DNA of 38,952 nucleotides, taken from positions 1-38,952 of the forward strand of contig JAHJQL010000083.1 in assembly GCA_018819065.1 (NCBI GenBank), in the 5' to 3' direction. A program made the translations under genes and the position numbers. Shown piece after piece: positions 1-38,952 of this stretch. The stretch's first letter is position 1. The number at the start of each line of letters is the position of its first letter. The notes beneath the pieces are model-generated. The model made no database searches and was not told the origin of the DNA. It saw nothing but the letters and a program-made list of their open reading frames with translations. Origin of the DNA: Nanobdellota archaeon (GTDB taxonomy: Archaea; Nanobdellota; Nanobdellia; Woesearchaeales; GCA-2686295).

Positions 1-36
1 CGCAACTTTATTAAACTTGTTCGTTATTATATCCAT
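1..36 (-). CDS. 5' end of an unidentified leftward gene (partial)
   Basis: An ATG on the minus strand at 36-34 opens a frame reading MDIITNKFNKVA to the window edge. The coding part is too short to identify. The start is supported by signals: a strong archaeal ribosome binding site (GAGGTGA, 51-45 on the minus strand) with an 8-nt spacer, and a TATA-like CTATAAATAG at 85-76. These would give a leader of roughly 20 nt. The gene points the same way as the secreted-protein gene at 129-1064, but has its own promoter. Confidence 0.5.
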   Translation of the reverse strand, partial: MDIITNKFNKVA

Positions 37-44
37 CGTAGCAG

Positions 45-85
45 TCACCTCGTCGACAAAATTTGTATGTCAGTACTATTTATAG
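45..85 (-). promoter_or_regulatory. Promoter and ribosome binding site of the left-edge gene
   Basis: On the minus strand, CTATAAATAG (85-76) is a good archaeal TATA box. GAGGTGA (51-45) is complementary to the conserved 3' end of archaeal 16S rRNA. The ATG follows at 36. The order and spacing are what a leadered archaeal gene should show. Confidence 0.5.
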
Positions 86-128
86 ACGAGAACTGCTACT
101 TAAATCTATCGAAAATTCTAAGAGGATT

Positions 129-1064
129 TCATATTAGCCCATAAATAAATACACTAGCATTTGAACTTAGATTCCCATAACCAACATCAGTTATTACGAC
201 TAAGAAGTTTTTTTCATCTGACGAATTAAATGTGTTATTTATAATATAAACTAAGGAAGACCAAGTTTCTCTTTTTACTCCCTGTCCAATGATAGGATGG
301 AAAACCTCCAAAGATAACTGGATATTTGGAACAAGAAAGTTTTCATTTGAAAAATAATTATTCTTCAGCATGAAATATCCAAAGTCAAAAACAGAAAAAG
401 ACGGATGAATTAAAAAAACAGAGTTTTTCATAATACAATCACTAATTATAACATTAGGATCTTCAACAAGAATCATGAAAACAAATTCATTATCTTGTAA
501 AGGATTTATTGTAGCGCCATTACAAAAATAACTGGTGTTTAAATCTATCTGGTGCTCGGCCAAGTCATAATAGCAATCCTTACTAAAGTTGAGCTTTGCA
601 TTCTCTGGATTAAATCGGTCTATCTTCACGTTACAAATGTTTGTCCAAGTGGCAGGCCTTACCCTACCCCTATTCCCTGATGTTATGTTGATAAAATCAA
701 CAGGCTCATCATACCCATCAGAATCCTCAAATAAGACCAACCATATATCTTCTCTACCTATCAAGTTCACATTCTTAAAAACTCTTGGCAAACCTCGAAT
801 TAAAGGCGACACCTCATTTGTTTTATTCGGATCAGTCTCCAAATCCGGATGATAAGTTATAGTTGCACCTTTGCCATCAAACACAATTCCTGGAGCAAGA
901 ATAACATTTTTTATATAATAAGTACAGTTTCCATCAAGAGTTATGTTATAATCTATGAGTACATCTGATTTTAGCTCATCACATTCTGCGACAACAGAAT
1001 ATGACAATAATATGATTATCAGAAAAATCAATACAAATTTTTTTCTCAAAAAATGATAATCCAT
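129..1064 (-). CDS. Secreted protein of unknown function, possible beta-helix fold
   Basis: A 311-residue protein with a classical signal sequence: basic start (HFLRKK), hydrophobic stretch about residues 10-26, then VVAEC. The mature part has short beta-type segments with many Asn residues, including N-glycosylation sequons and phrases such as ITLDGNCTYYIKN and GIVFDGKGATITY. This pattern is common in right-handed parallel beta-helix proteins that open with 'n-i-t-f-D-G-n-g' rungs. No catalytic motif is visible. It is probably exported and surface-exposed. It is convergent with nothing and lies downstream of the leftward radical SAM gene, from which it is separated by 67 bp containing its own TATA-like box. 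Function is unassigned. Confidence 0.7.
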   Translation of the reverse strand: MDYHFLRKKFVLIFLIIILLSYSVVAECDELKSDVLIDYNITLDGNCTYYIKNVILAPGIVFDGKGATITYHPDLETDPNKTNEVSPLIRGLPRVFKNVNLIGREDIWLVLFEDSDGYDEPVDFINITSGNRGRVRPATWTNICNVKIDRFNPENAKLNFSKDCYYDLAEHQIDLNTSYFCNGATINPLQDNEFVFMILVEDPNVIISDCIMKNSVFLIHPSFSVFDFGYFMLKNNYFSNENFLVPNIQLSLEVFHPIIGQGVKRETWSSLVYIINNTFNSSDEKNFLVVITDVGYGNLSSNASVFIYGLI

Positions 1065-1100
1065 AATAGTTCAGACTCTAACAAAATTAGAAAACACCTA

Positions 1101-1110
1101 ATTTAAATAA
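1101..1110 (-). promoter_or_regulatory. TATA-like box of the secreted-protein gene
   Basis: The minus strand reads TTATTTAAAT, about 41 nt ahead of the ATG at 1064, predicting a short leader of about 15 nt. No clear ribosome binding site is seen. Confidence 0.35.
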
Positions 1111-1131
1111 TTTCCTATATGTGTATGCACA

Positions 1132-2502
1132 TTAGAAAAATCTCTTGAGCTTAAGAAACATCTTCTTCCAACCTTTAATATGTGTTATGTGCTTGAATAT
1201 GTAAAACCATCTCTTTGGATGAATATAAAACTTAAACAATAGTTTCCGCTGGTATCTTTTTAATTCTTCAAATGATAAGTTTTTATCTTCAAATGCCCTG
1301 TTGTTGTAATAGTCAAACTTTGAAAAATCATTTGATATCTTGTACTTTTTCTTCATTGTCTCTAAGAGTTTTGTACCTGGAAGAGGAGTAGCTATACTGG
1401 CAGTTATCTCTGTAGCATTAAGAGAAACTGCAAATTTTATTGTCTGCTCAATCTCTTCTTTAGTCTCAGTTGGTGCTCCGAGCATAAAGAAGCAAAGACT
1501 TTTAATTCCTATCTTGTTAAGGTTATCAATTGCAACAGGAACATCTTTGAGTTTTATCCCTTTCTGATAAATCTCATTAAGTATTCTTTGAGAACCAGAT
1601 TCTACACCTATATGAACTATCCTCAAACCAGAATCATACATCATTTTGACTTCTTTTAAGTTTTTTAATGTATTGACTCTGACATTGCAAGCCCACAACA
1701 AACCCAATTTTTCTTTTTTGAGCAGAGAGCAGAATTTTTTAACCCAATCCTTGTTTATATTAAAAGTATCATCCTGTAAAAAAAAAGCTTGTATAGAAAA
1801 CTTTTTCTTCAAAATCTTAAGTTCATCGATAACATTCTCTGGAGAACGATGCCTCACAACATCTCCAAACAGCGCTCTAAGAGTTGGTTGACAAAAAGAA
1901 CAGTTATAAGGACAACCTCGAGAAGCAATAATATTTGCTCCTTTTATATTAGGGTTATAACTATCAAATATGTGCCACAAATTCAAATATTTATTCATAT
2001 CAACCAGATCAAAGTCAGGATATTCAAGTGAGTCAAGATTTTGAATGAAATCTCTTTTTGGTGTTTTCAACCACTCAGTTTTATTTTTAAATATAATACC
2101 ATTTACATTTTCAAAATTTCTGGTTTCAAAGTGATCCAGAACATCTTTTATTGTAGTCTCTCCCTCTCCCAAGACAATCAAATCAGAACAATTCTTAACA
2201 GACTCGGGCATCACAGTAGGATGTGGACCGCCCATCAAGACAAAAAAACCCATCTTCTTTGCAATCTTTGCAATCTTGATAGCATCATTACACATCAAAG
2301 TATCAACATAAATTCCGACTATATCTGGCTTATCTTTCCTGAAACGCTCTTTAATATGTTCAAATGATATATCAAAAGTTGTGTCAAGAACAAAAACATC
2401 TGCATCCGTGTGTTTCTTTAAATATGCAGCAATACTACAAATACCTATAGGAGAATCTCCTGTCTTATGCTTCATCCTGGGAAAAACAAGCATTAACTTC
2501 AT
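1132..2502 (-). CDS. B12-binding-domain radical SAM enzyme
   Basis: 456 residues with the two-domain layout of cobalamin-type class B radical SAM enzymes. An N-terminal Rossmann-like B12-binding domain covers about 1-150, with MGGPHPTVMPE at 90-100 and the LGEGE loop at 111-115. The SAM barrel begins at the cluster motif SRGCPYNCSFC: Cys197, Cys201 and Cys204 are the CxxxCxxC ligands of the [4Fe-4S] cluster that cleaves S-adenosylmethionine. Further on are LRIVHIGVESGSQRIL and FFMLGAPTETKEEI, standard barrel motifs of the family. The canonical DxHxxG cobalamin-ligand motif is absent, as in many members. These enzymes typically methylate or rearrange unactivated carbons; the substrate cannot be read here. 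It is transcribed divergently from the rest of the island through a 67-bp shared promoter region. Confidence 0.9.
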   Translation of the reverse strand: MKLMLVFPRMKHKTGDSPIGICSIAAYLKKHTDADVFVLDTTFDISFEHIKERFRKDKPDIVGIYVDTLMCNDAIKIAKIAKKMGFFVLMGGPHPTVMPESVKNCSDLIVLGEGETTIKDVLDHFETRNFENVNGIIFKNKTEWLKTPKRDFIQNLDSLEYPDFDLVDMNKYLNLWHIFDSYNPNIKGANIIASRGCPYNCSFCQPTLRALFGDVVRHRSPENVIDELKILKKKFSIQAFFLQDDTFNINKDWVKKFCSLLKKEKLGLLWACNVRVNTLKNLKEVKMMYDSGLRIVHIGVESGSQRILNEIYQKGIKLKDVPVAIDNLNKIGIKSLCFFMLGAPTETKEEIEQTIKFAVSLNATEITASIATPLPGTKLLETMKKKYKISNDFSKFDYYNNRAFEDKNLSFEELKRYQRKLLFKFYIHPKRWFYIFKHITHIKGWKKMFLKLKRFF

Positions 2503-2529
2503 AAATTCATTACAGATAAAAACTAGGTT

Positions 2530-2551
2530 TTATAAAAGTTTATAAAATAAC
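2530..2551. promoter_or_regulatory. Divergent promoter region with tandem TATA-like boxes
   Basis: Two TTTATAAAA-type boxes (about 2530-2539 and 2541-2550) lie between the leftward radical SAM gene (start 2502) and the rightward 150-residue gene (start 2570). Both sequences are close to palindromic and could serve either strand. Spacing of about 25 nt to the ATG at 2570 predicts a nearly leaderless rightward transcript. Confidence 0.5.
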
Positions 2552-2569
2552 CACTATTATTTTATTGAA

Positions 2570-3022
2570 ATGGAAACAGACACCATAAAAAATAATAAAA
2601 ATCTCTTGAGACTCATAGATAAAAGTGAAAGTATAAAGTCTCACCCAATAATGAACATCTCGATGCTTGATGATTCTAAAATCAACATTAGAATTCAATC
2701 AAGAGAAGAACAATCACCTCAAAACAAGTCTGTCTGGCCAATAGAAAACAATTTGATAGTTGAGAGGGCAAAATACGAAAATAACAATCTTTACGTCATA
2801 GTCACAAATGTTTACATAGAACCTATAAGAATAATTTCTACAGGGGTCAAGTACACATTAAATGATTCTGAAAGCATCGATTTTAAACCTGTAAATATAC
2901 AAATATCTCCTGGTGAGCTAAGAATAACAATACCATGCCCAAAGGGCAACCCTACAAAATTTGTTATAAGGACAGAAAATCAGACGGCAGTTGGAAATAT
3001 GAGAAGAGATTTGAACTGGTAG
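2570..3022 (+). CDS. Free-standing IRTExxTAVG domain protein, unknown function
   Basis: A 150-residue soluble protein without signal or membrane segment. Residues about 66-145 look like a small beta-sandwich and match, by eye, the last ~75 residues of the radical SAM protein at 10016-11734. Shared landmarks in order are a 'TGVKY/TGVRY' strand, a 'SPGELRI/KPGRNKI' turn and the signature FVIRTENQTAVG versus FIIRTEDVTAVG. The N-terminal 60 residues are polar and probably flexible. It is the first rightward gene of the radical SAM island. A domain found both alone and fused to an enzyme of the same cluster usually acts as a recognition, carrier or substrate module, but which of these applies is inference. 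A precursor/substrate role is also possible. Confidence 0.75.
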   Translation: METDTIKNNKNLLRLIDKSESIKSHPIMNISMLDDSKINIRIQSREEQSPQNKSVWPIENNLIVERAKYENNNLYVIVTNVYIEPIRIISTGVKYTLNDSESIDFKPVNIQISPGELRITIPCPKGNPTKFVIRTENQTAVGNMRRDLNW

Positions 3023-3083
3023 CTAAAATTTTATAAATTAACAAAATTTATTGTCTTTGAGGGGAAGATTCAGTTCATATAAA

Positions 3084-4775
3084 ATGTTATACTTGCCAAA
3101 ACCACATTCTTGCCATCTGCAGTGGCACATAACAGAAAAATGTAATTTTCGCTGCACACACTGCTATCTAAACGAGGATTACATAAAACAAGAGCTTTCA
3201 ACAGAAGAGTGTTTTGCAGTTGTTGACAACTATGTGGATTTTTGCAAGAAAACAGATATTAAGCACAACAGGAACATATCACTAACAGGGGGAGAGCCTA
3301 TTCTAAAGAAAGACTGGTGGACTATACTTGAATATATTGGTAATTATAAAAAGCGGGGTTTTGTTGATAAGATTTGTGTGATGACTAACGGGTCAACCGT
3401 TGATGATAACATAATAAAACGATACATCAGTTTAGGAGTTAACTATATGCAAATAAGTGTTGAGGGAATGGAAGAGATAAATAATCAGATAAGGGGAAAA
3501 GGTAACTTCGAGAAAGCTATAAATGGGGCAAAGATGATAATAAAAAATGGTGTTCCATTATCATTCTCACTAACCCTAACAAAGAAAAACAAACAAGATG
3601 TAGAATCACTCGCCAGACTAGCTGCAGAGATAGGTGTAAGAGGAATGGGTGTAGGTAGAATTGTTCCTATTGGAATGGGAGCTCAGATGAAAGAATTGAT
3701 GCTAACACCACAGGAAACCAAAGAATGGTTTTTAGAATGCGAGGGAATCAATGAGAGATTCAGAAGAGATAATATAAACTTCAGAGTTGATTTTCACTGC
3801 TCAGATGGCATGTATCAAGCATTAAGACCAGGAGCAAACAGTCCCCAGACAATACACGGATGCTCAACTCCCTTTGATGTTTTCACATTGTTACCAAATG
3901 GAGACGTTGTGCCTTGCAGACGACTTCCAATAGTCGTTGGCAACATAAAAAAACAGAGTTTTATGGAGATACACTACTCAAGCAACAAAATCTGGAACCT
4001 TAAAAACTGGGAGAACAGAGCTGATGTATGCAAGACTTGTGATAGTCTAAACCAGTGCAGAGGAGGAGGTATGTGCATAGCGTATGGTTACTTTGGAACA
4101 CCTTACGCTCCTGATCCTGACTGCTGGAAAGCGTTTCCAGATGGATTTTCAAAAAAAGAATATCAAGAAGAACCTGATTCTGACAAGATAACTTATTTCA
4201 AGAGATACATAAACAACTTAAGGTTTGACCTAAACCCTATTCTTGAAGAAGAAAAAAAGAAGAAGATAAGAAAGATAAAGATAGACAAAATTGGCAAAGT
4301 AAAAGATTCAGAAATCGACGTGTTGGTCTTTGACCTGGAAGAAAAAGATTTGAATGTTGATAGCGGAAATAAAATCATTAAGTTTCTTCATGGTCTGGAA
4401 GAAAGAAAAGTGAATTTTAGAATTGGCCAGAAACTTCCGCCTTGCATCTTTGACGTGCAGTCAATAAAAGAATTCAAATTCAAGATGCCTAATAACTGCT
4501 TTGAATGCTCAAACATGTTTCACTTAGAGAATAAGAGGATAATCTTTTGCAATGACAGAAAAGGTCCAGATTTAAAATTCATGAATAGCGCAGAACAAAT
4601 AGGAGAATATGTGAACTTGTTAAAAGATTACGATGAACCAGCATATTTCAAGAAATGCCAGACCTGCGTTCATAAGATAAGAGGAACCTGTTTCTACCTG
4701 AAGAACTGTCGATTAAAACCAAAAGAACCAAAAGAAGATCTTAAGTTAATCCAAGTGACTGCTTGCGGATGTTAA
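3084..4775 (+). CDS. Radical SAM/SPASM enzyme with Cys-rich C-terminal domain
   Basis: A radical SAM enzyme with three parts; numbering is from an upstream TTG at 3051. The barrel starts at ITEKCNFRCTHCY (Cys31, Cys35, Cys38) and has SLTGGEPI at 77-84. A SPASM auxiliary-cluster domain follows at about 270-360, with Cys271, 289, 327, 330, 336, 342 and 358. A C-terminal domain (about 420-553) contains KLPPCIFD, NNCFEC and CxxCxxKIRGTCFYLKNC, and is shared with the enzyme at 6269-8182. The chain ends in ...VTACGC. SPASM enzymes commonly modify peptides or proteins; the substrate is unknown here. Start choice: a TATA box (3029-3038) would place transcription start near 3058, so I prefer the ATG at 3084 to TTG 3051. 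GAGGGG at 3059-3064 is a rather distant ribosome binding site. Confidence 0.9.
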   Translation: MLYLPKPHSCHLQWHITEKCNFRCTHCYLNEDYIKQELSTEECFAVVDNYVDFCKKTDIKHNRNISLTGGEPILKKDWWTILEYIGNYKKRGFVDKICVMTNGSTVDDNIIKRYISLGVNYMQISVEGMEEINNQIRGKGNFEKAINGAKMIIKNGVPLSFSLTLTKKNKQDVESLARLAAEIGVRGMGVGRIVPIGMGAQMKELMLTPQETKEWFLECEGINERFRRDNINFRVDFHCSDGMYQALRPGANSPQTIHGCSTPFDVFTLLPNGDVVPCRRLPIVVGNIKKQSFMEIHYSSNKIWNLKNWENRADVCKTCDSLNQCRGGGMCIAYGYFGTPYAPDPDCWKAFPDGFSKKEYQEEPDSDKITYFKRYINNLRFDLNPILEEEKKKKIRKIKIDKIGKVKDSEIDVLVFDLEEKDLNVDSGNKIIKFLHGLEERKVNFRIGQKLPPCIFDVQSIKEFKFKMPNNCFECSNMFHLENKRIIFCNDRKGPDLKFMNSAEQIGEYVNLLKDYDEPAYFKKCQTCVHKIRGTCFYLKNCRLKPKEPKEDLKLIQVTACGC

Positions 4776-4802
4776 AGTGAAAAAAATGAGGAGCATTAAA
4801 TA

Positions 4803-6254
4803 ATGGCCGATGTTGTTTTAGTATTCCCAAAATCAAGCTTTTTAGAAAAAGCGATGAAACACGTGTACTTACCATTAGCACTTCTAAATAGTGTTGTCTT
4901 TGTAGAAAAAGAGTATTCTGTAATAATTATTGACCAAAGAATTGATAATCACTGGAAATATAAACTCTTAAAAGAACTTAAAAAGAAGCCATTATGCATA
5001 GGAGTGACTTGTCTTACAGGAGAACAGATAGAATATGCATTAGAAATATCAAAGATTGTTAAGGAAGAATCAGACATTCCAGTTGTATGGGGCGGCGCAC
5101 ATGCTAACATTCTTCCTGAGCAAACCCTGCAGCATGAATATATAGACTTAGTAATACAAGGAGAAGGAGAAATCTCTTTTTATGAACTTGTAAAAGCACT
5201 TGATAAGAAAACACCGCTTAAAGATGTCAAAGGACTGTGGTATAAGGATAAAGGAGTGATAAAAAGTAATCCTCCTGCAAATATTGTTGATTTGGAGTCC
5301 CTGCCAAGACCCCCATACCATCTTCTTGACATGAAAAATTATATTCTCAAATTCGGTGATAAAAAAATGTTCATACTTGAGACTGCGCGTGGTTGTCCTA
5401 ACAGATGCACGTTCTGCTTTGTACAAAACACTCCAATACAAAGAAGATGGAGAGCGCTGAGTCCTCAAAAGACTGTAGAGAACATGATTTATGTAAAGGA
5501 GAAGTTCAAAGTTGACGGTGTTGAGTTTCAAGACTTGACATCGTTTGTTGACCTTCAAAGAATGAAAGAAATAGCAGAACTAATGATAAGAGAAAAAGTT
5601 GACTTGTTCTGGAACACGTGCGGAAGAGTAAATGATGTATTAAGGATGGACTCAAAATACATAGATTTGATGGAAAAGAGCAACCTCAAAAGATTCGGTG
5701 TAGGAGTGGAATCGGGTTCTGAGAGAATTCTTAGGATGATAAAGAAGGGAATAACCATAAAACAAGTATTGGCAGTTTCAAAAAAACTCTCCAAGACAAA
5801 AATTGAACCTATTTATTCATTCATGGCTGGATTTCCAACAGAGACACAAAGAGAATTAAGGATGACCTCAAACCTCGTAATTCGTCTCTTAAAAGAAAAT
5901 CCTGTTGCAAAAACAACTATTATACACTGTTATAGACCAATACCTGGAAATGAACTATTCAACGTCTCAGTCAAACATGGTCTTAAACCTCCAACGACTC
6001 TTGAAGAATGGAGCAAGTACACGATGGAATGGATAAATCACCCTTGGCTTTCAAAAAAGATGCAAAAAGAGATAAGCGCCTTGAACTTTCTATCTTTATT
6101 CCTTGACAAAAAATATGAAGAAGTTGATGATCCTCTTGTCAGAGCATTCGCTCAAGTTTACAAGCCGCTTGCATGGTACCGAGTAAAAAACCATAACTTC
6201 AACTTCATGATAGAGCCTTACTTCAAAAAGATATATGTCAGTTTAAAAAAGTAA
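4803..6254 (+). CDS. B12-binding-domain radical SAM enzyme
   Basis: 483 residues. A B12-binding Rossmann domain spans about 1-150 (VVWGGAHANILPE at 94-106, IQGEGEISF at 118-126). The SAM barrel opens at TARGCPNRCTFCF with Cys198, Cys202 and Cys205. Barrel motifs include GVEFQDLTSF, KRFGVGVESGSERIL and FMAGFPTETQREL. The ~130-residue region after the barrel lacks cysteine clusters, unlike the neighbouring enzymes. The start is well defined: GAGGAG at 4788-4793 precedes the ATG by 9 nt. It lies 27 nt after the SPASM enzyme in the same direction and is probably co-transcribed. The family includes methyltransferases and ring-forming enzymes acting on lipids, antibiotics and peptides; the specific reaction is not readable. 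Confidence 0.9.
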   Translation: MADVVLVFPKSSFLEKAMKHVYLPLALLNSVVFVEKEYSVIIIDQRIDNHWKYKLLKELKKKPLCIGVTCLTGEQIEYALEISKIVKEESDIPVVWGGAHANILPEQTLQHEYIDLVIQGEGEISFYELVKALDKKTPLKDVKGLWYKDKGVIKSNPPANIVDLESLPRPPYHLLDMKNYILKFGDKKMFILETARGCPNRCTFCFVQNTPIQRRWRALSPQKTVENMIYVKEKFKVDGVEFQDLTSFVDLQRMKEIAELMIREKVDLFWNTCGRVNDVLRMDSKYIDLMEKSNLKRFGVGVESGSERILRMIKKGITIKQVLAVSKKLSKTKIEPIYSFMAGFPTETQRELRMTSNLVIRLLKENPVAKTTIIHCYRPIPGNELFNVSVKHGLKPPTTLEEWSKYTMEWINHPWLSKKMQKEISALNFLSLFLDKKYEEVDDPLVRAFAQVYKPLAWYRVKNHNFNFMIEPYFKKIYVSLKK

Positions 6255-6268
6255 GAATAATAAATAAA

Positions 6269-8182
6269 ATGAAAATAGTTATCAATCTCTGTCCTCCGTA
6301 CCAAACAGGCACAATGCCTCCTCTAGGATTAGGATACTTAAAAGCAATTTTAAAAGAAAAGAAGCATCAACCTATAATAAATGATATTAACACTTCAGTT
6401 TTTCTAGACAATAAAGAGCTATTCGAAGAATTACTAGATGAGTGTAAAGAATACCTATCTGAAAACAAATTCCTCATTTATACTTACAGCTTAAAGAAGT
6501 TATTAGTATTCTTGTACCCAAAATTATTTCTAAATGACAAAAATGAAATAATAAAAAGAATTAATGCAGACATAAATATCCAAATCAAAAATATTTTAGT
6601 AAAAAATCCTGATGTTATCTGCTTCTCAGTTTTTTTCACAAATATATATTATACTGCGATGTTGGCAAGAAGATTAAGAATCGAATCAAACGCGAAAATC
6701 ATATTTGGAGGACCTCTTTGCAATGAAAAAAATGCAGATATATTCCTTAAATTAGGTCTTTGTGATTATGTTGTAAAAGGAGAAGGAGAGATCAGTTTTC
6801 AAAAATTAATTGATAACCTGAAAAATGATTATAAAAAAAAAAGCAATCTCACAGGGGTTTCATATACCCAAGGAAAAGAGATTATCCACACATCAAATTC
6901 AAAATTAATAACTGTTTTAGAAGAAATTCCTCTCCCAGAGTTTGACAATAAAAACTATGAAATATTGCCTATTATTACCAGCAGAGGTTGTATAAAGAAA
7001 TGTTCTTTTTGTGCTGAAACAAATCAATGGGAATATTACAGAAGAAGGAAAATTGATGAAGTTGTAAAAGAGATTAAAAAAAGAATAAAAGAGAATAACA
7101 CAAGAGAATTTGATTTCTGTGACAGCCTATTAAACGCATCTAATGATTACTTTGAAGAATTATGTGAAAAAATAACACCTCTAAGAATAAGTTGGAGCGG
7201 GTTTTTAAGATGTGAAAAACTAAATAAAGAACTTATTAGGAAAATAAAAAAGTCGGGTTGTAAACAAATAGCATTTGGAATTGAAAGCTTTAACCAAGAA
7301 ATATTAGACAGCATTAACAAACAAACCAAAACTGAAGAGATGATGCAAATTCTTAAAGATTTACATGAAGAAGGAGTTGATTTCATGATAAACCTTATCA
7401 TTGGTTATCCTGGGGAAACAGAATATTTGTTCTTTAAAAATCTTGAATACACACTAAAAGTGATTAATCAGAATAAAGATTTCTTCTTTATAAACACGGA
7501 GATGTTTAAGCTGTATCCGGGAAGCAATATTATGAATAAGCCTGAAAAATACGGCATAACTCTAATAAGCAAAAAAGAACCACTCCCAAAAGAACTAAGT
7601 TTCTTGCAGGAAGATTACAACAATTTTTTTACCGAGTGGAAAGTTAACAAAAAACCATCACCACAAGAATTTTATGAGCGAGTAAAATTCATGACGCTAA
7701 TGTCCACGTCCACGAGCAGAAGAACATTCTATAAAAAAGAGTTCATAATAATAAATAATGATGATATTGAAAATTTGATATACTTTGAAAAAAAACTGGA
7801 TCAGAAGAAAGAATATTTTTTCGAATTTAGAATTAAGGGAGAATTCATAAACCAAGAAATAGGATTAAAAATAATAGCTTTTCTTGATGTCCTAAAAGAA
7901 AAGAATATAGATTATAAGATAAATAAAACACTTCCTCCATGCATATTTGATAAGAAACCAATCAAAATTTCGATTCCGCAGAATTGCTTTGAATGTAAAG
8001 AAGTTTTTATTGATAGTGGAGAAAAGATTTCATTATGTTCAAGAAAAATGAATCAATTCTTTAAAGAAAATAAAACTCCAAAAAGCCCTTATTTTAATGA
8101 AAATAATTTAATTTTTAAATGCGAAAAGTGTTCTTCTTGCAGATACAGAATTAGAGGACTGTGTAATTATATATATTGTTAG
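6269..8182 (+). CDS. B12-type radical SAM enzyme with Cys-rich C-terminal domain
   Basis: 637 residues. The N-terminal B12-binding domain (about 1-215) includes FGGPLCNEKNADIF and VVKGEGEISF. The radical SAM barrel starts at TSRGCIKKCSFCAE (Cys241, Cys245, Cys248) and carries QIAFGIESFNQEIL and LIIGYPGETEYLFF. The last ~140 residues repeat the module of the 3084-4775 enzyme: TLPPCIFD (554-561), QNCFEC (571-576), a Cys near 590, then CEKCSSCRYRIRGLCNYIYC at the very end. The terminal CxxCxxC...RGxC pattern resembles half of a SPASM motif, so it may bind an extra iron-sulfur cluster. It sits 14 nt after the previous gene, and its stop abuts the next start. Same operon; substrate unknown. Confidence 0.9.
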   Translation: MKIVINLCPPYQTGTMPPLGLGYLKAILKEKKHQPIINDINTSVFLDNKELFEELLDECKEYLSENKFLIYTYSLKKLLVFLYPKLFLNDKNEIIKRINADINIQIKNILVKNPDVICFSVFFTNIYYTAMLARRLRIESNAKIIFGGPLCNEKNADIFLKLGLCDYVVKGEGEISFQKLIDNLKNDYKKKSNLTGVSYTQGKEIIHTSNSKLITVLEEIPLPEFDNKNYEILPIITSRGCIKKCSFCAETNQWEYYRRRKIDEVVKEIKKRIKENNTREFDFCDSLLNASNDYFEELCEKITPLRISWSGFLRCEKLNKELIRKIKKSGCKQIAFGIESFNQEILDSINKQTKTEEMMQILKDLHEEGVDFMINLIIGYPGETEYLFFKNLEYTLKVINQNKDFFFINTEMFKLYPGSNIMNKPEKYGITLISKKEPLPKELSFLQEDYNNFFTEWKVNKKPSPQEFYERVKFMTLMSTSTSRRTFYKKEFIIINNDDIENLIYFEKKLDQKKEYFFEFRIKGEFINQEIGLKIIAFLDVLKEKNIDYKINKTLPPCIFDKKPIKISIPQNCFECKEVFIDSGEKISLCSRKMNQFFKENKTPKSPYFNENNLIFKCEKCSSCRYRIRGLCNYIYC

Positions 8183-10006
8183 GTGAAAATGGTAAACTTC
8201 ATGATTAATTATGAATGCACAGAAGCCTGTGATTTCTGCTTTCAAAAAGGAATTAAGTTCGGCTCGATGATGAGTTTTGAAGACTTTAAGAAAGCAATAG
8301 ATTGGCTTGAAAGGTTAGAGTTATTCCAAAAACCTGAAAACAGAAAGATCTCATTGATGGGTGGAGAGCCAACAATGAATCCGAAGTTAAAGCAAATGCT
8401 TGGATTCTTGAAAGAAAAGAACATAAAAGTAATAATATTCTCAAACTTCGTCTTTAACAAAAAAAAGATTGACTTTTTTGATTCATCTGTAATCAAAGGA
8501 TTTGTAGGAACATACAATCCTAAGAGTTTCTACAGAAAAAATGAGCACACACTTGTTGAAGAGAACATTCAAGAACTCAAAAAACGAGGTTTTGAAGTAA
8601 AGCTGAGTTACAATATAACAAAGAACAATCTTGACTACAATTATGTTCTTGATGCTTGTGAAAGACACAATCTTAAAGTATTAAGATTTTCAACAGCGTT
8701 TCCAAATCCAGACTATACAAATGATTACTTAAACTTTGAAGACTTAAAGGATGTCGGAAAAGAAGTAATTTCTTTTGTCAGAGAATCTGTCAGGAGAAAC
8801 ATAAAACTAGACCTTGACTGCACAATACCTCTATGCATTCTTGGTGATGAAAAAAACATCTTGTTCTTTTTAAAAAATGTAAATGCAAAAAATCTGATAT
8901 GCAGATCAGTAATTGATGTGAACCCGGACTTGTCAGTTTATTATTGTGTTCCAAGATCAAAAGATGCAAGAGTTAAATCAATATTAAGTTTTAATAATCT
9001 AAAAGAGATAAATGAAGTTTTTGACATTCAAAACCAGTTTGAGAGAAAAGAACTATTTGCGTTTCCAGAATGTGAGAATTGCAAGTACTTGATAAGAGGT
9101 CTTTGTCAGGGAGGATGCTTATCTTTGAAGAAACGATTTGGTATCACTTTAAACAATAAGTTAAAAGAAAAAATTGTTATAGGAGTAAAGACTTGGGGTG
9201 GAATAGGAGATGGATTACTTGCAACACCTGCGATTAAAGCCTTAAAAGATAAATATCCAAAATCTAAGATTAGAGTGATGTGCAATGAGAATCATAAAGA
9301 GATATACAAGAACAACCCATCAATAGATTTCTTATCGATTTTGCCTGATGAATTAGCAATTAAGAACATAAAATCACAAAACATCTTTGAAACCAACTAT
9401 GGAAAACTAAAACCAAGCATAAGCTTTGATGAACACGCAACATCAATAATAGGAAGAATGCTTGGAGTTGCAGTAAAAGATAATAACCTCCTAATATTCT
9501 TAACTAAAGAAGAGGATGAGAACGCAAAAAAGCAACTTTCAAAATATAAGAATACTATAATTATTCATATAACATCCAAATGCTCAAAAAACCAAGAATG
9601 GATGACTGAAAAATGGGAAGAGCTGGTGAAGAAAAACTCAGATATCACATTCATACAACTAGGTCTAAAAGACGAGCCAGCCGTGAAAGGAGCTGTTGAT
9701 TTACGGGGAAAAACAAGTATACGAGAAGCGATGGCTTTGGTGAAAAATGCCAAAGGATTTGTTGGTGTTGATTCATTTCTCGCACACGCAGCAGCAGCTT
9801 TCAAAACTTCTTCAGTTGTCTTGTTTGGACCATCAAATCCCACAATCTGGGGTTATAGTCAGAACATCAATATTTACAAGGATTTAGAATGCTCTCCATG
9901 CATCGATACACTTGGAAACGGAGTGTGTCCTTACGACAAGAAATGTATGAGATTAATAACTGTTAAAGAAGTGAGCAAGAGTATTTCAAATATTATAAGA
10001 AGATAA
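8183..10006 (+). CDS. Radical SAM/SPASM - glycosyltransferase family 9 fusion
   Basis: 607 residues joining two enzymes. Residues about 1-320 are a short radical SAM barrel with ECTEACDFCF (Cys12, 16, 19) and LMGGEPT (59-64), followed by a SPASM-type end: Cys240, Cys255, then CENCKYLIRGLCQGGC (297-312). Residues about 330-607 are a GT9 (heptosyltransferase-like) domain. It begins VIGVKTWGGIGDGLLATPAIKAL and contains GFVGVDSFLAHAAAAF (526-540) and VVLFGPSNP. It ends with the four-Cys pattern CSPC...C.....C (570, 573, 582, 588) usual in this family. GT9 enzymes transfer sugars from nucleotide donors. I see no frameshift or internal stop, so the fusion appears genuine. The GTG at 8183 abuts the preceding TAG; an ATG at 8189 is an alternative start. 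Confidence 0.88.
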   Translation: MKMVNFMINYECTEACDFCFQKGIKFGSMMSFEDFKKAIDWLERLELFQKPENRKISLMGGEPTMNPKLKQMLGFLKEKNIKVIIFSNFVFNKKKIDFFDSSVIKGFVGTYNPKSFYRKNEHTLVEENIQELKKRGFEVKLSYNITKNNLDYNYVLDACERHNLKVLRFSTAFPNPDYTNDYLNFEDLKDVGKEVISFVRESVRRNIKLDLDCTIPLCILGDEKNILFFLKNVNAKNLICRSVIDVNPDLSVYYCVPRSKDARVKSILSFNNLKEINEVFDIQNQFERKELFAFPECENCKYLIRGLCQGGCLSLKKRFGITLNNKLKEKIVIGVKTWGGIGDGLLATPAIKALKDKYPKSKIRVMCNENHKEIYKNNPSIDFLSILPDELAIKNIKSQNIFETNYGKLKPSISFDEHATSIIGRMLGVAVKDNNLLIFLTKEEDENAKKQLSKYKNTIIIHITSKCSKNQEWMTEKWEELVKKNSDITFIQLGLKDEPAVKGAVDLRGKTSIREAMALVKNAKGFVGVDSFLAHAAAAFKTSSVVLFGPSNPTIWGYSQNINIYKDLECSPCIDTLGNGVCPYDKKCMRLITVKEVSKSISNIIRR

Positions 10007-10015
10007 GATTTTAAC

Positions 10016-11734
10016 ATGGCTAAAAAAATACTTTACATACACCCTTTTTGCAATAAAAACAATTCTGATTTCGTTTTCTTGCCCGGAGGAATAGTTGGAG
10101 TTATAAATAATCTTAGAAAAAGTGGATTTGAAGTTGTAGGAATCAATCTCCCATTAGAGATGAAACTTAATCCTAAAGTGAATATAAAAGAACTGATAAG
10201 AAGATATGATTTTGAAATAGTTGTAATGGACTGTCACTGGTATTATTTTATTCACGGAGTCCAAGAACTGGCAAGAATCTGTAAAGAAATAAATCCTGAA
10301 TGTATAATTATTATAGGAGGATTCTCAGCGAATTTCTTTAGAAGAGAACTGTTAAAACACACCAAATCTTTAGATATCATAATAAAAGGAGACTCTGAAA
10401 GCCTACTGCCAAAACTATGTAACCAACTATTTTCAAAAAAGAAAAAAGGACTAAGAAACATTCCTAATATAGCCTACAAGAACGTGTTTGGAGTGATTAA
10501 AGACAACAAAATCTCAGTGTTTGACAATAATATAGATGAGTTTGATTATGTTGACTTGACGTTCATGCTCCACTGGAAAGAATACCTGCATTTTCAGCCA
10601 GGAGAAGAAGGTCCTGGAATATCACAAAGATTCAATCAAGAAAGGTTTTTTTACCTGCCAACACAAAAAGGCTGCATTAACGCTTGTCCATCTTGCGGAG
10701 GAAGCACAACAAGCTACAGATTATTATCAAATAAGAAAGGATTTTGCGTACGATCCCCAAAAAAAATAATTGAAGATATAACAAAGATAAATTCTCTGGG
10801 CATCAATAATATAATGATATCATGCCAGTCCAAATTCAATAAGTGGGTGCTAATCCTTAAAGAATTAGAAAAAAGAAAGGTTTTTGTCAACATGATGTTT
10901 GAAGACTGGAGCCTGCCAAAAAAAGATTTTGTGAAACAAATGATATCCTACTCTAAGAATAAAGAATCAGGGTTCTTAATATCACCGCTTTGTGGAAATG
11001 AAGACTTAAGAAAAAAGAATGGGAAGATGTTTACCAATGAGGAGCTTTTTGAATTTACAAGATTAATATCTCAGTCAGAACATTCATATGCAACCGTTTG
11101 GTTTTCACCAAACCTTGTTGGAGCCACAAAAAAATCTTTTGAAGAAACAATACTATTAGCAAAAGAGTTAGAAAGAATGAACTTGAATTCAAACAAAAAC
11201 AACATACAAAACCTAGTTGGGTCAATGGAACTCGACTTGACAAGCGACATGTATCAACGACCTGACTTTTATAATCATACAGAAAAGTTATGGGATTTTG
11301 ACTATTTTATAAGTTTTTTAAAGGGAAAAAAAGAAGGTAAGAATCTCGGAAACATGTCTTATATTAGTCAAGAAATAAGTGTTTCTGATTCTAACGAAAT
11401 GATAAATAGATTCAACAAAGAAATGCAATTATTAAAAAAAAGAATTTTATTCTCAAAAAAAGAAGGGCACTTCTCTGGTGAAGAAGACTTAGAGATTGAG
11501 AAATATGAATTAAAAGACGAATTCATCGATGTATATATCAAAAATAATTCCGAAAGAGAAATAAATTTATCAGAAACAGGCGTTCGATACATCGGAGAAG
11601 ATAAATCAGTGTTTGAAAAAACAAAACAAGTTCTAAAACCAGGACGTAATAAGATAAGAATAAATTTCAAAAGAAAAATCTGGCATTTTATTATAAGAAC
11701 AGAAGACGTCACAGCAGTAGGATTAAAAGTATAA
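10016..11734 (+). CDS. B12-type radical SAM protein with fused IRTExxTAVG domain
   Basis: 572 residues. A Rossmann-like N-terminal domain holds VVMDCHWYYFIHG at 69-81 and IIIIGGFSANFF at 97-108. A divergent radical SAM core opens at PTQKGCINACPSCGG (Cys220, Cys224, Cys227). The spacing CxxxCxxC is kept, but the usual aromatic before the third Cys is replaced by Ser, so activity is probable but less certain than for its neighbours. The last ~75 residues form a beta-rich domain ending FIIRTEDVTAVGLKV, matching the free 150-residue protein at 2570-3022. It lies 9 nt after the fusion gene and is the last radical SAM gene of the rightward island. A TATA box follows, so the next gene may start a new transcript. 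Confidence 0.82.
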   Translation: MAKKILYIHPFCNKNNSDFVFLPGGIVGVINNLRKSGFEVVGINLPLEMKLNPKVNIKELIRRYDFEIVVMDCHWYYFIHGVQELARICKEINPECIIIIGGFSANFFRRELLKHTKSLDIIIKGDSESLLPKLCNQLFSKKKKGLRNIPNIAYKNVFGVIKDNKISVFDNNIDEFDYVDLTFMLHWKEYLHFQPGEEGPGISQRFNQERFFYLPTQKGCINACPSCGGSTTSYRLLSNKKGFCVRSPKKIIEDITKINSLGINNIMISCQSKFNKWVLILKELEKRKVFVNMMFEDWSLPKKDFVKQMISYSKNKESGFLISPLCGNEDLRKKNGKMFTNEELFEFTRLISQSEHSYATVWFSPNLVGATKKSFEETILLAKELERMNLNSNKNNIQNLVGSMELDLTSDMYQRPDFYNHTEKLWDFDYFISFLKGKKEGKNLGNMSYISQEISVSDSNEMINRFNKEMQLLKKRILFSKKEGHFSGEEDLEIEKYELKDEFIDVYIKNNSEREINLSETGVRYIGEDKSVFEKTKQVLKPGRNKIRINFKRKIWHFIIRTEDVTAVGLKV

Positions 11735-11744
11735 ACTTACAAAA

Positions 11745-11754
11745 ATATTTAAAC
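11745..11754 (+). promoter_or_regulatory. TATA box of the membrane glycosyltransferase gene
   Basis: ATATTTAAAC lies about 29 nt before the TTG at 11779. With this spacing the transcript would be essentially leaderless, which supports the TTG as the real start. Confidence 0.45.
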
Positions 11755-11778
11755 AATAAAAAACAAGCGTTTTCTATC

Positions 11779-14076
11779 TTGAAAAAAGCAAATGAATATT
11801 ATGTATTGGCAGCAATAATTGTAATCGCCGCAATACTGCATTTTCATAACCTTGGAAAACCAGCGCTTCACACTGATGAGGCAGAGGTTTATCTTGCTGC
11901 TCAAAACATATTTGATTCTGGAGTTCCAAAAGGTTTTTACAGGGTTCCATTCTATGAAAACGCATACCTATATTCATCTAATAGCTCAATGTATGAATTT
12001 GCACCCACAAACTATTACAAGACTGAGCTAGTGCTTAGAAAGGGATGGGTCACATATTACATTGTCGCGTTCTTTTCTTTGTTTGGAAAGGATGAGTTCT
12101 TGCTGAGGTTTCCATTCGCACTTATAGGATTAATCTCTATTTTTGTATTTTACAAGTTAGGAGAATTGCTATTTAACAAGAGAACAGCGCTTATTGCATC
12201 ATTTTTCTACGCTGTAAGTCCGAGCTTGTTGTTCTATGATCGGATGGTGAGGTATTATTCTCCAATGATTTTGTTTATTCTACTATCAACATATTTTTTC
12301 CTAAAAGCTTACAAGAGCGGAGACAAAAAAGACTATTTTTTTGGAACAGGCGCACTTGTGCTGTTATTTTATACAAACATCCTAATATTTGCATCGTTCT
12401 TGACAGTGATAGTCTTGTTTGGATTGATAAGAAGAGTTAAGATAAATAAAACAATTATACAATCAGCGTTAATTCTCGTAATAACGACCGTTCCTTGGAT
12501 TCTTGCAACTAGGTTTTTGAATAAAATAACTGGTGAGCCAAGCCACAACTTCTTTGCTTTAAAACCAGGGTTTATATTTCAAACAATAACTGCTGGGATA
12601 AGCGCTCAAGGGTTGCTTTACATATTTTTATGGGTTTCAGCAATGGTTTTATTGTTGAATGTTTTGATGAGAAGTAAGACTCCTAAAGTAATTCTTTGGA
12701 AAGAAGAGGAAACAAACAAGTTTTTATTGTTGTACATTGGTGTAATGATAATTATTCCTTTAATTCTTTCTCCACCAACATCATTTGAAGAAAAACTATT
12801 CCTGTCACTAACACCTTTTTTTCTGATATTGATAGCTAAAATGTTTGATTCAATCTTAGACATTTCAAAAAACAATTTTTTCAAATATGTGGTCTTTACA
12901 ATAATTATACTTGTAAGCTTTGTAAATGTTGGAAGTGTTTTTGGATATGAAAGCCACGACGCAATCTCTGCTAAGAAAATATTCAGCCTTGAAAAAGATG
13001 TTGTTTTTGAAGAGATTGATCAACTGATTAGAGATCACACATCAAATAATCCTTTGATACTAACAACTTCAGACCATTTCCCTTTGATGTTTTACACCAA
13101 CTTCTCTGTTCAGACTATCTGGGCTGTCAGGGAAAGCTTTATTGATAATTATGATGGTGAGTTAGTAATAATAGAAAAAGGGTTTGTCGAAGGAACATGC
13201 AACTTTTTCTATCAATATATAAATCCCTTTGAACGATGCGGGAATAATAAGAATTATTTGAACAAAGTCGTTGATTGTGAAGAGTTTGTGGTAGGAAAAG
13301 ACACAACAATTTATTTTTGCAAGGAAAAAAAGAGGTTTTTGGGAGGAAACCAGGGACTTTTCTTTTCAGACTTTCCAAAAGGAAGTCCGCCTGACTTTAT
13401 ATGGGATTTAGAGCCTTTTTCTGTTGCTTTGGATGTTGAGAATTGGGGAGAGATTGATGTTGATGATTTAAAAGTTGCATTTACAGGTGATTTTGCTGGA
13501 AGAGAATTTGACAGGACACAAGATTTTTTTGTATTTAACAAAACAATCCTTGGAAAGAAAAGAATAGATGGAAATACAGTGCAAAGCAAAGAACAATTTG
13601 AACTTGGAACATTAACTTTTAACCATAAACTATTAAACAAAAACCAGTATATAAACGCCAGCGTTATGATGTGCTATTCCTACAAGACCATAATAAGAGT
13701 AGATGTGTGCAAAGACTCTCTTGACTTGTGTGGACTTGACGTTTCAGGAGCGCCTGTTCAGATAGGAAACATCGCACACCAAGAACTTGACTTGAACTTC
13801 TCCATACATAATTCTGCAGAAGGAACTATTGGAGATGTAGATGCTTGTGGTGAAGAGAACTCTACAAAAAGAATCAAGGTCACAAGCGACTCATTTAAGT
13901 GTGAGCCTTTGAAGAATTCATTTAACTGTCAAGGAATTGAAAACAGGCTGAAAAAAGACGAGTCTTACTATATAACTATTAGTTATGACTACCAGCAGGA
14001 ATTCAAAAAAGGAATTCTTCTTAGAAGCAAGGAGAAAAATTCGTATGACTATGAATTATCGCGCAAGAATAATTAG
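11779..14076 (+). CDS. GT-C type membrane glycosyltransferase (PMT/ArnT-like)
   Basis: 765 residues. The first ~400 are a polytopic membrane domain of the dolichyl-phosphate-mannose/ArnT-like superfamily. The first TM helix (9-21) is followed by LGKPALHTDEAEVYLAAQ, where Asp33-Glu34 match the acidic motif of the first external loop that activates the acceptor in these enzymes. PSLLFYDRMVRYYSPMI and several further TM helices follow. The remaining ~350 residues are extracytoplasmic and Cys-containing (GTCNFFYQ, MMCYSYKT, SLDLCGLDVSGAPV), with Ig-like stretches of the sort common on DPANN surface proteins. Expected role: transfer of a lipid-linked sugar to a protein or lipid outside the membrane. 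TTG is the only plausible start. Its position after the radical SAM/GT9 genes suggests the same glycan pathway. Confidence 0.82.
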   Translation: MKKANEYYVLAAIIVIAAILHFHNLGKPALHTDEAEVYLAAQNIFDSGVPKGFYRVPFYENAYLYSSNSSMYEFAPTNYYKTELVLRKGWVTYYIVAFFSLFGKDEFLLRFPFALIGLISIFVFYKLGELLFNKRTALIASFFYAVSPSLLFYDRMVRYYSPMILFILLSTYFFLKAYKSGDKKDYFFGTGALVLLFYTNILIFASFLTVIVLFGLIRRVKINKTIIQSALILVITTVPWILATRFLNKITGEPSHNFFALKPGFIFQTITAGISAQGLLYIFLWVSAMVLLLNVLMRSKTPKVILWKEEETNKFLLLYIGVMIIIPLILSPPTSFEEKLFLSLTPFFLILIAKMFDSILDISKNNFFKYVVFTIIILVSFVNVGSVFGYESHDAISAKKIFSLEKDVVFEEIDQLIRDHTSNNPLILTTSDHFPLMFYTNFSVQTIWAVRESFIDNYDGELVIIEKGFVEGTCNFFYQYINPFERCGNNKNYLNKVVDCEEFVVGKDTTIYFCKEKKRFLGGNQGLFFSDFPKGSPPDFIWDLEPFSVALDVENWGEIDVDDLKVAFTGDFAGREFDRTQDFFVFNKTILGKKRIDGNTVQSKEQFELGTLTFNHKLLNKNQYINASVMMCYSYKTIIRVDVCKDSLDLCGLDVSGAPVQIGNIAHQELDLNFSIHNSAEGTIGDVDACGEENSTKRIKVTSDSFKCEPLKNSFNCQGIENRLKKDESYYITISYDYQQEFKKGILLRSKEKNSYDYELSRKNN

Positions 14077-14524
14077 CATTAGTGTAATCGTCATAATTGT
14101 TGTTTTAATAATTTTTAGTTCGAGAAATAAATTGTTTATACCTGAAAACAAGGTAGCTAACACAACTCGTTTGGAGGTTTCAAAACCTGATGAGTTAACG
14201 TCTTGTCAGATGGACTGCACTTTAAATGATGGAGTTTTTCATGAAGAATGCATTGGGTATAATGGGTGTGTTGATTCTTTATTCATAAAAGATAAGGGTT
14301 ATTGTGAGGATGATTCTGATTGTGTGATTGATCTTGGTTGTTGCTATGATACTTGTCAAGGTGGAGAATGCATAAATATTGATTATTGTGGTGTTTCAAA
14401 CAAGCAGTTTGTGCTTGCGCATGGTTTTAGCTGCAAGAACAACATAATCTGTAAAGAGAGAAAGAAATGCAGGTCATTTTCTGATGTTTCCTGCTTGAAT
14501 AATGTCTGCAGAATTGTTAGTTAA
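14045..14524 (+). CDS. Membrane-anchored Cys-rich small protein
   Basis: I choose the ATG at 14045 (about 159 residues), preceded by AAGGAG with GGAG at 14031-14034. An upstream in-frame ATG at 13985 lies deep in the previous gene and has a hydrophilic lead. The protein has one N-terminal membrane segment (ISISVIVIIVVLIIF) and an external domain with about 15 cysteines, including CEDDSDCVIDLGCCYDTC and a CxxNIDYC stretch. Such a pattern suggests a disulfide-bonded domain. It overlaps the 3' end of the GT-C gene by 32 nt and is probably translationally coupled to it. Function unknown. Confidence 0.65.
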   Translation: MTMNYRARIISISVIVIIVVLIIFSSRNKLFIPENKVANTTRLEVSKPDELTSCQMDCTLNDGVFHEECIGYNGCVDSLFIKDKGYCEDDSDCVIDLGCCYDTCQGGECINIDYCGVSNKQFVLAHGFSCKNNIICKERKKCRSFSDVSCLNNVCRIVS

Positions 14525-14835
14525 GTTTTTTTGCAATTAGTGTCAATCATCACATTTGTTTGTCCGGCTGGAAGTTTTATTTTGTGTGATAAATTTTTTG
14601 ATTCATAATTCTTTATCTCAAAAGAGTCTGAGAACAATTTTTGATCGTCTGTTCTTATCTTAACAGTACATGATAAGTTATTACTTGATGGATTTGTCGC
14701 CTTGTACTTTATGATGTCAAAGGCTCCTTCGTGTTCAAAATCAACATCTGTTATTTTCACATCATAGTTGTTTGTGCACGCTGTTAGAATCAAAGTTATT
14801 GATGCAAGAATAGCACATTTTATAAATAAGTTCAT
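14521..14835 (-). CDS. Small predicted lipoprotein
   Basis: 104 residues from the ATG at 14835; a TTG directly before it could add one residue. The N-terminus is a signal peptide ending in a lipobox-like ITLILTAC, so Cys20 would be the lipidated, membrane-anchored residue. The mature part (about 84 residues) is a single beta-rich domain with phrases such as YKATNPSSNNLSCTVKIRTDDQ, resembling FxxxNxxxxxxxCxVxI Ig-like domains. It is convergent with the Cys-rich gene, with a 4-nt overlap of the stop regions. Function unknown. Confidence 0.65.
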   Translation of the reverse strand: MNLFIKCAILASITLILTACTNNYDVKITDVDFEHEGAFDIIKYKATNPSSNNLSCTVKIRTDDQKLFSDSFEIKNYESKNLSHKIKLPAGQTNVMIDTNCKKT

Positions 14836-14900
14836 CAATTCTAAGTTTAGTTTCTATTGTTATAAAGTTTTCGTTTGAATGGAAAAACATAAATAGTAGA

Positions 14901-14974
14901 ACTTACAGTGTAAGTAATAGCTAATTCTGGAAAAAACAAAAAGTTTAAATAATGAATACTTACAATGTAAGTAT
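14901..14974 (+). promoter_or_regulatory. Promoter with two matching palindromic operators
   Basis: Two near-identical dyads, ACTTACAGTGTAAGT (14901-14915) and ACTTACAATGTAAGT (14958-14972, extended to a 19-bp palindrome 14956-14974), flank a TATA-like GTTTAAATAA (about 14943-14952). The second dyad lies between the TATA box and the expected start of transcription near 14975, a position where a bound protein would block initiation. The next gene encodes a duplicated-HTH protein, the natural candidate to bind here. Nothing coding is seen in 14839-14989. Confidence 0.6.
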
Positions 14975-14998
14975 TGGTTTTTTGGTTAGGTAGGTACA

Positions 14999-15454
14999 CT
15001 GACAGTCAAACAACAAATACAGGACTCTAGAAACAAGTTTTCTATTTACAAGAATATACAAATACCCTGCTACATTCTACAAGACAGAACACTAGCAGTC
15101 CTAGAATCAATAACAGAATACCTAAAAGAACAAAAAAACCTAAGCTACCACGACATAGCAGTCCTGCTAAACAGAGACGACAGAACCATATGGACAGTCT
15201 ACAACAGAGCAAAAAAGAAAAGAACCGCGACTGGAAAAGTCACTATTTCTAAACAACCAAAGATAAACCTACCAACCAAGATATTCCAAGACCGAACACT
15301 AGCAGTTCTAGAATCAGCAACAGAGTACCTAAAAGACAACAAAAAAATGACTTATCACCAAATAGCTGCTGCACTGCAAAGAGATGACAGAACCATATGG
15401 ACAACATATAACAGAGTAAAAAAGAAAAGGAGGCAGAATGGAAGAGCTAAGTAA
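14999..15454 (+). CDS. Duplicated helix-turn-helix DNA-binding protein with no canonical start codon
   Basis: An open frame runs from just after a TAG (14987-14989) to TAA at 15452-15454. It has no ATG/GTG/TTG before its final third, so I place the start at CTG 14999; AGGT at 14988-14991 and 14992-14995 could be weak ribosome binding sites. The ~151-residue product holds two copies of a ~45-residue unit. Each begins DRTLAVLES.TEYLK, continues (S/T)YH(D/Q)IA..L.RDDRTIWT.YNR, and ends in a basic KKKR tail. This reads as helix-turn-helix with DDRTIWT as recognition helix, similar in style to sigma-region-4/phage HTH folds. It overlaps the giant surface-protein gene by 17 nt and contains that gene's ribosome binding site. 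Likely an autoregulator of the operon through the upstream palindromes (inference). A start-codon mutation making it a pseudogene is the alternative. Confidence 0.68.
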   Translation: MTVKQQIQDSRNKFSIYKNIQIPCYILQDRTLAVLESITEYLKEQKNLSYHDIAVLLNRDDRTIWTVYNRAKKKRTATGKVTISKQPKINLPTKIFQDRTLAVLESATEYLKDNKKMTYHQIAAALQRDDRTIWTTYNRVKKKRRQNGRAK

Positions 15455-18400
15455 AAAAATAGGACAGCTGGAAAAAGAACTAAAACTCCTGCATAGCTCA
15501 AAAGCTGCACTCCTAAATGAGAAAAAGAAGAAAAACATAACCAAAGAAGACTACGAATTCCACAAAACAATAAAAACAAACGAAGAAACAAAAAAAGCCT
15601 ACCACAAACACCTAGAAAAGAAAATAACAGAAGCAAAGAAGATACAACAAGAAAGAAGAGAAAGACAAAACTATAAAGACAAAAAACCAGTGATAATACT
15701 AGCAATAGGACTAATAATCATACTAAGCATAATAGCAATAACCAACTATGAAGGAATAACAGGATTTGCAACCTACACAAGAGAAAAAACGACAATTCTA
15801 GACATAAACCAAACATTTACAGAAAACAGCGAACTAGAACTAAACATCACAAACGCAACAAGCCTAACAATCACAGGAGAAATAATAGGAGAAGGAAGAG
15901 CAAGAGTACTCTTAGAAGTAAACGGAAGTCTACTAACAGTAATGGACAAACAAACAACAAAGAAAACAGGAACAAACATAATAACAGGACTAGTAGTTGG
16001 AGGAGGAGAAACAGAACAGCCAACAATAGAGACAAATACAACAACAATAGAAACAACGCAACAAAACGAAACAGAACAAGAAAATATAACAACTGATGTT
16101 CCAACTCAAAACATAACTGAAACAAACATAAGCATAACAACAAACGTCACAGAAAACATAAGCACAAACATAACAACGTCTCCGACGTTGAACATTAGCC
16201 AAGAGGCTAACATAACAGAGTCTCCAACGTTGAACGTTAGCGAAACTAACATTACACAATCTCCGGTTGTGAACATTAGTCAAGAAACTAATGTAACTGA
16301 AGTTCCAGTTCTGAACATTAGTGAAACTAACGTAACAACGTCTCCAACGTTGAACATTAGCCAAGAGACTAACGTAACAGAAATACCTATTGTAAACATC
16401 ACAGAAAATATAAGCATAAACATAAGTGAGAATATCACAGAAATTCCACTCCTAAACATCACCGAAGCCAACGTCACAACAACCTTCAAAGATGAATGCG
16501 TAGAAACGTGCATAGCAGAAATACCAACCGGCAAACTAATAATACAACTAGAAGGAGTGTCGCTAAGAATAGAAAGCATAAAATACAAACAAAAAATAGA
16601 TAATAAACCACCATTCCAAACAAAAGCAATAGAAAACATAACATTCTACAACACATACGAACTAGACGCATCAACATACTTCAAAGACCCAGAAAACGAC
16701 ACACTAATCTACGACATAAAAGGAATTACCGCAGTAGACACTGAAGTCAAAGGAAACAAAATAATATTTACCACCAACAACACAGGAACATACGAAACAT
16801 TCCTATACGCAACAGACGGAGAAAGCCTAGTAAAAAGCAACACATTCACAATAACAGTAGGAACAGAAAACATCACAGAGATAAACCAAACACTCGTAAT
16901 AGAAGAAAACACAACACAATACGACGCAGTAATAAACCAGCCAGTCAAATGGAAGAAAACAATAAAAGTGCTTGCAAACGAGACAAACGAGACAATAATA
17001 AGACTCCCAGAAGAAGCAAAAAACATCAAAGTAACAGAAGAACCAAGCCAAATAGAAGTGCCGACGACAAAGATAAGTGTGGTAGAAAACAACACCAGAA
17101 AAAAACTAGAACAATACGAAACAGAAAAAGCAATCAAAGACATAAATAAAGAACTAGAAACAGCCAGCCCAAAAACCGCAAAAGAACTGCAAACAGAACT
17201 AAACAAACTACAAACAAAACAACAAAACCTAATCACAGGACAAGCAATAACACAAACAAAAGAAGGAATACTAACAAGACTAATGAGAAAAGCAGGGGAA
17301 TACTTCAAGAACAACCAAATAACTGGAAGAGTAATACAAGAAATCCCAGAAGCAAAAATTGAAAAAGGAATAATAAAAGACGAGAAAAAAGAAGAAAAGA
17401 AAGAAGAGAAAAAAGACAAAGAAAAAAACAACGAAACAACAGAAACACCAATAAACATAAGTCAAAACAATACAACACCACCAACACAAAACATCACAAC
17501 ACCTCCAACGTTGAACATTAGCCAAGAGGCTAACATAACAACGTCTCCAACGTTGAACATTAGCGAAACTAACATAACAACGTCTCCAACGTTGAACATT
17601 AGCCAAGAGGCTAACATAACAACGTCTCCAACGTTGAACATTAGCCAAGAGGCTAACGTAACCACGAACATTACAACAAACATAAGCACAAACATTACAA
17701 CCAACATTACAGAAAACATAACAACAAACACAACCACCAACACAAGCACAAACATAACAACGTCTCCGACGTTGAACATTAGCCAAGAGGCTAACATAAC
17801 AGAGTCTCCAACTCTAAATATTAGCGAAACTAATGTAACAACAAACATAACTCCAGACATAAACATAAGCACAAACACAACAATCAACGCCACAGATAAC
17901 ACAACCATAAACATAACAGAAATCCCCATTGTCAACATTAGCGAAGAAAACATAAGCACAACAATAAATGAAACAGGCATAGACCTAATAATAGAACACA
18001 ACGAAACAAGCTACACGATAGAATACGAAACAGAAGCACCAAGACTAACAGAACAACAAATAAACCCGTACAAAACAATAATAACAATAACATCATACAC
18101 ACACTACCAAAACATACTAACATTCACAAACCTAACAACACCAGCGCCAAAAGAAAACATAGCACTCTACTGGATCCAAAACGGAACAAAGACCAGATTT
18201 GAAAACGTAACACACATAGACGAAGACGAAGACGGACTAATAGACGTTTTAGAATGGGTAACACCACACCTGTCAAACCAGACATTTGAAATAATAATAA
18301 CAGTGTTAAATGTTCAAAGCTACCCACTAGTAGGTGGATACTGGACGGTGATGCTAAACACATCTGGAGAAGCAAACCTAGAAATAATCCCTTATGACTT

Positions 18401-21400
18401 AACAACCTTTTGGCCCGAGCCAAACGATTACGGAGACTTAGAAAACGACTTAGAATTCCAAGACTTCCTATGCGGAAACGAATCAAAGAAAACAGATGTG
18501 TGGATAACAACGCATTACACCTGTCTAAACAACACGCTAGAAATAGACGGAACAACAAACTGCTACAGCCAAGACAACAAGACATTTGTCAACTACACAG
18601 AACTAATGAACACCAGCCTATCAGTCAACATAACATCACTATACCTATACAACTACACCTGCGATGAGATATCATACCTACAAGACATCGTCAAAACACC
18701 AGGCGGACATCACATATTATTCGAATTTGGACCAAGCAACGCAACAGCACACAACTGGGCAGTTAAAAACGCGACATCAGTAACAGAAAACGCGACTATA
18801 AGCATTAGAAGACCAAGCGGAAACCTAACAAGCATAACAGGGGCATACATGTACTTAGACTCAACACAAGCAAACACAGAAACCTGGCATAACACCACTT
18901 GGAAGTACAACTATTCAAAAGACTGCGCAGAAGAAGGAGACTACCAAGTATACTCAGAACTATTAAGCCTAGGAAACAGCAACGCCGAAAAAGACACCAC
19001 AGCCATAAGTGAAGCAATAACTATGTGGGTCAACCCATGCCAGATATACGGAAACACATACGTCAACTGCACAGTACACGTAAAAAGTAAAAACACAAAT
19101 GCAGATAAAACATTTGGCGGACGATTAGACATGCTGAATAGTAACTGCAACATCACAAACGTTTCAGGAGACCAAAACAACTACTGGACCTCAGATGGAC
19201 AAAACGCTTGCACTGCACCAGAGTGTGGAACGTACATAGAATTCTACCACGCCGTAGGCACAAGCGACAACACCGACCAGACAAACTTCACAATCCAATG
19301 CGACGACGGACCAGATGACAACACACCAATGATGATGAACATCAGCCAGACATGCGGACCAAGCAGCTGCGGACAAGCAACAAGTGCACTAGGCGGATAC
19401 GACGACTGCGCAAACCCAACATGCACCGACGGATACACATACATCGGAAACGACAGCGTTGAATCCTTAGGAGGATTTGAATTAATGAACTATGAGATAG
19501 GAATACTAGACACCTTTGGCTGGAGCACAACAACCACTTACAACATCAACTGGGACAGCAGCCAAGAAGACTGCAACTGCTACAAAGGAGCAGGCTACTG
19601 GGCACTAGGAGGAGACGTAAACACCTGCTGCCAAGACGACGCAAACGAAAACAAAACTAGTAGAATAGCATCAGCAACCATGGACAATGGATACGCAACA
19701 AACAGTAGCGACATCGCCTGCTGCAACGCACACGCAAAATGCGTAGATGACAATGCATGCTACGCAAACGCGTCAGTAAGCCAAGACGCAGACAGCGATT
19801 CAGACAACGACTACTGCAACGCAGGAACATGGTACGACTGCAACGCAGATGCACAGTGCGGAAGTGGATACTACTGCAGTGCAAACGACTGTTTAGCATC
19901 AAGCATGAACGTGACATTTGTCAGCCCAACACCAGCAAATGGCTCAAGACAAATAAGCAACTCAGTAACGATAAACGTAACAGTAGTTTCAGTTGGAAGC
20001 AACGTAAGCAGCTGCACACTACAATGGCAAGGAGCAAACGAGACAATGACAAAAGTAGGCAGCGGAACAAGCGTAACCTGCAACACAACAAAAGCAACGA
20101 CAGACGGAGTAACATACACATACAAAGTATTTGCAAACAACACAGTAGGACTAACAAGCAACACAACCACAAGAAGCTTTATTGAAAACACCAAACCAAG
20201 CACAAACAATGTAGTTCTAACAAGCAGCAGCGGTAACAATTACACAACAGACAACCTAACAGTAAGCATGACAAGTACAGATGCAGAAACAGACATAATC
20301 ACAAACATCACAGACTGGAGAGTGGGAGGAACAAGCATAGCAGTCCTAAACATGCCATTTGACACGAATATTTCATCAACAACAACAGGAGCTGTTAAGG
20401 ATTATTCAACATTCGGGAATAACGGAACAGCATATAGTGGTTCAAATGTTTGTGTTAATGAATATAATGAATTATTAACTAATGGGGGTATGGAAAGTGC
20501 ATCAGGAGGCCTGGCTACAGGATGGAGTACTGCAAAAACTGAGCCGGGAACAATGACACCATCTGATGCTGAATCAGGAAATATTTTTGTAGGTATTCGT
20601 AGTCAGAAAATTGTTTATACAGATGTGGGTCATGCAAGATTTACTCAAGGTATTAGTGTACCAAATAATACTCGATATCATTTCCGTGCAACATATAAGG
20701 CATCATCAGGCGGATCACAAAATATTCTTGGAGTATATGATAAATCAGGTGGAGGTCAGGGATCACTCTTCAGTCAGGCACTTACAAGTGATGATACTTG
20801 GCGTACAATGGATATCTATTTCACGACACCATCTGATTCTGCAGGCACGGGATACATTGATGTTCCACGTGTCGATTCATTGACAGGAACAGTAACTATA
20901 TACATTGATGAAGTATCACTACGCGAAGTTTGTCCGACATATACCACAGGAAAAGTTGGAGGAGCGTATAGTTTTGATGGAACAAATGATTATATTAATA
21001 TCCCTATTTCAAATAGTCTAAAAGTTCAAAACACATTAACTTTAGAGGCATGGGTTTATCCTAATAATTATAATGGTGATATAATTATTCTTGGACAAAG
21101 CGCGTATTATCTGACTGTCGGTGGAAGTGGCCAGTTGCAAACTTATTGGTATGGAAAATCAAATGAAGGATATCATTCAACTTCCGCTAATGCAGTACCA
21201 ACAAGTCAATGGACACACATAGTTGCAGTATGGAGTGAAACAGATGTTAAACTTTACATAAATAAACAATTAAACAAAACAGTATCAAATATTACAGGAA
21301 GCGGAAATAATGCCACAACTAGAGTTTGGATAGGAGCAGAATATGATGGAACTACAAGACAATTCAACGGTTCCATCGACGAGGTCCGCATCTACAACCG

Positions 21401-22286
21401 TTCTCTCTCTGCTGAAGAAATCACTGTCAACTACAACGCCGGCCTTGCTGGCCGCCAGCCTACAACTCTTGCCAGCAATGAAACTATTAAAGGAGATGTT
21501 TGGACTGTTGCTGTGACTCCTAACGACAAATATGAAGATGGAACTACAGTTACTAGCAACTCATTAGTCATTGTTAACTCTGCTCCAAACATTACTTTGC
21601 TTACTCCAACAAATGGCCAGACTTTGACTTCGTACACTAATAGAACTCCAAGGTTTACATGGAATGGCAGTGATGCTGATAATGATTCTTTGACTTACAC
21701 TATTTGGATTTCAACGAATTCAGCATTCACAGCTATTAACCAAACATCATCTGGATTAACAGATCAAAACTACACAGCAAGCGATGTTGGAGTTGACACC
21801 GTCTATTACTGGAAAGTCGAAGCTTACGACAGCACAACCAGAACTAACAGCTCAACATTCAACTTCACGTTGCAGTCTTACGAGGCTATTAGCCTTGTTA
21901 ATGCAAGCGTCAACTTCAGCACTGTCAACCTAGGTTATGAGGATAACACGACTGATAATAGTCCTTGGCCTTTGAGGATTATGAACAGCGGAAACGTCTA
22001 CGTCAACTTAACGATTAATGCCAGCGCTCTTTGGGTTGATCCTGTTGCGCCTCTTGGAACTAACTATTACAGATTCAAAGCCGACAACGTAACAGGAGAA
22101 GCAGGAGCATTTAACTACAGCGCTTCAACAACATCTTGGACTAACATGTCTGCAACACCAATTAGTTTGCTTAAGAGTTTAGACTTCCACGATGTGACTG
22201 ACGAGGCAGAGATAGACTTATACATCAAAGTTCCATTAAACGAACCAGCAGGTGGTAAAACATCAACAATAACAATTTCAAGCTAG
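15438..22286 (+). CDS. Giant modular cell-surface protein (2282 aa)
   Basis: Start ATG with AGGAGG at 15428-15433. Order of parts: cytoplasmic charged coiled coil (1-82), one TM helix (84-102), GITGFATYTREK, then an external region. That region has sequon repeats (about 248-320), a cadherin/dystroglycan-like domain (LDASTYFKDPENDTLIYDI, about 413-475), Lys/Glu-rich helices, and a second sequon repeat block (about 689-803). Next are two Cys-rich stretches (about 1000-1500). A LamG-like lectin domain (about 1637-2005) is interrupted by a CBM4/9-like carbohydrate-binding module (about 1675-1833). A fibronectin-III-like domain (about 2050-2150) and a beta-rich C-terminal domain follow. With no C-terminal anchor it should stand as a signal-anchored fibre, heavily N-glycosylated. 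An adhesin or sheath role is inference. Codon use changes sharply within the gene. Confidence 0.85.
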   Translation: MEELSKKIGQLEKELKLLHSSKAALLNEKKKKNITKEDYEFHKTIKTNEETKKAYHKHLEKKITEAKKIQQERRERQNYKDKKPVIILAIGLIIILSIIAITNYEGITGFATYTREKTTILDINQTFTENSELELNITNATSLTITGEIIGEGRARVLLEVNGSLLTVMDKQTTKKTGTNIITGLVVGGGETEQPTIETNTTTIETTQQNETEQENITTDVPTQNITETNISITTNVTENISTNITTSPTLNISQEANITESPTLNVSETNITQSPVVNISQETNVTEVPVLNISETNVTTSPTLNISQETNVTEIPIVNITENISINISENITEIPLLNITEANVTTTFKDECVETCIAEIPTGKLIIQLEGVSLRIESIKYKQKIDNKPPFQTKAIENITFYNTYELDASTYFKDPENDTLIYDIKGITAVDTEVKGNKIIFTTNNTGTYETFLYATDGESLVKSNTFTITVGTENITEINQTLVIEENTTQYDAVINQPVKWKKTIKVLANETNETIIRLPEEAKNIKVTEEPSQIEVPTTKISVVENNTRKKLEQYETEKAIKDINKELETASPKTAKELQTELNKLQTKQQNLITGQAITQTKEGILTRLMRKAGEYFKNNQITGRVIQEIPEAKIEKGIIKDEKKEEKKEEKKDKEKNNETTETPINISQNNTTPPTQNITTPPTLNISQEANITTSPTLNISETNITTSPTLNISQEANITTSPTLNISQEANVTTNITTNISTNITTNITENITTNTTTNTSTNITTSPTLNISQEANITESPTLNISETNVTTNITPDINISTNTTINATDNTTINITEIPIVNISEENISTTINETGIDLIIEHNETSYTIEYETEAPRLTEQQINPYKTIITITSYTHYQNILTFTNLTTPAPKENIALYWIQNGTKTRFENVTHIDEDEDGLIDVLEWVTPHLSNQTFEIIITVLNVQSYPLVGGYWTVMLNTSGEANLEIIPYDLTTFWPEPNDYGDLENDLEFQDFLCGNESKKTDVWITTHYTCLNNTLEIDGTTNCYSQDNKTFVNYTELMNTSLSVNITSLYLYNYTCDEISYLQDIVKTPGGHHILFEFGPSNATAHNWAVKNATSVTENATISIRRPSGNLTSITGAYMYLDSTQANTETWHNTTWKYNYSKDCAEEGDYQVYSELLSLGNSNAEKDTTAISEAITMWVNPCQIYGNTYVNCTVHVKSKNTNADKTFGGRLDMLNSNCNITNVSGDQNNYWTSDGQNACTAPECGTYIEFYHAVGTSDNTDQTNFTIQCDDGPDDNTPMMMNISQTCGPSSCGQATSALGGYDDCANPTCTDGYTYIGNDSVESLGGFELMNYEIGILDTFGWSTTTTYNINWDSSQEDCNCYKGAGYWALGGDVNTCCQDDANENKTSRIASATMDNGYATNSSDIACCNAHAKCVDDNACYANASVSQDADSDSDNDYCNAGTWYDCNADAQCGSGYYCSANDCLASSMNVTFVSPTPANGSRQISNSVTINVTVVSVGSNVSSCTLQWQGANETMTKVGSGTSVTCNTTKATTDGVTYTYKVFANNTVGLTSNTTTRSFIENTKPSTNNVVLTSSSGNNYTTDNLTVSMTSTDAETDIITNITDWRVGGTSIAVLNMPFDTNISSTTTGAVKDYSTFGNNGTAYSGSNVCVNEYNELLTNGGMESASGGLATGWSTAKTEPGTMTPSDAESGNIFVGIRSQKIVYTDVGHARFTQGISVPNNTRYHFRATYKASSGGSQNILGVYDKSGGGQGSLFSQALTSDDTWRTMDIYFTTPSDSAGTGYIDVPRVDSLTGTVTIYIDEVSLREVCPTYTTGKVGGAYSFDGTNDYINIPISNSLKVQNTLTLEAWVYPNNYNGDIIILGQSAYYLTVGGSGQLQTYWYGKSNEGYHSTSANAVPTSQWTHIVAVWSETDVKLYINKQLNKTVSNITGSGNNATTRVWIGAEYDGTTRQFNGSIDEVRIYNRSLSAEEITVNYNAGLAGRQPTTLASNETIKGDVWTVAVTPNDKYEDGTTVTSNSLVIVNSAPNITLLTPTNGQTLTSYTNRTPRFTWNGSDADNDSLTYTIWISTNSAFTAINQTSSGLTDQNYTASDVGVDTVYYWKVEAYDSTTRTNSSTFNFTLQSYEAISLVNASVNFSTVNLGYEDNTTDNSPWPLRIMNSGNVYVNLTINASALWVDPVAPLGTNYYRFKADNVTGEAGAFNYSASTTSWTNMSATPISLLKSLDFHDVTDEAEIDLYIKVPLNEPAGGKTSTITISS
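16180..16389 (+). repeat. Tandem sequon repeats, block 1
   Basis: Coding repeats start at 16180, 16222, 16261, 16303 and 16342, alternating 42- and 39-nt periods. They encode 14- and 13-residue units of the type SPTLNISQEANITE and SPTLNVSETNITQ. Each unit carries two N-glycosylation sequons (NxS/NxT). The middle copies are diverged (VVNISQ, VLNISE). Confidence 0.85.
17503..17847 (+). repeat. Tandem sequon repeats, block 2
   Basis: The same unit returns about 1.1 kb downstream, starting at 17503, 17545, 17584, 17626, 17764 and 17806, again with 42/39-nt spacing. The gap 17665-17763 is filled by shorter NITTN/NISTN units. The core CTCCAACGTTGAACATTAGC is identical in several copies of both blocks, with acg and ttg codons otherwise uncommon in this gene. 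This points to recent duplication or gene conversion. Confidence 0.85.
20365..21700 (+). other. Segment of foreign-looking codon usage inside the giant gene
   Basis: Up to about 20360 the gene uses aac, gac, aca, cta and aga almost exclusively. From about 20365 to 21360 (first LamG strand, CBM-like insert, LamG body) it switches to aat, gat, ggt and cgt. From about 21361 to 21700 it switches again to C/T-rich codons such as ctc, tct, cgc and gcc. The changes follow protein-module borders, as expected if modules were acquired by recombination from another gene or organism. Confidence 0.7.
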
Positions 22287-22297
22287 GAACGTGCATT

Positions 22298-23461
22298 TTG
22301 TTTTTACTAATAGTCTCAACTAGCGCAAGCGCTATTGGTGTTGGGCCAGTATTCACAAGGATTGATTTTGAACCAAACTTTGCCAAAGAATACGAGTTCA
22401 CTATATACAACAACGACAAGATAAACTTCAACGCAGAGCTAAGTATTAGTGGAGAATTAAAAGACTACATAACTATGGATACCACTAGCTTAGTTTTCAA
22501 AGCAGACGAAGAGTCAAAAACAGTTTCATTCACAGTAAACCTTCCAAGAGACATTCCTCCTGGAGAATACGAATCAAGAATTACCATAAAAGAAGCATCC
22601 GAGTCCAGCTCCATGATTGGAGCAGTAGCAGCCGTATCACACAAACTAACACTAACAGTTCCAAAACACGGAAAATACATCAAAATAACAACCATTAAAG
22701 ACGACAAAAAAATAGTTGTTACAATAAAAAATATTGGTTTAAAAGAAGTTGAAAAAATAGAACTAACAAACAACATATTCAGCGAAATAGACTCAAACAA
22801 TTATTCTAACATCATAAACAATTTATTGCCTGATCAAGATTACAACTTCACAATAAGCCTCAATCAAACATCAGGAATATACTCTCATAACATACTACTA
22901 AACTATGATGGGTTAATTAAGAACATCACCGAAACAATAATCATCGGAAGAATAAACATCACAATAAACAACCTAACAATCAAAAACTTCAAACTAGGAG
23001 AAATAAACCAACTAGACATCACACTAACAACTGATTGGAACCAACCAATAGACAATTTAATTGCAGAAGTAGATGTTTTCAAAAACAAAGAACTAATAAC
23101 CACTATAAAAGGCCCAACAACAACAATTGAAAAAAATAAAACTTTAGAATTATTCATAGACACAAAAGATTACTCTGAAGGAGAATACAAATTCGTAACA
23201 AAAGTTTTGAGAAACAAAGAATTAGTCTCACAAAAAGAGTTCTTATTAACACTCAAAAAAAGCGAAGTAGTTACACAGAAGAAACTCCCATTAGAAATCA
23301 TCATACTTTCAATAATTGTATTGGTCTTGGCACTAATAATACTACTATTTGAGAAGAGAAAAAAGAAGAAAGAAGAAACAACAACAAAAGAAAAAGACGA
23401 AGAAAAAGAAACACCAATAGAAGAAACAGAAAAAAATATTAAGACGGAAAAAAAAAAATAG
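22298..23461 (+). CDS. Membrane-anchored Ig-like surface protein
   Basis: 387 residues from TTG 22298, with AGGA 22285-22288 about 9 nt upstream. The signal peptide is short (FLLIVSTSASA), and the frame is closed by a TAA at about 22256, so the N-terminus is slightly uncertain. The external part has at least two Ig-like domains: FTIYNNDKINFNAELSISGE..., then NLPRDIPPGEYESRITIKE, then ITIKNIGLKEVEKIEL. A TM helix (about 331-351) precedes a highly charged Lys/Glu cytoplasmic tail. The first domain is clearly related to those of 24433-25605 and 25602-26024 (the 'G-E-L-K-x-Y-I/L-T' strand and 'P-x-x-I-x-P-G' turn). It follows the giant gene by 11 nt, so it is probably in its operon and may be a partner of that protein. 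Confidence 0.75.
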   Translation: MFLLIVSTSASAIGVGPVFTRIDFEPNFAKEYEFTIYNNDKINFNAELSISGELKDYITMDTTSLVFKADEESKTVSFTVNLPRDIPPGEYESRITIKEASESSSMIGAVAAVSHKLTLTVPKHGKYIKITTIKDDKKIVVTIKNIGLKEVEKIELTNNIFSEIDSNNYSNIINNLLPDQDYNFTISLNQTSGIYSHNILLNYDGLIKNITETIIIGRINITINNLTIKNFKLGEINQLDITLTTDWNQPIDNLIAEVDVFKNKELITTIKGPTTTIEKNKTLELFIDTKDYSEGEYKFVTKVLRNKELVSQKEFLLTLKKSEVVTQKKLPLEIIILSIIVLVLALIILLFEKRKKKKEETTTKEKDEEKETPIEETEKNIKTEKKK

Positions 23462-23466
23462 AAAAG

Positions 23467-23488
23467 TTTAAATATCAGAATATTTAAA
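23467..23488 (+). promoter_or_regulatory. Promoter with a perfect palindrome over the TATA box
   Basis: TTTAAATAT and ATATTTAAA form a perfect 9-bp inverted repeat separated by CAGA. The left half overlaps a TATA-like GTTTAAATA at 23466-23474. Transcription would begin near 23497, just ahead of the 76-residue gene at 23521. The dyad may be an operator or simply two TATA elements in opposite orientation. Confidence 0.45.
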
Positions 23489-23520
23489 GAGAAGTTAATA
23501 AAAAAATAGAGAATAAAAAA

Positions 23521-23751
23521 ATGAGCGAACAAATATCTAAACACACAATAGCTGTTTTAGTCATTCTCACAGTGGTCGTTTCTTTTTTAGGCACGTGGAC
23601 TGTGATGAATGAAGTCAACAAAGTCAAGGTCGACAGCAGCGTCAGCAAGAGTTCACCAACTGAGCAATATGCCAGCAGTGGAAAGGTGACATTAAACATC
23701 ATCGACCCTGAGACAACGAGAGGAAGAGTCACATTAGACATAAAAGGATGA
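23521..23751 (+). CDS. Small signal-anchored surface protein (pilin-sized)
   Basis: 76 residues: short polar N-terminus, one hydrophobic segment (about 10-28) and a small exposed part of about 48 residues ending in beta-type GKVTLNIIDPETTRGRVTLDIKG. The SSGKVTLNI phrase resembles post-membrane sequences of the next protein (AGTATLTV) and of the 667-residue protein (SGTITLGI). It lies 17 nt before the 205-residue gene, and the two probably form an operon. It may be a minor fibre subunit or partner; function not known. Confidence 0.65.
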   Translation: MSEQISKHTIAVLVILTVVVSFLGTWTVMNEVNKVKVDSSVSKSSPTEQYASSGKVTLNIIDPETTRGRVTLDIKG

Positions 23752-23768
23752 ATGAGGTATGAAACAAA

Positions 23769-24386
23769 ATGGAAGAATCTAACAAGACATTAGCACTTTT
23801 GCTCGTGGCAGCAATAGTTGTTTCACTAGGTGGAACAATAGTTAGTTTGAACAAATTAGGACAGCTTGAAACAATGACTGGAAGAGCAGTAGCGGGAACA
23901 GCGACTTTGACTGTCAACGCAACAGCAACACTTGACGTGACTGATACAACGATAGTATTTGGCTCAGGATCGCTAAGCGCTGGAAACGATACCTGCACAT
24001 TGAGCTCTAACGCAAGCGCAGTCTCACCAGCAGGTTGTGGAACATGGACCTGGACTACAGGAGACAGATTCGTCTTTGATAACGTTGGAAGCGCAAGCAT
24101 AACAGTAACCATACAATCAAACGCGACAGCAGCACAATTCATCGGCGGAACAAGCCCAGGATTTAAGTATTACTGCGCAGATACTGAAGGTGATGCTGGA
24201 GGAGAGGGATATCCGCTTGGCAGCACATGGACTGACTTTTCAGGCTCGGCAGGACAGGGTTGTGTAACAGGTTTGAAAGCAGAAGCAGTTAATGATAGTG
24301 CAGGAATGTATGTACAAGCAACAATTGGACTGGGCGCTAGTGGAGCCAAGTCAGCTACGATTACATTCTCAGCAACAGCAAGCTAA
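23769..24386 (+). CDS. Signal-anchored surface protein, pilin-like
   Basis: 205 residues with GAGGT at 23754-23758 ten nt before the ATG. A hydrophobic segment at 8-25 (LALLLVAAIVVSLGGTIV) is followed by LGQLETMTGRAVAGTATLTVNATATLDV. The rest is a Thr/Ser/Ala/Gly-rich beta domain with cysteines (DTCTL, AGCGTW, YYCADTEG, QGCVTG) and several sequons. The N-terminus resembles archaeal pilins in size and position of the helix, but I see no clear class III signal cleavage site. The GC-richer, compositionally regular coding suggests high expression. Probably an abundant fibre or surface subunit. Confidence 0.7.
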   Translation: MEESNKTLALLLVAAIVVSLGGTIVSLNKLGQLETMTGRAVAGTATLTVNATATLDVTDTTIVFGSGSLSAGNDTCTLSSNASAVSPAGCGTWTWTTGDRFVFDNVGSASITVTIQSNATAAQFIGGTSPGFKYYCADTEGDAGGEGYPLGSTWTDFSGSAGQGCVTGLKAEAVNDSAGMYVQATIGLGASGAKSATITFSATAS

Positions 24387-24396
24387 AAACCACAAA

Positions 24397-24420
24397 TTTT
24401 TTATTTTATATTATTTTTTT
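24397..24420 (+). terminator. T-rich transcription terminator
   Basis: A long T-tract interrupted only by a few A residues follows the stop of the 205-residue gene. U-rich stretches of this kind terminate archaeal transcription. The next gene starts 12 nt further on. Confidence 0.5.
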
Positions 24421-24432
24421 AATTCTTTAAAA

Positions 24433-25605
24433 ATGATTATAAACAAATTATTAATTCCAATCATCATTCTAATCCTAACATTCCAGCTAACAAGTGCGAT
24501 GGGTTATGGTTTTTCAGAAGAATCACTATTATTAGTCGTGGTAGAGCCCGGCCTTACAAAGACCTTTGGCTACAGCATAATACCAACAAGCAAAAATGTT
24601 ATGAATTATTCTATATCAACAGAGGGAGAGTTAAAAAAATATTTGACAGTTGACCCTCCAAGCAACATACTAAACATTAAGCCTGATGAGAATCCGCCTT
24701 TAACAGCAACCCTTAGCTTTCCAAACCCTCTTCCACCAGAAATCACTCCAGGCCTTCACGAAGTATTCATCAACGTCGTTGAAGACACCGGAACAGGGGG
24801 CATGTTTAATGTTAGAAGCGGAGCGAGGATAAAGATAAAGATATTATCACTTTATGATGGAACATACCTTTCAGAGCCAAAGATATCAATTCCAAACGTT
24901 AACGAGGGAGAAGAGATAAAAGCAGATATAACAATATCAAACTACGGGCGAGAAAAGATAAAGTCGGCGTATGCAAAGACAGACTTATATGATAATGACA
25001 ATAACCTCCAAACAAGCTTAGTCACAGAATCAACCTCTATTGACTCGCAAGAAACAAAGACTATATCAGGGAAAACAGCCAACAACCTAAAAAGCGGTGA
25101 CTACAAAGCACGAACAACTATTTTTTGGGATGAAAAAACAACGACTGCCGAAACCACGTTAAAGATAGGATCCTTAAAAGTTGAGATTAACGATTTCACA
25201 AAGGAATTCAACAAAGACAGCATTGAAGAGGTTAAGATAAGCATCCAAAGCTTTTGGAACAGCCAACTAAGCAACGTGTATTCAACGTTTGAAGTTGCAG
25301 ACAAAAAAACTCAGACTCCAAGCATCACCTTAAACCCTTGGCAAACAATGACCTTAACTGGCTACTTAAACACTAACGGATTAACAATAGGAGAACACAC
25401 TGCAACAATAAAGGTTTACTACGACAATAACGAGATAGCATCAAAACAAGCAAAGATAGTCATAAAAGAAACAGCAGAAACTGAAAATAAAACCACTGAA
25501 CAAACAACAGGGAACTCGTACGCAATGATAATGGCAATTGTTGCAATAGCAATTATATTAATAGGTTTTAACATATTCTGGATTACTAAAAAGAAGAAAA
25601 GATGA
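24433..25605 (+). CDS. Membrane-anchored Ig-like surface protein
   Basis: 390 residues from ATG 24433. A longer frame upstream (from 24292) reads in another frame through the previous gene and is not used. The signal peptide is NKLLIPIIILILTFQLTSA. The mature domain starts GYGFSEESLLLVVVEPGLTKTFGYSI, then two to three Ig-like domains and a C-terminal TM helix (about 362-383) with a KKKKR stop-transfer. It is a paralogue of 22298-23461 and of the next gene, sharing the 'SxEGELKKYLTV' strand and 'PPEITPGLHEVFINV' turn. The domains resemble the COG1361-like repeats of archaeal S-layer-associated proteins. Its TGA overlaps the ATG of the next gene (ATGA). Confidence 0.75.
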   Translation: MIINKLLIPIIILILTFQLTSAMGYGFSEESLLLVVVEPGLTKTFGYSIIPTSKNVMNYSISTEGELKKYLTVDPPSNILNIKPDENPPLTATLSFPNPLPPEITPGLHEVFINVVEDTGTGGMFNVRSGARIKIKILSLYDGTYLSEPKISIPNVNEGEEIKADITISNYGREKIKSAYAKTDLYDNDNNLQTSLVTESTSIDSQETKTISGKTANNLKSGDYKARTTIFWDEKTTTAETTLKIGSLKVEINDFTKEFNKDSIEEVKISIQSFWNSQLSNVYSTFEVADKKTQTPSITLNPWQTMTLTGYLNTNGLTIGEHTATIKVYYDNNEIASKQAKIVIKETAETENKTTEQTTGNSYAMIMAIVAIAIILIGFNIFWITKKKKR

Positions 25606-26024
25606 AAAAGAAAAGCCTAATACTATTGCTAGTAATAATTCTGCTATTCACAATAGGGATAACTTCTTTTATATACTCATCGTATAAAGTCTTTGATGTA
25701 AAAACTTTGATGGTGGACGTCACAGTCAGAGAAGAGAATAAAACACTAGGATTTAACGTGGATACTGACGCCATACACTTTGGAGAACTGCCAAGAAACA
25801 CGGGTGGAGGAAGAACCATTCATATAAACAACACCTACGGCAAAGAGGCTTTCATCGTCATAAAGATGCGTGGAGAGATGAGTGAGTGGATAACGATAAC
25901 ACCAAATAACTTTGTGCTTGAACCTGATGAAAGAAGAGACATCACTTTTAAAATTGAAATCCCAAAAAACGCCAGCATTGGAAACCACACGGGATTTGTA
26001 AATATACAATTTCTTAGAAATTAA
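25602..26024 (+). CDS. Short Ig-like exported protein, paralogue of the preceding one
   Basis: 140 residues. A signal or anchor sequence (LILLLVIILLFTIGITSFIY) is followed by one Ig-like domain with the family landmarks: TIHINNTYGKEAFIVIKMRGEMSEWITI, FVLEPDERRDITFKIEIP and GNHTGFVNIQFLRN. There is no C-terminal anchor. It is translationally coupled to the upstream gene through a 4-nt overlap, so the two products are probably made together and may associate. Confidence 0.7.
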   Translation: MKKKSLILLLVIILLFTIGITSFIYSSYKVFDVKTLMVDVTVREENKTLGFNVDTDAIHFGELPRNTGGGRTIHINNTYGKEAFIVIKMRGEMSEWITITPNNFVLEPDERRDITFKIEIPKNASIGNHTGFVNIQFLRN

Positions 26025-26032
26025 ATCACAAG

Positions 26033-26048
26033 GTTTAAATATTTAAAT
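26033..26048 (+). promoter_or_regulatory. TATA box / palindrome before the thrombospondin-like gene
   Basis: GTTTAAATATTTAAAT contains the palindrome TTTAAATATTTAAA and lies about 27 nt before the ATG at 26068, predicting a leaderless transcript. It resembles the promoter at 23467-23488. Confidence 0.5.
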
Positions 26049-26067
26049 CCAGATAAAATCATTATCG

Positions 26068-28071
26068 ATGAAGAAATTTGACTATTTGAAGATATTAGTA
26101 GTAGTTTTTCTTATATCAATAATTATACAAAGCAGCTATCTAATCATTGAGACCAGCAAAATTGAAAAAACAGCTCTCGCGGGAAAAGTGATACAATCTG
26201 GAACGATAACTCTTGGAATAAATTATCCTCCTGAAATATTAAACACTACATGCCCTGATAGTGTGCGGGAAAACTATGAGACTAATTGTCAGATTAACAC
26301 ATATGATGCTGACGGAAACAACGTAACCTTTCTCATAGGACAACTAGGACAAACAACTTCCTCTTTAAAACCGTCAAAACAGCAACAACAAACAGGCCCA
26401 ATCATTCTATATCCTGATGGAACAATAACAATCAAGTCTTACATTGATCAAATAGGAAATTATGGATTACTACTTGGAAACTACTCCATACACTTCTATC
26501 CTGTAGATAACTCAGGCATGTCAAATAGCATCGGCAAAAAATTTGAATACAACCTGTCAGTATATGACGTAAATGAACCACCAGTATTATCATCAAGCAT
26601 CCCAAAACAAATTATATTAAAGAATCAAGATTTGATAATATTAGAACTAAATGACTACTTCGCAGACCCTGATTACGGCCAAAAATTGACTTATACTGTG
26701 AGTGGTTCTTCAAGCATTTTAATAAGTATTGTTGCAAGCACAAAAGTAGTTGCTTACGCAACTGTTTGCACCACAGAAACAGTGACATTTACAGCAACTG
26801 ATCCTTACGGCCTAACAGTCAAAAGTAACTCTGTAGAAGTCAAGGTTAACTGTGAAACTGGTAGTGGAGAAACAGAAGCTGCTTCAAGCTCTTCAGGATC
26901 TAGTGGCGACGGGTCAAGCAGTTCTGCTATTTGCATCTCTAATTGGAAGTGTGAGCCTTGGGAGTCGTGCACTCCAAATGGAACTCAAAAACGCAGATGT
27001 GTAGATAAAATGGCTTGTGACCCTGATAATTTTATATACTGGCTGTATAGGAACTGTACATACGTCGAACTACCTGATTGCCAGGAGGTTTGGAGATGCA
27101 GTGATTGGAGTGCGTGTAGTCCTGACAACCGACAGACAAGGAGCTGCGAAGAACTAAACAACTGTGACACTCAACTTGAAAAACCTGAGACTACCAAAGT
27201 CTGCACATACATTCCTACATGCACTGATAGTATAAAAAATCAAGGAGAAACAGGCGTAGACTGCGGTGGACCATGTCTGCCGTGTCCAACGATAGAAACT
27301 CCTAAAGCTATACAAGAAGAAAAAACAGTTATATCAAGCATCCTGCTACTGTTGGCATTCATGATATTATCGCTGCTGCTTGTGTATAAGTATTTCCACA
27401 AAGAGATAAACATGCTAGCAGTAAAAACACTCCTGACAATTATTGAGAAGAGGAACAAAAAAATATTCTTATCAGATGATAACGCTCAAGAATTAATATA
27501 CAAACTGCTAATCTTAGAAAAGAGCATAAACAACGCTAATATAAAGAAAAAGACAATGGAGCTTGCAGTGATTGCCAGGGAATACTTCTCAAGAAGCATG
27601 ATAAACTTAAAAGCCACGTTTGAAAAGGAGCAGTTAGAGAAAGAAATCGTCGAACTAAAGATAGACGAACTATTAAGCAAGATATACACCTCATTTTTTG
27701 ACAAGGTAAAACTATTTGAGACTAAGAAGCAAAAGGTTTACAAGACGGACTTGTTGATAGTTGTAGAAGAGCTTCGTGAAATAATACAATTAACCTCTAA
27801 TATTTCTTTTGAACAGCAAAGCGTCGATAAAGAAAAAGAAGTAAAAGAGCTAAAAATAGATGAGAAGGACTCAGACATCTTAATAATGAAGAAGAACATA
27901 TACAATACATACATCGCCATGCAGTTTGGAGAGATAGATATATGCAAGGAGAAATACACTAACATCATAAAGCTTTACGAAACGTTCTCAGAGGACAAGA
28001 AGGGATTGTTCTACGACGACATAGCAAGGCTTTTTAACGAGATAAAGTATTTCGTCAGCATAAACGAATAA
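26068..28071 (+). CDS. Two-sided membrane protein: thrombospondin-like ectodomain and helical cytoplasmic tail
   Basis: 667 residues. An N-terminal TM anchor (10-27) is followed by ALAGKVIQSGTITLGI and cadherin/dystroglycan-type domains (about 50-265, with FADPDYGQKLTYTV). After a Ser/Gly linker come two thrombospondin-1-like motifs (WKCEPWESCTPNGTQKRRC at about 293 and WRCSDWSACSPDNRQTRSC at about 343) and a CTDSIKNQGETGVDCGGPC motif at about 385. A second TM helix (about 422-442) leads to ~225 helical cytoplasmic residues. This tail resembles the soluble protein encoded at 32471-33205: FEKEQLEKEI versus FTKDELFEEL, and a C-terminal 'IY...F...K..Y......Y..L...eK..yY..l..l.N' repeat. It could connect the external matrix to a cytoplasmic complex. 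That role is inference. Confidence 0.78.
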   Translation: MKKFDYLKILVVVFLISIIIQSSYLIIETSKIEKTALAGKVIQSGTITLGINYPPEILNTTCPDSVRENYETNCQINTYDADGNNVTFLIGQLGQTTSSLKPSKQQQQTGPIILYPDGTITIKSYIDQIGNYGLLLGNYSIHFYPVDNSGMSNSIGKKFEYNLSVYDVNEPPVLSSSIPKQIILKNQDLIILELNDYFADPDYGQKLTYTVSGSSSILISIVASTKVVAYATVCTTETVTFTATDPYGLTVKSNSVEVKVNCETGSGETEAASSSSGSSGDGSSSSAICISNWKCEPWESCTPNGTQKRRCVDKMACDPDNFIYWLYRNCTYVELPDCQEVWRCSDWSACSPDNRQTRSCEELNNCDTQLEKPETTKVCTYIPTCTDSIKNQGETGVDCGGPCLPCPTIETPKAIQEEKTVISSILLLLAFMILSLLLVYKYFHKEINMLAVKTLLTIIEKRNKKIFLSDDNAQELIYKLLILEKSINNANIKKKTMELAVIAREYFSRSMINLKATFEKEQLEKEIVELKIDELLSKIYTSFFDKVKLFETKKQKVYKTDLLIVVEELREIIQLTSNISFEQQSVDKEKEVKELKIDEKDSDILIMKKNIYNTYIAMQFGEIDICKEKYTNIIKLYETFSEDKKGLFYDDIARLFNEIKYFVSINE

Positions 28072-28102
28072 TTCTAATGGACAACTTGCATTAATCAAAA
28101 GA

Positions 28103-28220
28103 TTTATATACTAAAATAATAAGGTATATTAATAACCTAAGTCAAGAAAATAACAAAAATAAAATTAATACAAAAAGTAATAAAAGTAAGTTAAATAAAA
28201 TAACTAAACAAACTTAAATA
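28103..28220 (+). promoter_or_regulatory. Two candidate TATA boxes before the ribbon-helix-helix pair
   Basis: The 168-bp gap 28072-28239 holds TTTATATA (28103-28110), which would give a ~105-nt A-rich leader. It also holds CTTAAATA (28213-28220), about 24-27 nt before the ATG at 28240 and so compatible with leaderless transcription. AGGTATATTAATAACCT at 28122-28138 is an imperfect dyad between them. No gene is visible in the gap. Confidence 0.45.
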
Positions 28221-28239
28221 ATTTACAAAAAAAGACGAC

Positions 28240-28368
28240 ATGACAAACATAAATATCAAAGTACCAGAAGACATTCATAAAAAAATAAAGCTAAAAGCAG
28301 TTCTACAAGACTTAACAATAAAAGAATACATAACAAAAATCCTAGACAAAAAATTCACCAAAAAATGA
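28240..28368 (+). CDS. Ribbon-helix-helix mini-protein 1
   Basis: 42 residues, with the compact CopG/Arc-type pattern: beta strand (MTNINIKVPE), helix A (DIHKKIKLKAVLQ), turn, helix B (TIKEYITKILDKKF). Such proteins dimerise and insert the paired N-terminal strands into the DNA major groove. It overlaps the next gene by 4 nt (ATGA) and is about half identical to it, implying tandem duplication. The ATG lies about 27 nt after a TATA box, consistent with leaderless expression. Likely a regulator of this operon (inference). Confidence 0.72.
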   Translation: MTNINIKVPEDIHKKIKLKAVLQDLTIKEYITKILDKKFTKK

Positions 28369-28490
28369 CCCACATAAACATAGAAATACCAGACGAGTTA
28401 CACAAAAAGATAAAGATAGAATCAATAAAGAAAAACAGCACTATAAAAGAATTAATAGTAAAAACCCTGGAAGAGGAGACAAAAGAATGA
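28365..28490 (+). CDS. Ribbon-helix-helix mini-protein 2
   Basis: 41 residues: MTHINIEIPDELHKKIKIES, a short turn, then TIKELIVKTLEEE. It has the same strand-helix-helix pattern as the preceding protein, from which it appears duplicated. Both its ends are coupled by ATGA overlaps, to the first RHH gene and to the 1315-residue surface-protein gene at 28487. GAGGAG at about 28472-28477 within its last codons serves the downstream start. It may form a heterodimer with protein 1. Confidence 0.72.
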   Translation: MTHINIEIPDELHKKIKIESIKKNSTIKELIVKTLEEETKE

Positions 28491-31400
28491 TAGTAAAGCC
28501 AGTTTTGCTAGCAATAACCTTCCTCATACTAATATCAATAGTCAACCCTGTTGACTTCATACCCTCAAACGCGGGCCCGTGGCTTGGAGATTATTATAAA
28601 AACAGCTTAACAATTATAAGAACATCAGAGAACATATACTGTCGATGGAACGCCACAATAGACACAACAGCTGCAGACATATACTGGTATAAGAACGGAG
28701 CACATTTTGGAAACATAACAAACTACAGCCCACTCCCATCAGAGCTGACGTGGCCAGTCATAGATAAAAGCGAGTTGACTGAAGAACAGACGTGGAACTG
28801 CACAGTAACGCTGAAAAACGGAACTGACAATATAAGTGGCTCAGACACAATATACGTTGACTACGACCCGTTAGTATATATATCACCAAGTGGAGGATAC
28901 ACTAAAATAAACAAAGTATACAACATATCAGAGGATCAAACCTACAGTATAATATGGAACACGACATCAACAGACTTCATAGGCGACTCATTCTTTGAAA
29001 ATGCTGTGATGTGTACTACTTCATCAATAGGATATGGCATAGGAACATGCACACCAACAAACAGCGACCTTGGAAGTGATAAGAACATCTCAACTATAAA
29101 AGTAGTTGCATTTCAATATGATCATCCAAGAGGAACCCAGAAGAACTACATAAACTTCACAATAATACCTGTAAACGATGCACCAGACTTCAGCGTTGCA
29201 AACATCAGCATAAACCAAACAACACCCTTAAACGTTCAAATAAACATAACAGACGAAGAAGGAAACCCTGTAAATCCAAACAACATAACAATATGGTCAT
29301 CACCAAACATAAATGGTTTCTGCAGTTACCCACACACAACAAATAAAATATTGATAAACTGCACAGCAGGGCCACTAAACATTGGAAACTTCACAGTAAA
29401 CATCACAGCAACAGACACTCCTCCAGTAAATGAGTTTAATCTAATAGCACAAAACACGACAAAGAGCTTCAACTTGGAAATAATCAGAGTCAACCACATA
29501 CCAAACATAACATATGTCAGCAATGACAGCTCCGCCCAAAACCAAAACTACACAATAATAATGAACGCAACAGACAACTATGACAACAACACATTAAATT
29601 TCACAATAACCTCAAGCTGCAACTTGACAAACCCATGGACCAACGTAACGACGACAACAAATGTTACTGGAAGCGGCAACAATGTAACATCTTATGGTTA
29701 TGGAATATGGAACGGCACACTAACAAATAGTCACGTAGCATGCAGAAACATAACCGTTACAATAACGGATGAATACGGTGCTTCAAATTCAACAACGAAA
29801 TATTTAAACATTACAAACATAAACGACCCGCCAATAATAGAGGATTACAGCGCAAACACCGGAGACATCTTAAACAATCACTACATAAGCAGCCTCACAG
29901 CATATACATTAACACCATTCAGATACCAGATAAACGTAACAGACCTAGACTTGTTAGTGACAAACCCTCTTGGAATAGATTCCTTTAACGAATCACTCAG
30001 ATTAACCACCAACAACTCCTGGATAAACCAGTACTTAAACACGACAACAGGACTAATCAATATAAGCTCGGTTAACGAAAGCGTAGGAAACTATACAATA
30101 CTAGTAAATGTCACAGACTTTAACAATGAAAGCAACACTACAATAATGAATATAGAGATAAAGCCAAACGCGCCACCAGAATTCAACCAGACACTCAACT
30201 TCACGTGCTACGAGTACGACCTATTCAACTATGCTGCGCCATGCAATCACAACCTAAGCCAATACGCTAGTGATCCAAACGAAAACGTAGGCGATAGAGT
30301 TGCGAATTTTTCAGAGAACTCAGCAACCTTCAACATAACAAATGAGGGATTATTATTATTCAATGCAACACAAAGCTTGGTTGGAATGCACACATTCAAC
30401 GTGACAATAACAGATCTTCGAGGCGTATCAACCACTGCGCCAATGTATTTATACATAAGAAATACTAATAACAGACCAAACATAACAAGCATAGAAGTAA
30501 GAATTCCATCAAAAGCACTTTATTATAACAAGACAGATTTTAACAAGATACCAATAACAGCAACAGACCTTGACGAAAGCCTAGATGTTTATAATGATAC
30601 GACAAACCTAAGATACAACTATGAAAACCTCACATTCAACTGGACCAACAACAATTTATCCCAAAACATAACAGGCTATATAAGCATCAACCAGACTACA
30701 AGAGAACTAATCATAAACACTACAAAGCAATCCAACGGACAACTAATACAAATCGGAAGCTACAGTATAAACGTGACAGCAAAAGATAACTATTATAATT
30801 TTACAGGTATAACAACAATAGACACAAGCACATACACTTACAACTTCACCATATACAACACCACGACACCACCAGTAATAACAGACATATACCCTTATGG
30901 AGATCAAAACAAGAAAACAGTTTTTGCATGGAAAAGCATACTCACTTCAGAATACATAACATACATGAATGTAACAGAGAACCAGACAATACTATTTGAC
31001 CACTTATCAACAGATGCTGACAACAGCACATTGACATATAAGTGGTACTATGACGGTGTGCAAGTAACAAGTGGCTCAACGATAAATTATAATTCAACAA
31101 CAACAATCTCAAATAATAATAAAACAATAAGTTTCTACTTTGGATTCTTCGAAGGAAACCCCTTATCAACAAAGCTCCACAATTTAACACTAATCGTAAT
31201 TGACGGCCATGACCAATCAGAAACAGACCAGTTCACATGGGAGATAAACGTCTCAGACCAAAACAGGCCGCCAGTGTGGAACCAAGACCTGCAAAATATC
31301 TCTTTGAGTGGAGCAAGGACTTACAGAGACCAAGACTTGTTTGCATGCGGATACTCAAAAGGATTCTACGACCCAGACTTTGACTATGATGGAGATGGAA

Positions 31401-32434
31401 TTATTGAATGCAATGAAGGAAGCTTCTTGTTAACATACACATTCTTCAACAACACAGGCTCATCAAACAACCAGTTTTCAATATGCGATGGATACGCAAA
31501 TATAGATGTATCCGCGCCTTACTACAACGTAACAGAAAACAATGTTTCACATGTTTACGGACATGGAATAAATGCAGAGCCTGTCCAAAACGGCACTTGC
31601 AGTGTGATTTTCAACGTAACAGATGGTCAGCACAACGCATACAGCAACAAAACAAATTTTATAATAACAGTTCCTGATGAAACGACCATCTCAACAACTG
31701 AAGTAACCCAAAGAAGCGGCACAAGAACAATCACAGAGACCAAGACAGTGAGTGTTCCAGTACCTGAAGAGATTGAAAAACCAGTGTATATAGAGCTCCT
31801 ACTTCCCGACATGGTTACAGTTTATGAAAATAATAGAATAGAAATACCATTGACACTCATAAACAACTGGAACAACACACTTTATGGAATAAACCTGAGC
31901 TATGAGTTAAATAATAGTGAAAACTTCAACATTAGTTTCCTAAGAAAAGAATTCTACAAAATAGATCCTGGAGAAATCATAAAAACAGCGATGACAGTTG
32001 AAGGCTACAGAGTTGGGGGGATATATGAGATAACCATAATTGCAAACGTGACAGAGCCCCCATACACAGACAGGGCAAAGATATACTTAAACTCAATTGA
32101 GCAGTCAAGCACGGGTGCAAAACTAAGGACTCTTGTAAGGTTTGCACGAGACCTCTTAAAAGCAAACAAGGAATGCCAAGAGCTTGAAGAAGTGCTAAAC
32201 AAAGCAGAACAAAGAGTTCTTGAGAATGATTATGAAGAGGCATTAGAGTTATTAGACTCTATAATCAACGGCTGCAAATACTTAATAAGCCAAGAACAAA
32301 AGAAGGAAGCGCCAAAAAGAATAAGGGATATACACTTAGAATTAAAGCAGGAATACGTAACATATCTGGCGCTTGGAACAGCAATAATGTTCTTCTCAGT
32401 TGGGACAGTTATGCTTTTTAGAAAGAAGAAATAA
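28487..32434 (+). CDS. Large Ig/cadherin-like surface protein with C-terminal anchor (1315 aa)
   Basis: Signal peptide (about 1-29), then about 1100 residues of consecutive beta-sandwich domains. Typical joints are 'NxPPxI', 'VNxxPxI' and 'NRPxI' followed by 'D.D...L.Y' strands (for example NHIPNITYVSNDSS, NDPPIIEDYSA, NRPNITSIEV, NRPPVWNQDL). These are hallmarks of cadherin/dystroglycan-like repeats. Sequons are very abundant. A domain at about 1105-1205 begins KPVYIELLLPDMVTVYENN. A helical, charged juxtamembrane region (about 1210-1285) precedes a TM helix (about 1288-1309) and an RKKK tail. It is co-expressed with two ribbon-helix-helix genes. A role in the outer envelope or in cell-cell contact is inferred. 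Confidence 0.82.
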   Translation: MIVKPVLLAITFLILISIVNPVDFIPSNAGPWLGDYYKNSLTIIRTSENIYCRWNATIDTTAADIYWYKNGAHFGNITNYSPLPSELTWPVIDKSELTEEQTWNCTVTLKNGTDNISGSDTIYVDYDPLVYISPSGGYTKINKVYNISEDQTYSIIWNTTSTDFIGDSFFENAVMCTTSSIGYGIGTCTPTNSDLGSDKNISTIKVVAFQYDHPRGTQKNYINFTIIPVNDAPDFSVANISINQTTPLNVQINITDEEGNPVNPNNITIWSSPNINGFCSYPHTTNKILINCTAGPLNIGNFTVNITATDTPPVNEFNLIAQNTTKSFNLEIIRVNHIPNITYVSNDSSAQNQNYTIIMNATDNYDNNTLNFTITSSCNLTNPWTNVTTTTNVTGSGNNVTSYGYGIWNGTLTNSHVACRNITVTITDEYGASNSTTKYLNITNINDPPIIEDYSANTGDILNNHYISSLTAYTLTPFRYQINVTDLDLLVTNPLGIDSFNESLRLTTNNSWINQYLNTTTGLINISSVNESVGNYTILVNVTDFNNESNTTIMNIEIKPNAPPEFNQTLNFTCYEYDLFNYAAPCNHNLSQYASDPNENVGDRVANFSENSATFNITNEGLLLFNATQSLVGMHTFNVTITDLRGVSTTAPMYLYIRNTNNRPNITSIEVRIPSKALYYNKTDFNKIPITATDLDESLDVYNDTTNLRYNYENLTFNWTNNNLSQNITGYISINQTTRELIINTTKQSNGQLIQIGSYSINVTAKDNYYNFTGITTIDTSTYTYNFTIYNTTTPPVITDIYPYGDQNKKTVFAWKSILTSEYITYMNVTENQTILFDHLSTDADNSTLTYKWYYDGVQVTSGSTINYNSTTTISNNNKTISFYFGFFEGNPLSTKLHNLTLIVIDGHDQSETDQFTWEINVSDQNRPPVWNQDLQNISLSGARTYRDQDLFACGYSKGFYDPDFDYDGDGIIECNEGSFLLTYTFFNNTGSSNNQFSICDGYANIDVSAPYYNVTENNVSHVYGHGINAEPVQNGTCSVIFNVTDGQHNAYSNKTNFIITVPDETTISTTEVTQRSGTRTITETKTVSVPVPEEIEKPVYIELLLPDMVTVYENNRIEIPLTLINNWNNTLYGINLSYELNNSENFNISFLRKEFYKIDPGEIIKTAMTVEGYRVGGIYEITIIANVTEPPYTDRAKIYLNSIEQSSTGAKLRTLVRFARDLLKANKECQELEEVLNKAEQRVLENDYEEALELLDSIINGCKYLISQEQKKEAPKRIRDIHLELKQEYVTYLALGTAIMFFSVGTVMLFRKKK

Positions 32435-32470
32435 CTGTGAAGACAAGTAAAGAAAAAATATTTTTAGAAT

Positions 32471-33205
32471 CTAATCATTAGTAATAGTTGCTGTCAAAGA
32501 GTTATAGACAGAAGAAAGATTTTCATAATACTTGGCTTTCTCGTCTGGTGATAAAAGCTGATATTTGTCCATAGCTTGCTTATAAAGGATTTTTGCGCTG
32601 TCAAAATCACCATTGTTAATGCTAGAATAAATCTTCTCCAGTAAAGTGTTAATATCTATGTGAGACTCATATACAGGATCTAAAACAGATAAGTTAGTCG
32701 GCTTTGACTCCTGCTTCTTTGTATCCTTTAAAACCGATTTTTCCTTTCGCCCCTGACTTTTCAAAATAGATTTTAAGTAGTTAGTCAGCTTACCCCTAAT
32801 ACTCTTGAAAAAGAATGTTCCAGTCATTGACTTCTCAACAAAGTTAGGGACTATTAAATAGTCAAGATAGTTTTTAAACTCCTCAATCAAAATCTTTAGT
32901 TCCTTATCAGAATACTTGACGTTTGAATACTCAAACATGAACACCAAGTCGATGAATTTGAAGAAATCAGCTCTTATAGTGTAAGGAAGATAAACATTTT
33001 TGAGCTCTTCAAACAACTCATCCTTTGTAAATTCATAATTAATATTTAGATAACCTTTTAGGAAGTTCTTCACCAAGTTATACACTTCCTGCTCTGTAAC
33101 CCAAGACTTTGAAAGAAGATAATTAATATCCCTAAGAGTGCTCTTTCTTAAGACTAATTTAGACTCATTCTCACCACTTTTTCCCTCTTCCATTAAAGGA
33201 TTCAT
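32471..33205 (-). CDS. Soluble paralogue of the 667-aa protein's cytoplasmic tail
   Basis: 244 residues, no signal or TM segment, rich in charged helices. The central part (about 40-115) aligns by eye with the tail of the protein at 26068-28071. The last ~60 residues (LLEKIYSSINNGDFDSAKILYKQ...) form a TPR-like helical hairpin matching that protein's C-terminus. The gene lies between the 1315-residue surface gene (convergent) and the MoxR operon (divergent). A TATA-like box at about 33215-33227 would place transcription start near 33195, so Met5 (ATG 33193) may be the true start. An adaptor or scaffold inside the cell is plausible; function is unknown. Confidence 0.65.
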   Translation of the reverse strand: MNPLMEEGKSGENESKLVLRKSTLRDINYLLSKSWVTEQEVYNLVKNFLKGYLNINYEFTKDELFEELKNVYLPYTIRADFFKFIDLVFMFEYSNVKYSDKELKILIEEFKNYLDYLIVPNFVEKSMTGTFFFKSIRGKLTNYLKSILKSQGRKEKSVLKDTKKQESKPTNLSVLDPVYESHIDINTLLEKIYSSINNGDFDSAKILYKQAMDKYQLLSPDEKAKYYENLSSVYNSLTATITND

Positions 33206-33214
33206 AGAAATAAC

Positions 33215-33304
33215 AAATATTTAAAACATTCGTTTTTTAACACCTAAAAAAAAACAAAAGAATAACAGTTACCATTATCCAGTGTATTGAAAAAGTTTTT
33301 ATAG
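33215..33304. promoter_or_regulatory. Divergent promoters between the tail-paralogue and MoxR genes
   Basis: On the minus strand GTTTTAAATATTT (33227-33215) faces left. On the plus strand GTTTTTATAG (33295-33304) lies about 26 nt before the MoxR ATG at 33326, predicting a leaderless message. Confidence 0.45.
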
Positions 33305-33325
33305 GACGGGAATAATTAAAGGAAT

Positions 33326-34339
33326 ATGGAGCAGGTTAGCAAGAAAAAAGTTCACGAAAACAAAAATATTGATAAGGAAATCAAGGAATTAAACGAGAAG
33401 ATAAACAAGACAAAAGGTGAGATGAGAAAGGTATTGATAGGGCAAGAAGACATACTAATTTCTATGTTTGAAGCACTCCTTGCAAACGGACACGTGCTAG
33501 TTGAAGGAATACCAGGAACAGGCAAGACACTATTAGTCAGGACGCTCTCACAAGTATCAGGCAGCATGTTCTCAAGAATACAATTCACACCAGACCTATT
33601 GCCAACAGACATCTTAGGAATAACAACTTATGAAGAAGGCAAAGGCTTTTACACAGTCAAAGGACCAATATTTGCAAACTTCGTTCTGGCAGACGAGATA
33701 AACAGGTCGCCGCCAAAAGTACAATCAGCACTCTTAGAAGGTATGCAGGAGCGACAGGTAACAATTGGAAAAGAGACTTTTAAACTGCCAAATCCATTCA
33801 TAGTGATGGCAACACAAAACCCACTAGAACAACTAGGAACATACAAGCTTCCAGAAGCACAAGTGGACAGATTCTTATATAAACTAATAATTGGATATCC
33901 TACAGCAGAAGAAGAAATCAAGATAATCAACACGAATATCACCACGAGAAAATTTGAGGATTTTGGGATTCTGCCAATCCTCTCACCAACAGACATAACA
34001 AACGCTCAAGAACTAGTAAAAAGAATATACTGCGATGAGAAGATACAGCAATACATAATAAGAATAGTTGAAGCCACTAGAAACTATAAGAAGTACAACA
34101 TTGAAAAAGGAAAATTCATAGAGTACGGAGCATCACCAAGGTCAAGCATAAGCTTGTTTATATCTGCAAAAGCCCACGCAGTAATAAAAGGAAGATCATA
34201 CGTAACACAACAAGATGTAAAAGATATTGCACGCCACGTCTTAAGACACAGAATACTAATAAACTTTGAAGGAGAAGCAGAAAACATTTCATCAGATGAT
34301 ATCATAACTGAAATAATTAACAAAGTGCCCGTTCTTTAA
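33326..34339 (+). CDS. MoxR-family AAA+ ATPase
   Basis: 337 residues, the usual MoxR length plus a ~25-residue N-terminal coil. Walker A is GIPGTGKT (61-68). The 'FTPDLLPTDILG' loop (87-98) is typical of MoxR. Walker B and the following helix read VLADEINRSPPKVQSALLEGMQERQVTIG. Sensor 1 is VMATQNP. A C-terminal lid domain has the 'GASPRSSISL' sensor-2 region. MoxR ATPases act as chaperones for partner proteins carrying VWA/MIDAS domains. Such partners are encoded directly downstream, and the next gene begins 1 nt after this stop. Confidence 0.95.
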   Translation: MEQVSKKKVHENKNIDKEIKELNEKINKTKGEMRKVLIGQEDILISMFEALLANGHVLVEGIPGTGKTLLVRTLSQVSGSMFSRIQFTPDLLPTDILGITTYEEGKGFYTVKGPIFANFVLADEINRSPPKVQSALLEGMQERQVTIGKETFKLPNPFIVMATQNPLEQLGTYKLPEAQVDRFLYKLIIGYPTAEEEIKIINTNITTRKFEDFGILPILSPTDITNAQELVKRIYCDEKIQQYIIRIVEATRNYKKYNIEKGKFIEYGASPRSSISLFISAKAHAVIKGRSYVTQQDVKDIARHVLRHRILINFEGEAENISSDDIITEIINKVPVL

Positions 34340-34340
34340 A

Positions 34341-35249
34341 ATGGCCATAAAAGAGCTACAACTAGACCTTCTAGCCAAGATAAAAAGACCTGAGTTTCAG
34401 GTGAGAAGAAAAATGCTTAGTAAAATATTAGAAGGAGAACTAGCCGCGACGACTAAAGGTCAAGGGATAGAATTTACTGGCTTTAGAAATTATTACTATG
34501 GTGATGATGCAAGCGCGATAGATTGGCCTGCGAGCCTGAGGTCAAAGGATATACTCATAAGAGAATTTGAAGAATACAGAAACTTTCAAATATTCATACT
34601 CTTAGATGTCAGCAACAGCATGCTGTTCTCATCAACAGACAGATTAAAATGTGAATACGCTGCAGAATTAGTGTTCTCAATAGTTTATTCAATAGTAAAC
34701 ACTGGAAATAAAGTGGGATTATCACTATTCACTGATAAGCTAGTAACAAAGCAGATACCAAACAACGGCACAAAGAATTACTTCAGAATACTACAAGACT
34801 TAACAAACCCTAAAAACTATGGTGGACAGTTTGATATAAAAAAACCACTTATGCAAAGCAGAGCACTCTTATCTGACAAGAGCCTGGTTATAATCGTATC
34901 TGACTTTCTCGGATTAAAAGAAGGATGGAACAATTACATTAGGATGATGACACAACAATTTGACGTTTTAGGAATAATGATTAGAGATCCTCGAGATGAG
35001 GAAATGCCACGAGACGCTGGTCAATTCCTGCTAGAAGACCCTTATTCTGGCGAAAAGCTTCAGATAGACACGAAAGATTATTATATGATTTATAAAAAAA
35101 TGAATGAAGAGGAAGAAGAAAAAATAAGAAAAGGATTTATGAGTTCAAAAGCAGGCTTTGTATCAATAAAAACTGATCAAGACTTCCTACTGCCTTTGAT
35201 GAAATATGTAAAAATCAGAGCGAAAATGCTTGCAAAAAGACAACAATAA
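34341..35249 (+). CDS. DUF58 domain protein
   Basis: 302 residues. The N-terminal DUF58 signature is IEFTGFRNYYYGDDASAIDWPASLRSKDILIREFEEYR, followed by a von Willebrand A-like core with LLDVSNSM (88-95). It thus retains the DxSxS metal-binding motif (Asp89, Ser91, Ser93). GNKVGLSLFTDKL and VIIVSDFLGL continue the fold. No membrane segments are seen. This is the standard partner of MoxR in the conserved MoxR-DUF58-VWA operon. The product probably binds the ATPase and client proteins in the cytoplasm. Confidence 0.92.
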   Translation: MAIKELQLDLLAKIKRPEFQVRRKMLSKILEGELAATTKGQGIEFTGFRNYYYGDDASAIDWPASLRSKDILIREFEEYRNFQIFILLDVSNSMLFSSTDRLKCEYAAELVFSIVYSIVNTGNKVGLSLFTDKLVTKQIPNNGTKNYFRILQDLTNPKNYGGQFDIKKPLMQSRALLSDKSLVIIVSDFLGLKEGWNNYIRMMTQQFDVLGIMIRDPRDEEMPRDAGQFLLEDPYSGEKLQIDTKDYYMIYKKMNEEEEEKIRKGFMSSKAGFVSIKTDQDFLLPLMKYVKIRAKMLAKRQQ

Positions 35250-35261
35250 AAAGGTGAGCTA

Positions 35262-36224
35262 TTGACTGAAATAACATTTAACCACCCATTGTACCTTTGG
35301 CTACTCCTAAGCATCCCAGTAGTTGTCATCAGCCACTTCTACCTATTAAGATATTCAAAAAAGAAAGCGATGAAATTCGCCAATTTTGAAACAATAAAGA
35401 GAGTTACAGGAAAGAGTCTGCTGACAAAAAACCTTACAGTATTAACAATAAGAATTTTCATACTATTATTTGTAATACTTGCAGTTTCAGGAAGCGTTCT
35501 TTGGTATGAAGGGAAAACCAACAACCACAACTTCATCATAGCAATAGACACAAGCGCATCAATGCTAACAAAAGATATTCACCCTAACAGACTAGAAGCT
35601 GCAAAAGAATACGCAACGAGATTTTTGACCTCTCTAAAAACAGATGCAAAAGTAGGGCTAATAACATTTTCAGCTGTAACATTTGTAAATCAAGTGCCAA
35701 CAACAAACAAGAATGACATAAAAAAAGCAATACAAGAAATAAAGGTTGCAGAGGCAGGAGGAACAGACATTCCAGGCGCCATAATCACAGGAACAAACCT
35801 GCTAGCAACATCTGACAAAGGAAAAACAATCATCCTATTAAGCGATGGCAGCAGCACTATTGGAACGTTCTTAGAAGACTCAATAAGACAAGCAGTAGAA
35901 TACGCCCAAAACGACCACGTAATAATACACACCATAGGAACAGGTACAAAAAAAGAAAACCCTATAGGATACCTACCAGAATATTATAACGTAACAAGTG
36001 TGTACAACGAACAAGCACTCCAAGATATTAGTAATAAAACAGGTGGAACGTACTTTCCAGGAGCAGCAGCACAACAAATAGATGATGCGTTCAAAACAAT
36101 ATCAGAGGATGCAGACAAAGCATACCTAAACATCAATCTTAGCCCTTGGCTAATGATAATCGCAGTTATTTTGCTATTCATCGAGTGGGGCTTGATAAAC
36201 ACCAGATTTAGGAAGATACCATGA
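35262..36224 (+). CDS. BatA/BatB-like membrane VWA protein
   Basis: 320 residues from TTG 35262, with AGGTGA at 35252-35257 a few nt upstream. It has an N-terminal 'aerotolerance' type membrane start (HPLYLWLLLSIPVVVISHFYL), a second TM helix (about 59-80), and a VWA domain with the full MIDAS motif IAIDTSASM (Asp96, Ser98, Ser100) and GGTDIPGAI. A C-terminal TM helix (about 297-312) closes the chain. This topology is that of BatA/BatB proteins, which work with MoxR and DUF58 partners in envelope assembly or stress functions. Here, next to a block of surface-protein genes, envelope assembly is the more attractive idea (inference). Confidence 0.92.
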   Translation: MTEITFNHPLYLWLLLSIPVVVISHFYLLRYSKKKAMKFANFETIKRVTGKSLLTKNLTVLTIRIFILLFVILAVSGSVLWYEGKTNNHNFIIAIDTSASMLTKDIHPNRLEAAKEYATRFLTSLKTDAKVGLITFSAVTFVNQVPTTNKNDIKKAIQEIKVAEAGGTDIPGAIITGTNLLATSDKGKTIILLSDGSSTIGTFLEDSIRQAVEYAQNDHVIIHTIGTGTKKENPIGYLPEYYNVTSVYNEQALQDISNKTGGTYFPGAAAQQIDDAFKTISEDADKAYLNINLSPWLMIIAVILLFIEWGLINTRFRKIP

Positions 36225-36640
36225 TAATAACAAAGATAGTGATAAGCATAATAATAGCCTTTGTTATATCACAAACAATCAAATCAATAGATAATTATAG
36301 AAGAACAGGTAAATTGGACTTAATATCATTCTTCCTACAAAACGGCGGCATGCCATCATCACACACCGCAACAAGCGTCGCCCTAAGCATAAGCATACTG
36401 ATAGAAACAGGTTTTTCTTACTTCTTCATTATATGCGCATTGTTTACAGCAATAGTCGTAAACGACTCTATGAAAGTAAGGCTAGAGACTGGAGAAGAAG
36501 CCAAAGTATTAAACATAATTATAGAAAAAGAGAAGATACTCCACAAAAAACTAACAGAGAGGGTTGGACACACACCACAAGAAGTGCTAGTTGGAGTGAT
36601 TGTTGGAGTTACAAGTTCTTTTATTGTTTATATACTTTGA
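36221..36640 (+). CDS. DUF212 / divergent PAP2-family membrane protein
   Basis: 139 residues, start overlapping the VWA stop by 4 nt (ATGA). Landmarks of the divergent PAP2 (acid-phosphatase-like) family: GGMPSSHTATSVAL (43-56), NDSMKVRLETGEEA (in place of the more usual YDAxGVRRxxGxxA) and GHTPQEVLVGVIVG near the C-terminus. Three to four TM helices are present. The family is thought to act on lipid-phosphate or related substrates, but most members are uncharacterised. Co-translation with the VWA gene suggests membership of the same operon. Confidence 0.88.
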   Translation: MIITKIVISIIIAFVISQTIKSIDNYRRTGKLDLISFFLQNGGMPSSHTATSVALSISILIETGFSYFFIICALFTAIVVNDSMKVRLETGEEAKVLNIIIEKEKILHKKLTERVGHTPQEVLVGVIVGVTSSFIVYIL

Positions 36641-36705
36641 ACTAGATGTGATTCACTCGCACAAGACATTCACAAGTAAAGTACTTAAATTTTTTATAAA
36701 TAAAC

Positions 36706-36891
36706 ATGATTCTAAAAGAATTCGGATTTCGAACTTCTATTTGGACAGTTAATAAACACAAAACAAAGTGGAATGAAGCATTAAGATTAACTATTAATGG
36801 ATTCAAAATGATGGAAAAATGGAACAAAGAGATTGGTTTTAGCAACCCAAAGAATATAAACAAATTAAAAAAATTAAAAATATTGGAGTAA
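36706..36891 (+). CDS. Small protein, possible remnant of a LAGLIDADG homing endonuclease
   Basis: 61 residues, basic. The second half (RLTINGFKMMEKWNKEIGFSNPKNINKL in outline) resembles the C-terminal strand-helix of LAGLIDADG endonucleases, where 'I-x-G...F...I-G-F-x-N-x-x-K...L' recurs. The LAGLIDADG catalytic helix itself is absent, so it could not cut DNA alone. ACTTAAAT at 36683-36690 could be its TATA box. It lies 143 bp before a tRNA-like gene with an intron-sized insert, a usual home for such endonucleases. Family assignment by eye only. An unrelated small protein is possible. Confidence 0.42.
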   Translation: MILKEFGFRTSIWTVNKHKTKWNEALRLTINGFKMMEKWNKEIGFSNPKNINKLKKLKILE

Positions 36892-37034
36892 GATTTTTAA
36901 ATAAACACTAGTTTTTATGATGAAACTATGCCTCAGCAAACAAAATCACGAAAATTTTCGGGTATCAGTAAAACATTATTTCGCCTTCAAAACAAAAATG
37001 TAAACCTTTTTGGAATGTAGGCTCACTATCGTTT

Positions 37035-37136
37035 GCCTCCGTAGCATAGTAGCTATTGCGGCAGCATTTTAATGTCGAAACTTGTAGCTATATGCAAGCA
37101 ATCTGCAGGTCGAGGGTGCAACTCCCTTCGGAGGCT
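37035..37136 (+). tRNA. tRNA-like gene with ~29-nt insert in the anticodon loop; isotype unresolved
   Basis: GCCTCCG (37035-37041) pairs perfectly with CGGAGGC (37129-37135) as the acceptor stem. TAGCATAGTAGC (37042-37053) matches box A except that G19 is C. GAGGG-TGCAACT-CCCTT (37112-37128) is the T arm, matching box B except that T55 is G. D stem: GCA/TGC. The anticodon stem is GCAG/CTGC plus a C-T mismatch. With canonical numbering, the loop reads ATTTTA, an insert of about 29 nt (37072-37100), then A, giving a ~73-nt mature RNA with anticodon TTT and U73. The insert sits at the usual archaeal intron position 37/38. I could not draw a clean bulge-helix-bulge, and U73 does not suit lysine. 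It may be a degenerate tRNA. Confidence 0.55.
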
Positions 37137-37153
37137 TATTTTCTACTCAAAAG

Positions 37154-37172
37154 ATTTAAAAACGTATAAAAG
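37154..37172 (+). promoter_or_regulatory. Candidate TATA boxes of the 95-aa gene
   Basis: ATTTAAAA (37154-37161) and TATAAAAG (37165-37172) lie 20-31 nt before the ATG at 37188, so transcription would start close to the start codon. Confidence 0.4.
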
Positions 37173-37187
37173 AGTTATCTTGCAATA

Positions 37188-37475
37188 ATGAGAGAAGACT
37201 TCCTGCCAGCAATATTATTTATTATTGGAGTAATTCTTTTTCTAACCATTAAGTTTAGTTCTTCAGATTTAGAGCTTGGAGATATCACTGGAAGAATTAT
37301 TATGCAGCCTCAAAAAGATGTTGAAAAAGTAATAATTTCTGAGAGCTCAAATTCAGATGACACATCAAAAGGGTTAAGGACGTGCTGTAGCATAATTGAT
37401 GAAGAAAGAGGAATAGAGAAGACTTGCTACGCTGTTGGAAAGTTTGATTGCAAACGCTGCAGTAAAGTTTGCTGA
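37188..37475 (+). CDS. Small Cys-rich signal-anchored membrane protein
   Basis: 95 residues: a TM helix (7-22), then SSDLELGDITGRIIMQPQKD, a polar linker, and a C-terminal domain with seven cysteines (TCCSI, KTCYAVGKFDCKRCSKVC). It shares the post-membrane 'TG-R-[AVI]-[IV]' phrase with several other surface proteins of this window. The cysteines may form disulfides outside the cell or bind a metal. No function can be assigned. Confidence 0.62.
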   Translation: MREDFLPAILFIIGVILFLTIKFSSSDLELGDITGRIIMQPQKDVEKVIISESSNSDDTSKGLRTCCSIIDEERGIEKTCYAVGKFDCKRCSKVC

Positions 37476-37488
37476 CAGCAAAGAAGTG

Positions 37489-37535
37489 TATCGGCTTCGA
37501 TATATCGGAATCGATATATTTAATATTTAAATATT
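37489..37535 (+). promoter_or_regulatory. Double palindromic operator and TATA box of the PadR operon
   Basis: Two dyads are fused head to tail: TATCG-GCTT-CGATA (37489-37502) and TATATCG-GAAT-CGATATA (37501-37518). Their junction CGATATATCG is itself a palindrome. Immediately downstream, AATATTTAAATATT (37522-37535) contains the TATA box, about 28 nt before ATG 37558. The arrangement fits binding of two dimers of the downstream PadR regulator. Confidence 0.6.
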
Positions 37536-37557
37536 AAATATTATTATCTAAAAAAAA

Positions 37558-38061
37558 ATGATGAGAGGATATCTTAGAATAATCACACTTAAAGCAATGC
37601 AAGAAGGCCCAAAAACAGGCTATGATATAATAAAATATATTGGAGAAAAAACCAGCAAAAAACCAAGCTACGGGTCAATATACCCCCTTTTAGAACAACT
37701 TAAAAAAGAGGGATTAATAGAAGCAAAAGAAGAAAAAAGAAGAAAGATACACAGCCTGACAAAAAAAGGAAGAGAAGAAATAAAACACTTAACAAACCAA
37801 AAAAACGAGCTATTAGAAAAACTCGAAGAAGGAATATGCATATTTGCAACGATAGCAGATACTAAAAGTGTAAAACTCGAGCTTGAATTCATAAAAAAGA
37901 TGAAAAGAGAAGAGTTAACATCAATGGATTTGATGCCTGAGATGGACGACCTCAAAAAAACCATACTTGAACTCGTACTCAAAAACCCTAACAAAACACA
38001 AAAAAAAGAAATAATTAAAATAATCAAAAGAACAACTAAAGAATTAGAAGCCGTCAAATGA
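37558..38061 (+). CDS. PadR-family transcriptional regulator
   Basis: 167 residues; ATGATG makes 37561 an alternative start. The winged-helix signature of PadR is clear: LRIITLKAMQEGPKTGYDIIKYI, then KPSYGSIYPLLEQLKKEGLI, then a wing EAKEEKRRKIHSLTKKGREEI. A charged helical C-terminal part (about 80-167) should provide dimerisation. PadR proteins often repress adjacent efflux genes and control themselves. Here the gene overlaps an ABC-transporter ATPase gene by 4 nt, and two palindromes stand before its TATA box. Confidence 0.9.
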   Translation: MMRGYLRIITLKAMQEGPKTGYDIIKYIGEKTSKKPSYGSIYPLLEQLKKEGLIEAKEEKRRKIHSLTKKGREEIKHLTNQKNELLEKLEEGICIFATIADTKSVKLELEFIKKMKREELTSMDLMPEMDDLKKTILELVLKNPNKTQKKEIIKIIKRTTKELEAVK

Positions 38062-38768
38062 AAAAAGAAAAGAACAAAGAAAAAGAAGAAATCATAATAG
38101 AACTCAAAGATGTGTGGAAGACCTACAACATGGGAGAAGTACAAGTTCACGCACTGAGAGGAATAAACCTTAAAGTTAGAAAAGGAGAATTCCTAGCAAT
38201 AATGGGCCCCTCTGGAAGTGGAAAAAGCACAGCGATGAACATGATAGGCTGTCTAGACATTCCAACAAAAGGAGACATATACCTATCAAGAAAGAACATC
38301 GCACACCTAGAAGAATCAGACCTTGCACAGATAAGAGGGAAGAAAATAGGTTTTATATTCCAAAAATTTAACTTGCTAAACACACTCACAGCAAAAGAGA
38401 ATATCATGCTGCCAATGAGATTTCAAGACACCCCGAGGGGAGAAATAGAGAAAAAAGCTGAAGAATTACTAACAATGGTTGATTTAGGAGACCGAATGAA
38501 CCACCAAGCAAACGAGATGAGTGGAGGACAACAGCAAAGAGTTGCAATAGCAAGGTCACTTGCAAACGACCCAGAAGTAGTGCTAGCCGACGAGCCAACA
38601 GGAAACCTTGACAGCACCACAGGAGAGAAAGTCTTAGACTTCTTAAAAAAACTCCACAGCGAAAAAGGAACGACTGTTGTAATGGTCACACATGACAAAA
38701 GAGTTGCAGAGCAAGCAGACAGGATAGAATACTTAATGGATGGTCAAATAACAAAAATTCGACGATAG
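38058..38768 (+). CDS. MacB/LolD-type ABC transporter ATP-binding protein
   Basis: 236 residues with every expected motif: Walker A GPSGSGKST, Q-loop FIFQKFNLL, signature MSGGQQQRVAIARSLA, Walker B VVLADEPTGNLD and H-loop MVTHDK. Length and the 'ADEPTGNLDS' and 'FNLLNTLTAKENIMLPM' phrases place it in the MacB/LolD/FtsE-like subfamily, which drives membrane extrusion of peptides, lipoproteins or drugs with a separate permease. No permease is seen in the remaining 184 bp; it may follow beyond the window. The last codons (KIRR and stop) lie inside the inverted repeat 38753-38830, so the native C-terminus may have been altered by that element. Confidence 0.93.
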   Translation: MKKEKNKEKEEIIIELKDVWKTYNMGEVQVHALRGINLKVRKGEFLAIMGPSGSGKSTAMNMIGCLDIPTKGDIYLSRKNIAHLEESDLAQIRGKKIGFIFQKFNLLNTLTAKENIMLPMRFQDTPRGEIEKKAEELLTMVDLGDRMNHQANEMSGGQQQRVAIARSLANDPEVVLADEPTGNLDSTTGEKVLDFLKKLHSEKGTTVVMVTHDKRVAEQADRIEYLMDGQITKIRR

Positions 38769-38830
38769 TCGGCTATCCCCGACCTAAAGGTCAGGGTATT
38801 ACGCTCGACTATCTTAAAAGTCGAATTTTT
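38753..38830. repeat. Nested inverted-repeat element 1
   Basis: AAAAATTCGAC (38753-38763) pairs with GTCGAATTTTT (38820-38830). Inside it GATAGTCG (38764-38771) pairs with CGACTATC (38806-38813). Inside that, CCC(C)GACC-TAAA-GGTC(A)GGG forms a hairpin (38777-38796). The T-rich right end could stop transcription of the ABC gene, but the multilayered structure is more elaborate than a simple terminator. It includes the ABC gene's stop codon (38766-38768). Confidence 0.75.
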
Positions 38831-38833
38831 GGG

Positions 38834-38950
38834 ATTAAAAATCTCAACCTGAAGGTCGGGGTACAGAGAAATGGAACATTTCTAGTACCAGAAATCACAA
38901 ATGATTTCTGAGTATTAAACCCCAACAAAATCTCTGTTGAGATTTTTAAT
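38834..38950. repeat. Nested inverted-repeat element 2
   Basis: A perfect 15-bp terminal repeat (38834-38848 with 38936-38950) encloses ACAGAGA/TCTCTGT (38863-38869 with 38931-38937), GGTAC/GTACC (38860-38864 with 38885-38889), AGAAATG-GAA-CATTTCT (38867-38883) and CAGAAATCA-CAAA-TGATTTCTG (38889-38910). Several of these are mutually exclusive pairings. The stretch ACCTGAAGGTCGGGGTA (38848-38863 region) closely matches ACCTAAAGGTCAGGGTA of element 1, so the two are related. Confidence 0.75.
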
Positions 38951-38952
38951 AA

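Follow-up and report, generated by a model that had tools for sequence, protein, structure and literature searches.

The radical SAM island at positions 1132–14076 of the window, by which we mean the whole 38,952-nucleotide stretch of Nanobdellota DNA that we analyzed, is linked in related genomes to genes of the His-Xaa-Ser (HXS) system and co-occurs with them. We give a little better than even weight to the reading that the island supplies accessory maturation and glycosylation steps to an enlarged HXS system, whose target would be a giant H-x-N-C repeat protein destined for the cell surface.

Pfam assignments and open reading frame (ORF) positions place genes for six radical SAM proteins within the island, together with those for one accessory-domain protein and one membrane glycosyltransferase of the GT-C type (Table 1). 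The original prediction had counted four B12-type enzymes, one SPASM enzyme, and one SPASM-GT9 fusion, together with the accessory protein and the GT-C enzyme, and Pfam, NCBIfam, and motif evidence agree. The CX3CX2C motif is present in all six radical SAM proteins. The ORFs are closely packed where they had been placed; the gaps, given as mostly 9–28 nt, measure 0–44 nt (28, 27, 14, 0, 9, and 44 nt between genes on the + strand, followed by an overlap of 92 nt). Two conserved ORFs, S179 and a gene for a small lipoprotein-like protein, had been omitted. As the source genome contains 51 radical SAM matches in 1.52 Mb, as well as several other clusters, gene density alone is weak evidence; in contrast, conservation of the set is strong evidence.

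Table 1. Genes of the island and its flank, by position in the window (G000 is the window's own genome)
Gene	Position	Strand	Protein	Remarks
B1	1132..2502	-	B12-binding radical SAM protein	Pfam Radical_SAM + B12-binding; CPYNCSFC motif
acc	2570..3022	+	Small protein, predicted beta-sandwich	Domain common to B4 C terminus
SP	3051..4775	+	Radical SAM/SPASM with extra C-terminal Cys-rich SPASM-like domain	Core member
B2	4803..6254	+	B12-binding radical SAM protein	Pfam Radical_SAM + B12-binding
B3	6269..8182	+	B12-binding radical SAM protein	Cys-rich C-terminal domain as in SP
SPGT9	8183..10006	+	Radical SAM/SPASM fused to GT9 (heptosyltransferase-family) domain	Pfam Radical_SAM + Glyco_transf_9
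B4	10016..11734	+	B12-binding radical SAM protein, TIGR04190-like	acc-like C-terminal domain in G000
GTC	11779..14076	+	PMT_2-type GT-C membrane glycosyltransferase, large C-terminal domain	Core member
S179	13985..14524	+	Cys-rich protein, membrane-anchored	Conserved immediately after GTC
Small lipoprotein-like protein	14521..14838	-		Conserved after S179
Adjoining surface-protein genes	15438..28071	+		Similar genes after island in G003, G004, G006

SP scored 82.8 bits against Pfam Radical_SAM and 38.6 bits against SPASM. It fell far under every curated NCBIfam cutoff, and its best scores were to SPASM models for peptides or cofactors and to peptide maturases of solved structure; the C-terminal half of its AlphaFold model is poor. 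The nearest solved relatives of SP are peptide- and protein-modifying SPASM enzymes, which we counted toward the HXS reading. B1, B2, and B3 each have a B12-binding domain and a radical SAM domain by Pfam. For B4, Pfam returned B12-binding only; TIGR04190, a B12/radical SAM model, matched residues 19–525, and the CX3CX2C motif is kept. Accessory domains are shared, as had been proposed: acc matches the C terminus of B4, and a second domain, Cys-rich and SPASM-like, is common to SP, B3, and the SPASM part of SPGT9.

We counted orthologs over 288 genomes of the order. True orthologs of SP occur in seven of the 288 and those of GTC in six, and full-length orthologs of SPGT9 occur in four. Because these fall in one and the same small group of genomes, with gene order mostly preserved, chance assembly is rejected, and the island is, by these sequence comparisons, an inherited set in DPANN archaea. 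The proposal that the genes work together thus survived the test for scattering of homologs across genomes: co-occurrence and co-localization are both seen, and SP, GTC, and SPGT9 are absent from two other species of the genus. acc immediately precedes SP in G001, G003, G004, and G007; in G006, it lies two genes upstream of SP. B2, which has no ortholog within the clusters of relatives, looks like a lineage-specific addition rather than a core member. The same may perhaps apply to B3, with an ortholog in G004 (63%), and to B1, whose one observed ortholog belongs to the cluster of G049 (40% identity; L015:15972-17372). A chance gathering of unrelated radical SAM genes would fit a genome so rich in them, and fits the lack of B2 in relatives' clusters, but the core genes co-occur, with their order kept, in as many as seven genomes belonging to two families. 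We give this explanation next to no credence; it is refuted for the core and possible for B2.

In relatives, the HxsB, HxsC, and HxsD genes of the HXS system directly continue the island, and island and HXS genes lie on one contig in G004, G006, G007, and G049. HxsB is found in six of the seven genomes with SP versus 53 of the 281 others (Fisher p = 4e-4, uncorrected for genome relatedness); in G003, the seventh, a fragment of HxsC lies where a contig ends. In G000, the HXS genes and a repeat gene are on a separate contig, C18, outside the window, and linkage to the island was not seen there. HxsB on C18 scored 435.6 bits against TIGR03978 (cutoff 370). Against TIGR03976 (cutoff 50), HxsD scored 51.5 bits on C18, 56.4 bits in G004, and 46.5 bits, just under the cutoff, in G049. 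The HxsD-like protein comes close to its own cutoff. HxsC is related to TIGR03977 (101 bits; cutoff 267.9) and to the HxsC4 model NF038332 (110.8 bits; cutoff 500), and by these models is not a member of either. The left end of C18 carries the C-terminal part of the radical SAM gene that immediately precedes acc in relatives, and then unrelated sequence. C18 and contig C79 were not joined; C79 does not, in its first bases, carry on from the left end of C18.

The original prediction had found no nameable pathway for this combination, a view that gives way to HXS as the pathway frame, known but uncharacterized. The reference for HXS is Haft and Basu (2011), cited in PMC9062424, a 2022 survey that still treats maturation by HxsB/HxsC as putative. 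In the literature, we came across no account of an HXS product, and our searches on HXS or radical SAM RiPPs in DPANN found nothing on such a system.

Long, secreted-type proteins consisting almost only of H-x-N-C repeats belong to the system in three genomes: G000, G007, and G049. H-x-N-C arrays were found only in these genomes, all three of which have SPGT9. The most complete protein has 976 aa and 101 H-x-N-C tetrads, with every cysteine used. The arrays have a common C terminus and a neighboring gene for an A24 (prepilin-type) peptidase, beside which the G000 repeat gene runs off the end of C18. In G000 and G007, every recovered Asn-Cys is also part of an N-C-S/T sequon. The arrays of these two genomes are without N termini, and the leader is visible only in G049, where the array is in one cluster with HxsD, HxsB, HxsC, and SPGT9. 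This leader is HxsA-like by profile (E = 4e-9), has no standard start codon before it, and scored 19.7 bits against NF038309 (cutoff 65). HxsA substrates combine His-Xaa-Ser repeats with a leader, whereas the repeats here are H-x-N-C and the leader is that of G049 only. Searches for the motif, the conserved C terminus, and an A24 neighbor did not find the repeat gene in G001, G003, G004, or G006, all of which have the island; contig ends may well be the cause. No small HxsA-type precursor was detected by profile in eight family genomes. We also considered acc, whose N terminus resembles an HxsA leader by eye, as an HxsA-type substrate, and rejected it: an HMM of 16 leaders scored none of six acc proteins above shuffled copies.

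The product had been left open as a surface glycan, a glycolipid, or a modified peptide. Because the island adjoins an HXS maturation set, with TIGR03978 and TIGR03976 above cutoff, and because a repeat precursor is part of the system in three genomes, the evidence favors a modified protein. The substrate would be an HxsA-like precursor in which a leader and a hydrophobic segment are combined with a very long H-x-N-C tail. As their HXS association suggests, HxsD and the HxsD-like protein may present the leader to HxsB and HxsC. From their families, SP and the SPASM half of SPGT9 could perform further radical reactions on the repeats, plausibly at Cys or neighboring residues, and the B12-type enzymes could methylate or otherwise alkylate carbon. 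Export would follow; the adjacent A24-type peptidase might trim the protein, the GT9 half would glycosylate it on the inner side of the membrane and GT-C enzymes on the outer side, and a modified, glycosylated surface polymer would result. Several findings count against this reading: in G000, HXS and the repeat gene are on a contig apart from the island; four genomes with the island yielded no repeat gene; a leader is visible in G049 alone; and HxsC falls short of its cutoff. In a bolder version, which we offer tentatively and think doubtful as a whole, several SPASM and B12 enzymes act by radical chemistry on each H-x-N-C unit of a ribosomal polymer of at most ~1,000 residues before the unit is glycosylated; the bifunctional SPASM-GT9 protein would couple the radical step to sugar transfer, and a giant glycosylated RiPP would serve as a cell-surface fiber.

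The adjoining surface-protein genes may encode partners of the island or its real targets. If targets, the H-x-N-C protein would not be the one modified, and HXS would be a neighboring, separate pathway. One of these genes (22298–23461) has relatives in exactly the six SP-bearing family members, with none in G002 and G005, and these relatives share a contig with island genes in G003, G004, and G006. Yet G049, which has no match to this gene, retains SP, SPGT9, GTC, and the repeat protein, and SP-like genes accompany HXS genes in two other families as well (G089 and G163). We regard these targets as unlikely.

A surface glycan or glycolipid, with radical SAM enzymes modifying its sugars or lipids and glycosyltransferases of the GT9, GT2, and GT-C types assembling it, has a somewhat smaller chance. 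Small molecules are the substrates of many B12 radical SAM enzymes, and the wider clusters hold several glycosyltransferases and a GT2-polysaccharide deacetylase fusion; against this product, SP is best matched by peptide or cofactor enzymes, and the set is tied to HXS and the repeat precursor. We find it improbable that the H-x-N-C protein, rather than being a substrate, binds metal at the cell surface while the radical SAM enzymes act on another target encoded nearby. Regularly spaced His and Cys residues typically serve as metal ligands, and the array could bind metal unmodified, but the leader of the G049 protein is matched by the HxsA profile, and HxsA-type proteins of the same order adjoin HxsB as presumed substrates.

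On the favored HXS reading, the HXS reaction becomes testable, because the system supplies a probable substrate, whose repeat is uniform and can be counted, along with a set of candidate enzymes. A single decorated surface protein may thus take up many genes in some very small archaea, and the system includes a radical SAM/SPASM enzyme and a GT9 glycosyltransferase joined in one polypeptide.

Compared with HXS (HxsA/HxsB/HxsC/HxsD; NCBIfam TIGR03976-TIGR03979, NF038309, NF038313, and NF038315), the system has HxsB and HxsD above cutoff, an HxsD-like protein, an HxsC-like partner, and an HxsA-like leader on the G049 precursor. It differs in its H-x-N-C rather than H-x-S repeats, a precursor of up to 976 aa, and the added conserved island of SPASM, B12 radical SAM, and glycosyltransferase genes. 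SP profile-matches solved SPASM maturases (SkfB, the 5wgg radical SAM protein, PqqE, and anSME) across the radical SAM and SPASM domains and, unlike them, has the extra Cys-rich domain common to B3. Among B12-dependent radical SAM enzymes, the nearest NCBIfam model to B3 is TIGR03975 (RiPP C-methyltransferases), below cutoff, and B3 matches TokK and CysS in the PDB; unlike these, it is fused to a SPASM-like domain. The GT9 domain of SPGT9 (PF01075, 60 bits versus a cutoff of 22; a partial match covering 90–238 of 247 profile positions) is like that of GT9 heptosyltransferases, from which the protein differs in its fusion to a radical SAM/SPASM enzyme. GTC has PMT_2, as assigned by Pfam, in common with GT-C enzymes of the PMT_2/AglB-like type, and its similarity to AglB is at most weak (E = 0.002 over 76 residues only).

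The original prediction placed six radical SAM proteins, a stand-alone accessory protein (acc) and a GT-C membrane glycosyltransferase (GTC) in one island, and the open reading frames, family models and motifs agree with it. Successive intergenic gaps are 28, 27, 14, 0, 9, and 44 nt. Several members share modules. In addition to the domain common to acc and B4, the Cys-rich C terminus of SP, the radical SAM/SPASM protein, recurs in B3, and both C termini resemble the SPASM part of the GT9 fusion, SPGT9. Thus, SP carries a SPASM-like domain in addition to its SPASM domain, and B3 is a B12 enzyme joined to a SPASM-like domain. The predicted fold of acc is a beta-sandwich, with modest scores to its nearest matches, an archaeal pilus subunit and FlaF.

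Features of the window and of related regions
Feature	Location	Description
B1, B2, B3, B4	window	B12-type radical SAM proteins
acc	window, 2570-3022	Stand-alone protein; same domain as the C terminus of B4
SP	window, 3051-4775	Radical SAM/SPASM protein
SPGT9	window, 8183-10006	Radical SAM protein with fused GT9 domain
GTC	window, 11779-14076	PMT_2 membrane glycosyltransferase
Surface-protein cluster	window, 15438-28071	2282-aa Thr/Asn-rich protein with Laminin_G_3 domain; several secreted-type proteins
Surface gene	window, 22298-23461	
MoxR gene set	window, 33326-36224	MoxR AAA ATPase, DUF58, VWA/BatA
Different enlarged HXS cluster	L113:4705-12763 (G089:C2)	HxsA-like, HxsD, HxsD-like, B12 radical SAM, HxsB, HxsC-radical SAM double protein, SP-like 705-aa protein
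HxsB-like gene	L115:11063-12331 (-) (G163:C5)	Lacks the CX3CX2C motif
HxsC-like row	L119 (NZBH01000011.1, archaeon ARS1414), 1191-9743	Five consecutive HxsC-like radical SAM genes, some double-length fusions

As the window's genome (G000) contains 51 radical SAM matches, the density of the island is weak evidence for a unit, and conservation is stronger. Other radical SAM clusters of this 1.5 Mb genome lie on contigs C32 (L018, L019), C34 (L020), C84 (L021), and C49 (L023); on C34, a three-gene set that includes two radical SAM proteins seems to have been duplicated in tandem. Of 288 genomes of the order, seven have SP orthologues scoring >630 bits (G000, G001, G003, G004, G006, G007, and G049). 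GTC is present in six of these seven, with all other genomes below 84 bits, and full-length SPGT9 orthologues occur only in G004, G007, and G049. SP, GTC, SPGT9, and HxsB are all missing from G002 and G005, two other species of the genus. Since the genomes are related, Fisher co-occurrence values overstate independence; more weight falls on the spread over two families and on the joint absences.

Gene order was compared in fetched regions, three of which were matched by coordinates to JACNFY010000020.1 (G004, DPANN archaeon NIOZ-UU113), JAHIUF010000081.1 (G007, Nanoarchaeota archaeon), and JAFCCF010000004.1 (G049). The order is acc-SP-B3-SPGT9-GT2-rSAM-B4-B12-GTC-S179-lipoprotein in G004, where S179 is a Cys-rich membrane protein; acc-SP-SPGT9-GTC-S179-lipoprotein in G007, where the contig also carries B4; and acc-(2 genes)-SP-GTC-S179-lipoprotein in G006. 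G003 carries acc-SP-B4 on one contig and GTC-S179-lipoprotein on another, G001 has acc-SP at a contig end, and a single G049 contig combines SP and SPGT9 with an orthologue of B1 and a shorter GTC. (The NCBI title of G049:C12 [L118], "Candidatus Aminicenantes bacterium", is probably wrong, as the assembly falls within the window's order in a genome search.) In the relatives' clusters, orthologues are limited to G004 for B3 and to G049 for B1. This leaves acc, SP, GTC, S179, and the lipoprotein as the core, which SPGT9 and B4 usually accompany. For the core genes, co-occurrence, joint absence, and gene order support the proposed single pathway well; B2 has no orthologue in the relatives' fetched clusters.

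In G004, G006, G007, and G049, HxsD, HxsB, and an HxsC-like protein of the His-Xaa-Ser (HXS) peptide-modifying system adjoin the island on the same contig. In the window's genome, the HXS genes are on contig C18, where HxsB and HxsD exceed curated cutoffs, an HxsD-like protein scores 40.1 against a cutoff of 41, and HxsC falls below its cutoff. In two genomes of other families, G089 and G163, HXS genes likewise have SP-like proteins as neighbours.

HxsB was found in 59 of the 288 genomes, frequently in the setting A24-like membrane protein-HxsD-HxsD_rel (an HxsD-like protein)-HxsB-small precursor. In the precursor, a leader such as KKKISSFLTKEDGKISKE is combined with a hydrophobic stretch and, in many cases, an SHGSHGSHGSW-like tail. 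The recurrence around HxsB across the order of A24 prepilin peptidase-like membrane proteins and small HxsA4-like precursors (L025-L047) suggests that HXS in these archaea includes an export and a leader-cleavage step. The HxsB-like protein of G163, possibly an inactive HxsB, is encoded beside HxsD-like proteins, an A24 peptidase-like gene, and an SP-like protein. The HxsC-like row of archaeon ARS1414 includes one member with an SPGT9-like radical SAM half and adjoins HxsB and a small HxsA. G030:C40 (L038) belongs to a genome with four HxsB matches, one reported with in-frame TAG and TAA, and carries a pair of small, nearly identical HxsA genes a short distance apart.

In G049, the reading frame adjoining HxsD spans 976 aa and combines an HxsA-like leader with 101 H-x-N-C tetrads, which take up all 101 cysteines. 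No in-frame ATG, GTG, or TTG lies before the leader; variation of the H, N, and C codons in the repeats is synonymous only, supporting the reading frame. The last 0.5 kb of C18 in G000 encodes HTNC[TS]H-type repeats, and HTNCSH repeats end contig C52 in G007. A motif search found such arrays only in these three genomes. All three proteins share the C-terminal end SI[TD]V[ST]NTE, and in each case an A24-type peptidase gene comes next. The Asn-Cys pairs are also N-C-S/T sequons in all repeats recovered from G000 and G007 and in 41 of 101 in G049. Contig ends cut the arrays of G000 and G007, and in G001 and G004 the contig with the HXS genes ends near HxsD; probably, the repeats break these assemblies.

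The original prediction left the product between a surface glycan, a glycolipid, and a modified peptide. The HXS linkage and the repeat genes make it most likely that the product is a repeat protein of an enlarged HXS system, modified and glycosylated. The main rival is that the island acts on the adjoining surface proteins, one gene of which (22298-23461) co-occurs with it inside the family and is absent from G002 and G005. Yet G049 lacks this gene and keeps SP, SPGT9, GTC, and the repeat protein. From the observed linkage, co-occurrence, family membership, and repeat genes, we infer that the system acts on the H-x-N-C protein as its substrate. HxsD and HxsD_rel would present its leader, HxsB, HxsC, SP, and SPGT9 would act on the repeats, and B12 enzymes may alkylate carbon. 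The GT9, GT2, and GT-C enzymes would glycosylate the protein, which may then reach the cell surface.

We found no description of the enlarged HXS form in the literature searched, although most subscription literature was outside reach and a description may exist there. The nearest solved relatives of SP are SkfB, 5wgg, PqqE, and anSME. One small precursor scores above the NCBIfam HxsA4 cutoff, so family libraries already cover the HXS system of these archaea.
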